The translations under genes were made by a program, and so were the position numbers. Of a stretch of DNA of 64,000 nt, positions 1 to 64,000 are shown piece after piece. The notes under the pieces are model-generated. The model did no database searches, had not been told where the DNA came from, and saw only the letters and a program-made list of their open reading frames with translations. Source of the stretch: Tachypleus tridentatus (Eukaryota > Arthropoda > Merostomata > Xiphosura > Limulidae); assembly GCF_004210375.1 (NCBI RefSeq), contig NC_134827.1:102781285-102845284 (forward strand). The letters are read 5' to 3'. Position 1 is the first letter of the stretch. Every line of letters starts with the position of its first letter.

Positions 1-3000
1 CTCTACCTTGATGAAAGTGATTATAACGTTTCTCTACCTTGATGAGAAGTGATTATAACGTTTCTCTACCTTGATGAGAAGTGATTATAACGTTTCTCTA
101 CCTTGATGAGAAGTGATTATAATGTTTCTTACCTTGATGAGAAGTGATTATAACGTTTCTCTACCTTGATGAGAAGTGATTATAACGTTTCTCTACCTTG
201 ATGAGAAGTGATTATAGCGTTTCTCTACCTTGATGAGAAGTGATTATAACGTTTCTCTACCTTGATGAGAAGTGATTATAATGTTTCTCTACCTTGATGA
301 GAAGTGATTATAATGTTTCTCTACCTTGATGAGAAGTGATTATAACGTTTCTCTACCTTGATGAGAAGTGATTATAACGTTTCTCTACCTTGATGAGAAG
401 TGATTATAACGTTTCTCTACCTTGATGAGAAGTGATTATAACGTTTCTCTACCTTGATGAGAAGTGATTATAACGTTTCTCTACCTTGATGAGAAGTGAT
501 TATAACGTTTCTCTACCTTGATGAGAAGTGATTATAACGTTTCTCTACCTTGATGAGAAGTGATTACAGTGTTTCTCTACCTTGATGAGAAGTGATTATA
601 ACGTTTCTCTACCTTGATGAGAAGTGATTATAGTGTTTCTCTACCTTGATGAGAAGTGATTATAACGTTTCTCTACCTTGATGAGAAGTGATTATAACGT
701 TTCTCTACCTTGATGAGAAGTGATTATAGCGTTTCTCTACCTTGATGAGAAGTGATTATAGCGTTTCTCTACCTTGATGAGAAGTGATTATAACGTTTCT
801 CTACCTTGATGAGAAGTGATTATAATGTTTTTCTACCTTGATGAGAAGTGATTATAATGTTCTCACCTTGATGAGAAGTGATTATAATGTTTTCTACCTT
901 GATGAGAAGTGATTATAATGTTTCTCTACCTTGATGAGAAGTGATTATAATGTTTCTCTACCTTGATGAGAAGTGATTACAGTGTTTCTCTACCTTGATG
1001 AGAAGTGATTATAACGTTTCTCTACCTTGATGAGAAGTGATTATAACGTTTCTCTACCTTGATGAGAAGTGATTATAACCTTTCTCTACCTTGATGCGAA
1101 GTGATTATAACGTTTCTCTACCTTGATGAGAAGTGATTATAATGTTTCTCTACCTTGATGAGAAGTGATTATAACGTTTCTCTACCTTGATGAGAAGTGA
1201 TTATAACGTTTCTCTACCTTGATGAGAAGTGATTATAAGCGTTTCTCTACCTTGATGAGAAGTGATTATAACGTTTCTCTACCTTGATGAGAAGTGATTA
1301 TAACGTTTTCTACCTTGATGAGAAGTGATTATAATGTTTCTCTACCTTGATGAGAAGTGATTATAATGTTTCTCTACCTTGATGAGAAGTGATTATAACG
1401 TTTCTCTACCTTGATGAGAAGTGATTATAACGTTTCTCTACCTTGATGAGAAGTGATTATAACGTTTCTCTACCTTGATGAGAAGTGATTATAACGTTTC
1501 TCTACCTTGATGAGAAGTGATTATAACGTTTCTCTACCTTGATGAGAAGTGATTACAGTGTTTCTCTACCTTGATGAGAAGTGATTATAACGTTTCTCTA
1601 CCTTGATGAGAAGTGATTACAGTGTTTCTCTACCTTGATGAGAAGTGATTATAACGTTTCTCTACCTTGATGAGAAGTGATTATAATGTTTCTCTACCTT
1701 GATGAGAAGTGATTATAACGTTTCTCTACCTTGATGAGAAGTGATTATAACGTTTCTCTACCTTGATGAGAAGTGATTATAATGTTTTCTACCTTGATGA
1801 GAAGTGATTATAACGCTTCTCTACCTTGATGAGAAGTGATTATAGCGTTTCTCTACCTTGATGAGAAGTGATTATAACGATTCTCTACCTTGATGAGAAG
1901 TGATTATAATGTTTCTCTACCTTGATGAGAAGTGATTACAGTGTTTCTCTACCTTGATGAGAAGTGATTATAACGTTTCTCTACCTTGATGAGAAGTGAT
2001 TACAGTGTTTCTCTACCTTGATGAGAAGTGATTATAACGTTTCTCTACCTTGATGAGAATTGATTACAGTGTTTCTCTACCTTGATGAGAAGTGATTATA
2101 ACGTTTCTCTACCTTGATGAGAAGCGATTATAACGCTTCTCTACCTTGATGAGAAGTGATTATAACGTTTCTCTACCTTGATGAGAAGTGATTATAACGC
2201 TTCTCTACCTTGATGAGAAGTGATTATAGCGTTTCTCTACCTTGATGAGAAGTGATTATAACGATTCTCTACCTTGATGAGAAGTGATTATAACGTTTCT
2301 CTACCTTGATGAGAAGTGATTATAACGTTTCTCTACCTTGATGAGAAGTGATTATAACGTTTCTCTACCTTGATGAGAAGTGATTATAACGTTTCTCTAC
2401 CTTGATGAGAAGTGATTATAACGTTTCTCTACCTTGATGAGAAGTGATTATAACGTTTCTCTACCTTGATGAGAAGTGATTATAACGTTTCTCTACCTTG
2501 ATGAGAAGTGATTATAACGCTTCACTACCTTGATGAGAAGTGATTATAGCGTTTCTCTACCTTGATGAGAAGTGATTATAACGATTCTCTACCTTGATGA
2601 GAAGTGATTATAATGTTTCTCTACCTTGATGAGAAGTGATTACAGTGTTTCTCTACCTTGATGAGAAGTGATTATAACGTTTCTCTACCTTGATGAGAAG
2701 TGATTACAGTGTTTCTCTACCTTGATGAGAAGTGATTATAACGTTTCTCTACCTTGATGAGAAGTGATTACAGTGTTTCTCTACCTTGATGAGAAGTGAT
2801 TATAACGTTTCTCTACCTTGATGAGAAGTGATTACAGTGTTTCTCTACCTTGATGAGAAGTGATTATAACGTTTCTCTACCTTGATGAGAAGTGATTATA
2901 ATGTTTCTCTACCTTGATGAGAAGTGATTATAACGTTTCTCTACCTTGATGAGAAGTGATTATAACGTTTCTCTACCTTGATGAGAAGTGATTATAACGT

Positions 3001-6000
3001 TTCTCTACCTTGATGAGAAGTGATTATAACGTTTCTCTACCTTGATGAGAAGTGATTATAACGTTTCTCTACCTTGATGAGAAGTGATTATAGCGTTTCT
3101 CTACCTTGATGAGAAGTGATTATAACGTTTCTCTACCTTGATGAGAAGTGATTATAACGTTTCTCTACCTTGATGAGAAGTGATTATAACGTTTCTCTAC
3201 CTTGATGAGAAGTGATTACAGTGTTTCTCTACCTTGATGAGAAGTGATTATAACGTTTCTCTACCTTGATGAGAAGTGATTATAACGTTTCTCTACCTTG
3301 ATGAGAAGTGATTATAACGTTTCTCTACCTTGATGAGAAGTGATTATAACGTTTCTCTACCTTGATGAGAAGTGATTATAACGTTTCTCTACCTTGATGA
3401 GAAGTGATTATAATGTTTTTCTACCTTGATGAGAAGTGATTATAATGTTTCTCTACCTTGATGAGAAGTGATTATAATGTTTCTCTACCTTGATGAGAAG
3501 TGATTACAGTGTTTCTCTACCTTGATGAGAAGTGATTATAACGTTTCTCTACCTTGATGAGAAGTGATTATAACGTTTCTCTACCTTGATGAGAAGTGAT
3601 TATAACGTTTCTCTACCTTGATGAGAAGTGATTATAACGTTTCTCTACCTTGATGAGAAGTGATTATAACGTTTCTCTACCTTGATGAGAAGTGATTATA
3701 ACGTTTCTCTACCTTGATGAGAAGTGATTATAACGTTTCTCTACCTTGATGAGAAGTGATTATAACGTTTCTCTACCTTGATGAGAAGTGATTATAACGT
3801 TTCTCTACCTTGATGAGAAGTGATTATAACGTTTCTCTACCTTGATGAGAAGTGATTATAGCGTTTCTCTACCTTGATGAGAAGTGATTATAACGTTTCT
3901 CTACCTTGATGAGAAGTGATTATAACGTTTCTCTACCTTGATGAGAAGTGATTATAACGTTTCTCTACCTTGATGAGAAGTGATTATAACGTTTCTCTAC
4001 CTTGATGAGAAGTGATTATAACGTTTCTCTACCTTGATGAGAAGTGATTATAACGTTTCTCTACCTTGATGAGAAGTGATTATAACGTTTCTCTACCTTG
4101 ATGAGAAGTGATTATAACGTTTCTCTACCTTGATGAGAAGTGATTATAGTGTTTCTCTACCTTGATGAGAAGTGATTATAACGTTTCTCTACCTTGATGA
4201 GAAGTGATTATAGTGTTTCTCTACCTTGATGAGAAGTGATTATAACGTTTCTCTACCTTGATGAGAAGTGATTATAACGTTTCTCTACCTTGATGAGAAG
4301 TGATTATAGCGTTTCTCTACCTTGATGAGAAGTGATTATAGCGTTTCTCTACCTTGATGAGAAGTGATTATAACGTTTCTCTACCTTGATGAGAAGTGAT
4401 TATAATGTTTTCTACCTTGATGAGAAGTGATTATAATGTTTCTCTACCTTGATGAGAAGTGATTATAATGTTTCTCTACCTTGATGAGAAGTGATTATAA
4501 TGTTTCTCTACCTTGATGAGAAGTGATTATAATGTTTCTCTACCTTGATGAGAAGTGATTACAGTGTTTCTCTACCTTGATGAGAAGTGATTATAACGTT
4601 TCTCTACCTTGATGAGAAGTGATTATAACGTTTCTCTACCTTGATGAGAAGTGATTATAACGTTTCTCTACCTTGATGAGAAGTGATTATAACGTTTCTC
4701 TACCTTGATGAGAAGTGATTATAATGTTTCTCTACCTTGATGAGAAGTGATTATAACGTTTCTCTACCTTGATGAGAAGTGATTATAACGTTTCTCTACC
4801 TTGATGAGAAGTGATTATAACGTTTCTCTACCTTGATGAGAAGTGATTATAACGTTTCTCTACCTTGATGAGAAGTGATTATAATGTTTCTCTACCTTGA
4901 TGAGAAGTGATTATAACGTTTCTCTACCTTGATGAGAAGTGATTATAATGTTTCTCTACCTTGATGAGAAGTGATTATAACGTTTCTCTACCTTGATGAG
5001 AAGTGATTATAACGTTTCTCTACCTTGATGAGAAGTGATTATAACGTTTCTCTACCTTGATGAGAAGTGATTATAACGTTTCTCTACCTTGATGAGAAGT
5101 GATTATAACGTTTCTCTACCTTGATGAGAAGTGATTACAGTGTTTCTCTACCTTGATGAGAAGTGATTATAACGTTTCTCTACCTTGATGAGAAGTGATT
5201 ACAGTGTTTCTCTACCTTGATGAGAAGTGATTATAACGTTTCTCTACCTTGATGAGAAGTGATTATAATGTTTCTCTACCTTGATGAGAAGTGATTATAA
5301 CGTTTCTCTACCTTGATGAGAAGTGATTATAACGTTTCTCTACCTTGATGAGAAGTGATTATAATGTTTTTCTACCTTGATGAGAAGTGATTATAACGCT
5401 TCTCTACCTTGATGAGAAGTGATTATAACGTTTCTCTACCTTGATGAGAAGTGATTATAACGATTCTCTACCTTGATGAGAAGTGATTATAATGTTTCTC
5501 TACCTTGATGAGAAGTGATTATAGTGTTTCTCTACCTTGATGAGAAGTGATTATAACGTTTCTCTACCTTGATGAGAAGTGATTACAGTGTTTCTCTACC
5601 TTGATGAGAAGTGATTATAACGTTTCTCTACCTTGATGAGAAGTGATTACAGTGTTTCTCTACCTTGATGAGAAGTGATTATAACGTTTCTCTACCTTGA
5701 TGAGAAGTGATTATAACGCTTCTCTACCTTGATGAGAAGTGATTATAACGTTTCTCTACCTTGATGAGAAGTGATTATAACGCTTCTCTACCTTGATGAG
5801 AAGTGATTATAGCGTTTCTCTACCTTGATGAGAAGTGATTATAACGTTTCTCTACCTTGATGAGAAGTGATTATAACGTTTCTCTACCTTGATGAGAAGT
5901 GATTATACGTTTCTCTACCTTGATGAGAAGTGATTATAACGTTTCTCTACCTTGATGAGAAGTGATTATAACGCTTCTCTACCTTGATGAGAAGTGATTA

Positions 6001-9000
6001 TAACGATTCTCTACCTTGATGAGAAGTGATTATAACGTTTCTCTACCTTGATGAGAAGTGATTATAACGTTTCTCTACCTTGATGAGAAGTGATTACAGT
6101 GTTTCTCTACCTTGATGAGAAGTGATTATAACGTTTCTCTACCTTGATGAGAAGTGATTACAGTGTTTCTCTACCTTGATGAGAAGTGATTATAACGTTT
6201 CTCTACCTTGATGAGAAGTGATTATAATGTTTCTCTACCTTGATGAGAAGTGATTATAACGTTTCTCTACCTTGATGAGAAGTGATTATAACGTTTCTCT
6301 ACCTTGATGAGAAGTGATTATAATGTTTTCTACCTTGATGAGAAGTGATTATAACGCTTCTCTACCTTGATGAGAAGTGATTATAGCGTTTCTCTACCTT
6401 GATGAGAAGTGATTATAACGATTCTCTACCTTGATGAGAAGTGATTATAATGTTTCTCTACCTTGATGAGAAGTGATTACAGTGTTTCTCTACCTTGATG
6501 AGAAGTGATTATAACGTTTCTCTACCTTGATGAGAAGTGATTACAGTGTTTCTCTACCTTGATGAGAAGTGATTATAACGTTTCTCTACCTTGATGAGAA
6601 GTGATTACAGTGTTTCTCTACCTTGATGAGAAGTGATTATAACGTTTCTCTACCTTGATGAGAAGTGATTATAACGCTTCTCTACCTTGATGAGAAGTGA
6701 TTATAACGTTTCTCTACCTTGATGAGAAGTGATTATAACGCTTCTCTACCTTGATGAGAAGTGATTATAACGTTTCTCTACCTTGATGAGAAGTGATTAT
6801 AACGTTTCTCTACCTTGATGAGAAGTGATTATAACGTTTCTCTACCTTGATGAGAAGTGATTATACGTTTCTCTACCTTGATGAGAAGTGATTATAACGT
6901 TTCTCTACCTTGATGAGAAGTGATTATAACGCTTCTCTACCTTGATGAGAAGTGATTATAACGATTTCTCTACCTTGATGAGAAGTGATTATAATGTTTC
7001 TCTACCTTGATGAGAAGTGATTATAACGTTTCTCTACCTTGATGAGAAGTGATTACAGTGTTTCTCTACCTTGATGAGAAGTGATTATAACGTTTCTCTA
7101 CCTTGATGAGAAGTGATTATAACGTTTTTCTACCTTGATGAGAAGTGATTATAACGTTTCTCTACCTTGATGAGAAGTGATTATAATGTTTCTCTACCTT
7201 GATGAGAAGTGATTATAACGTTTCTCTACCTTGATGAGAAGTGATTATAACGTTTCTCTACCTTGATGAGAAGTGATTATAGCGTTTCTGTACCTTGATG
7301 AGAAGTGATTATAACGTTTCTCTACCTTGATGAGAAGTGATTATAACGCTTCTCTACCATGATGAGAAGTGATTATAGCGTTTCTCTACCTTGATGAGAA
7401 GTGATTATAACGATTCTCTACCTTGATGAGAAGTGATTATAATGTTTCTCTACCTTGATGAGAAGTGATTACAGTGTTTCTCTACCTTGATGAGAAGTGA
7501 TTATAACGTTTCTCTACCTTGATGAGAAGTGATTACAGTGTTTCTCTACCTTGATGAGAAGTGATTATAACGTTTCTCTACCTTGATGAGAAGTGATTAC
7601 AGTGTTTCTCTACCTTGATGAGAAGTGATTATAACGTTTCTCTACCTTGATGAGAAGTGATTACAGTGTTTCTCTACCTTGATGAGAAGTGATTATAACG
7701 TTTCTCTACCTTGATGAGAAGTGATTACAGTGTTTCTCTACCTTGATGAGAAGTGATTATAACGTTTCTCTACCTTGATGAGAAGTGATTATAACGTTTC
7801 TCTACCTTGATGAGAAGTGATTATAACGTTTCTCTACCTTGATGAGAAGTGATTATAACGTTTCTCTACCTTGATGAGAAGTGATTATAACGTTTCTCTA
7901 CCTTGATGAGAAGTGATTATAGCGTTTCTCTACCTTGATGAGAAGTGATTATAACGTTTCTCTACCTTGATGAGAAGTGATTATAACGTTTCTCTACCTT
8001 GATGAGAAGTGATTATAACGTTTCTCGACCTTGATGAGAAGTGATTACAGTGTTTCTCTACCTTGATGAGAAGTGATTATAACGTTTCTCTACTTTAATG
8101 AGAAGTGATTATAACGTTTCTCTACCTTGATGAGAAGTGATTATAATGTTTCTCTACCTTGATGAGAAGTGATTATAACGTTTCTCTACCTTGATGAGAA
8201 GTGATTATAACGTTTCTCTACCTTGATGAGAAGTGATTATAACGTTTCTCTACCTTGATGAGAAGTGATTATAATGTTTCTCTACCTTGATGAGAAGTGA
8301 TTATAATGTTTCTCTACCTTGATGAGAAGTGATTACAGTGTTTCTCTACCTTGATGAGAAGTGATTATAACGTTTTTCTACCTTGATGAGAAGTGATTAT
8401 AACGTTTCTCTACCTTGATGAGAAGTGATTATAACGTTTCTCTACCTTGATGAGAAGTGATTATAACGTTTCTCTACCTTGATGAGAAGTGATTATAACG
8501 TTTCTCTACCTTGATGAGAAGTGATTATAACGTTTCTCTACCTTGATGAGAAGTGATTATAATGTTTTTCTACCTTGATGAGAAGTGATTATAATGTTTC
8601 TCTACCTTGATGAGAAGTGATTATAATGTTTTTCTACCTTGATGAGAAGTGATTATAATGTTTCTCTACCTTGATGAGAAGTGATTATAATGTTTCTCTA
8701 CCTTGATGAGAAGTGATTACAGTGTTTCTCTACCTTGATGAGAAGTGATTATAACGTTTCTCTACCTTGATGAGAAGTGATTATAACGTTTCTCTACCTT
8801 GATGAGAAGTGATTATAACGTTTCTCTACCTTGATGAGAAGTGATTATACGTTTCTCTACCTTGATGAGAAGTGATTATAACGTTTCTCTACCTTGATGA
8901 GAAGTGATTATAACGCTTCTCTACCTTGATGAGAAGTGATTATAACGATTCTCTACCTTGATGAGAAGTGATTATAATGTTTCTCTACCTTGATGAGAAG

Positions 9001-12000
9001 TGATTATAACGTTTCTCTACCTTGATGAGAAGTGATTATAACGTTTCTCTACCTTGATGAGAAGTGATTATAACGTTTCTCTACCTTGATGAGAAGTGAT
9101 TATAACGTTTCTCTACCTTGATGAGAAGTGATTATAATGTTTCTCTACCTTGATGAGAAGTGATTATAACGTTTCTCTACCTTGATGAGAAGTGATTATA
9201 ACGTTTCTCTACCTTGATGAGAAGTGATTATAACGTTTCTCTACCTTGATGAGAAGTGATTATAAGGCTTTCTCTACCTTGATGAGAAGTGATTATAACG
9301 TTTCTCTACCTTGATGAGAAGTGATTATAACGTTTCTCTACCTTGATGAGAAGTGATTATAACGTTTCTCTACCTTGATGAGAAGTGATTATAACGTTTC
9401 TCTACCTTGATGAGAAGTGATTATAACGCTTCTCTACCTTGATGAGAAGTGATTATAACGTTTCTCTACCTTGATGAGAAGTGATTATAACGATTCTCTA
9501 CCTTGATGAGAAGTGATTATAACGCTTCTCTACCTTGATGAGAAGCGATTATAACGCTTCTCTACCTTGATGAGAAGCGATTATAACGCTTCTCTACCTT
9601 GATGAGAAGTGATTATAACGTTTCTCTACCTTGATGAGAAGTGATTATAACGCTTCCCTACCTTGATGAGAAGTGATTATAACGCTTCACTACCTTGATG
9701 AGAAGTGATTATAGCGTTTCTCTACCTTGATGAGAAGTGATTATAACGTTTCTCTACCTTGATGAGAAGTGATTATAACGTTTCTCTACCTTGATGAGAA
9801 GTGATTATAACGTTTCTCTACCTTGATGAGAAGTGATTACAGTGTTTCTCTACCTTGATGAGAAGTGATTATAACGTTTCTCTACCTTGATGAGAAGTGA
9901 TTATAACGTTTCTCTACCTTGATGAGAAGTGATTATAACGTTTCTCTACCTTGATGAGAAGTGATTATAACGTTTCTCTACCTTGATGAGAAGTGATTAT
10001 AATGTTTTTCTACCTTGATGAGAAGTGATTATAATGTTTCTCTACCTTGATGAGAAGTGATTATAATGTTTCTCTACCTTGATGAGAAGTGATTACAGTG
10101 TTTCTCTACCTTGATGAGAAGTGATTATAACGTTTCTCTACCTTGATGAGAAGTGATTATAACGTTTCTCTACCTTGATGAGAAGTGATTATAACGTTTC
10201 TCTACCTTGATGAGAAGTGATTATAACGTTTCTCTACCTTGATGAGAAGTGATTATAACGTTTCTCTACCTTGATGAGAAGTGATTATAATGTTTCTCTA
10301 CCTTGATGAGAAGTGATTATAACGTTTCTCTACCTTGATGAGAAGTGATTATAACGTTTCTCTACCTTGATGAGAAGTGATTATAGCGTTTCTCTACCTT
10401 GATGAGAAGTGATTATAACGTTTCTCTACCTTGATGAGAAGTGATTATAATGTTTTCTACCTTGATGAGAAGTGATTATAATGTTTCTCTACCTTGATGA
10501 GAAGTGATTATAATGTTTCTCTACCTTGATGAGAAGTGATTATAAAGTTTCTCTACCTTGATGAGAAGTGATTATAACGTTTCTCTACCTTGATGAGAAG
10601 TGATTATAACGTTTCTCTACCTTGATGAGAAGTGATTATAACGTTTCTCTACCTTGATGAGAAGTGATTACAGTGTTTCTCTACCTTGATGAGAAGTGAT
10701 TATAACGTTTCTCTACCTTGATGAGAAGTGATTACAGTGTTTCTCTACCTTGATGAGAAGTGATTATAACGTTTCTCTACCTTGATGAGAAGTGATTATA
10801 ATGTTTCTCTACCTTGATGAGAAGTGATTATAACGTTTCTCTACCTTGATGAGAAGTGATTATAGCGTTTCTCTACCTTGATGAGAAGTGATTATAACGT
10901 TTCTCTACCTTGATGAGAAGTGATTATAATGTTTTCTACCTTGATGAGAAGTGATTATAATGTTTCTCTACCTTGATGAGAAGTGATTATAATGTTTTCT
11001 ACCTTGATGAGAAGTGATTATAATGTTTCTCTACCTTGATGAGAAGTGATTATAATGTTTCTCTACCTTGATGAGAAGTGATTACAGTGTTTCTCTACCT
11101 TGATGAGAAGTGATTATAACGTTTCTCTACCTTGATGAGAAGTGATTATAACGTTTCTCTACCTTGATGAGAAGTGATTATAACGTTTCTCTACCTTGAT
11201 GAGAAGTGATTATAACGTTTCTCTACCTTGATGAGAAGTGATTATAATGTTTCTCTACCTTGATGAGAAGTGATTATAACGTTTCTCTACCTTGATGAGA
11301 AGTGATTATAACGTTTCTCTACCTTGATGAGAAGTGATTATAACGTTTCTCTACCTTGATGAGAAGTGATTATAGCGTTTCTCTACCTTGATGAGAAGTG
11401 ATTATAACGTTTCTCTACCTTGATGAGAAGTGATTATAATGTTTTTCTACCTTGATGAGAAGTGATTATAATGTTTCTCTACCTTGATGAGAAGTGATTA
11501 TAATGTTTCTCTACCTTGATGAGAAGTGATTATAACGTTTCTCTACCTTGATGAGAAGTGATTATAACGTTTCTCTACCTTGATGAGAAGTGATTATAAC
11601 GTTTCTCTACCTTGATGAGAAGTGATTATAACGTTTCTCTACCTTGATGAGAAGTGATTATAACGTTTCTCTACCTTGATGAGAAGTGATTACAGTGTTT
11701 CTCTACCTTGATGAGAAGTGATTATAACGTTTCTCTACCTTGATGAGAAGTGATTACAGTGTTTCTCTACCTTGATGAGAAGTGATTATAACGTTTCTCT
11801 ACCTTGATGAGAAGTGATTATAATGTTTCTCTACCTTGATGAGAAGTGATTATAACGTTTCTCTACCTTGATGAGAAGTGATTATAACGTTTCTCTACCT
11901 TGATGAGAAGTGATTATAATGTTTTTCTACCTTGATGAGAAGTGATTATAACGCTTCTCTACCTTGATGAGAAGTGATTATAGCGTTTCTCTACCTTGAT

Positions 12001-15000
12001 GAGAAGTGATTATAACGATTCTCTACCTTGATGAGAAGTGATTATAATGTTTCTCTACCTTGATGAGAAGTGATTACAGTGTTTCTCTACCTTGATGAGA
12101 AGTGATTATAACGTTTCTCTACCTTGATGAGAAGTGATTACAGTGTTTCTCTACCTTGATGAGAAGTGATTATAACGTTTCTCTACCTTGATGAGAATTG
12201 ATTACAGTGTTTCTCTACCTTGATGAGAAGTGATTATAACGTTTCTCTACCTTGATGAGAAGCGATTATAACGCTTCTCTACCTTGATGAGAAGTGATTA
12301 TAACGTTTCTCTACCTTGATGAGAAGTGATTATAACGCTTCTCTACCTTGATGAGAAGTGATTATACGTTTCTCTACCTTGATGAGAAGTGATTATAACG
12401 TTTCTCTACCTTGATGAGAAGTGATTATAACGCTTCTCTACCTTGATGAGAAGTGATTATAACGATTCTCTACCTTGATGAGAAGTGATTATAATGTTTC
12501 TCTACCTTGATGAGAAGTGATTATAACGTTTCTCTAACTTGATGAGAAGTGATTACAGTGTTTCTCTACCTTGATGAGAAGTGATTATAACGTTTCTCTA
12601 CCTTGATGAGAAGTGATTATAACGTTTCTCTACCTTGATGAGAAGTGATTATAATGTTTCTCTACCTTGATGAGAAGTGATTATAACGTTTCTCTACCTT
12701 GATGAGAAGTGATTATAACGTTTCTCTACCTTGATGAGAAGTGATTATAGCGTTTCTCTACCTTGATGAGAAGTGATTATAACGTTTCTCTACCTTGATG
12801 AGAAGTGATTATAACGCTTCTCTACCATGATGAGAAGTGATTATAGCGTTTCTCTACCTTGATGAGAAGTGATTATAACGATTCTCTACCTTGATGAGAA
12901 GTGATTATAATGTTTCTCTACCTTGATGAGAAGTGATTACAGTGTTTCTCTACCTTGATGAGAAGTGATTATAACGTTTCTCTACCTTGATGAGAAGTGA
13001 TTACAGTGTTTCTCTACCTTGATGAGAAGTGATTATAACGTTTCTCTACCTTGATGAGAAGTGATTACAGTGTTTCTCTACCTTGATGAGAAGTGATTAT
13101 AACGTTTCTCTACCTTGATGAGAAGTGATTACAGTGTTTCTCTACCTTGATTAGAAGTGATTATAACGTTTCTCTACCTTGATGAGAAGTGATTACAGTG
13201 TTTCTCTACCTTGATGAGAAGTGATTATAACGTTTCTCTACCTTGATGAGAAGTGATTATAACGTTTCTCTACCTTGATGAGAAGTGATTATAACGTTTC
13301 TCTACCTTGATGAGAAGTGATTATAACGTTTCTCTACCTTGATGAGAAGTGATTATAACGTTTCTCTACCTTGATGAGAAGTGATTATAGCGTTTCTCTA
13401 CCTTGATGAGAAGTGATTATAACGTTTCTCTACCTTGATGAGAAGTGATTATAACGTTTCTCTACCTTGATGAGAAGTGATTATAACGTTTCTCGACCTT
13501 GATGAGAAGTGATTACAGTGTTTCTCTACCTTGATGAGAAGTGATTATAATGTTTTTCTACCTTGATGAGAAGTGATTATAATGTTTCTCTACCTTGATG
13601 AGAAGTGATTATAATGTTTCTCTACCTTGATGAGAAGTGATTACAGTGTTTCTCTACCTTGATGAGAAGTGATTATAACGTTTTTCTACCTTGATGAGAA
13701 GTGATTATAATGTTTCTCTACCTTGATGAGAAGTGATTATAACGTTTCTCTACCTTGATGAGAAGTGATTATAACGTTTCTCTACCTTGATGAGAAGTGA
13801 TTATAACGTTTCTCTACCTTGATGAGAAGTGATTATAACGTTTCTCTACCTTGATGAGAAGTGATTATAGCGTTTCTCTACCTTGATGAGAAGTGATTAT
13901 AACGTTTCTCTACCTTGATGAGAAGTGATTATAACGTTTCTCTACCTTGATGAGAAGTGATTATAACGTTTCTCGACCTTGATGAGAAGTGATTACAGTG
14001 TTTCTCTACCTTGATGAGAAGTGATTATAATGTTTTTCTACCTTGATGAGAAGTGATTATAATGTTTCTCTACCTTGATGAGAAGTGATTATAATGTTTC
14101 TCTACCTTGATGAGAAGTGATTACAGTGTTTCTCTACCTTGATGAGAAGTGATTATAACGTTTTTCTACCTTGATGAGAAGTGATTATAATGTTTCTCTA
14201 CCTTGATGAGAAGTGATTATAGCGTTTCTCTACCTTGATGAGAAGTGATTATAACGTTTCTCTACCTTGATGAGAAGTGATTATAGCGTTTCTCTACCTT
14301 GATGAGAAGTGATTATAACGTTTCTCTACCTTGATGAGAAGTGATTATAATGTTTCTCTACCTTGATGAGAAGTGATTATAATGTTTCTCTACCTTGATG
14401 AGAAGTGATTATAATGTTTTTCTACGTTGATGAGAAGTGATTATAATGTTTCTCTACCTTGATGAGAAGTGATTATAATGTTTCTCTACCTTGATGAGAA
14501 GTGATTACAGTGTTTCTCTACCTTGATGAGAAGTGATTATAACGTTTCTCTACCTTGATGAGAAGTGATTATAACGTTTCTCTACCTTGATGAAGTGATT
14601 ATAACGTTTCTCTACCTTGATGAGAAGTGATTATAACGTTTCTCTACCTTGATGAGAAGTGATTATACGTTTCTCTACCTTGATGAGAAGTGATTATAAC
14701 GTTTCTCTACCTTGATGAGAAGTGATTATAACGCTTCTCTACCTTGATGAGAAGTGATTATAACGATTCTCTACCTTGATGAGAAGTGATTATAATGTTT
14801 CTCTACCTTGATGAGAAGTGATTATAACGTTTCTACCTTGATGAGAAGTGATTATAACGTTTCTCTACCTTGATGAGAAGTGATTATAACGTTTCTCTAC
14901 CTTGATGAGAAGTGATTATAACGTTTCTCTACCTTGATGAGAAGTGATTATAACGTTTCTCTACCTTGATGAGAAGTGATTATAATGTTTCTCTACCTTG

Positions 15001-15144
15001 ATGAGAAGTGATTATAATGTTTCTCTACCTTGATGAGAAGTGATTATAACGTTTCTCTACCTTGATGAGAAGTGATTATAACGTTTCTCTACCTTGATGA
15101 GAAGTGATTATAACGTTTCTCTAGCCTGATAGAAAGTGATTAAA
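1..15144. repeat. 32-bp minisatellite, about 470 tandem copies, intronic
   Basis: The stretch is made of one 32-bp unit repeated head to tail; its core reads CTACCTTGATGAGAAGTGAT. The array is already running at position 1, so its true 5' end lies outside the window. It decays in a last degenerate unit at about 15121-15144. Copies differ mostly in the spacer after the core (forms containing AACGTT, AATGTT, AGCGTT, ACAGTG, AACGCT or AACGAT), with a few 1-3 base length changes. The right flank is the same as that of the 17-copy array at 55620-56185. That second array sits between two PLAT exons, so this one lies in the same intron of the other gene copy. No coding role is likely: all frames are interrupted. 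Confidence 0.98.
13250..14220. repeat. Exact 480-bp tandem duplication inside the 32-bp array
   Basis: About 13261-13740 and 13741-14220 match line for line, an offset of 480 bp or 15 units. The shared block includes a rare unit variant reading CTCGACC (13492 and 13972). The match breaks just after 14220, where AACG becomes AGCG. This is a recent duplication of a 15-unit block. Confidence 0.85.
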
Positions 15145-15411
15145 ACACTGAATTGTTGATGATTTCGTTGCAAATGCTCCTAGGTGTTTACATAAGTCAG
15201 TCAACAAATATATGTTTGTTACAGATATATGGGTGACATTCTTGTACATTTGTTTCTCAGTACTTGGTGAAGTTGCTAGTATAGAATTCATGAAAGGTTA
15301 TTTAGCAGGAGTATTCAGATCACTTTGTAATAGTTCATGAATTTATTCTCTTTGTAGAATATCTTTTAAAAATTCAAGTACCATATAATTTGTATTGATT
15401 TGTTTATTCAG

Positions 15412-15579
15412 GTACTTAAAGAAAATCCTGGTTAGAGACATCCAGACAAATCGTGCTTGGCTCTTTATTGCAGAGCATTGGCTAGACATCACAACTGAGG
15501 GATTACACTGCCATTTAAAACCTACTTCTCAAAAAGACATTTCTAATTTTTCCCTCAAGTTTAATGACACCAGTATAAG
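15412..15579 (+). CDS. Polycystin-1-like, copy 1: last PLAT-domain exon
   Basis: This exon encodes the C-terminal part of a PLAT/LH2 domain, the cytosolic beta-sandwich that follows the first membrane helix in polycystin-1 proteins. It reads YLKKILVRDIQTNRAW followed by LFIAEHWLDI, matching the typical end of PLAT (LVRDLQT, W.F...WL). It is bordered by an AG acceptor at 15410-15411 and a GT donor at 15580. It starts with one base completing a Trp codon and ends with two bases of an Arg codon, which the next exon completes. The 168-bp length is identical in the second copy (56453-56620). The preceding PLAT exons of this copy are outside the window, beyond the 32-bp array. Reading on past the donor hits a stop at once, which supports the splice. 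Confidence 0.85.
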
Positions 15580-17281
15580 GTCAGAAATATTCCGTGACTG
15601 AATATATATAAAATTACTACTCAGGGATACACATTGCTTGTTTTTTGTATATATGAGCTCAAACATTATATATGTGATAATCTACAGGCAATCTATGATT
15701 CACAAATATCAATCGATCATTTACCATCCCTTATTACAAACTCAGACTTGATTAGAAAAAGTGAAAAGTTAATTTATATACCTTCCTCTTTATGCCACTC
15801 AAAACATGGATGTATATACTTTTTAAAATAAAAATACTGAATTGAGTTTTTCCTCAGAAAAATTGGGAAAATTCTCTTCAGTGGTTTGGTTTAAAAATGA
15901 ACACGAGACACAAATCAGACAAATATTCAGCCGTATTACTGTAAGACTGATTTCTGCACAGTTGTAGAGTAATACGACTCATATTTTATTAGGCTAAAGA
16001 TATCTAATCACAGAATCTGAAAGTAAAACGTTTTTACTTTATCTAAACTCTATAAATAAAAGTAGAAATTCTTGATTATTCTCATGATGTTATGAGTATC
16101 TAAAGATAGCAAAATACATTTACATTTTTTACAACAAAATATTGTGGTTTTGAAATTAAGTTACAGAAATTCATAATTATTCTTATGATATTTCATACAG
16201 CAGTTTACTGGCCCTTATGTAGCTAAAATAATCAGTTGATAGCTTAATTAGATATATAATAGTCTGTTAATGAAAGGTATGGTGTATCTTGATTTTTACG
16301 TGTTTCAGTGACATGGTATGAACTCAATAACCCTAACTCACACGAATCTTCTAAGACAAGTAACTTACTAACTGAACTGTTAGGGTTTAAAACGTCTGGA
16401 TCATTCATAGACTACAGCAAAACTTTTGTAAATGTTTAGGAGTTAGATTACTAATGTTAATGATGCCATGTTGTTAGTAAAATACCGTATTTAACAAGTT
16501 AATAATTGTTTTCTGTCATATCATAAAGTTTTGTGATGTCTTACAACATGATTACTAAAAAACAACTGAATGAGTCTATATACAGGGTTGAGTACATAAT
16601 ATGAAAATGAGTTTGAATAGACATATTGACCATTTACATCACAACTACAACCTGTACAAATCATCAGTGAAACAGTTTCAAAACTATATGTCTCAAGTAA
16701 TTGTATGTAAAATAATCAAAACGGTTCTCTGTCTGGAAAAGCAACACAAGTTGCTTCCATCACATATAAAGTCAATCAATCACATACCTGAAACAGTTGG
16801 AGAATGAAGTGAATATTAATGTTATTCAAGGCAAAGACACATCAATCAAATCACCATATTAGCAACTAGGAGTTTCTGCATAATGGGACTGTTAAAACTG
16901 GTATTGGATGATGGAAAGCTACAGAGAGGAGTGATGTGCTTTAGACATGACAGCTTTATGATGGAACATGTTGCAGTGATGCCCACTGTGCTTTACAGGG
17001 CAATTGTTAAGATACATGGTTAGGAGATAAGGCGTGACCAGATATGGTAACATGGACTGTACAATGTGATAAAGCTACAAAATTATTTTAATGTGATATA
17101 CTCAACCTGCTTTATATGTGTAATATCTGTTATTCTTACATTATGTTAATATTGACTGAGTAACACTTGAAAGTCAGACAATCTAAATTGGTTCATGTAT
17201 TAAAAGGAGCTCAAAATTGTAAAGCTGCTTTTAACAGTAAATCATAATAAAGTCTTGTTCTTATCTGTATTTTGTGAACAG
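15580..17281 (+). other. Intron between PLAT exon and TM2-TM3 exon, copy 1
   Basis: This is AT-rich intron with several short chance frames that lack domain character. It is nearly identical to 56621-58376, except for a local inversion near 15932-15976 and a stretch of about 60 bp that is missing here. I see no extra exon. Confidence 0.7.
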
Positions 17282-17548
17282 GTCTTTTCAGGATATAAAC
17301 CTTTGGTCCAGTATTTTTTTGCGCCCTGCACATAGCAACTTCACGAGGGTTCAGAGAATTACGTGTGCTTTGTCTCTGGTGTTGACAACCATGGTGTGTA
17401 ACACCATGTTTTATGGAATCAATGTTTATGACACTGAAGACCAATTAGAAATTTGGAAGTTTAGTGTTTCTTCAAGCCACGTTATCACCGGGATTGAAAG
17501 CAGTTTGATTGCATTCATGGTGAATGTGTTAATTATTACATTGTTTAG
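17282..17548 (+). CDS. Polycystin-1-like, copy 1: TM2-TM3 exon
   Basis: This exon encodes the link after PLAT and two membrane helices. The segment HSNFTRVQRITCALSL resembles the polycystin-1 segment with F-T-R-V-Q-R-x-T-C just before TM2. TM2 continues through TTMVCNTMFYG. TM3 is about GIESSLIAFMVNVLIITLF. The acceptor is AACAG at 17277-17281 and the donor AG|GTAGGT at 17549. Phases match both neighbours: the incoming two-base Arg codon is completed by G, and the outgoing AG is completed by A at 20012. The 267-bp length keeps the frame open; the second copy is one base longer. The protein is a plasma- or ciliary-membrane receptor-like subunit by family. Confidence 0.87.
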
Positions 17549-20011
17549 GTAGGTGCTGATTTCTCTGATATTTCAGTTTAAATCCACAACATATTTTAAA
17601 TGGGGAAAAAATAATAATTCATATATAGTTTTCTTTTTTGTACCCTTGCAAACTAAACACGCTTTTTCATGTATTAGTTATTTGATGATTTTGAAGAGCT
17701 CATCTGTCAGTTATGTGTACGACTTTAAGGTAGCGCTGTTAAAAATATAAATATTTTGTTTTGTTGTATTTATATCAGTAAATGTTTTACATTATACATT
17801 AACTTTCAGTACCTGAAAAGTCAGAAAAATAACATATGGATCATTGATTGTTATTAAACAATTACCTTTTCCTATAACCACCATACTGAATTATCTAATG
17901 ACGTGTTTACATATCCTATAGAATCAGCTGGAAGTCAGGGTTCCAGCTTGGAGTCCCAGTTGAGGGAAAGTTACATTTCATCTCTTTAGATTTTTAAAGT
18001 AGTAGTAATTGTAGTATTCGAAAAGCTGTCGAGAAAGTGTTTTTTTTTATTTGTGGATTTATAAATTATATCCTGTTTTCAACTAATTTAACTTAATCTG
18101 ATTATATTTACTCCTTGAAAATGAAATTGTAACATAGTAGTGACTACAGTATTGTGAAAAATCATGTTTTTTCACCTGGGGTTAAAAATTACATTCTATC
18201 AAACGTGCCTGCCCTTTCAGCTGTGGGGGTGTTATAATATTATACGATCGATCCCACTGTTCATTGGTAAAAGAGTAGTCCAAGAGTTGGCGGTGAGTGG
18301 TAACGACTAGCTGCCTTCTATCTAGTCTTACACTGCTAAATTAGGGACAGCTAGCACAGATAGCCCTTCTGTAACTTTGTGCAAAATTAAAAAAAAAAAA
18401 AGGAAGAGATATATCATGCCTTAGAAGAACTAAATGAAAATTGTATGAGATTTTTGCAATATTCATTTCACGTTATCACTGTTGTATTTGAAAGCTACAG
18501 GAATGTTTGCCAGAAAAAAATTGCAAAGAACTTACTACACCTGATGTCTGTGACATGCAAACTGGCACACAATGGTCATGAGCTACTTAATCTGGAAAAT
18601 GACAGAGTAAATAAACTCTTTACAACGAATAAAATCTGTTTTCAGCATTAAACATTTCTTGGAAACATGTATTTAATAAAAAATTCATAGATTGATAGTT
18701 GTTGGAATCAGAAGACAGTTAATTAACTGTATCCATCACTTCTGAGGGTTTGACCATCTATTTCCATACACTCTGGCTTTGCTATTTATTGGATTTCATT
18801 TTTAAGTTTCCCATGTGAAGTATTCTCTGTCCAGCTGAGCAGTATTACCAAACAATCTGGTTTTGTAAATTCTCCTCACAATGTCAATGAAATCTTACAT
18901 ATGGCATGAAACCATAGTTTGTGGGAAAAGGAAAAGTCCAAACCATATATATACCTGACAGCCACACTGGATGGATTAACATATTAAAACTTAAACTGAT
19001 CAAAATTAATTTGCTTGGAACATTGTTTTTGATTATAGTTTTTGTAAACCATTAAAAGGGACTAATAAAACACAAATGGTAATCCATAAAAAAAAATGTA
19101 ACCTAAAAAGATAGGCTTAGCATAAGTTACATAATACCAGTATTGCCTCATTTAGTGAATGGCATAACATTCTGTATAGATTTTGGTTTTTTTATCATCT
19201 ATATGTTTTATATTCTACTTCCTAGAATTTCCTGTACTCAGAAGCATGGGTTCCTATAAAAAGTATATTTATGAGGTTTTCAGTTCTTTGTAACTCACCT
19301 TGTAGTAACCTAAGTCAATTTAGGTGTTTGAATAACATTGTCATTGCATTTCATTTATTATTTGATATTTTACAGTAGGCCAGTTGTTTAATGATTAAAG
19401 ATTACAAAGAATATTAGATATAAACTTGATGTAGAGGTCTAATGCATTATTTGAATTCTATGCCTTCAACTAACTGAAAGTTAAACTCATTAAGACTAAA
19501 GTAATTAGAAGTACAATTGATTAAAGATTAACGTTATTCAGACAATGATAAATAATTAATAATATTTATTTACAGAATTAATTAATTTATTCTACATTAA
19601 ATAATGAAAAGTTTCAGGTAATTTAGAATTAAATTCATTCAAACTAAAATATTTAAGATAATCAGTAAGTTCCACACAAAAAAAAATGCACACAGCAGTG
19701 TCGTTATTTGTTTCATCAGACCTATTTATAAATAATTAAACAACTAAATCTGTTTTAATATACAGTTTTGGTAGTTTCTTAACTTGTTTTTAATTTGACT
19801 TAAAATACTATATTTTATTGGTGTTCTGAAATTTTCATAATTCTTCCTTATCTATGTGTTTACTTGCATTTAGTATATATAGTGTTTATCAGATGTAATG
19901 TTAATTAATAAGTCTTAATATTTAGAAAGTCGAATAATAATAATAGGTTTGTGTTATAATGACTACTTATTGTATAGCTAATTCCATTATTGTTGGTGAT
20001 ACTATTTTTAG
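17549..20011 (+). other. Intron between TM2-TM3 and TM4-TM5 exons, copy 1
   Basis: This is AT-rich intron of about 2.5 kb. It holds one 5'-truncated SINE (about 18199-18402) ending in an A-run. The rest shows no recognisable gene. The open frame that starts upstream at 19959 is read-through of the intron into the next exon. Confidence 0.7.
18199..18402 (+). mobile_element. tRNA-derived SINE, 5'-truncated, with A-tail
   Basis: The body shares its order of blocks with the fuller SINE at 40943-41211: GCCTGCCCTTTCAGCTGTGG, then TTGGTAAAAGAGTAG, then CTAGCTGCCTTC, then ACTGCTAAATTAGGGACAGC, and a 3' end before an A-run. The tRNA-like head is missing. The same insertion is present at 59293-59494, so it predates the split of the two copies. 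Confidence 0.8.
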
Positions 20012-20638
20012 AAATGTTAGTCCATGTCCTGACCAAAGCGTGAAACAAGACCAAATGAAATCAGAAGTGAACCCAAGTCTTAATGAGGAAAGCAGACCTG
20101 TTATGTTAGAAGAAAATGTTTCTGGTCCAAGCTCAGTGACTGAACAAATACCAGTTATTACTGACATTCAAAACATTTCTGAGAGTGTTTCCAATGAAAC
20201 AACAAAACTACAGACAGGTAACTCATCCTCATATCAGTGGTGGTTTGGTCAGGACAAACATTCCATAAAATCTGCTCATCGGTCCTTCTGGGAAAATCAT
20301 GGAAACGAGGAATGTAGTTTGCCTCAAGGCTGGTTTCTTCGTCCGGTTGTTAACTATTTAATTTATGGAGCAGATCAAGAAACAGCCAAGACCAGTGGCA
20401 CCACAGAAATGACTGCTCGCCCTTGTTTATCTTGGTGGTTTATCTATATAATTTGGACTTTAGCTGTCTTGACCTTAGTGACCAGTTCATTCTTTATCGT
20501 ACTGTATGGGTTAACATATGGTTACAAACGAAGTTTGGGTGGCTCTTATCAGTGGTTACTGCTGTATTCCACAGTCTAATAATTATACAGCCATTAATGT
20601 CGGTTACTTATGCTATCTTGCTGGCATGGATGGTCAAA
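20012..20638 (+). CDS. Polycystin-1-like, copy 1: cytosolic loop and TM4-TM5 exon, one base short
   Basis: The exon begins with a hydrophilic, Ser/Thr/Asn-rich cytosolic loop of about 125 residues (from NVSPCPDQSVKQ). Two membrane helices follow: TM4 around SWWFIYIIWTLAVLTLVTSS with SFFIVLYGLTYG, and TM5 around WLLSVVTAVFHSLIIIQPL. Segments such as FFIVLYGL and LIIIQPL are typical of polycystin-1 in this position. The acceptor TTTTTAG ends at 20011 and the phase fits the AG left by the previous exon. The donor is AAA|GTAAGC at 20639. Near 20535-20540 one base is missing compared with copy 2 (RSLG against RSLEW), which shifts the frame and causes an early stop at about 20579. Because copy 2 is intact at that point, an assembly error or allele-specific lesion is more likely than a real family feature. 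Confidence 0.85.
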
Positions 20639-20852
20639 GTAAGCATAATTTTATTCTTCTTTACAGGTTTATGGTTAATTATTATTAATCTTTAAACTGC
20701 CTTTTTGGTAAGAATGGTGCAGATTAGACAAGTTACAGATGCAAATTAACGAAAATTATAAATGTTTCGTTTTTGTAATACTTTAGAAGTTATTTAGTCC
20801 ATGAGAATTTAAGCCAGTATTGTGAACTTCATTATTTTTCACTATATTACAG

Positions 20853-21200
20853 AAACCTCCAGTTTTAATGGACAGGAATGATAACACTGCTCTTGAACGA
20901 GGTGAAGCGTATGTGTCTTCATCGGTGCAACAGATGTTATTGCGTAAAAAAGAAAATAAATCGGAAGACATTTCAGCCGAACCTTTATCAAAGGAAGCCC
21001 ATGAAAAACTAAAGACACTTTGGATAAAACAGAAACTTATTTTAAAATTAATCAAAGAAGTATCAGTGTATGTTCTATTTGCTGTTGCTACTTTTATAGC
21101 TGTGCACGGACATCGCTCACCTTTGGCATACTATGGCACCAAGACGGCTAAAGACGTATTCGTCAGAGGGCACTACACGCATTCAATGCCCTTGAAGAAT
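20853..21200 (+). CDS. Polycystin-1-like, copy 1: TM6 exon leading into the TOP domain
   Basis: This exon of 116 codons starts KPPVLMDRNDNTALERGE, a charged cytosolic stretch, then a basic segment (IKQKLILKLIKE). TM6 is VSVYVLFAVATFIAVHG. The extracellular part HRSPLAYYGTKTAKDVF follows; it corresponds to the start of the polycystin (TOP) extracellular domain, where Y-x(n)-F-type residues precede the next helix. The acceptor is TATTACAG at 20852 and the donor AAT|GTGAGT at 21201; both ends are phase 0. This copy is fully open across the exon. The second copy (61949-62294) is two bases shorter and loses the frame. Confidence 0.88.
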
Positions 21201-21644
21201 GTGAGTATTACTGAAGAAAAGTTTGTTTTTTATCTATGATGTAGTTTGTTTGAAGTACAAACATATAGATCATAGCTCTGCCATATTTTGACCAGTTTAA
21301 GATCTTATTACAATTTTGTACTTAAGAGGTCACATCCTTTCATTTGATGTATTTGATCATAACCAAGGTGTCATAGATTAATCTACCTTAACCCTGCCTA
21401 AATGAATTGTAGTTTGAAAGTAAGCTGATAGAGATCCTGATGGTAAATAAATTGTAATCAGGATACCCCATGTGCACCCCATGCCCAAACATATAACTAA
21501 TAAAAATATAAAGGTATCATAGATTAATCTACTTTAATACTGTTAAAAGAATTTCAAGTGCCAAAGCTATTGAGGATTCCCTCAAGCTGATTCAATATAC
21601 AGTTATTTATTTATCATATTTTAATTTTTTTTCCTCCTTTTTAG
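21201..21644 (+). other. Short intron, copy 1
   Basis: This is a 444-bp intron. A phrase of about 20 bases around ATAGATTAATCTAC occurs twice, near 21370 and near 21518. Nothing else is seen. Confidence 0.7.
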
Positions 21645-21813
21645 GTAAGAAATTTCAAGGATGTCATTACTTTCATCAATCATACTTTAATTCCTAGTTT
21701 ACACATGGACCACAGGTATAATAAAGATAATATTAATTCTTTGGGCTTCACTGTAGACTGTGTTTCCAAGCTGGTTGGAGTACCACGGCTGAGACAACTT
21801 AGAGTAAAACCAG
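21645..21813 (+). CDS. Polycystin-1-like, copy 1: TOP-domain exon with LRQLRV motif
   Basis: This exon encodes part of the extracellular polycystin (TOP/PKD) domain between TM6 and TM7. It reads VRNFKDVITFINHTLIPSLH, with the LIPSL helix typical of the family. It continues with a Cys (DCVSKLVG) and GVPRLRQLRVKP. The string PRLRQLRV is the most diagnostic polycystin signature in the window. The acceptor is CTTTTTAG at 21644 and the donor CCAG|GTGAGA at 21814. It ends with one base of a codon, which the exon at 23591 completes. Length and frame are the same in the second copy (62738-62906). Confidence 0.92.
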
Positions 21814-22839
21814 GTGAGATGGTAAAATTGTATCACTTTGTGTTCCAGATGTATAATTTTCCATACAACCAACTTCTACAGAAATATCTTTTAAATAACA
21901 ACACACATCTGAGGATTTTCAGACAGTAATGGTGGTAACATTGTTTTCAAACTCTGCCATCATAACTGGTGTGTTTCTGTAAATCCCTTATTATTTTTTT
22001 TACCCACTCCATCAGTTATTAAGAGGGAAACTTGAAGGTGAATTAGGTTCTGAAACTAAATTACATGCATTCAACCTTCAATTTTGAGTATATCTATGTG
22101 AATATCTTTAAACCTATTAGTACACGTTTTAACCACTTGACTGTATGTAATTTATTAATATCAAATAATTTATAAGTAAAGTTTTCCACCTTCTGACCTG
22201 TTTCCAAAGCTGTTTGTTTGATATAAATAAAAACAGAATTCCATAACATACTGTTTCACAAAGTTTAACCAAGAGTTCAAAGATGTATAAATTGATAAAT
22301 TAGTAATCCCTATGTCTTTCTCTGTTTGATTCTCAAAATTGTTTTTTTTCACATTGATGCTTTAACTACAGTTGGTAATATAATTGTAATAATATCAAAT
22401 AATCCTTAAATACAGTTTATATATTCACAAGTAAAGATATGTATTTCTTTAGTGTTTTGATGAATCTTTAAAACTTGGCATATTGATGCAAGGAAATCAC
22501 ACAGAAATAAACTAACCACCATATTTTTCATATAACTTAATTATACAATTGAAAATTTTTGTAAGATACATGATAGTTGTGAACCATTATGAACTCATGC
22601 AGATCAGAAATTTTGTCCTAGCTAAGTTTAAACAGAGTCTTATATCTTTACATAGAAGAGCGAGTTTTCTCAGCCCAAACGAGCCGTTTTTGCATATAAA
22701 TTTCTCAACAAGTGGGTTTCTCGTCATCACTGATTAGAGTCTTATATCTCTTGTTATTTATAAGATCACTTCAAGTAGCCCTAGGGGCAGAGTAGCCTGT
22801 CTGCATACTTACATTGCTATAAATCATGTTTTGATATGC

Positions 22840-22906
22840 ATTATGGGCAGAGTACAGATCGCCCTTTGTGTAGCTTTGTCCTTAATTACAAAAACAAACA
22901 AGTAAA
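22840..22906 (+). mobile_element. SINE 3' remnant
   Basis: ACAGATCGCCC, then TGTAGCTTTGT, then a run with AAACAAACAAG matches the 3' end of the SINE family. A corresponding copy lies near 63910-63967. The head and body are absent. Confidence 0.5.
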
Positions 22907-22990
22907 CAGTAAAGTAGTTATAGTGCTAAGGCTAGAAAGAAACTAATTCTTGTATACAAGTTTTGGTGCACAACAGTTGCTGTAAGTTTG

Positions 22991-23226
22991 TTGTGTTTGT
23001 TTTAGAATTTCGTGCAAAGCTGTGTAAGAATAAAGGAAAGGCAACTAGTCACCACCACCTACCATCAACTCTTGGACTATTCTTTTACCAACGAATAGTG
23101 GGATTGACAGTTACATTATAATGCCCCCAGTGCTAAAATGGCAAGCATGTTTGATGTAATGAGGATTTGAATCCATGACTTTTGGATTATGAAGTTAAGT
23201 GCCCTAACCACCTGACCATGCCAGGC
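22991..23226 (-). mobile_element. tRNA-derived SINE, near full length, minus strand
   Basis: Read on the minus strand, it has the tRNA-like head with GGTCAGGTGGTTAGGGC (A-box region), then GATTCAAATCC (B box), then the family body (TTGGTAAAAGAATAG; GGTGGTGGTGACTAG) and a 3' end rich in AAAC. Promoter boxes are mutated, so it is an old copy. It lies in the part of copy 1 beyond the end of the window's second copy. Confidence 0.8.
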
Positions 23227-23590
23227 TGCTGTTAAAAGTTTCCTTGTAAATATAATCACCAAACTATCATGTAATTTTCACCAGGACATATGTTATCTAA
23301 TTTAGTCCATCCATCCATACATACAAACAAACAAAGATATATATATAATCATGAAGGCATTCTATTCACAGAAATATCATGGTCAAATTCCATTTAGGAA
23401 TTCACAAGCATTAAAGCTGGTCAAGTCTACATCCGTTCCTTCCGTGAGATCTGTGCATTATTTGAAATATTGTTCTTTCAAATAATTTGCATACAGTTTC
23501 CAATTTATTTCTTGTATTTTGTTCTGCATCTGAATTATTCGCTACTCAACTTTGCATCAGCTAAAAAATTTGAAAATTTCTTTTCCTCAG

Positions 23591-23785
23591 TCTTGCACAG
23601 TGGTAACAGTGATGTGGAAGATGTACTAGGAAAATATAGTTTATCATACAGCTGGAACAACGAAGACACTACTGACTATTTGATTGGATGGAAAACTGCT
23701 CGTAATACAAATGAAATAGAAAGAACAGCAGTTAACCCTTGGATCTGGCAATCGAGCAAAGAATTATCCACTTTACCTACAACAG
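23591..23785 (+). CDS. Polycystin-1-like, copy 1: second TOP-domain exon
   Basis: This exon continues the extracellular polycystin domain. It carries YSLSYSWNNEDTTDYLIGW and, near its end, NPWIWQSSKELSTLP. The latter corresponds to the family segment P-W-x-Y-Q-S-x-x-E-L that precedes a Gly/Tyr-rich loop. The acceptor is TTCCTCAG at 23590; the two leading bases complete the codon left by the previous exon. The donor is ACAG|GTAAAG at 23786, leaving one base for the next exon, which is not found before the gap. Reading through the donor gives only a short tail before a stop. No matching sequence for copy 2 is inside the window. Confidence 0.8.
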
Positions 23786-25066
23786 GTAAAGTATTACGGA
23801 TTTTACTGGGGCTTGTCCCAAAATATTGTAAATAAAAACTGAAACAAATAAAAGTAATTAATTTATTTTATTATTATTTTATTTAGTGTAACAGAATAGT
23901 GAACTATGTTGTGGTAATATTAACAGAGAAATTCAAATAATTTTAACTCAGAAATGATAATTAACTGATATACTGAGACAACAGCAACAGTAATAAATAT
24001 TTTATATTGTATCGCACAACTTGTATTGTACAGATATAAACAAATACGATGTATGGAAAAACTCTTAGTGGTTTTGTTTAAATCACCACGTGGTTTAAAA
24101 ATATATGATTCAATATTCTGCTTCAGGGTACTACTAATATAATTAAATTAGAACACATGTTTCTTTCCACATTCAAGCCATAATGGTCGAATTAAGAGCA
24201 TTGTGAAAAAGTGTATGTATGATTTTTTTCCATATGATAACTTTTAGCTGTATTGGTTTTCCAGTATATTTGTGAGCAGTTTGGTGTGTTTAACCTTTAA
24301 ACAGCAGGAACGCCGTCGGTAGCGACATCAGTTGATGGTGGCTGCCGTTTAAGGGTTAAACAGTAATATCAATAGTTTATGTTTTTGGCAACCTTATAGC
24401 TATGATGAATTTGTTATAAATCTTGTACCGTTGAATAGTTTGTAAATAACCAATAACTTATTTTACATATACTGTAAATTTTGTGTCTCTCTGTTCTACT
24501 TATAATAAAACTATTATTCTGGTTTTTGGGACTGATCTCGATAATTACTTGGGTATTTTGTAAAAGGCATTATTACATCAACAAAACTTAGAAGGACCTA
24601 ACATGTAGTATGTTCGGAATGTAGTAGGCTTAATAACAAACACAAAATACTATCTGATGGAATTACCATGAGAAACAAAATTGCCTTTTAAAACCAGAAA
24701 CATCACTAATTAGACAAATAGGTACCAATGGTTGTTCTCTTTCAGAAACTTTCTAGAACACTAGCAGATTGAAAAAAATGAAATTGAATAACTTATGCAT
24801 AAAAGCGACATAAATTGAACAACAATTATGTAGAAAACTTTTACCAACAAATGTATGGTAGAATCATTACCAATTCAGTGAAAGTTCTTTAAAGGTTTAT
24901 TTTGGTAGTGCATTCACCTGGGAGTATTTCTTTGTATGGACTTTTTCTGTCTAGAGTTTTCCTTCCTCATGATTTAATAACATATACAAAGTGGAATGAT
25001 TTTTTTTAAATTTATCTTGATAAGGTACAATACTTAAGCAGATAGTGTGTGAAATTTCATTTAAAA
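23786..25066 (+). other. Downstream intron, copy 1, up to the assembly gap
   Basis: This is AT-rich sequence with one small foldback element (24287-24362). The next polycystin exons, for the remainder of TOP, TM7-TM11 and the C-tail, are not seen before the N run, so the end of this gene copy is missing. Confidence 0.6.
24287..24362. repeat. Small foldback element (76 bp)
   Basis: TGTTTAACCTTTAAACAGCA on the left is matched by the inverted right end TGCCGTTTAAGGGTTAAACA, leaving a loop of about 35 bases. The loop is richer in GC (ACGCCGTCGGTAGCGAC) than the surroundings. It may be a minimal MITE or a hairpin-forming site; the family is unknown. Confidence 0.65.
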
Positions 25067-25566
25067 NNNNNNNNNNNNNNNNNNNNNNNNNNNNNNNNNN
25101 NNNNNNNNNNNNNNNNNNNNNNNNNNNNNNNNNNNNNNNNNNNNNNNNNNNNNNNNNNNNNNNNNNNNNNNNNNNNNNNNNNNNNNNNNNNNNNNNNNNN
25201 NNNNNNNNNNNNNNNNNNNNNNNNNNNNNNNNNNNNNNNNNNNNNNNNNNNNNNNNNNNNNNNNNNNNNNNNNNNNNNNNNNNNNNNNNNNNNNNNNNNN
25301 NNNNNNNNNNNNNNNNNNNNNNNNNNNNNNNNNNNNNNNNNNNNNNNNNNNNNNNNNNNNNNNNNNNNNNNNNNNNNNNNNNNNNNNNNNNNNNNNNNNN
25401 NNNNNNNNNNNNNNNNNNNNNNNNNNNNNNNNNNNNNNNNNNNNNNNNNNNNNNNNNNNNNNNNNNNNNNNNNNNNNNNNNNNNNNNNNNNNNNNNNNNN
25501 NNNNNNNNNNNNNNNNNNNNNNNNNNNNNNNNNNNNNNNNNNNNNNNNNNNNNNNNNNNNNNNNNN
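25067..25566. other. Assembly gap, exactly 500 N
   Basis: A run of exactly 500 N is a placeholder of fixed size used when contigs are joined by scaffolding, so the true distance is unknown. It separates the 3' part of one polycystin copy from the GAIN exons of the other. Apparent open frames that cross it are artefacts. Confidence 0.99.
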
Positions 25567-25640
25567 AAAAATTTTTATATAATTTTGTAAAATTGATGCA
25601 AGTTGTTAGTTATGTGATTTGTAATCTCACTGTTTGACAG

Positions 25641-25730
25641 GAAAATAAACCCTTACAACTGAAGTTAAACAAATCGTCAAGAAGAATTAGACTTGATAGT
25701 TGTGATCAGGGGGAAATTCTGAAAAAAAAA
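25641..25730 (+). CDS. Candidate GAIN-region exon (uncertain)
   Basis: After the acceptor TTTGACAG the frame reads ENKPLQLKLNKSSRRIRLDS, then CDQGEIL and a Lys run, and ends at G|GTAGAG. It precedes the GAIN exon at 26948 and has the hydrophilic, helix-prone character seen there. As written, the phase does not fit that exon. It would fit if the run of nine A at 25722-25730 were one base shorter, a common long-read error. There is no domain signature, so this is only a candidate; it may be intron. Confidence 0.3.
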
Positions 25731-26947
25731 GGTAGAGATTTTAAATTGGATTAAGTGAACCTGTTTTGAGAAAGAAAACAAAAGGTATATGTGTGAACAA
25801 ACAAACTGACAAAGCACCTCAAAATAAGTGTTGGTACCATGACCACCTTGCAAAATAAGTCCAGGTACTCTGGTTGTGATACATCAAAGATTCTTGATAT
25901 ATGAAAGAAGTATATTGTTAGAAATAGTAATTTTATTTTTATTTGTGACATAAAGTTTTATAAGTGCCTAATATTGTTTAATGGGAGGGAATAGACGTTT
26001 TATGTAGTCATAAAGAATATATATAAATCGTTGCTAGTTGAACCATATATTGATGTCTTAATATACAAAAAAGGCTTAGAATATAATATCCACTATCATA
26101 AACTACTTAAGGCACATAAGAATGCAGCTGAACTAAGTAAAGAAAGAAATATTACATAATTGGTAAACAAATTCGTTAATAACAAGAAATGGTAATTGCT
26201 ACCTCAAAACATGTGGTTCTTCTGGTAGTTAAGCATATGTAAAGTTTATAAAGAAAGATTATTTTGAAATCTATATTTTTTTTATGGAAATAGGCTATAT
26301 AAGCTGTATAAAGATACGTTTTGTTTTCCCAAATTTATTAAGTCGACTAATATCTTCTTGAGTCAAATACCCTGTCCTCTTCCACCATTTCTATTTATTT
26401 ACTTCAACATACAGTTTGTTAGTTTTAGGAACTGTTAATTGTATTTACACTCAAGTAGTGTGAAATGTTAGCATTTCCAAAATATGTTTAATTTAAATCT
26501 GTATTTTAGAAATAGGGGACTATGAAAAAAATGTATAATCTGTTTCTGTACAAATGTGCTGAAAATTCTGGATGCTTTTGTGTTACTGTTAAAATATTAC
26601 AATATATATATACATGTTATCATAAACTTAGCCTGAAAACAAAATAAAAAACACTTTGAAACTGTAGATTTACGTAGCTTTAAAAGTATGTGTTTTGTAT
26701 ATACAGCTCAGAGAAGTCTGTTTGATGTATTGATAGTTCTGAATGTTTTGAAGTACCACAGATATTTACATTACAGTTTTGATTTATTCTGTTACAAAAG
26801 CAGGTCACTCAACAAATATTTTGCCAAGTATAACAAACTATAAAATAATAATACATTGTATCAATGAACATGTTTTGAGTAAGAGTAGCATTATATTGGT
26901 CAGTATTTATGAACAGCTTTATCTCACTGGTTTCTTCTTTTTTATAG
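25731..26947 (+). other. Intron upstream of the first clear GAIN exon
   Basis: AT-rich sequence with no exon or known repeat that I can recognise. Confidence 0.6.
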
Positions 26948-27045
26948 GATAAAGCAGCATCTATCCTAGATGATGTAACATCAAAATTAATTGAAGAGGG
27001 AAATTCGAAAAGTATTTCTTCAAAAGAATTTTTAGATGTATCCAA
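26948..27045 (+). CDS. Polycystin-1-like: GAIN-domain helical exon 1
   Basis: The exon reads DKAASILDDVTSKLIEEGNS followed by a Ser/Lys-rich turn and EFLDVSK. This is the kind of amphipathic helix (a..L..v...L) found in subdomain A of the GAIN domain, the autoproteolysis-inducing fold that precedes the GPS in polycystin-1 and adhesion receptors. The acceptor is TTTTATAG at 26947 and the donor CAA|GTACGT at 27046. It ends with two bases (AA), completed by A at 27750 to give Lys, so phase supports joining the two. The minus-strand frame over the same bases is a shadow. Confidence 0.65.
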
Positions 27046-27298
27046 GTACGTCTGAAATGTTACAATTTTAAATCAATTTTAATTCTTGTGACTAATTACA
27101 AATCTTTTATAAATGAAATAAAATTATTTCACTATTGTGCTGTGACATTTGGAAATGCTTTGTCTCCCTCAAAATCTTTATTTTGCAGTATTTATTCAGG
27201 ATTTTTAAAATTCTTTGTGCTGGTGTTTTGAACCTTGTTAATGACATTCTTATAAGCTGAATGTGTGTAAAACTTGCATGACTTGAATTAATCTACAT

Positions 27299-27533
27299 AC
27301 ATGAGGACTATCTGTGCTAGCCATCCCTAATTTAGCAGTGTAAGAACTAGAGGGAAGGCAGCTTGTCATCACCATCCACTATCAACTCTTGAGCTGCTCT
27401 TTTACCAACAAAGGGTGAGATTGATCATCACATTATAATGTCCCCACAGCTGAAAGGGGAGAGCATGTTTACTGTGATGAGGATTTAAACCCGATTCCCT
27501 AAGATTACAAGTCGAGTGCCCTAACCACCTGGT
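27299..27533 (-). mobile_element. tRNA-derived SINE, minus strand
   Basis: Read on the minus strand it runs from CCAGGTGGTTAGGGCACTCG (A-box region) through a decayed B box near GGGTTTAAATCC, then the family body with CACATTATAATGT-type and TTGGTAAAAGAGCAG blocks, to ACTGCTAAATTAGGGATGGC. It lies in the intron between the two helical GAIN exons. Confidence 0.78.
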
Positions 27534-27749
27534 TTGAAATAGAACTGTAGCAAAGTCAGAAATCGTTGGTACTGTATACTACAAAAGAGTGAGATATGTG
27601 ATACCTTGATACCACACTAGAGAAACTTCTTGAATGCCAATATATGATACAGGTTACCTTAATGTCCATTGTACTTTGAATTAAGCTAAAACTGAAGAAT
27701 AATTGTTAGAAATAAGAAACATATATGTAATTTTTTTCATATATCTTAG

Positions 27750-27910
27750 ATGTGTTGTTAGTGGAATGTCAGCTCTGCTTAATACCACTGTTGGAAATGC
27801 TACTGTAGTTAGCAGAAGTTGACAACACAGAATATTACAGAGAGCCAGAGTATGATAGTTATGTATATCCAGACCCTGAAGAAGAAGAAGAGAAGACACA
27901 ACAAAAGAAA
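27750..27910 (+). CDS. Polycystin-1-like: GAIN-domain exon 2 with acidic tract, one-base frame break
   Basis: The exon opens CVVSGMSALLNTTVGNATVV, which fits the next helix of GAIN subdomain A with likely N-glycosylation sites (NTT, NAT). After this the frame stops within a few codons. One base over, the reading continues AEVDNTEYYREPEYDSYVYP and then DPEEEEEKTQQKK up to a GT donor at 27911. A single extra base near 27811 would explain both halves. The phase at the 5' end matches the exon at 26948. The acidic tract is not a usual part of GAIN and could be a loop insertion. The 3' phase (0) does not match the next exon found, at 39493, so at least one exon between them is unseen or the donor is elsewhere. 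Confidence 0.5.
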
Positions 27911-30402
27911 GTACAAATATTTTTTTAAACAATCGTAAGAGAGTTTCAAACTGTGAGGTTTTTATTTTTTTTAAGATATGCCGACATAATCACTGCATAT
28001 CCAAGCCTTTTGAGACCAATAATTATTATACAGTATGACTACTTTCAATGCTCTAAGTTTGTTTATCCTACATTAGTATGCTGATCAGCTAGTCTGGTCT
28101 CAGAATTAAAGAAGTTATGAACATTTATAACAGAATATAAGTATAACCTTCTTTTCTCTTTATTCGTTGAGAAAATCAATGCTGTGAGCTCTTGTATGAG
28201 ACTGATGAAAAGTTTGATTATAAATCTAATTTTATACCTCTGGATGTAAGATAACCTAAACTCTTGTTTGTTAATGTAAGATGAAAGGCTAAATTAGAAA
28301 ATATAGAATTACTGATAGAATATGACAATAGTTGCTCAAAGAACTTACGCTTGGAGGTTGTGGGTGGATTTCTGAGTTCTTAGTATAATGATTTGAAAAC
28401 ACATGTAAATTTCAATTAGAATTGTGTAAATTTATTGTAAAAAACTTATAATATGGTTTTATATGTATGTACATGTAGTTATAAAAGTTGTACACAGAAA
28501 TTCTTTTTTTTTTTGGTATACTAACCAGCTGTGCTGTAGTAACCGTTACCAGATTTTGATGATTTAGAGTACATATTTTAAATAAGTTATATATGCTTTA
28601 TAAGATTACACACAAACAAAACATTTCAAATATTACTTGTCGAGAAAATAACTTAGAGCTCGAAACTTGTAGGCATTGTTGTCCAAGCTTGAAAGATAAC
28701 TTACCAGTTCTTTTAAATACTGTACAATTAATAGAAATTCTATGGAGTTTTGAGTTTGTTTTACTTCACCATATTGTAAACTAAATTAATTTAGGTATGT
28801 TAAGAATATTACAACATTTCATCAAATTCTTTATTCAGTGTCATGTGGATGATCAACTGTTTAATGATTCTCTTTAGAGTAGAATTTCTGTTAGTTGTTT
28901 AAATACAAATCATCATAATGTTGCAGATTGTTTAAGATCAGTTTTCTAAATAATAAACAGGAATTTAATTCACCATTGTTTAAGATTACAAAACTTTTCA
29001 ACACCCAGAGTGGCTGATGTTTTAGTCCTAAGTCTTTATTAATTCAATAACTGGACTGTATTTTTTCTTTATTATGAGTACTTTTTTTATAACATTTAGT
29101 GTTTGTATTGATGTGTAGAACTTACAGTTTACTCTGTTTAATTTCTTTGTGGATTTTCAAGGATAGGACACAAAATCAACATTTTCATATTGTTGGAAAA
29201 AAACATTATATTTGTATTATTTCATATAATGTTTTAATGGACATTCTACTTTCTCAAGTATGTTTTATTGACACCATTTTAGAACCTCACCATAATCTAT
29301 GTCACCATGTCCAGTCATGCTCTGCCTGATGACCATGATACTGAAAATAGCCCTGCAGCATACTTTCAGTTGCAAAAGGCTTCAGTGTGAGGCTTTCATG
29401 TTCAAAACATACCACTTCTCCCTGCTGTTTTCCAGAGTCCATCCAGTGTATGATGACAGAGGGTTTCCTAGTGGCCATTTCAACAGTGTGATTGCACAGA
29501 AATCCATGAGTGATGCATACAGCATCTTGACAGAAAGGTCTTTGCATTCTCCACACTCCAGCTGCTTGAAGTATGCAATAAGTAAACATGAGATATGACT
29601 GAAAACCTTATTTTTGTGAAATCATACCCAAATGACATTGTTTCCAGAATATCCTTCATTATTATATTGCCTGAGACACATAGACAGCTTTTGTCTCTGA
29701 TCTTTATGTTCATGGATTTTCACCTGTTACTGGATGCCACACTTTGCTTACCATGCCTTGGGTATGACTTATAGCACATCTCTTTTGGATGGTCTTGATG
29801 TTCCAAGTTGATCAGTATTACTTTGTTTCCTGATACCATAAAGTACAAGAGATATCCTTATCTTAGAAGTTCTAAATTCTCCATCTTTATATCTGTTTTT
29901 AATCTGCATGTACAGGTGTTTTCCATTAGCAGAAGCTGTTACCTACCCTTCCTGAAAGTGGTATAGTTTTAATAAGATCATATGACCTGTGAAATGCTGA
30001 ACATCAAAAGTAGTTCTGATGTACCATTCCACCACAGCTTCAGTTGTCACACAACTCAGTTATTTACATTTTAAAAAATCACTTTAATATAATGTACTCA
30101 ACACTTAACAGCACACATGTTGTCATTGTAATATATTGACAAATATAATAAAAAATAAAACTTATAATAGAAGTTGGTTAACTGTCTACTTTTTAACAGT
30201 AATATTCTGATTCAAATTACCCAGGTGATATAATATCACCAGAAAAAAAACAAACTTATTCAGTTTTACTAGAGCGTTTCTCAAATTTAATTATAACATT
30301 TTTTGAAAAGGAAGATATGATTGATGATATAAACATGACAGCTGGAACACAAGGAAGATGTTGATTTGATAGTGATGTAAATTACTACAAGAAAAATCAT
30401 TG
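27911..30402 (+). other. Intron 5' part; nothing certain
   Basis: Mostly AT-rich sequence. Between about 29290 and 29720 the base composition is more even, and the minus strand has two overlapping open frames of 77 and 95 codons, one containing VIIHWMDSGKQQGEVVCF. I do not recognise it; it may be a decayed repeat or pseudogene. At least one GAIN exon expected in 27.9-39.5 kb was not found. Confidence 0.5.
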
Positions 30403-33400
30403 CTTTCTGACATCCAAAGTCTTCACTGTGAGACACACTTTCTCTGCACTGCAGCTTTCTGACATCCAAAGTCTTCACTGTGAGACACACTTTCTCTGCA
30501 CTGCAGCTTTCTGTCATCCAAAGTCTTCACTGTGAGACATACTTTCTCTGCACTGCAGCTTTCTGTCATCCAAAGTCTTCACTGTGAGACACACTTTCTC
30601 TGCACTGCAGCTTTCTGTCATCCAAAGTCTGCACTGTGAGATACACTTTCTCTGCACTGCAGCTTTCTGTCATCAAAGTCTGCACTGTGAGATACACTTT
30701 CTCTGCACTGCAGCTTTCTGTCATCCAAAGTGTTCACTGTGAGACACACTCTCTGCACTGCAGCTTTCTGTCATCCAAAGTCTTCACTGTGAGACATACT
30801 TTCTCTGCACTGCAGCTTTCTGTCATCCAAAGTGTTCACTGTGAGACACACTTTCTCTGCACTGCAGCTTTCTGACATCCAAAGTCTGCACTGTGAGATA
30901 CACTTTCTCTGCACTGCAGCTTTCTGTCATCCAAAGTCTGCACTGTGAGATACACTTTCTCTGCACTGCAGCTTTCTGTCATCCAAAGTCTTCACTGTGA
31001 GACACACTTTCTCTGCACTGCAGCTTTCTGTCATCCAAAGTGTTCACTGTGAGACACACTTTCTCTGCACTGCAGCTTTCTGTCATCCAAAGTCTTCACT
31101 GTGAGACACACTTTCTCTGCACTGCAGCTTTCTGTCATCCAAAGTGTTCACTGTGAGACACACTTTCTCTGCACTGCAGCTTTCTGTCATCCAAAGTCTT
31201 CACTGTGAGACACACTTTCTCTGCACTACAGCTTTCTGACATCCAAAGTCTTCACTGTGAGACACACTTTCTCTGCACTGCAGCTTTCTGTCATCCAAAG
31301 TGTTCACTGTGAGACACACTTTCTCTGCACTGCAGCTTTCTGTCATCCAAAGTCTTCACTGTGAGACACACTTTCTCTGCACTACAGCTTTCTGACATCC
31401 AAAGTCTTCACTGTGAGACACACTTTCTCTGCACTACAGCTTTCTGACATCCAAAGTCTTCACTGTGAGACATACTTTCTCTGCACTGCAGCTTTCTGTC
31501 ATCCAAAGTCTTCACTGTGAGACACTTTCTCTGCACTGCAGCTTTCTGACATCCAAAGTCTTCACTGTGAGACACACTTTCTCTGCACTGCAGCTTTCTG
31601 TCATCCAAAGTGTTCACTGTGAGACACACTTTCTCTGCACTGCAGCTTTCTGTCATCCAAAGTGTTCACTGTGAGACACACTTTCTCTGCACTACAGCTT
31701 TCTGACATCCAAAGTCTTCACTGTGAGACACACTTTCTCTGCACTGCAGCTTTTCTGTCATCCAAAGTGTTCACTGTGAGACACACTTTCTCTGCACTGC
31801 AGCTTTCTGTCATCCAAAGTCTTCACTGTGAGACACACTTCTCTGCACTACAGCTTTCTGTCATCCAAAGTGTTCACTGTGAGACACATCTCTTTCTGCA
31901 CTGCAGCTTTCTGTCATCCAAAGTGTTCACTGTGAGACACACTTTCTCTGCACTGCAGCTTTCTGTCATCCAAAGTGTTCACTGTGAGACACACTTTCTC
32001 TGCACTGCAGCTTTCTGTCATCCAAAGTCTTCACTGTGAGACACACTTTTCTGCACTGCAGCTTTCTGTCATCCAAAGTCTTCACTGTGAGACACACTTT
32101 CTCTGCACTACAGCTTTCTGACATCCAAAGTCTTCACTGTGAGACATACTTTCTCTGCACTGCAGCTTTCTGTCATCCAAAGTCTTCACTGTGAGACACA
32201 CTTTCTCTGCACTGCAGCTTTCTGACATCCAAAGTCTTCACTGTGAGACACACTTTCTCTGCACTGCAGCTTTCTGTCATCCAAAGTCTTCACTGTGAGA
32301 CACACTTTCTCTGCACTGCAGCTTTCTGACATCCAAAGTCTTCACTGTGAGACACACTTTCTCTGCACTGCAGCTTTCTGTCATCCAAAGTCTTCACTGT
32401 GAGACACACTTCTCTGCACTGCAGCTTCTGTCATCCAAAGTCTTCACTGTGAGACACACTTTCTCTGCACTGCAGCTTTCTGTCATCCAAAGTCTTCACT
32501 GTGAGACACACTTTCTCTGCACTGCAGCTTTCTGTCATCCAAAGTGTTCACTGTGAGACACACTCTCTGCACTGCAGCTTTCTGACATCCAAAGTCTGCA
32601 CTGTGAGATACACTTTCTCTGCACTGCAGCTTTCTGTCATCCAAAGTCTGCACTGTGAGATACACTTTCTCTGCACTGCAGCTTTCTGTCATCCAAAGTC
32701 TTCACTGTGAGACACTTTCTCTGCACTGCAGCTGTCATCAAAGTGTTCACTGTGAGACACACTTTCTCTGCACTGCAGCTTTCTGTCATCCAAAGTCTTC
32801 ACTGTGAGACACACTTTCTCTGCACTGCAGCTTTCTGTCATCCAAAGTGTTCACTGTGAGACACACTTTCTCTGCACTGCAGCTTTCTGTCATCCAAAGT
32901 CTTCACTGTGAGACACACTTTCTCTGCACTACAGCTTTCTGACATCCAAAGTCTTCACTGTGAGACACACTTTCTCTGCACTGCAGCTTTCTGTCATCCA
33001 AAGTGTTCACTGTGAGACACACTTTCTCTGCACTGCAGCTTTCTGTCATCCAAAGTCTTCACTGTGAGACACACTTTCTCTGCACTACAGCTTTCTGACA
33101 TCCAAAGTCTTCACTGTGAGACACACTTTCTCTGCACTACAGCTTTCTGACATCCAAAGTCTTCACTGTGAGACATACTTTCTCTGCACTGCAGCTTTCT
33201 GTCATCCAAAGTCTTCACTGTGAGACACACTTTCTCTGCACTGCAGCTTTCTGACATCCAAAGTCTTCACTGTGAGACACACTTTCTCTGCACTGCAGCT
33301 TTCTGTCATCCAAAGTGTTCACTGTGAGACACACTTTCTCTGCACTGCAGCTTTCTGTCATCCAAAGTCTTCACTGTGAGACACACTTTCTCTGCACTAC

Positions 33401-36400
33401 AGCTTTCTGACATCCAAAGTCTTCACTGTGAGACACACCTTTCTCTGCACTGCAGCTTTCTGTCATCCAAAGTGTTCACTGTGAGACACACTTTCTCTGC
33501 ACTGCAGCTTTCTGTCATCCAAAGTCTTCACTGTGAGACACACTTTCTCTGCACTACAGCTTTCTGTCATCCAAAGTGTTCACTGTGAGACACACTTTCT
33601 CTGCACTGCAGCTTTCTGTCATCCAAAGTGTTCACTGTGAGACACACTTTTCTGCACTGCAGCTCTGTCATCCAAAGTGTTCACTGTGAGACACACTTTC
33701 TCTGCACTGCAGCTTTCTTGTCATCCAAAGTCTTCACTGTGAGACACACTTTCTCTGCACTGCAGCTTTCTGTCATCCAAAGTCTTCACTGTGAGACACA
33801 CTTTTCTGCACTACAGCTTTCTGACATCCAAAGTCTTCACTGTGGACATACTTTCTCTGCACTGCAGCTTTCTGTCATCCAAAGTCTTCACTGTGAGACA
33901 CACCTTCTCTGCACTGCAGCTTTCTGACATCCAAAGTCTTCACTGTGAGACACACTTTCTCTGCACTGCAGCTTTCTGTCATCCAAAGTCTTCACTGTGA
34001 GACACACTTTCTCTGCACTGCAGCTTTCTTGACATCCAAAGTCTTCATTGTGAGACACACTTTCTCTGCACTGCAGCTTTCTGTCATCCAAAGTCTTCAC
34101 TGTGAGACACACACTTTCTCTGCACTGCAGCTTTCTGTCATCCAAAGTCTTCACTGTGAGACACACTTTCTCTGCACTGCAGCTTTCTGTCATCCAAAGT
34201 CTTCACAGTGAGACACACTTTCTCTGCACTGCAGCTTTCTGTCATCCAAAGTCTTCACTGTGAGACACACTTTCTCTGCTGCAGCTTTCTGTCATCCAAA
34301 GTCTTCACTGTGAGACACACTTCTGCACTGCAGCTTTCTGTCATCCAGGTCTTCACTGTGAGACACACTTTCTCTGCACTGCAGCTTTTGACATCCAAAG
34401 TCTTCACTGTGAGACACACTTTCTCTGCACTGCAGCTTTCTGTCATCCAAAGTCTTCACTGTGAGACACACTTTCTCTGCACTGCAGCTTCTCTGTCATC
34501 CAAAGTCTTCACTGTGAGACACACTTTCTCTGCACTGCAGCTTTCTGTCATCCAAAGTCTTCACTGTGAGACACACTTTCTCTGCACTGCAGCTTTCTGT
34601 CATCCAAAGTCTTCACTGTGAGACACACTTTCTCTGCACTGCAGCTTTCTGTCATCCAAAGTCTTCACTGTTAGACACACTTTCTCTGCACTGCAGCTTT
34701 CTGTCATCCAAAGTCTTCACTGTGAGACACACTTTCTCTGCGCTGCAGCTTTCTGTCATCCAAAGTCTTCACTGTGAGACACACTTTCTCTGCACTGCAG
34801 CTTTCTGTCATCCAAAGTCTTCACTGTGAGACACACTTTCTCTGCACTGCAGCTTTCTGTCATCCAAAGTCTTCACTGTGAGACACACTTTCTCTGCACT
34901 GCAGCTTTCTGTCATCCAAAGTCTTCACTGTGAGACACACTTTCTCTGCACTGCAGCTCTGTCATCCAAAGTCTTCACTGTAGACACACTTTCTCTGCAC
35001 TGCAGCTTTCTTGTCATCCAAAGTCTTCACTGTGAGACACACTTTCTCTGCACTGCAGCTTTCTGTCATCCAAAGTCTTCACTGTGAGACACACTTTCTC
35101 TGCACTGCAGCTTTCTGTCATCCAAAGTCTTCACTGTGAGACACACTTTCTCTGCACTGCAGCTTTCTGTCATCCAAAGTCTTCACTGTGAGACACACTT
35201 TCTCTGCACTGCAGCTTTCTGTCATCCAAAGTCTTCACTGTGAGACACACTTTCTCTGCACTGCAGCTTTCTGTCATCCAAAGTCTTCACTGTGAGACAC
35301 ACTTTCTCTGCACTGCAGCTTTCTGTCATCCAAAGTCTTCACTGCGAGACACACTTTCTCTGCGCTGCAGCTTTCTGTCATCCAAAGTCTTCACTGCGAG
35401 ACACACTTTCTCTGCGCTGCTCTTGTCATCCAAAGTCTTCACTGTGAGACACACTTTCTCTGCACTGCAGCTTTCTTGTCATCCAAAGTCTTCACTGTGA
35501 GACACACTTTCTCTGCACTGCAGCTTTCTGTCATCCAAAGTCTTCACTGTGAGATACACTTTTTCTGTGCTGCAGCTTTCTGTCATCCAAAGTCTTCACT
35601 GTGAGACACACTTTCTCTGCACTGCAGCTTTCTGTCATCCAAAGTCTTCACTGTGAGACACACTTTCTCTGCACTGCAGCTTTCTGTCATCCAAAGTCTT
35701 CACTGTGAGACACACTTTCTCTGCACTGCAGCTTTCTGTCATCCAAAGTCTTCACTGTGAGATACACTTTCTCTGCACTGCAGCTTTCTGTCATCCAAAG
35801 TCTTCACTGTGAGACACACTTTCTCTGCACTGCAGCTTTCTGACATCCAAAGTCTTCACTGTGAGATACACTTTCTCTGCACTGCAGCTTTCTGTCATCC
35901 AAAGTGTTCACTGTGAGACACACTTTCTCTGCACTGCAGCTTTCTGTCATCCAAAGTCTTCACTGTGAGACACACTTCTCTCTGCACTGCAGCTTTCTGT
36001 CATCCAAAGTCTTCACTGTGAGACACACTTTCTCTGCACTGCAGCTTTCTGTCATCCAAAGTCTTCACTGTGAGACACACTTTCTCTGCACTGCAGCTTT
36101 CTGTCATCCAAAGTCTTCACTGTGAGACACACTTTCTCTGCACTGCAGCTTTCTGTCATCCAAAGTCTTCACTGTGAGACACACTTTCTCTGCACTGCAG
36201 CTTTCTGTCATCCAAAGTCTTCACTGTGAGACACACTTTCTCTGCACTGCAGCTTTCTGTCATCCAAAGTCTTCACTGTGAGACACACTTTCTCTGCACT
36301 GCAGCTTTCTGTCATCCAAAGTCTTCACTGTGAGATACACTTTCTCTGCACTGCAGCTTTCTGTCATCCAAAGTCTTCACTGTGAGACACACTTTCTCTG

Positions 36401-37709
36401 CACTGCAGCTTTCTGTCATCCAAAGTCTTCACTGTGAGACACACTTTCTCTGCACTGCAGCTTTCTGTCATCCAAAGTCTTCACTGTGAGACACACTTTC
36501 TCTGCACTGCAGCTTTCTGTCATCCAAAGTCTTCACTGTGAGACACACTTTCTCTGCACTGCAGCTTTCTGTCATCCAAAGTCTTCACTGTGAGACACAC
36601 TTTCTCTGCACTGCAGCTTTCTGTCATCCAAAGTCTTCACTGTGAGATACACTTTCTCTGCACTGCAGCTTTCTGTCATCCAAAGTCTTCACTGTGAGAC
36701 ACACTTTCTCTGCACTGCAGCTTTCTGTCATCCAAAGTCTTCACTGTGAGACACACTTTCTCTGCACTGCAGCTTTCTGTCATCCAAAGTCTTCACTGTG
36801 AGACACACTTTCTCTGCATTGCAGCTTTCTGTCATCCAAAGTCTTCACTGTGAGACACACTTTCTCTGCACTGCAGCTTTCTGTCATCCAAAGTCTTCAC
36901 TGTGAGACACACTTTCTCTGCACTGCAGCTTTCTGTCATCCAAAGTCTTCACTGTGAGACACACTTTCTCTGCACTGCAGCTTTCTGTCATCCAAAGTCT
37001 TCACTGTGAGACACACTTTCTCTGCACTGCAGCTTTCTGTCATCCAAAGTCTTCACTGTGAGACACACTTTCTCTGCACTGCAGCTTTCTGTCATCCAAA
37101 GTCTTCACTGTGAGACACACTTTCTCTGCACTGCAGCTTTCTGTCATCCAAAGTCTTCACTGTGAGACACACTTTCTCTGCACTACAGCTTTCTGTCATC
37201 CAAAGTCTTCACTGTGAGACACACTTTCTCTGCACTGCAGCTTTCTGTCATCCAAAGTCTTCACTGTGAGACACACTTTCTCTGCACTGCAGCTTTCTGT
37301 CATCCAAAGTCTTCACTGTGAGATACACTTTCTCTCTTCACTGCAGCTTTCTGTCATCCAAAGTCTTCACTGTGAGATGACACTTTCTCTGCACTGCAGC
37401 TTTCTGTCATCCAAAGTCTTCACTGTGAGACACACACTTTCTCTGCACTGCAGCTTTCTGTCATCCAAAGTCTTCACTGTGAGACACACTTTCTCTGCAC
37501 TGCAGCTTTCTGTCATCCAAAGTCTTCACTGTGAGACACACTTTCTCTGCACTGCAGCTTTCTGTCATCCAAAGTCTTCACTGTGAGACACACTTTCTCT
37601 GCACTGCAGCTTTCTGACATCCAAAGTCTTCACTGTGAGACACACTTTCTCTGCACTGCAGCTTTCTGTCATCCAAAGTCTTCACTGTGAGACACACTTT
37701 CTCTGCACT
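30403..37709. repeat. 52-bp minisatellite, about 140 tandem copies
   Basis: The unit contains TGTCATCCAAAGTCTTCACT, then GAGACACACTTTCTCTGCAC and TGCAGC. The array starts in TTTCTGACATCC and ends abruptly at CTCTGCAC followed by unique sequence. Because 52 is not a multiple of three, frames rotate through the unit and produce many 60-137 codon chance frames. The first half mixes variants (GTC or GAC, CTTC or GTTC, CACAC or CATAC, TGCAG or TACAG). The last roughly 2.5 kb is nearly uniform. It lies in an intron of the polycystin-1-like gene between GAIN exons. Confidence 0.97.
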
Positions 37710-39492
37710 CTATCTTAATAATGTCAGTGAATTTTACCTGCTCTTCTGTCCAACTGTTTAACAAGGCATTAGAATTTTTGAGGGTAGGAGTTTTCCCATT
37801 TACCCCTGAAGATTGTGACTTAGGACACAGCTGACTAATCCTACAGTGTTAGTTTTCTCTCAATAATAATTGGCATATTTAACTGATAAAGTGCTTGTGT
37901 CTTTAAATTAGAAGTCTATAAATGAGTGAGCAAAATCTCCTATGTACACCATTGAACAGTTACCATAAAAAAATTTAAAATAATAAATACAGCCAACTCT
38001 GGGTAATGAAAACCAAAATTGAAAATGTGCTCTTTCTCAGGATATCTTTCATCTCTTTCTTTTTTCAGAAAAATTACTGAAACAATATAGCTTCTGTACA
38101 TTGTCAGATAATTTCCAGTTACCATACAAAGAATTATGGTAACTGAGATAACAAACTATGGTTTATTAATGTTAAGGTATGCACATAAACACACAAACAT
38201 TGTGGATCATCTTCATTGTAAGATTATTTTATCTCTCTTTTTCTCAGTGATTAAAACAAAATCTACAACCTCTAAGTTCCTAGGTCATTAGCTGAATACA
38301 CTGTAGTGAGCATAATTTCTCTAACACTTTGTTGACTGGAACATCAGAGCTCCCTAATTTGTCTGATTTGATTAGTACCACAACCTATCAGAATTCAGCT
38401 GAAGTGAAATCAATCATTGACAAATAATTAAGTGTCGATTGATAACTGTGTCAATATAAGATCAGGAAATTTGGGTCATAAGAAGATTAGTAAATCTGTG
38501 TAACTCACAAGGGGATGAAATGACTCCCCCTTTGTAACATTTTTTGTAACAATGTCAAGAGATGTTACAAGGTGATTACATACTGGTGTTATTATTTTCA
38601 GTTAACTTTTCTTGATTGTCAAGTGGTTTAGTAGAATAGTTTCTTGTTTATTAGTAGGATTTATTTTTGATAAATTTGAGCTATTTTTGTCACCCTCACC
38701 TCCATTCTGTTTACAGTGACCATGTGTTTTTTATCTGCAGGTAAGAGCATCATTATAACTTTATACTTTCTATTTGTTATTCTATAGTAAGATTCTGTTT
38801 AGCTATTATTTTGGCTTTTCAGACACCATTTTTTTATCTCAAACTTTAAAGCTTTAATTTAACCTGTTATTTGATTTGTAACATCTTTCGTTACACTGAC
38901 GATGCTTTCACCAAACGCGTTTGTCCTTTTAGTCACTGGGATGCTATAATGTGATGGTTAATCTCACTATACATTGGTAAAAAGTGGCCAAAGAGTTATA
39001 GGTGTGTAGTGTTAGGTTGCCATCTTTCTATTTCATCATTTCAAATTTAGAAACAGCTAATACAGGTAACTCTTAATTAGTTTTACAAAATATTCAACGA
39101 AGCTAATGGTATTTATTGTTGATGTAGCCTTGTTTTAAATATTTCTGAAAAAAATGTATCTTAAACATTGTACAATTAGGGCCATCTATGTTTATCATAA
39201 TTTTATAAGGATTGCACTCAGAAATAGCTGAGCCTGATGAGGGTTACTGCAACATACCTGAAAGATTGTTGTTGTTTTTCATATAAATTCACAGATAAAA
39301 CTGCTAAAATCACTCATACTTTATACAAACGTTTGTTTTTTTAAAACATTAAATTAACTTTAACAAATTTGGCTTTTATATTAATCCAGAAAAAATTAAA
39401 GCAAGAAGCTGGTAACCAGGAAACAGTAAAAAGTACTCTTTTTATGTACAGTTTCATTTTCACACCAGATTACAACATGTTTTCTTTTATAG
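37710..39492 (+). other. Intron 3' part before the GAIN exon at 39493
   Basis: AT-rich sequence with one decayed SINE (about 38909-39098). No exon recognised. Confidence 0.6.
38909..39098 (+). mobile_element. Decayed SINE, 5'-truncated
   Basis: ACCAAACGCG, CTATAATGTGATGGTTAATC, TCACTATACATTGGTAAAAAG and AGAAACAGCTAATACAGGTA match the family body in order, with more changes than the other copies. The tRNA-like head is absent. Confidence 0.65.
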
Positions 39493-39737
39493 CTGTGCTC
39501 TGTAGCTGTGCATGTTATGGAACTGACAAAGAATGTTGCCGATGCCCTTTAAGACAAGTGCCAGTTGGTGAAAGAGAAATGCATCTTCATACTAACGAGA
39601 TAGGAATGTGGATAAAGAAGGTCGATCAGAGTTCATATGAAAGGTCATCTTTGGGACTTAATGAAAACAACCAGATCATCTTACCTGCCAAAACAAATAT
39701 AAATTTTTCATCTGTACAAAACGTCATTCTTATAAAA
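39493..39737 (+). CDS. Polycystin-1-like: GAIN-domain exon 3, Cys-rich start
   Basis: After acceptor TCTTTTATAG the exon reads VLCSCACYGTDKECCRC, a patch with six Cys, then PVGEREMHLHTNEIGMWIKK. The second part resembles the polycystin segment with G-E-x-x-x-x-L-x-T-x-x-I that follows the GAIN helices. It ends SSVQNVILIK at donor AAAA|GTAAGA (39738), phase 0. The first two bases need one base from an upstream exon, which does not fit the donor at 27911, so an exon is missing between them. The Cys patch is unusual, and a downstream acceptor cannot be ruled out. Confidence 0.75.
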
Positions 39738-40478
39738 GTAAGATTTCTGATAAATCTTCAATATGAAGTTGTTTTATTGTATGTTAAATTTAAAAATGTA
39801 ACAGTATTTTTTTCTCTGAATTATCATTCACCTTAGTGAATGTGACAAATCATGTTGAGTATACAAATTCTTTAGTTACACCAGTGGCCTTATTTATATA
39901 TATAGTTAATATTAAAACCAAGTTTACTGTGAAACAGTGTGTTTTCAGTTTCCAAATTTATTTTTAAAATCCTGCTAAAATGAAAAAAAACGTTTGATAA
40001 GACAACACTTTGCCACTGTTAATGTTGTGTCATCGGGTATCTTATACAACTGAAAACAACATGTTAAATACTCCCAATGATGACATCACAAACATAATCT
40101 TGACCTTAGCATAATTATAAACCTACTCTTTGCATTTTGTTTATTACAGTTTTGTATTTCTGACTAGAAGAGCTTCCTTTGTTAACAAATAATCTCACTT
40201 TCACAACATTATTCTGTATCTTTAAGATGTTGGTAGACATGTTATAGAGCACATCCATGTTCCACTATTATAATAGTTAAATTTCTACCAGCCCCCTCTG
40301 TACAGAGATTATTACCATTTTTTACATTCTACACTGCAAACTACATTTTTTGTCAAATGTGATTGGTTTGATTCCATTCACGTTTTATTTTTCATTTAAA
40401 ACTAACTTATGAATTATATTGTAGGTAATCAATTCCAACAGGGTATTGATTATTGTTTGTTTTCTTTTCATTTTACAG
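39738..40478 (+). other. Intron between GAIN exons
   Basis: A 741-bp AT-rich intron; nothing else recognised. Confidence 0.65.
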
Positions 40479-40635
40479 TTCTTTCACTCCAAGTTAAACC
40501 CTTTCTTGTGTCATGAGTCTTCTAGATATATCAACACTCATACTGTTTTATTTAGTCTTCAGGACGAGTCAAAGAAAGAAGTTCCTTTGATTTCAGAAGA
40601 AGTGACAAACTTAGAAACTTTTATAAAACGAAAAG
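40479..40635 (+). CDS. Polycystin-1-like: GAIN-domain exon 4
   Basis: The exon reads FFHSKLNPFLCHESSRYINT, then HTVLFSLQDESKKEVPLISE and ends FIKRK. The N-P-F followed by strands and a polar turn before a Val-Pro-Leu stretch is characteristic of the beta-rich part of GAIN in polycystins. The acceptor is CATTTTACAG at 40478 and the donor AAAAG|GTAAGA at 40636. An alternative acceptor (TTCAG at 40562) is also in frame and would skip 28 residues; I prefer the longer exon because it keeps NPF. The final base G is completed by AT at 45085 to give Asp. Confidence 0.75.
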
Positions 40636-40942
40636 GTAAGACATTCATAAAAGACATACATACATAAATCATAAGGACAGAAAGAACTGATTGTCAAATT
40701 CATATTTCAATTGTATAATTTTATAATATCTTGTTAGGACTAATGATAATTTCAAACACCTCATTTTGTATTATTCCTATACAATAGAAGAAGAATATTT
40801 TAATTGTATGACTCTGCTAACAAGACATTTCCCTCAATACATTGAGTATATTGGGACAATCAAAATAAAGAACCTAAACCTATCAAATAATACCATTTGA
40901 AATAAAATGAAGTCAGATATTTCTTGTTCAATAAATTTTGGT

Positions 40943-41211
40943 CAGGCATGGCCAGATGGTTAAGGTACTCAACTCATAATCCAAGGGTCCCAGGTTTGAA
41001 TCCCCATCCCACCAAACATGCCTGCCCTTTCAGCTGTGGGGCTTTATAATGTGACAGTGAATCCCACTATTTGTTGGTAAAAGAGTAGCCCAAGAGTTCA
41101 TGGTGGGTGGTGATAACTAGCTGCCTTCCCTTTAGTCTTACACTGCTAAATTATGAACGGCTAGCACAGATGTCCCTCGTGTAGCATTGTGCAAAATTCA
41201 AAGCAAACAAA
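40943..41211 (+). mobile_element. tRNA-derived SINE, most complete copy
   Basis: The head has TGGCCAGATGG (40949-40959, A box) and GGTTTGAATCC (40993-41003, B box), the split pol III promoter of a tRNA-derived SINE. The shared body follows, from ACCAAACATGCCTGCCC to ACTGCTAAATTATGAACGGC, and an AAACAAAC-rich 3' end. It is the best reference copy in the window. The family looks like the one I associate with horseshoe crab genomes; that link is from memory. Confidence 0.88.
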
Positions 41212-41617
41212 AAATAATAAGTCTTCACTTTTCAGTAGCTGTACTTTTTTATTATTTTATTTTTATCTGTCTAATTATCATCGTGAACATGATATTCACA
41301 ATGTATGAAAAAGCATAACTCTAAAGTAGGTTGAAACTGTTATACATTAAATTATATTTTTAATCTCAAAATAGCAATATTGCTTGTGCTTTTCAATTAA
41401 AATTTTATTCAAGTATGAAAACCTGTGGTGGAGGAATAAAGGTCATTTTAACAGTTGTATAATTTACAGTCAGTATTCTTAAGATGGCTGATGTGAGTAC
41501 TAAAGCCGTCTTGAGAACACATGTTTACTTCAGGTGGGTTTCTTGGCGTCACAAATTTACAGTCTGGATGAGATTACTCATGAAAACAGTGTAATATCTA
41601 GCTGAACTTAGAAGTTA

Positions 41618-42375
41618 GAAGAAAATAATGAAGTGATAGAGCAGTGTGAAAATAATGAAGTGATAGAGAAAGTGTGAAAATAATGAAGTGATAGAGCAGT
41701 GTGAAAATAATGAAGTGATAGAGCAGTGTGAAAATAATGAAGTGATAGAGCAGCATGAAAATAATGAAGTGATAGACAGCATGAAAATAATGAAGGATAG
41801 AGCAGTATGAAAATAATGAAGTGATAGAGCAGTATGAAAATGAAGATAAATGATAGAGCAGTATGAAAACGATGAAGTGATAGAAACAGCATGAAAATAA
41901 TGAAGCTGATAGAGCAGTATGAAAACGATGAAGTGATAGACAGCATGAAAACGATTGAAGTGATAGAGCAGCATGAAAATAATGAAGTGATAGAGCAGCA
42001 TGAAAACAATGAAGTGATAGAGCAGTATGAAAACGATGAAGTGATAGAGCAGTATGAAAATAATGAAGTGATAGAGCAGTATGAAAATGATGAAGTGATA
42101 GAGCAGTATGAGTATGAAAATAATGAAGTGATAGAGCAGTATGAAAATGATGAAGTGATAGAGCAGTATGAAAATGATGAAGTGATAGAGCAGTATGAAA
42201 ATGATGAAGTGATAGATTAAAAGTATAGAAAATGATGAAGTGATAGAGCAGTATGAAAATAATGAAGTGATAGAGCAGTATGAAAATAATGAAGTGATAG
42301 AGCAGTATGAAAATAATGAAGTGATAGAGCAGTATGAAAATAATGAAGTGATAGAGCAGTATGAAAATGATGGGT
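41618..42375. repeat. 27-bp minisatellite, about 28 copies
   Basis: The unit contains GAAGTGATAGAGCAG then TATGAAAA. A period of 27 is divisible by three, so one + frame stays open over a stretch (41891-42220) encoding repeats of YENDEVIEQ, and the minus strand also gives open frames. Length slips in the first half break the frame repeatedly, and there are no good splice borders. It lies between the exons at 40479-40635 and 45085-45239, so it is intronic. Confidence 0.93.
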
Positions 42376-43146
42376 GAGAAAGCTATCTTCTAGATTTAAT
42401 GATAATATAATTTACCCTAGAGTTATGGTTTCTTTATAAACTGCTGCTAGTTATTGATGCTTATAAAGCTGATACTCCGTTTGAAGCAATGTCATCTCAG
42501 TAAAATTGGTTGACGGCATTGTTTTAGTTTTTGAGTTATCATGTAATGAAAAAGAAGAAGGAAAAAGAACAAGAAATTCAAATCTTTTTTTCACTATTAT
42601 GTTTACAAATATTATCAGAACTTATGACTCAGTCATCATACAGATATTGTTATAAAAGGGAACATGGCATAGTATAATAAATTATTGAGGGGATATTGAA
42701 AATACCATTTTGATGAACAATCTGAGACATTCCAACATAGTCAGTGCTGCCACCTGTCGGATACCCACAGTCCTTACTTCATTCATGCACAGATTTTGTG
42801 CTGAAGTTTTCCGTCTGTTGAGACTAAAAGTTCCAACAACAAACCTGAGCAGTAAAACAAGGTTTTCACTGGAAATGAGTTAGGAGAGAACTGAATAAAT
42901 AAAGTGTGCCTAGATTTTAAATATCACCTTGTCTTCTTTGTCCAGCAGATGGCATCACCTTTGTGACCTAAGTACCCTGACAGCCACCAATGGAATATCT
43001 ATTGATAGCCAAACTGTGGTTATCAAAGGATATTCCAGTTGTAACTAGTTTAACCCAGGCTCAAGATACACACTTAAATATTCTTAAAGGTAGAAAAGAT
43101 TATCTTAAAAACAAAAAAAGGAATAAATGGCTTGGAACAAGATAAT
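42376..43146 (+). other. Intron segment between the 27-bp and 34-bp arrays
   Basis: Unique-looking intron. The stretch 42720-43060 has more even base composition (CTGCCACCTGTCGGATACCC, CCAGCAGATGGCATCACC) and may be an old repeat of unknown family. No exon seen. Confidence 0.5.
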
Positions 43147-44710
43147 GTTTTACACCCAGGACAACATAGTGCTGCCATTACTGTTACACCCTGGACAACA
43201 TAGTGCTGCCATGACTGTTACATCCTGGACAACATAGTGCTGCCATGACTGTTACACCCTGGACAACATATTGCTGCCGTGACTGTTACACCCTGGACAA
43301 CATAGTGCTGCCATGACTGTTACACCCTGGACAACATAGTGCTGCCATGACTGTTACACTCTGGACAACATAGTGCTACCATGACTGTTACACCCTGGAC
43401 AACATATTGCTGCCGTGACTGTTACACCCTGGACAACATAGTGCTGCCATGACTGTTACACTCTGGACAACATAGTGCTACCATGACTGTTACACCCTGG
43501 ACAACATATTGCTGCCGTGACTGTTACACCCTGGACAACATAGTGCTGCCATGACTGTTACACCCTGGACAACATAGTGCTACCATGACTGTTACACCCT
43601 GGACAACATATTGCTGCCATGACTATTGCACCCAGGACAACATAGTGCTGCCATGACTGTTACACCCTGGACAACATAGTGCTGCCATGAGTGTTACACC
43701 CTGGACAACATAGTGCTACCGTGACTGTTACACCCTGGACAACATAGTGCTACCATGACTGTTACACCCTGGACAACATAGTGCTGCCGTGACTGTTACA
43801 CCCAGGACAACATAGTGCTGCCATGACTGTTACACCCTGGACAACATATTGCTGCCGTGACTGTTACACCCTGGACAACATAGTGCTGCCGTGACTGTTA
43901 CACCCTGGACAACATATTGCTGCCGTGACTGTTACACCCTGGACAACATAGTGCTGCCATGACTGTTATACCCTGGACAACATAGTGCTGCCATGACTGT
44001 TACACCCTGGACAACATAGTGCTACCGTGACTGTTACACCCTGGACAACATATTGCTGCCGTGACTGTTACACCCTGGACAACATATTGCTGCCATGACT
44101 GTTACACCCTGGACAACATAGTGCTACCATGACTGTTACACCCTGGACAACATATTGCTGCCATGACTATTACACCCTGGACAACATAGTGCTGCCATGA
44201 CTGTTACACCCTGGACAACATAGTGCTGCCATGACTGTTACACCCTGGACAACATAGTGCTGCCATGACTGTTACACCCTGGACAACATAGTGCCATGAT
44301 TGTTACACCCTGGACAACATAGTGCTGCCGTGACTGTTACACCCTGGACAACATAGTGCTGCCATGACTATTACACCCTGGACAACATAGTGCTGCCATG
44401 ACTATTACACCCTGGACAACATATTGCTGTCATGACTATTGCACCCAGGACAACATAGTGCTGCCATGACTGTTACACTCTGGACAACATAGTGCTACCA
44501 TGACTGTTACACCCTGGACAACATAGTGCTGCCATGACTGTTACATCCTGGACAACATAGTGCTGCCATGACTGTTACACCCTGGACAACATAGTGCTTC
44601 CATGACTGTTACACCCTGGACAACATAGTGCTGCCATGACTATTGCACCCTGGACAACATAGTGCTGCCATGACTATTGCACCCTGGACAATGTATTGCT
44701 GACATGACTT
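43147..44710. repeat. 34-bp minisatellite, about 45 copies
   Basis: The unit contains TTACACCCTGGACAACATAG then TGCTGCCATGACTG. Common variants are CATATTGC for CATAGTGC and CCGTGAC for CCATGAC. These alternate in short blocks, so groups of two or three units were copied together. The array lies in the same intron as the 27-bp array, about 0.4 kb before the next exon. Confidence 0.95.
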
Positions 44711-45084
44711 CAGAAATAATAACTTACAGAGGTAAATGGTACACTCACATATCATAAAGTTGTTACGTCACAAACAAACAACATGGTAACATATAAAGTT
44801 AATATCCAGTCATAAAATCCACTGAAAATACTAATGCATATAATAGATCTGAATTTCTTTGAACTGTATTAAAAATCAGTTTTTTGTGAAAATAATAAAT
44901 GTATTTTTGTGTTATGACTGTCACACCACATGGGATGTTGATAGTGTACTTTAATTTTTCATTTGTAGTTATTAAGTGAATGATACAGAATTGTTTGATT
45001 AGGTTTGTAAATAAATTATACATTCAGTACCATACAACCTTCTGTCAGTGTAAAAATATGATAATAGGAATGTTTTCCTTATAG

Positions 45085-45239
45085 ATAGAGCAGCACAACG
45101 TGTGAAAGGAATAGCACTGATACAGAATACTTCTAGCTTGACAGATGATGATATTACACTTCATAAATTTGTTATAACCCAAGAGTATGTGTCCCTTCAA
45201 ATAGTAATTCACCCTAAAAAGAAAAATGAACAATTTATC
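45085..45239 (+). CDS. Polycystin-1-like: GAIN-domain exon 5
   Basis: The exon reads DRAAQRVKGIALIQNTSSLT, then LHKFVITQEYVSLQIVIHPK, ending NEQFI. The pattern of a strand with L-x-x-F, a linker and the strand L-Q-I-V-I-x-P matches the part of polycystin GAIN just before the GPS exon. The acceptor is CCTTATAG at 45084 and the donor ATC|GTAAGT at 45240. The phase fits both the exon at 40479-40635 and the exon at 45894. A frame of 75 codons just downstream (45394-45621) has no domain features and is left out. Confidence 0.8.
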
Positions 45240-45893
45240 GTAAGTATAATGCACACTTATTATGAACAAAAACTTATTGTTCCTTCTCGGACAATAAATA
45301 CTTGGAGAATAATGAAATGATTTAACTTCATGTAGTATTTTTTGTTTCAGAAACATTTCTTAACGAATGTAACAGGTTCTTTTATTCTACACTATGAATG
45401 ATCAAAACGTTTATACCAGGATTCTTAAAACAGAGTGGTATTTATCAGAATTTTGCAAGTTGAACAGAATAATCGCAGATCAAAAATACCACTTCAGACT
45501 GTTAGTAATAACACGACTAAATCTCCAAGTCAACAGTACAGGAATTATTACATATATATGTTACAGATTTGTTTTCAATTTCACCAAAGGTAAAATTGAC
45601 ATGAGAATCTATGATGTATAGCCCTTATGTTTTCTTTGTTCTATTCGTTTCAGTGATTTTGATAAGTAAAAACATTAGAACTAGACTGTATTAAAAAATG
45701 CAGATAAAACTGATTCTTATGTATTAGATAGATAATGCTGTTGGATTGAAGGAGGTACTTAAGATATACTTTATTCATTTCCACCCCAGTGATAACTTTT
45801 TATCAATATCACATTATGCAAAAGCTGGTACATGGGATTACGTTGAAGTATAGCTAATCACTAATTTATAAAAGGTAATTTATATTATTGTAG

Positions 45894-46232
45894 GTTGTGA
45901 TTAAGTTTCAGTCTCAACCTGTTATAACAGACTTTTCAAATGCTTCACTCATTGTACCTTTCACCAATGCTCGGAAAACTACACAGTATGTACTGACCGT
46001 ACCTGAAAGTATGCTACATACCGGTATTGGAATCTACTATTTAGGGGTTTTGCCATATGTTGATATCGTTGTAGAACAGCTTGATCTGCAACACAGCTGG
46101 TTGCAGCAAGCACCAATATGGGAGGACAGTAGTTATGAGAAGCTGTCACAAGAGTATACCTTATCTCTGTTTCTCTCTCGCTGTTTATTCTGGAATGAAC
46201 AACAAGATGAGTGGTCACAATTAGGCTGCCAG
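45894..46232 (+). CDS. Polycystin-1-like: GAIN C-terminal part and first half of GPS
   Basis: This 113-codon exon reads VVIKFQSQPVITDF at the start, where polycystins have R-P-x-x-x-D-F, then a run of strands. It ends in the first half of the GPS motif: CLFWNEQQDEWSQLGC, with the conserved C-x2-W spacing, second Trp and Cys. The acceptor is TATTGTAG at 45893 and the donor GCCAG|GTATGA at 46233; both ends are phase 0. The GPS is where GAIN domains cut themselves to give an extracellular fragment that stays attached to the membrane part. Confidence 0.9.
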
Positions 46233-48564
46233 GTATGACTAATAGCATTATTTCTAAAAGTTATTAATATATTGTTAAATATAATTATATATGTATTTAT
46301 TGGTTATGTTGTATTTCAGTTTCTTTGGTGTAATGATATTTTCTGTATCACTTTACTACAAATTAATGTCTGGATGTTTTTCCCAACACTTTATTGAAGT
46401 GTCTTTAACAAACCTTTCTTGGAACTGTAATAAAAGCATATACAGGTAATATTTTCTTTCTAGATAAATTTTTCCCATACCATAAAGTTTTATCTTGTAT
46501 AGATGTTAGTTCAACATAGATGTATTCCTAGTAATTAATACTGTAATTTTACAACTTACAGCAGCATATGTTTATTATTTGTGTTAACAAAACCTCACTA
46601 GAAAGAGATATTTCAACAGAAATTAAAACTGTTTTGGAAACAACTTTTAATGTTTGGACTCTCTGTGTATCTTTTCAATAACTAATACTATATACCTTAC
46701 TAATTTTAATATGTACAAGAATAATCTCTTTTACTTTAGCTGCAAAGATTTTTTTTTCTTGTAGAAATCTAATTTCTCAAGGTATCAGGATTACACATAG
46801 ATTTTAAAGTATATTTTCCAGAATGCAGTTTTAAATGGGAATTTCTTCACTCAATCGGTCAGTCATACCAGTTCAACACTGTGTTCTGTTCTGACTGGTC
46901 TTTTTCACACTTTATTATCCTGTACCTCTTCCTGTAGATCACTTTGTATTCTTCTCTTTCTGGCCTTCTATTCCCATTAATTTACCATCTATTGAATCTT
47001 CATTCCAATGTGTCAGTTCACAAAGTCGCCTTGTCCAGTGATTCTTTGTACCTACTTCTTTGTCTCCCTGAAATGTTTTCCTGAAAACTACGTCAAGTAT
47101 CTACTGTCTGAATATCACTCTCTGTTCATACTGTTTTGTCCATGTCCAGTTTTCTGCTCAGTGTGCACCACACGTGTGTGGCTGTATTCATGACCTCCAG
47201 AACAGAAATATCACATGATAAATGTGTAGAGATTGAAGTTGTGGCTGGTGGAAGTTACAACAAATTGAAGCAAAATTTTATATCTCAGTAGAGGTGTGTG
47301 GGCATTCTGAAGAGGTTACTTCAGATGAGAATTTTTAGTGACAGAAATTAGTAAGTGGAAAGTCTAAACAGTTCAAAAGTTTAGTAATTTTGTGAGTGCT
47401 CATTCAGTGATGCTTGACAGTTCAATGACCTTGCCAAAGGTAGAGGTTTGGGTGTACATCCAAGACATTAGGATACATATAAGCACAAAGTGGCCTCACT
47501 AGATGAGTAGCTGCTCTAAAACTCTTGCTTGAGAGTGATAACCAAACCAAAAGGTTGAAATGCACATCAGTCTTAGAATGATGGAACAATTACAGCTGTG
47601 TAATGTACTTTAAATTTTAATATTTAGTAACAATTAGTGAGTTTGTTCAATGACTGAGGCAGAATATTATCACAGTGAATACGAGCGTGGAGTTGGGTAA
47701 CAGTGATTTTCTATTTAGCTCTTACAAACTTACTAGTATTAATATCAGAACTTTATGAAGATTAAATCGTGTTATATTCATTATTCTACAGCTATTGTTT
47801 CACCACACATCCTGCAAGCTTTGGATCGCTGTTTTATGGAAGATAAATCCCTGCCCAAATGGTCGTATTCCTGAAGGAATGATGGATACAGATGTATTCA
47901 CTGTCATACAATTTTCTCTCTGCATTGAACAAACTCTTTGATTGTTACTAAATAATTAAAATTTGGAATAAATTGTAAAGAGTGCCCTCCTCCTATGTCT
48001 CAACCAAAGAGGTTGGAGGTCAACAGCATGCTAACACTGACGGGTACAAATACATTCTGTTATTTCCTCAGACGTAAGACCACTTGGGAAAGGATTTAAC
48101 ATCAAACAAAATGATCATGCAAAGCTTGAAGCATGTGTAGTTAAACAGTGTTTGTAGAATAATGAACCTAATGGAACGTTCACTGACGTAGTTTAATCGT
48201 TATAATGTTCGAATCAAATTGACTTGGCTGAACAATAGAAAGTAATACAGGTTATTTGTAAGAATATTTTATAATCATATGGTTCAATATAAGAACAAGA
48301 GGTTCTAATTAGTGTGTTGTTTTAAAGTGTATATAAAGTAATTACTTTTGTTTCTGTGTTTTCTTTAATAATATAGTGTATTAACAATGAATTTACTATT
48401 TAGTTTCAGTTAATCAGCACTTGTGACTTTTGTATATGTATCACCCGTGCATTTCTATAGTTATTTACAATACCTATATAAGTATTATTCTTTGTAACAA
48501 CCAGCTTAAAATAACACTGAAGTGTTTGCATGTAGCACTGTAGTTGCTTTACTTTGTTGACTAG
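46233..48564 (+). other. Intron inside the GPS motif
   Basis: A 2.3-kb intron dividing the GPS. The block 46830-47180 is richer in C and T and looks like an old repeat; no family is recognised. No coding exon seen. Confidence 0.65.
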
Positions 48565-48795
48565 GTTGGACCACGGACTACCGAAACAAATATCCATTGT
48601 ATGTGCTCTCATCTTTCTGTCTTTGCAGCAAGTTTTTTGGTTACTCCAAATACTATTCAACTTCGAACTCTTCCCAAGTTTTTAAAAAACATGACAAGTA
48701 ACATGATTATCATCTGCTCTGTCTGTACTGTGTGGGGAATTTACATTTTATTTATCATTTGGGCTAGAAGAAAAGATAGAAATGATGTTCTGAAG
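48565..48795 (+). CDS. Polycystin-1-like: second half of GPS and TM1
   Basis: The exon starts VGPRTTETNIHCMCSHLSVF, the second half of the GPS with C-x-C-x-H-L-S. The HL|S step is the family cleavage site, and Ser at that position is allowed. FAASFLVTPN follows, the stalk after the cut. TM1 is about NMIIICSVCTVWGIYILFII, then the basic WARRKDRNDVLK on the cytosolic side. The acceptor is TTGACTAG at 48564 and the donor CTGAAG|GTGAGG at 48796. It is 77 codons long and phase 0 at both ends. With the previous exon it forms a complete GPS. Confidence 0.93.
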
Positions 48796-49856
48796 GTGAG
48801 GTTTGTTCCCTGACTTATGAAAGGTCCGAAAACCGTTAAGATACTGTCAGAATTTGAAGTAAAATTTATGTTTGTTATATTCTACCTGAAACTTGATTTA
48901 AACTCCAACTGTTTAAGTTTTAAATGTATGAAAAACTATCCAGTTGAATTACATCGTGAAAATGAACTACAGTGGAACCCCTCTAAGTGGCCACCCCTCA
49001 GATTCGGTCACCTCTTGAAAGTGGCCATTGAATCACAGTCTTTTTTTTTTGTTTACATAATCCCTAATTATATGCAGTGAAACCCCTCTAATCAGGCCAA
49101 ATTCTCTCAGTGCTGAAGGGTTTAGAGGGGTTCCACTGTATTTCAGTTTTTAAGGTATATGAACTCTATGTAGTATTTGCACATGTTCTAAACTAATGTA
49201 TTTAATTTAGGAGTCCTGTATTTTCTATTCAATACATATCTCATCTGATGATGCCAGGTCAAGCTGATGAAAGAATGCATGTTTTCTAAACTTTTTGTTG
49301 TATTTTTGTCGTCAATAAATAATAAAGAACGTTTCAAGTTCTTTTTATCTGAAAAACCTTTCCAGAAATGGTAGTGTAGCTTTTACTTGTGTTTGAGTGA
49401 AGTTGATTAAAACATAGGATGAAGCTTATAGTTAATGCTTTACCCTAAAGATTCATAGTTAACAACAATATATGTATCAAATGGTTTATCTTTCTTCATA
49501 TTTATACAGCATCTATTTGTAAATATGGAATGCATCCTATGTGTTTATATATATAATCTGTTTGATAAAATTTAAGTGAAATAACTTATGGGTCCAGTAT
49601 TTTCAAAATGATGAAGTAGAATGTAATGTTATCAGAATTCATGGTCCAAGGAACGTGATGTAAGTCACAAGAGGGTAAAGAAAATCATTCAGAGATTAGC
49701 GTTTTTAGAGGGGTGGTGGTGTTGGTTATACTCAAAACTAGACTTGCCAGTTTGAATAGTTGAAAAACTTTTATAAAGAAATTCGATTTAATTATTATTA
49801 ACTAAATTTATCTTGTTTTTGGAAAGAGAACTCACCTTTAAAATTTTTTTTGATAG
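48796..49856 (+). other. Intron between TM1 and PLAT, with MITE
   Basis: A 1.1-kb intron holding a MITE (48970-49138). The open frame at 48817-49080 ends within that MITE and has no domain features. Confidence 0.7.
48970..49138. mobile_element. MITE, 169 bp, TA target duplication
   Basis: The ends are CAGTGGAACCCCTCTAA on the left and, inverted, CAGTGGAACCCCTCTAAA on the right, flanked by TA on both sides (48968-48969 and 49139-49140). This fits a nonautonomous element of the Tc1-mariner/pogo superfamily, whose members often start with CAGTG and duplicate TA. A third end-like sequence, CAGTGAAACCCCTCTAA, lies inside near 49076 in the left-end orientation. There is no coding capacity. Confidence 0.85.
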
Positions 49857-49937
49857 AGGGCAGTTGTGGTATTGGAAGATAATAAACCTTCTGAAACATA
49901 TGCTTACCTCATTTCTGTTTACACTGGCATGTGGTTG
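49857..49937 (+). CDS. Polycystin-1-like: first PLAT exon
   Basis: The exon of 27 codons reads RAVVVLEDNKPSETYAYLIS, then VYTGMWL. The pattern V-V-L-x-D-N-x-P-x-x-x-Y-x-Y-L-I-x-V-x-T-G is the standard start of a polycystin PLAT domain. The acceptor is TTTGATAG at 49856 and the donor GGTTG|GTAAGT at 49938, phase 0. It follows the cytosolic end of TM1 directly. Confidence 0.92.
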
Positions 49938-52900
49938 GTAAGTGTAAAAATTGTTATTGATGTATACATGCTTTTTATTCATACCACAGTTAGTACGTGA
50001 AAGTTAAAAATACAAAAACATGTATATTTTGACCATATTGGCTGTCTCTTTGTGTATGTTAAGAAAACCAAATGTTTTAGAGTTATTTGTTTTAGAAATG
50101 ATGTAGGATTTCTCCAATAGTAAGTACCTCACATGCATAACATTTTAAATTCTTATCCAGTTGGAATCATGTACTAGATTCAACTTAAGGTGTTATTTTA
50201 TTTAGACTTTTTGGTCAAGGAACATTTCAATTGTTTCACCTTTGTATAGAGGATTATCTTGTGACTGTCACACTTAATAGTGGTGTTTCTGCTTTCTGGA
50301 GACTGTTTTCTGATTGATCAACTACAAACAGACAGTGCTGCTTTGATGTTTCACACCAGATTAATTTTGTCATTAGATGAGGAGAAAGTTGATATTTCAT
50401 GAATGACTTAAGATTTGTTGAAGTTTTGTCTGTGTGTTAACCTTTTATCCATTACCTTTGCTATTCATCACTAAATAACTTTATTTAACCTCTTAATTCA
50501 GCCTACTTCACTTTTCAACAGATCCCAGTAATTTTATTGTTATTTAAGTAATGCTAGGTTTTGTAAGCCTGGATAAGGATCTCAGTTGAAACAGTCTTTG
50601 CCTTCAGAGAAAGAACATGTTAGTATCTTACACAAATAAGCTGAGACTTGTTGAAGTTTCTTCTAAGTTCAAATAACTGCAACCGTCCAGTGTTCAAAGC
50701 AAGAGGACAATGCTGTATTTGTGTTCTAAATGTTATATATAATTCATTGTCCAGTCTCTTTTATTATCTTTTCACTACCTATCTAGTCACTATTAAGTAA
50801 ATTATACATGAGAATACTACAGGTCTTTAAATATTAATGCTCACAACATAGTTGTATATTGTTATGATGTCACCACTACCCTAGTTAGTTAAGCTTTAAC
50901 ATTTGAAACTTTGAGGCTAAAGTAACAGCATATCATTGAGCAGAGTTCATGAAAAATAAATAGTTTTAAATTATCATTTTATACATAAAAAAACAACAAA
51001 TTTGAGCTCTGTTAGAAAGCTGTGAAATTTTTTTAAAATTCATTATATCTGTCAAGAAACTCAAAATTTAATAACCTACAAATGCACTTACCTTGATCAA
51101 TGCTTAATATCACATGTAACACAGTATGGTTTCAAGTACTTCCTGGGCTAATGTAATTTTTTGATAATTTTAAAATAGTACAATTTAAAATCATTTTCCA
51201 ACTTCAGAATGGAGATTAGAAATCATAATAAAACTCACGATTACAAAATCCAGTGAAAAAAGTCTGTGAATACCTGATGTTTTGGCTTTTGCCTTTCCAC
51301 GTGTAAGTTGAAAGGTGAAAGTCAGAATGATGGACATTGAATAAAATTCTCTTATTGACTTTGCAGTCATGATTTTTATAATAATAACTTAAAATGGTTA
51401 AAATTCACTCTTCTTGCTCGTTGCTGCCCTCTGTCTGCTTTTTCTTTATACATGCCATAAACCATGCACTCTCTTCTTGTTGGAGTTAAGTAAATTCCAA
51501 TATGTTTCTCATCTAAATCATCATGTGCCATCTATTAACCAACAGTAGCATAATATGCTCGCATGATGTATGTAACTCCCTCTACATTGTTTCTCGTTTG
51601 GCAGATGTAGTCTTCCCTCAGTTGTGTCCATATAAGTTCCCTACAGTGGACACTTAATGAACAATGAAACCTTACACAGGATCCTCTTTCTAGTACCATT
51701 TCTTTTCCTCCTTTCCAAAGAATCGATCTGCTGTGGTGACACAACAATCCCATACATTGGTGGGTGTGACACGACCTACCCCATGTCTGGATGTCCGTCT
51801 CTTCATAAACATTTCTCCAGGGATAGGGAGATTGGGTCGATCACCACGTAGCTTTGGACCATTGGTCTCTGGAAGGACTCATCTTGCATCTCAGTGTTCT
51901 CGAACGTCTAACAGTTCATCAGGTGTTATCTCACTTCCTTTCTCTCGCCCGTTACTGTCTGGTGATGGTTAATTCTGACAACTCTACAGTTGTGACTCTT
52001 ATCACCACAAAGAGGACGGGGCACACTGTGTAGAAATCATTGTTTCTGGATTGATTTATTTGCAGTTGGCATTTTTCATACATTTTTTCATCTTACTTAT
52101 TTTCTTCTTTATCCTGAGTGATCTTTTTTCTCCAAGACCATGACAGCTTGGGAAGATTGTTCCTTCTTTTCTCCCATTTCTTTATCTTATTCTGTGTCAC
52201 ATTTTACCCTCATCTAGACCCCGACAGATTGCTGTGTTCCATTGGAGCCCTACAGTATTATGTTGCAGGTACAGCTACCCTACAGGGTACATGCAACTAT
52301 CTTTTTGTTCCCTGGCAACTCTTCTTTTAGGATCTTTCTCTCTCTACTCTTACAAGTAAGGTCCATCTTCTTGTCCAATTGGCTTACTCCTTTCTACCTT
52401 CTTTCTCCCACACCTGTTGACTTGTGCTCTCTCATCCATAGCTTTGCATGATCACCATAGAGATTGGGTGTTCCACAAGATTACCGGAAAGTTGTCTAAC
52501 TTGTGATAGTTCTTTCATAAATATACCCATTCCAGACTGTACCACCCTTGAACTGCATTGATGAAACAGAAGGGGATAGCTGCTCATTCCTGCAATGCCT
52601 CGAGTGAACAACTCTCTGTGGTATGCTTCTCAAAACATGGTATCATGTTCAACCATTGCATTGTCTCCAGTGATGACATTCCTTTGGACTCTCCAATACA
52701 TCCTTATCCTCCGTTTTTGGGTCAAGTACGGGAGTCCTTGTTGCTTTCCATTTCCAAGCCACTGGGGCAGTTGACCATGAAGACATCCTTCTGAATGGGT
52801 TCCACAAAAACGTTGATTGTAACCATTTAGTCAAGAGTGGTGGTGTTGTTCTACTTTCTGGATGGTGTAGCCTCCTTACACTATATACGCTATTCTGGAC

Positions 52901-54602
52901 TTGATCCATCACTGAATTGGTTGATATGGCCTTCTACTGTTCATTTACACATCCAGTTGAGTTGATTTGTCAACTTAGTGTTTGATGTGGCTTCCTGTTA
53001 CACATCCCATACCACCTGGAGTTGATTTAGCACATATGCAGTTTACCCCTTTGATTGGAAGCCCTGGTGTTGACATCAGTTCTCAGTGTTGAGAATTTGG
53101 ATTCAAGTGAACCAGTCAGTAGAAGTTCTCGAACAAGTTTAATCCACTCTCTCGATGCCAACTGGCCAGTCCCAGAATGCTGCAGCTGTTGATACTTGTG
53201 TAATACCCAGGGATTGGAGCAGATCTTAATCCCCAATTCTTAGGCCAGAGGTGAAGATGGTATGATGAATGGTGGTACCTCATATTGGACGTTTTGGATA
53301 TAGTTGTCTTGCTGAGTATGGTCTGATGTGCCTTAGCCACTCTACATCTCATAATTTCTGTCCTTGTGTTTCACGAATTAAACACAAGGGTGAAGAGTAT
53401 TCCTGACTTAGAAGTGGTGCAGCTCCCTCCTTTGGTCTTCAGATCTCTGTCTGTCATGGTCAGAGACACTTTTGGGGTGCTTCTGTTATTCTATTGCACC
53501 AGTCTCTTCTCCTTATCGATGTGAGATTCTAGCTAATTGCCTGGTGCACACATCTTCTGCCAACGTCTGAAGTGTAGGTTCAGTACAGGAGTCTAGAAGG
53601 AGTCACTTACATGATATGAGCATATCATGCTGCAGTTGGTTAATAGATGGCACATGATGATTTGCATGAGAGACATGTTGGAATGTACTAATTACAATAA
53701 GGGGAGGAATGCAAGGCTTGTGGCATGAGTAAAGAAAAAGTTTTATGTATATAGGGCAGCAGTGAATGAAAATGGCTAATCTTGTGAAAGGAGGTAAGTA
53801 CCTATTGGAAATCCATTTTCAGTATAAGAAAAGTATAACTTTCTATTCTATGTTCAATATTATTTTTTAAGTGTTCTTCTTTTAATAAAGAGATCAGGCT
53901 GTATACAGTTTTATAATGAATTTGTAATTTCTTCAGAAACAAATAAACATATATTTGTATTAAAACAATTTATTGAACTCGCATCTTTTATTATATCTCT
54001 CTTTACCAACATATATTTTTATTTATGATGTTTACTGAATGAAGTTAGAACGTACATTGATTTCCAACTGACTACCCCCACCATAAAGTTTAATGGGTAA
54101 AATAAAAACTTGATGGCTTTTTCCCACTTAAGTCTGTACAAATAACACTGAAGGCAACATTGGGAAGCTAACATTAATTTTTAAATGTGTTGTGCTGTCT
54201 TTCAAGCTATAAACACGTGTTTTTATACTCTGGTATGCAGGTTCTGTGAATTACACTAATTTACATGTATGCATTCCATTTACTTGTACCCAATATAAAC
54301 TCTTTTGCTTAGTATCAGTTTTAATTGTTTGTTGTTTTTATATACCCCAATTTCTAGATTTTGTGATTTTCACTAATGCTCAGATAATTCACACCTAATC
54401 TTGTACCATACATTATAAATCTTATGGTTCATGGTTTGTACCCAACATAGTTCACCTTTACTTCCAATTTTTTCATGGTGTGCTGTACTTTAAACAGTAG
54501 ACACCACGACTTCACTGCTGTTTAGTTATTGGCTCTTGTCAAATTTATCTGATTCATGACAAAGACCAGCATTCTGTAACTTTGTCTTTTCTTTGTTCTT
54601 AG
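49938..54602 (+). other. Large intron within PLAT, with decayed inverted-repeat element
   Basis: A 4.7-kb intron. The outer parts (49938-51400 and 53800-54602) are AT-rich with nothing recognised. The middle is taken by the element at 51420-53765, which has more even base composition. Confidence 0.7.
51420..53765. mobile_element. Decayed element with about 0.2-kb imperfect inverted ends
   Basis: The left end (about 51420-51625) and the inverted right end (about 53560-53765) share GCTGCCCT, ACTTTTTCTTTA-like and CATGCCA blocks. The best part is AATCATCATGTGCCATCTAT followed by TAACCAAC. Overall agreement looks about three quarters. The interior of about 1.9 kb is richer in GC than the host intron but shows only short broken frames and no recognisable transposase or other enzyme. 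It could be a DNA transposon with long inverted ends or a DIRS-type element; I cannot decide. It is an old, broken insertion. Confidence 0.6.
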
Positions 54603-54802
54603 AATTCAGGCACAACTGCAAATGTTGGTATCCAGTTACTGGGAAAAAAAATGAATAGCCGAAAGGTTCTCTTAAGAGATTCTAACATGAAAAGGATGCA
54701 ACAAGGAAGTAACGACTGGTTTTTACTTTCCACATCTCAATCCCTTGGTGGTTTGACGGGACTGAAGGTTTGGCATGACAGTGGTGGAGCAAGCCCATCA
54801 TG
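54603..54802 (+). CDS. Polycystin-1-like: second PLAT exon
   Basis: The exon reads NSGTTANVGIQLLGKKMNSR, then VLLRDSNMKRMQQGSNDWFL, and LKVWHDSGGASPSW at the end. The motifs G-T-x-A-N-V, the F.L near LG, and K-V-W-H-D-S-G-G-x-S-P-S-W are classic for the PLAT core. The acceptor is TGTTCTTAG at 54602 and the donor CATG|GTTAGA at 54803. Two bases of the final Trp are completed by G at the start of the next exon (56453), giving SPSWYLKKILVRD. The next intron holds the 32-bp array. Confidence 0.93.
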
Positions 54803-55165
54803 GTTAGACAGCATATTATCCTGATTTATCTATCTGAAAAGTACTTAATAATATCTTAAATCTTATTGGTGCTGTTTGCGTAAATGATTGTTAGTTACTC
54901 TATTTGTGAGAGATCATCTTCTAACATGTATTTTCTTCTGTCTTTAAAAATATTCACTTACTAATTTCATTTCAGTACACACAAAATGGTTTTCCATATT
55001 TTACAGACCTCATTTGCCCTCTAGTGTGCTAAGGTACTATTGAAAATTAACTCGGTACTATTTAAAACACATAGCACTGAATGAATAAACAGTGATTGAC
55101 TAAAGTAATATATTTACTGTTAGATTCATTACTTGAATTTAAATATGAAGACTTGTCTCTTATCA

Positions 55166-55271
55166 GATATCCATTGGATGACATATCTTCAAAACCACAC
55201 TGTTAGGGTATTTTATGAGATATCCAGTGGAAGACATATCTTCAAAACCACACCGTTAGGGTATTTTATTA
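55166..55271. repeat. 53-bp tandem duplication, two copies
   Basis: GATATCCATTGGATGACATA starts the first copy and GATATCCAGTGGAAGACATA the second; both continue through CTTCAAAACCACAC and GTTAGGGTATTTTAT. The copies differ at only a few bases, so the duplication is fairly recent. Confidence 0.88.
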
Positions 55272-55619
55272 AGTTTATTTTCATGATGTACGTAAAGTGT
55301 AAAGCTAAAAGTATTTAAATACAGTGATATAATGCCAGCAACAGTAACTGGCAATCTATTACAAAAGAATGTGTACATCTGTTGTAGTGTTACTGATTTT
55401 TTTTATGTACACATAAATCATGTGAAGTTAGTTATGTGTGTACAAAAAAGTTGTTGTCTTACCAGGGGGATGTAGTAACAATAGAAAGGGTAAAATATGG
55501 AGAAATTGAGACTTCCTAAAGCTTTATTGTGTAAAGTTTTTATTTTTGTTGTATATAAAGTTAACATTTTGTGGTTATTAAGTAAGGTTTCTTGAATGTA
55601 GAGGTTAAAACAATTCCGT

Positions 55620-56185
55620 GCCTTGATAGGAATTTATTACAATGCTTCTCTACCTTGATGAGAAGTGATTATAACGTTTCTCTACCTTGATGAGAAGTGA
55701 TTATAACGTTTCTCTACCTTGATGAGAAGTGATTACAGTGTTTCTCTACCTTGATGAGAAGTGATTATAACGTTTCTCTACCTTGATGAGAAGTGATTAT
55801 AACGTTTCTCTACCTTGATGAGAAGTGATTATAATGTTTCTCTACCTTGATGAGAAGTGATTATAACGTTTCTCTACCTTGATGAGAAGTGATTATAACG
55901 TTTCTCTACCTTGATGAGAAGTTATTATAATGTTTCTCTACCTTGATGAGAAGTGATTATAACGTTTCTCTACCTTGATGAGAAGTGATTACAGTGTTTC
56001 TCTACCTTGATGAGAAGTAATTACAGTGTTTCTCTACCTTGATGAGAAGTGATTATAACGTTTCTCTACCTTGATGAGAAGTGATTACAATGCTTCTCTA
56101 CCTTGATGAGAAGTGATTATAACGTTTCTCTACCTTGATGAGAAGTGATTATAACGTTTCTCTAGCCTGATAGAAAGTGATTAAA
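55620..56185. repeat. 32-bp minisatellite, about 17 copies (copy 2)
   Basis: Same unit as at 1-15144, starting from a degenerate copy after CAATTCCGTGCCTTGATAGG and ending in the same degenerate unit with TCTAGCCTGATAGAAAGTGA. The first unit and its unique left flank are visible here, so this copy shows the full array with both flanks. Confidence 0.97.
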
Positions 56186-56452
56186 ACACTGAATTGTTGA
56201 TGATTTCGTTGCAAATGCTCCTAGGTGTTTACATAAGTCAGTCAACAAATATATGTTTGTTACAGATATATGGGTGACATTCTTGTACATTTGTTTCTCA
56301 GTACTTGGTGAAGTTGCTAGTATAGAATTCGTGAAAGGTTATTTAGCAGGAGTATTCAGATCACTTTGTAATAGTTCATGAATTTATTCTCTTTGTAGAA
56401 TATCTTTTAAAAATTCAAGTACCATATAATTTGTATTGATTTGTTTATTCAG

Positions 56453-56620
56453 GTACTTAAAGAAAATCCTGGTTAGAGACATCCAGACAAATCGTGCTTG
56501 GCTCTTTATTGCAGAGCATTGGCTAGACATCACAACTGAGGGATTACACTGCCATTTAAAACCAACTTCTCAAAAAGACATTTCTAATTTTTCCCTCAAG
56601 TTTAATGACACCAGTATAAG
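56453..56620 (+). CDS. Polycystin-1-like, copy 2: last PLAT exon
   Basis: The sequence and borders match the exon at 15412-15579, with the same protein (YLKKILVRDIQTNRAW and onward). Here the upstream PLAT exons are present, so the PLAT domain is complete over 49857-49937, 54603-54802 and this exon, about 150 residues, as usual for the fold. The acceptor is TTATTCAG at 56452 and the donor ATAAG|GTCAGA at 56621. Reading on past the donor hits a stop after a few codons. Confidence 0.9.
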
Positions 56621-58376
56621 GTCAGAAATATTCCGTGACTGAATATATATAAAATTACTACTCAGGGATACACATTGCTTGTTTTTTGTATATATGAGCT
56701 CAAACATTATATATGTGATAATCTACAGGCAATCTATGATTCACAAATATCAATCCATCATTTACCATCCCTTATTACAAACTCAGACTTGATTAGAAAA
56801 AGTGAAAAGTTAATTTATATACCTTCCTCTTTATGCCACTCAAAACATGGATGTATATACTTTTTAAAATAAAAATACTGAATTGAGTTTTTCCTCAGAA
56901 AAATTGGGAAAATTCTCTTCAGTGGTTTGGTTTAAAAATGAACACGAGACACAAATCAGACAAATATTCAGCCGTATTACTCTACAACTGTGCAGAAATC
57001 CAGTCTTACATATCTGATTCTTGTTATTTATTTAAGTAAAAATTTGTCATATATTTTAGAGAATGGAGAATGCTTCATATTTTATTAGGCTAAAGATATC
57101 TAATCACAGAATATGAAAGTAAAACATTTTTACTTTATCTCAACTCTATAAATAAAAGTAGAAATTCTTGATTATTCTCATAATGTTATGAGTATCTAAA
57201 GATAGCAAAATACATTTACATTTTTTACAACAAAATATTGTGGTTTTGAAATTAAGTTACAGAAATTCATAATTATTCTTATGATATTTCATACAGCAGT
57301 TTACTGGCCCTTATGTAGCTAAAATAATCAGTTGATAGCTTAATTAGATATATAATAGTCTGTTAATGAAAGGTATGGTGTATCTTGATTTTTACGTGTT
57401 TCAGTGACATGGTATGAACTCAATAACCCTAACTCACACGAATCTTCTAAGACAAGTAACTTACTAACTGAACTGTTAGGGTTTAAAACGTCTGGATCAT
57501 TCATAGACTACAGCAAAACTTTTGTAAATGTTTAGGAGTTAGATTACTAATGTTAATGATGCCATGTTGTTAGTAAAATACCGTATTTAACAAGTTAATA
57601 ATTGTTTTCTGTCATATCATAAAGTTTTGTGATGTCTTACAACACGATTACTAAAAACAACTAAATGAGTCTATATACAGGGTTGAGTACATAATATGAA
57701 AATGATTTTGAATAGACATATTGACCATTTACATCACAACTACAACCCGTACAAATCATCAGTGAAACAGTTTCAAAACTATATGTCTCAAGTAATTGTA
57801 TGTAAAATAATCAAAACGGTTCTCTGTCTGGAAAAGCAACACAAGTTGCTTCCATCACATATAAAGTCAATCAATCACATACCTGAAACAGTTGGAGAAT
57901 GAAGTGAATATTAATGTTATTCAAGGCAAAGACACATCAATCAAATCACCATATTAGCAACTAGGAGTTTCTGCATAATGGGACTGTTAAAACTGGTATT
58001 GGATGATGGAAAGCTACAGAGAGGAGTGATGTGCTTTAGACATGACAGCTTTATGATGGAACATGTTGCAGTGATGCCCACTGTGCTTTACAGGGCAATT
58101 GTTAAGATACATGGTTAGGAGATAAGGCGTGACCAGATATGGTAACATGGACTGTAAAATGTGATAAAGCTACAAAATTATTTTAATGTGATATACTCAA
58201 CCTGCTTTATATGTGTAATATCTGTTATTCTTACATTATGTTAATATTGACTGAGTAACACTTGAAAGTCAGACAATCTAAATTGGTTCATGTATTAAAA
58301 GGAGCTCAAAATTGTAAAGCTGCTTTTAACAGTAAATCATAATAAAGTCTTGTTCTTATCTGTATTTTGTGAACAG
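56621..58376 (+). other. Intron between PLAT and TM2-TM3 exons, copy 2
   Basis: Nearly the same as 15580-17281. It keeps the non-inverted form of the segment at 56973-57009 and about 60 more bases after it. No exon seen. Confidence 0.7.
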
Positions 58377-58644
58377 GTCTTTTCAGGATATAAACCTTTG
58401 GTCCAGTATTTTTTTGCGCCCCTGCACATAGCAACTTCACGAGGGTTCAGAGAATTACGTGTGCTTTGTCTCTGGTGTTGACAACCATGGTGTGTAACAC
58501 CATGTTTTATGGAATCAATGTTTATGACACTGAAGACCAATTAGAAATTTGGAAGTTTAGTGTTTCTTCAAGCCACGTTATCACCGGGATTGAAAGCAGT
58601 TTGATTGCATTCATGGTGAATGTGTTAATTATTACATTGTTTAG
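58377..58644 (+). CDS. Polycystin-1-like, copy 2: TM2-TM3 exon, one extra base
   Basis: It matches 17282-17548 but carries one extra C in the C-run at about 58419-58422 (GCGCCCC against GCGCCC), which shifts the frame after the start of the exon. TM2 and TM3 are otherwise encoded identically in the shifted frame. The borders are conserved (AACAG at 58376, AG|GTAGGT at 58645). A C-run length error in the assembly is the simplest explanation. Confidence 0.85.
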
Positions 58645-61101
58645 GTAGGTGCTGATTTCTCTGATATTTCAGTTTAAATCCACAACATATTTAAATGGGG
58701 AAAAAATAATAATTCATATATAATTTTCTTTTTTTAGCCTTGCAAACTAAACACGCTTTTTCATGTATTAGTTATTTGATGATTTTGAAGAGCTCATCTG
58801 TCAGTTATGTGTACGACTTTAAGGTGGCGCTGTTAAAAAATATAAATATTTTGTTTTGTTGTATTTATATCAGTAAATGTTTTACATTATACATTAACTT
58901 TCAGTACCTGAAAAGTCAGAAAAATAACATATGGATCATTGATTGTTATTAAACAATTACCTTTTCCTATAACCACTGTACTGAATTATCTAATGACGTG
59001 TTTACATATCCTATAGAATCAGCTGGAAGTCAGGGTTCCAGCTTGGAGTCCCAGTTGAGGGAAAGTTACATTTCATCTGTATACATTTTTAAAGTAGTAG
59101 TAATTGTAGTATTCGAAAAGCTGTCGAGAAAGTGTTTTTTTTTATTTGTGGATTTATAAATTATATCCTGTTTTCAACTAATTTAACTTAATCTGATTAT
59201 ATTTACTCCTTGAAAATGAAATTGTAACATAGTAGTGACTACAGTATTGTGAAAAATCATGTTTTTTCACCTGGGGTTAAAAATTACATTCTATCAAACG
59301 TGCCTGCCCTTTCAGCTGTGGGGGTGTTATAATATTATACGATCGATCCCACTGTTCATTGGTAAAAGAGTAGTCCAAGAGTTGACGGTGAGTGGTAACG
59401 ACTAGCTGCCTTCTATCTAGTCTTATACTGCTAAATTAGGGACAGCTAGCACAGATAGCCCTTCTGTAACTTTGTGGAAAATTAAAAAAAAAAAGGAAGA
59501 GATATATCATGCCTTAGAAGAACTAAATGAAAATTGTATGAGATTTTTGCAATATTCATTTCACGTTATCACTGTTGTATTTGAAAGCTACAGGAATGTT
59601 TGCCAGAAAAAAATTGCAAAGAACTTACTACACCTGATGTCTGTGACATGCAAACTGGCATACAATGGTCATGAGCTACTTAATCTGGAAAATGACAGAG
59701 TAAATAAACTCTTTATAACGAATAAAATCTGTTTTCAGCATTAAACATTTCTTGGAAACATGTATTTAATAAAAATTCATAGATTGATAGTTGTTGGAAT
59801 CAGAAGACAGTTAATTAACTGTATCAATCACTTCTGAGGGTTTGACCATCTATTTCCATACACTCTGGCTTTGCTATTTATTGGATTTCATTTTTAAGTT
59901 TCCCATGTGAAGTATTCTCTGTCCAACTGAGCAGTATTACCAAACAATCTGGTTTTGTAAATTCTCCTCACAATGTCAATGAAATCCTACATATGGCATG
60001 AAACCATAGTTTGTGGGAAAAGGAAAAGTCCAAACCATATATATACCTGACAGCCACACTGGATGGATTAACATATTAAAACTTAAACTGATCAAAATTA
60101 ATTTGCTTGGAACATTGTTTTTGATTTTAGTTTTTGTAAACCATTAAAAGGGACTAATAAAACACAAATGGTAATCCATAAAAAAAAACGTAACCTAAAA
60201 AGATAGGCTTAGCATAAGTTACATAATACCAGTATTGCCTCATTTAGTGAATGGCATAACATTCTGTATAGATTTTGGTTCTTTTATCATCTATATGTTT
60301 TATATTCTACTTCCTAGAATTTCCTGTACTCAGAAGCATGGGTTCCTATAAAAAGTATATTTATGAGGTTTTCAGTTCTTTGTAACTCACCTTGTAGTAA
60401 CCTAAGTCAATTTAGGTGTTTGAATAACATTGTCATTGCATTTCATTTATTATTTGATATTTTACAGTAGGCCAGTTGTTTAATGATTAAAGATTACAAA
60501 GAATATTAGATATAAACTTGATGTAGAGGTCTAATGCATTATTTGAATTCTATGCCTTCAACTAACTGAAAGTTAAACTCATTAAGACTAAAGTAATTAG
60601 AAGTACAATTGATTAAAGATTAACGTTATTCAGACAATGATAAATAATTAATAATATTTATTTACAGAATTAATTAATTTATTCTACATTAAATAATGAA
60701 AAGTTTCAAGTAATTCAGAATTAAATTCATTCAAACTAAAATATTTAAGATAATCAGTAAGTTCCACAAAAAAAAATGCACACAGCAGTGTCGTTATTTG
60801 TTTCATCAGACCTATTTATAAATAATTAAACAACTAAATCTGTTTCAATATACAGTTTTGGTAGTTTCTTAACTTGTTTTTAATTTGACTTAAAATACTA
60901 TATTTTATTGGTGTTCTGAAATTTTCATAATTCTTCCTTATCTATGTGTTTACTTGCATTTAGTATATATAGTGTTTATCAGATGTAATGTTAATTAATA
61001 AGTCTTAATATTTAGAAAGTCGAATAATAATAATAGGTTTGTGTTATAATGACTACTTATTGTATAGCTAATTCCATTATTGTTGGTGATACTATTTTTA
61101 G
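58645..61101 (+). other. Intron between TM2-TM3 and TM4-TM5 exons, copy 2
   Basis: Matches 17549-20011 with scattered base changes and short run-length differences. It carries the shared SINE at 59293-59494. Confidence 0.7.
59293..59494 (+). mobile_element. SINE, 5'-truncated, orthologous to that at 18199-18402
   Basis: It has the same boundaries, truncation point and A-run as the SINE in copy 1, differing by a few bases (GTTGACGGTG against GTTGGCGGTG). It inserted before the copies diverged. Confidence 0.8.
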
Positions 61102-61733
61102 AAATGTTAGTCCATGTCCTGACCAAAGCGTGAAACAAGACCAAATGAAATCAGAAGTGAACCCAAGTCTTAATGAGGAAAGCAGACCTGTTATGTTAGA
61201 AGAAAATGTTTCTGGTCCAAGCTCAGTGACTGAACAAATACCAGTTATTACTGACATTCAAAACATTTCTGAGAGTGTTTCCAATGAAACAACAAAACTA
61301 CAGACAGGTAATTCATCCTCATATCAGTGGTGGTTTGGTCAGGACAAACATTCCATAAAATCTGCTCATCGGTCCTTCTGGGAAAATCATGGAAACGAGG
61401 AATGTAGTTTGCCTCAAGGCTGGTTTCGCTTCGTCCCCGGTTGTTAACTATTTAATTTATGGAGCAGATCAAGAAACAGCCAAGACCAGTGGCACCACAG
61501 AAATGACCGCTCGCCCTTGTTTATCTTGGTGGTTTATCTATATAATTTGGACTTTAGCTGTCTTGACCTTAGTGACCAGTTCATTCTTTATCGTACTGTA
61601 TGGGTTAACATATGGTTACAAACGAAGTTTGGAGTGGCTCTTATCAGTGGTTACTGCTGTATTCCACAGTCTAATAATTATACAGCCATTAATGTCAGTT
61701 ACTTATGCTATCTTGCTGGCATGGATGGTCAAA
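61102..61733 (+). CDS. Polycystin-1-like, copy 2: TM4-TM5 exon, four extra bases
   Basis: It matches 20012-20638. The TM5 part is intact here (RSLEWLLSVVTAVFHSLIII), where copy 1 has lost a base. However, near 61425-61440 there are four extra bases (GGTTTCGCTTCGTCCCCGG against GGTTTCTTCGTCCGG), which shifts the frame between the loop and TM4. Each copy is therefore open where the other is broken. The protein otherwise has the same long polar loop and two helices. Confidence 0.85.
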
Positions 61734-61948
61734 GTAAGCATAATTTTATTCTTCTTTACAGGTTTATGGTTAATTATTATTAATCTTTAAACTGCCTTTT
61801 TTGGTAAGAATGGTGCAGATTAGACAAGTTACAGATGCAAATTAACGAAAATTATAAATGTTTCGTTTTTGTAATACTTTAGAAGTTATTTAGTCCATGA
61901 GAATTTAAGCCAGTATTGTGAACTTCATTATTTTTCACTATATTACAG

Positions 61949-62294
61949 AAACCTCCAGTTTTAATGGACAGGAATGATAACACTGCTCTTGAACGAGGTG
62001 AAGCGTATGTGTCTTCATCGGTGCAACAGATGTTATTGCGTAAAAAAGAAAATAAATCGGAAGACATTTCAGCGAACCTTTATCAAAGGAAGCCCATGAA
62101 AACTAAAGACACTTTGGATAAAACAGAAACTTATTTTAAAATTAATCAAAGAAGTATCAGTGTATGTTCTATTTGCTGTTGCTACTTTTATAGCTGTGCA
62201 CGGACATCGCTCACCTTTGGCATACTATGGCACCAAGACGGCTAAAGACGTATTCGTCAGAGGGCACTACACGCATTCAATGCCCTTGAAGAAT
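61949..62294 (+). CDS. Polycystin-1-like, copy 2: TM6 exon, two bases short
   Basis: It matches 20853-21200, but two single bases are missing (near 62075, CAGCGAAC against CAGCCGAAC, and near 62098, a shorter A-run), so the frame is lost before TM6. The borders are the same (TATTACAG at 61948, AAT|GTGAGT at 62295). Confidence 0.85.
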
Positions 62295-62737
62295 GTGAGT
62301 ATTACTGAAGAAAAGTTTGTTTTTTATCTATGATGTAGTTTGTTTGAAGTACAAACATATAGATCATAGCTCTGCCATATTTTGACCAGTTTAAGATCTT
62401 ATTACAATTTTGTACTTAAGAGGTCACATCCTTTCATTTGATGTATTTGATCATAACCAAGGTGTCATAGATTAATCTACCTTAACCCTGCCTAAATGAA
62501 TTGTAGTTTGAAAGTAAGCTGATTGAGATCCTGATGGTAAATAAATTGTAATCAGGATACCCCATGTGCACCCCATGCCCAAACATATAACTAATAAAAA
62601 TGTAAAGGTATCATAGATTAATCTACTTTAATACTGTTAAAAGAATTTCAAGTGCCAAAGCTATTGAGGATTCCCTCAAGCTTATTCAATATACAGTTAT
62701 TTATTTATCATATTTTAATTTTTTTCCTCCTTTTTAG
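62295..62737 (+). other. Short intron, copy 2
   Basis: Matches 21201-21644 with a few base differences. No other content. Confidence 0.7.
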
Positions 62738-62906
62738 GTAAGAAATTTCAAGGATGTCATTACTTTCATCAATCATACTTTAATTCCTAGTTTACACATG
62801 GACCACAGGTATAATAAAGATAATATTAATTCTTTGGGCTTCACTGTAGACTGTGTTTCCAAGCTGGTTGGAGTACCACGGCTGAGACAACTTAGAGTAA
62901 AACCAG
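62738..62906 (+). CDS. Polycystin-1-like, copy 2: TOP-domain exon with LRQLRV motif
   Basis: Identical in length, frame and protein to 21645-21813, with the polycystin signature GVPRLRQLRVKP. The acceptor is CTTTTTAG at 62737 and the donor CCAG|GTGAGA at 62907. The next exon, corresponding to 23591-23785, would lie just beyond the window. Confidence 0.92.
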
Positions 62907-64000
62907 GTGAGATGGTAAAATTGTATCACTTTGTGTTCCAGATGTATAATTTTCCATACAACCAACTTCTACAGAAATATCTTTTAAATAACAACACACA
63001 TCTGAGGATTTTCAGACAGTAATGGTGGTAACATTGTTTTCAAACTCTGCCATCATAACTGGTGTGTTTCTGTAAATCCCTTATTATTTTTTTTACCCAC
63101 TCCATCAGTTATTAAGAGGGAAACTTGAAGGTGAATTAGGTTCTGAAACTAAATTACATGCATTCAACCTTCAATTTTGAGTATATCTATGTGAATATCT
63201 TTAAACCTATTAGTACACGTTTTAACCACTTGACTGTATGTAATTTATTAATATCAAATAATTTATAAGTAAAGTTTTCCACCTTCTGACCTGTTTCCAA
63301 AGCTGTTTGTTTGATATAAATAAAAACAGAATTCCATAACATACTGTTTCACAAAGTTTAACCAAGAGTTCAAAGATGTATAAATTGATAAATTAGTAAT
63401 CCCTATGTCTTTCTCTGTTTGATTCTCAAAATTGTTTTTTTTCACATTGATGCTTTAACTACAGTTGGTAATATAATTGTAATAATATCAAATAATCCTT
63501 AAATACAGTTTATATATTCACAAGTAAAGATATGTATTTCTTTAGTGTTTTGATGAATCTTTAAAACTTGGCATATTGATGCAAGGAAATCACACAGAAA
63601 TAAACTAACCACCATATTTTTCATATAACTTAATTATACAATTGAAAATTTTTGTAAGATACATGATAGTTGTGAACCATTATAAACTCATGCAGATCAG
63701 AAAATTTGTCCTAGCTAAGTGTAAACAGACTCTTATATCTCGTGTTATTTATAAGATCACTTCAAGTAGCATATAAATTTCTCAACAAGTAGGGTTTCTG
63801 TCATCACTGATTAGAGTCTTATATCTCTTGTTATTTTGATATGCATTATGGACAGAGTAGCCTGTCTGCATACTTACATTGTTATAAATCATGTTTTGAT
63901 ATGCATTATGGACAGAGTACAGATCGCCCTTTGTGTAGCTTTGTGCTTAGTTACAAAAACAAACAAGTAAACAGTAAAGTAGTTATAGTGCTAAGGCTAG
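62907..64000 (+). other. Intron after TOP exon, copy 2, cut by window end
   Basis: Matches 21814-22935. The stretch 63720-63870 is arranged differently from copy 1. A SINE 3' remnant lies near 63910-63967. Confidence 0.65.

What the first reader, a model, noticed from the sequence alone, without database searches (positions are those of the whole stretch)
1..15144. Extreme length difference of an intronic 32-bp VNTR: about 470 or more copies against about 17
The same 32-bp array with the same right flank occurs in both copies of the intron that splits the PLAT domain, but spans at least 15.1 kb in one and about 0.55 kb in the other. If the copies are alleles, this is a hypervariable VNTR that changes one intron from 1.65 kb to more than 15 kb, which could affect splicing or transcription of a large receptor gene.
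Basis: partly seen in the sequence, partly recalled or inferred. Interest (0 to 1): 0.8.

Follow-up and report, generated by a model that had tools for sequence, protein, structure and literature searches.

The report
Highly length-variable intronic repeat, horseshoe crab
In a horseshoe crab genome, a 32-base repeat inside an intron of a polycystin-like gene is about 18 copies long in one version of the gene and at least about 710 copies long in the other; this is an extreme case of a known kind of DNA variation, with no tested effect on the gene.

Summary
The window begins inside the array, which runs 22,807 bp (714.8 copies) from an assembly gap to window 15146, against 17.7 copies at 55621-56187. 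The genome is a horseshoe crab whose size nearly equals a published Tachypleus tridentatus assembly. The copies are best read as alleles, not duplicated genes. The long copy lies on a 32.7-kb gap-to-gap contig whose non-repeat part aligns, nearly throughout, to the short-copy contig at about 98%; the neighbouring contig is an inverted copy of a later stretch. A second copy of the short allele and the left arm of the long allele sit 13.5 Mb away. The array lies in the intron that splits a PLAT domain; splice sites are the same in both alleles. Total long-allele length is open: 22.8 kb is the floor, 25 to 39 kb possible. All six arrays compared differ between haplotypes, one 35.4 against about 4 kb. 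Human intronic VNTRs in CACNA1C and ABCA7 are comparable. Effects on splicing could not be tested.

The parts
1..15146 (+). Right part of the long 32-bp array (contig A). The array begins 7,660 bp left of the window at a 500-N gap; 22,807 bp assembled in all
   Evidence: TRF
15147..15411 (+). Unique right end of the intron in the long allele, ending in the acceptor CAG
15412..15579 (+). Exon with the second half of the PLAT domain, long allele (3' exon end inferred from a GT)
   Evidence: for the start; 3' end by inspection
15147..25066 (+). Non-repeat right flank of contig A, aligned to 56188-66244 (98.3-99.6% identical per block, short breaks)
   Evidence: to the window end
25067..25566 (.). 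500-N scaffold gap between contig A (long allele) and contig B (short allele)
54603..54802 (+). Exon with the first half of the PLAT domain, short allele
54803..56452 (+). Intron of the short allele, 1,650 bp, GT...AG, phase as required by the joined PLAT domain
55621..56187 (+). Short 32-bp array, 17.7 copies, degenerate units at both edges
56453..56620 (+). Exon with the second half of the PLAT domain, short allele (3' end inferred)
   Evidence: 3' end by inspection
56188..64000 (+). Right flank of the short allele, counterpart of 15147-22935

Best explanation
This is a locus-specific intronic minisatellite (VNTR) with two very different alleles in one horseshoe crab assembly: 17.7 copies (0.57 kb) and at least 714.8 copies (22.8 kb, possibly 25-39 kb). 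Shown by the sequence: a short array intact with both flanks on two contigs (one of them a noisy near-copy of the other), and long arrays on two further contigs, one with the left flank (C3:116.33-116.35 Mb) and one with the right flank (in the window), each 1-2% different from the short copy. Inferred: these are two haplotypes of one locus, the long one broken inside its array. Inferred: the array grew in its interior by unequal exchange or copying between repeats, including blocks of about 110 units (3.5 kb). This adds intron length only; splice sites and the PLAT residues examined are unchanged, so the likeliest effect on the protein is none or small.
For: Contigs A (window -7661 to 25066) and X (-79827 to -8162) are bounded on both sides by 500-N gaps. 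A aligns directly and X inverted to contig B (56188-66244 and 116747-74095), 97.5-99.6% identical per block; A's flank ends and both X ends reach the gaps, and what does not align is mostly arrays. The left flank was found 3 times genome-wide (B, C, D) and the right flank 3 times (A, B, C). C is the B allele: its array has 0 mismatches and 3 gap columns to B; at right-flank sites where C matches one of A and B it sides with B at 30 of 30 (about 19 of these lie in one small rearranged stretch), at left-flank sites with B rather than D at 22 of 27. D differs from B at 30 of 2524 sites (1.19%), A from B at 30 of 1842 (1.63%; same rearranged stretch included). D carries 10.8 kb of array as read and reaches 15.8 kb by positions of a unit variant. 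Block duplication: D units 101-216 match 207-331 (101 of 113 aligned units identical), A 203-311 match 315-423 (81 of 108); scores 141 and 84 against 12-16 in 6 and 3 shuffles. The first 8 units of D and B agree at 6 of 8, mostly reference units.
Against: No reads, no second individual and no parents were available. C differs from B at 42 of 1890 right-flank sites (2.2%), more than A does, and 5 of 27 left-flank sites side with D; I read these as sequencing errors near a contig end, but they could mean a third haplotype. The start of contig A is noisy (34 of its first 112 units off-length or rare, against 61 of the other 602), so array length and order near the gap are unsafe, and part of the block duplication could be assembler looping. 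About 0.56 kb of B beside the 53-bp array has no aligned partner in X. The 7.85 kb between A and X has no second copy where probed (1.8 kb).
Confidence: 0.82

Rival explanations
1. True segmental duplication: two or more copies of the 3' half of the gene lie in tandem or inverted on one chromosome, and their arrays diverged in length.
For: Copies are separate places in a chromosome-scale scaffold, 41 kb and 13.5 Mb apart; three copies of each flank rather than two.
Against: Contigs A and X are bounded on both sides by 500-N gaps and show no join to foreign sequence. C ends at a gap 1.9 kb beyond the array. Divergence of 0.4-2.5% per block fits heterozygosity, and C has the same array as B. A further stretch has an inverted 96% copy nearby at 103.08 Mb, so the pattern is not confined to one duplicated piece. 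The outer end of D's array at its gap was not seen.
Confidence: 0.12
2. Assembly artefact: the long array is an over-extension of a short or moderate array by the assembler.
For: The array ends at a gap; the contig start is noisy; kb-scale similar blocks lie inside.
Against: Two contigs from opposite flanks, 13.5 Mb apart in the scaffold, both carry over 10 kb of array. Units differ by the same set of common variants in both, and blocks differ by such variants, not only by off-length units (12 of 27 differences in A and 4 of 25 in D involve off-length units). A 53-bp array of 35.4 kb is spanned within contig X, though it could be over-extended too.
Confidence: 0.06
3. The long allele alters the gene (not exclusive of the best explanation): the expanded intron lowers expression or causes skipping of the exon with the second half of the PLAT domain, as reported for human ABCA7.
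For: Precedent in ABCA7 (PMC5954066, passages); the intron grows from 1.65 kb to over 23 kb against a published mean intron of 3,792 bp (PMC7011531, passages).
Against: Unlike ABCA7 the array does not touch the donor: in the short allele it starts 818 bp after it and ends 265 bp before the acceptor. No RNA data here.
Confidence: 0.12

Closest known systems
Human CACNA1C intronic 30-bp VNTR (TRACT), PMC13131567 (abstract and one results section read)
   Same: Intronic, units of about 30 bp, in a cation-channel gene; alleles from 3 to over 30 kb; short and long alleles on separate haplotypes; a few common unit variants; longer perfect runs in the long allele (here 14 in A, 7 in D, 2 in B, not corrected for array length)
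   Different: Unrelated sequence and host; here the short allele is much shorter (0.57 kb); population spread, expression and any trait links are unknown here
Human ABCA7 intron 18 25-bp VNTR, PMC5954066 (passages read, abstract among them)
   Same: Intronic VNTR with about 12 to 427 units; multiplies intron length
   Different: The ABCA7 array includes the splice donor and its length correlates with exon 19 skipping; here the array is away from both splice sites and no RNA was examined
Heterotype false duplication (retained haplotypes), PMC9516828 (abstract read)
   Same: Two diverged haplotypes kept as separate pieces in one assembly
   Different: Here the haplotypes also differ by large array lengths, one piece is inverted and others lie 13.5 Mb away

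Membership tests
Minisatellite / VNTR (definition recalled) | Head-to-tail units of roughly 6-100 bp | tested here: met
   32-bp unit, 95% match
Minisatellite / VNTR (definition recalled) | Single locus rather than dispersed satellite | tested here: met
   99 of 99 exact matches of a 28-mer unit variant lie in four arrays of this locus and its copies
Minisatellite / VNTR (definition recalled) | Alleles of different copy number | tested here: met
   Two inferred haplotypes only: 17.7 against at least 714.8 copies; no population sample
Minisatellite / VNTR (definition recalled) | Germline mutation to new lengths | not testable with these tools
   Needs pedigrees
Splice-altering intronic VNTR (ABCA7 type) | Array overlaps or abuts a splice site | tested here: not met
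   818 bp from donor, 265 bp from acceptor in the short allele; 265 bp from acceptor in the long one
Splice-altering intronic VNTR (ABCA7 type) | Exon skipping grows with length | not testable with these tools
   No RNA reads
Polycystin-1-like gene (domain set recalled) | PLAT domain | tested here: met
   51.2 bits, profile 13-105 of 117, after joining two exons
Polycystin-1-like gene (domain set recalled) | Polycystin / PKD channel domains downstream | tested here: met
   PKD_channel 129.4 bits and Polycystin_dom 85.2 bits in the 380-aa ORF at L019:2509-3648 (2.5 kb right of the window); Polycystin_dom 31.4 bits at 62738-63019; one transcript not shown
Polycystin-1-like gene (domain set recalled) | GPS motif upstream | tested here: inconclusive
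   16.4 bits, below the 22.5 cut-off
Retained haplotype contig | Extra copy contained in the other copy and bounded by gaps | tested here: met
   Contigs A and X; C seen at one end only, D at neither gap
Retained haplotype contig | Half read depth | not testable with these tools
   No reads

The most novel reading that the evidence does not exclude
Horseshoe crab genomes carry many locus-specific minisatellites whose two alleles in one animal can differ eight- to forty-fold or more, so that introns and gene neighbourhoods are polymorphic by tens of kilobases. In the one haplotype pair examined, 6 of 6 arrays of 150 bp or more differ in length, two of them by more than eight-fold. Such arrays would be a main reason why assemblies of one species break and differ in size.
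Probability: 0.35. Interest if true: 0.55.

Novelty: new member of a known kind. Interest (0 to 1): 0.4.

Why it matters
It shows a very large allele-length difference in a gene intron of an old arthropod lineage, comparable to the extreme human cases, in a region where tandem arrays make up 37% of the 262.5 kb examined, both haplotypes counted. It also warns that an apparent gene duplication here is most likely two alleles kept apart by the assembler. It gives a concrete, sizeable marker for testing whether huge minisatellite alleles disturb a channel-receptor gene.

Tried and rejected
Chance repeat: rejected (473.9 copies at 95%). Coding array: rejected, since the array lies between a GT and an AG whose removal joins a PLAT domain. 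Dispersed repeat: not supported; an exact unit variant is confined to this locus and its copies.

Third-haplotype or paralogue reading of copy C: the first percentages against C (20-21%) were inflated by a run of N and corrected (A-C 63 of 1835, B-C 42 of 1890). C then sided with B at informative sites.

Non-overlap of the left and right arms of the long allele: I first took the absence of a unit variant in the first 3.6 kb of contig A as evidence that the arms do not overlap. This failed, because that stretch is noisy. Three candidate registers came out, none convincing: start 5.6 kb into the left arm (total 28.4 kb), with 18 of 28 variant positions agreeing beyond the noisy start and 32 of 43 units identical at the held end; start 9.0 kb (total 31.8 kb), 6 of 9 positions; and a gapped unit alignment from unit 67 (total about 25 kb), 154 of 240 units identical with 49 gaps, 45 of 131 non-reference columns matching. 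Without overlap the total is at least 38.6 kb. I leave it open.

BLAST of the arrays against each other was uninformative: any register gives about 96% identity. Exact matches between A and the held part of D do not exceed 473 bp. A run-of-units test in A gave 17 against at most 16 in 40 shuffles, which is weak. Pfam on whole reading frames was rejected by the tool for stops; I used single exons and ORFs instead.
Full report
What is there. TRF finds the 32-bp array at window 1-15146 (473.9 copies) and 55621-56187 (17.7 copies) with one unit. The window is G000:C3:102781285-102845284 of a 2,167,478,450-base genome in 205 contigs. Fetching 100 kb on either side showed that the long array begins at the second base after a 500-N gap and spans 102773624-102796430, 22,807 bp, 714.8 copies.

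Whose genome. The Coagulin family PF02035 gives 19 matched pieces here and none in 14 control genomes, which points to a horseshoe crab (that Coagulin is peculiar to them is recalled). Table 1 of PMC7815833 (section 6 read) lists a Tachypleus tridentatus assembly, CNA0000821, of 2,167,470,406 bases in 204 scaffolds, contig N50 1.69 Mb; G000 is 8,044 bases and one sequence larger. I take the species as T. tridentatus by inference. The assembly paper itself (Gong 2019, reference 14 there) was not read.

The gene. The two exons that flank the short intron, joined, match PLAT with 51.2 bits, profile positions 13-105 of 117. The intron is 54803-56452, 1,650 bp, GT to AG; the same acceptor is at 15410-15411 in the long copy, and the donor GTTAGACAGC is present in copies B, C and D. 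The exon before the intron has 1 mismatch of 200 bases between D and B with the same residues, and the residues after it, as far as translated, are the same in A and B. Downstream on contig B, 2.5 kb beyond the window, a 380-aa ORF carries PKD_channel (129.4 bits) and Polycystin_dom (85.2 bits), and 62738-63019 carries the first part of Polycystin_dom (31.4 bits); a GPS motif upstream is below cut-off (16.4 against 22.5 bits). The best solved relatives of the ORF are PKD2L1 chains (E 1.9e-49), with PKD1L3 at 1.1e-30 and polycystin-1 at 1e-4. PLAT plus channel suggests a polycystin-1-like protein (domain set recalled); a single transcript was not shown.

Alleles or duplicates. Three 500-N gaps lie in the 264 kb. 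In window coordinates contig X is -79827 to -8162, contig A is -7661 to 25066, and contig B begins at 25567 and has no gap to the end of the stretch fetched. A aligns directly to B 56188-66244, and X aligns inverted to B 116747-74095, up to the gaps (pieces of 400 bp or more and over 90% identity). Per-block identity is 97.5-99.6%. What does not align is mostly tandem arrays; about 0.56 kb of B beside the 53-bp array also has no aligned partner. So A and X look like consecutive pieces of a second haplotype, one of them flipped, with 7.85 kb missing between them; a 1.8-kb probe in that stretch was found once genome-wide. Another probe at about 131 kb has an inverted 96% copy at C3:103.08 Mb, so the pattern continues outside.

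More copies. The left flank (1 kb) was found in 3 places and the right flank (0.8 kb) in 3 places genome-wide, all on C3. Copy C (116.30 Mb, minus) has both flanks and a short array, and meets a gap 1.9 kb beyond it. Its array equals B's with 0 mismatches and 3 gap columns over 534 bases. Where C matches exactly one of A and B in the right flank, it sides with B at 30 of 30 sites, about 19 of them in one 93-column stretch where A is rearranged; in the left flank it sides with B at 22 of 27 sites and with D at 5. Against this, C differs from B at 42 of 1890 right-flank sites, largely clustered, which I read as poor polishing near a contig end. Over 7.5 kb further upstream C and D are both 97-99% identical to B, and a fourth piece is 94% identical over 2.35 kb. 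Copy D (116.349 Mb, minus) has the left flank only, differs from B at 30 of 2524 sites, and runs into 10.8 kb of array as read and to at least 15.8 kb by positions of a unit variant. Counting haplotypes, B and C are the short allele, and D plus A are the left and right arms of the long one.

How long is the long allele. The A array alone is 22.8 kb, 40 times the short one. If the arms do not overlap, the total is at least 38.6 kb, about 1,205 copies. Candidate overlaps would give about 25, 28.4 or 31.8 kb, but none agrees well. The start of A is noisy: of its first 112 units, 34 are off-length or rare, against 61 of the other 602. I therefore give 22.8 kb as the floor and 25-39 kb as possible.

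How it changes. Of 714 units in A, 384 are the reference unit; the commonest changes are shared by A and D. The commonest substitution over A and D is C to T at position 23, the C of the unit's only CpG (254 of 983 full-length units), as expected if CpG sites decay (inference). Blocks recur: D units 101-216 with 207-331 (101 of 113 aligned units identical), A 203-311 with 315-423 (81 of 108), A 462-526 with D 82-143 (52 of 61); scores 141, 84 and 65 against 12-16 in 6, 3 and 6 shuffles. Longest runs of reference units are 14 in A, 7 in D and 2 in B, not corrected for array length. The first eight units of D and B agree at 6 of 8, and the last two of A and B agree, most of these being the common reference unit. 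This fits growth in the interior by unequal exchange or template copying, with stable edges; the mechanism is inferred, and assembler looping cannot be excluded for the most similar blocks.

Is it special here. Tandem arrays of 150 bp or more cover 96,656 of 262,500 known bases, both haplotypes counted. In the stretches where A or X aligns to B I compared each array of 150 bp or more: 32-bp 22.8+ against 0.57 kb; 53-bp 35.4 against 3.8 kb (4.2 kb with an adjoining 48-bp array of like sequence in B); 37-bp 1.22 against 2.95 kb; 74-bp 1.27 against 1.12 kb; 86-bp 5.31 against 5.23 kb; and a 24-bp array of 351 bp in B, where the matching unaligned gap in X is about 170 bp and was not itself read. 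All six differ, two by more than eight-fold; the last small differences could be assembly error. The 53-bp case is spanned within one contig. These are six arrays in one region, not a genome-wide sample.

What is known. PMC13131567 (abstract and one section read) describes a 30-bp intronic VNTR in human CACNA1C, 3 to over 30 kb, short and long alleles on separate haplotypes, with lower expression for long alleles in two tissues. PMC5954066 (passages) describes a 25-bp VNTR in ABCA7 intron 18, about 12 to 427 units, tied to exon 19 skipping, with the array containing the donor. Here the array lies 818 bp and 265 bp from the splice sites, so that route does not carry over directly. A search for 'horseshoe crab' with 'minisatellite' in the held library gave 2 papers, both on other subjects by title and abstract; this locus is not described in what I saw.

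Verdict. A known kind of feature of unusual size, most likely two alleles of an intronic VNTR that an assembly kept apart. The finding is confirmed and enlarged; the functional suggestion stays untested.

Noticed in passing
window -74962 to -39567 (L011-L015) and 106437-110283 (L023): A 53-bp array is 35.4 kb (622 copies) on contig X and 3.8 kb on contig B (4.2 kb with an adjoining like array), at matching places of the two haplotypes; spanned on X.
   Followed up: partly
window 15941-15978 against 56982-57074: By eye, a small inversion of about 36 bp between short inverted repeats, with about 55 extra bases in the short allele, separates the two alignment blocks.
   Followed up: no
window 19947-20579, 20826-21239 and 61037-62330: Reading frames of the same exons are shifted at different places in the two copies, which suggests uncorrected base errors in the assembly.
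   Followed up: no
window 30402-37709, 41621-42372, 43150-44709: Three more minisatellites on contig B: 52-bp (140.9 copies), 27-bp (27.4) and 34-bp (46.0).
   Followed up: no
G000:C3:106958364-106958693 and C3:107397309-107397638: Two PLAT matches with identical scores on opposite strands, perhaps another inverted haplotype pair.
   Followed up: no
G000:C3:116407537-116409918: A further, 94% identical copy of 2.35 kb of the region upstream of the short array, in addition to copies C and D.
   Followed up: no
L025:8548-8747: A dispersed element of about 200 bp with dozens of 90-94% copies on many contigs of the genome (best candidates only), SINE-like in size.
   Followed up: no
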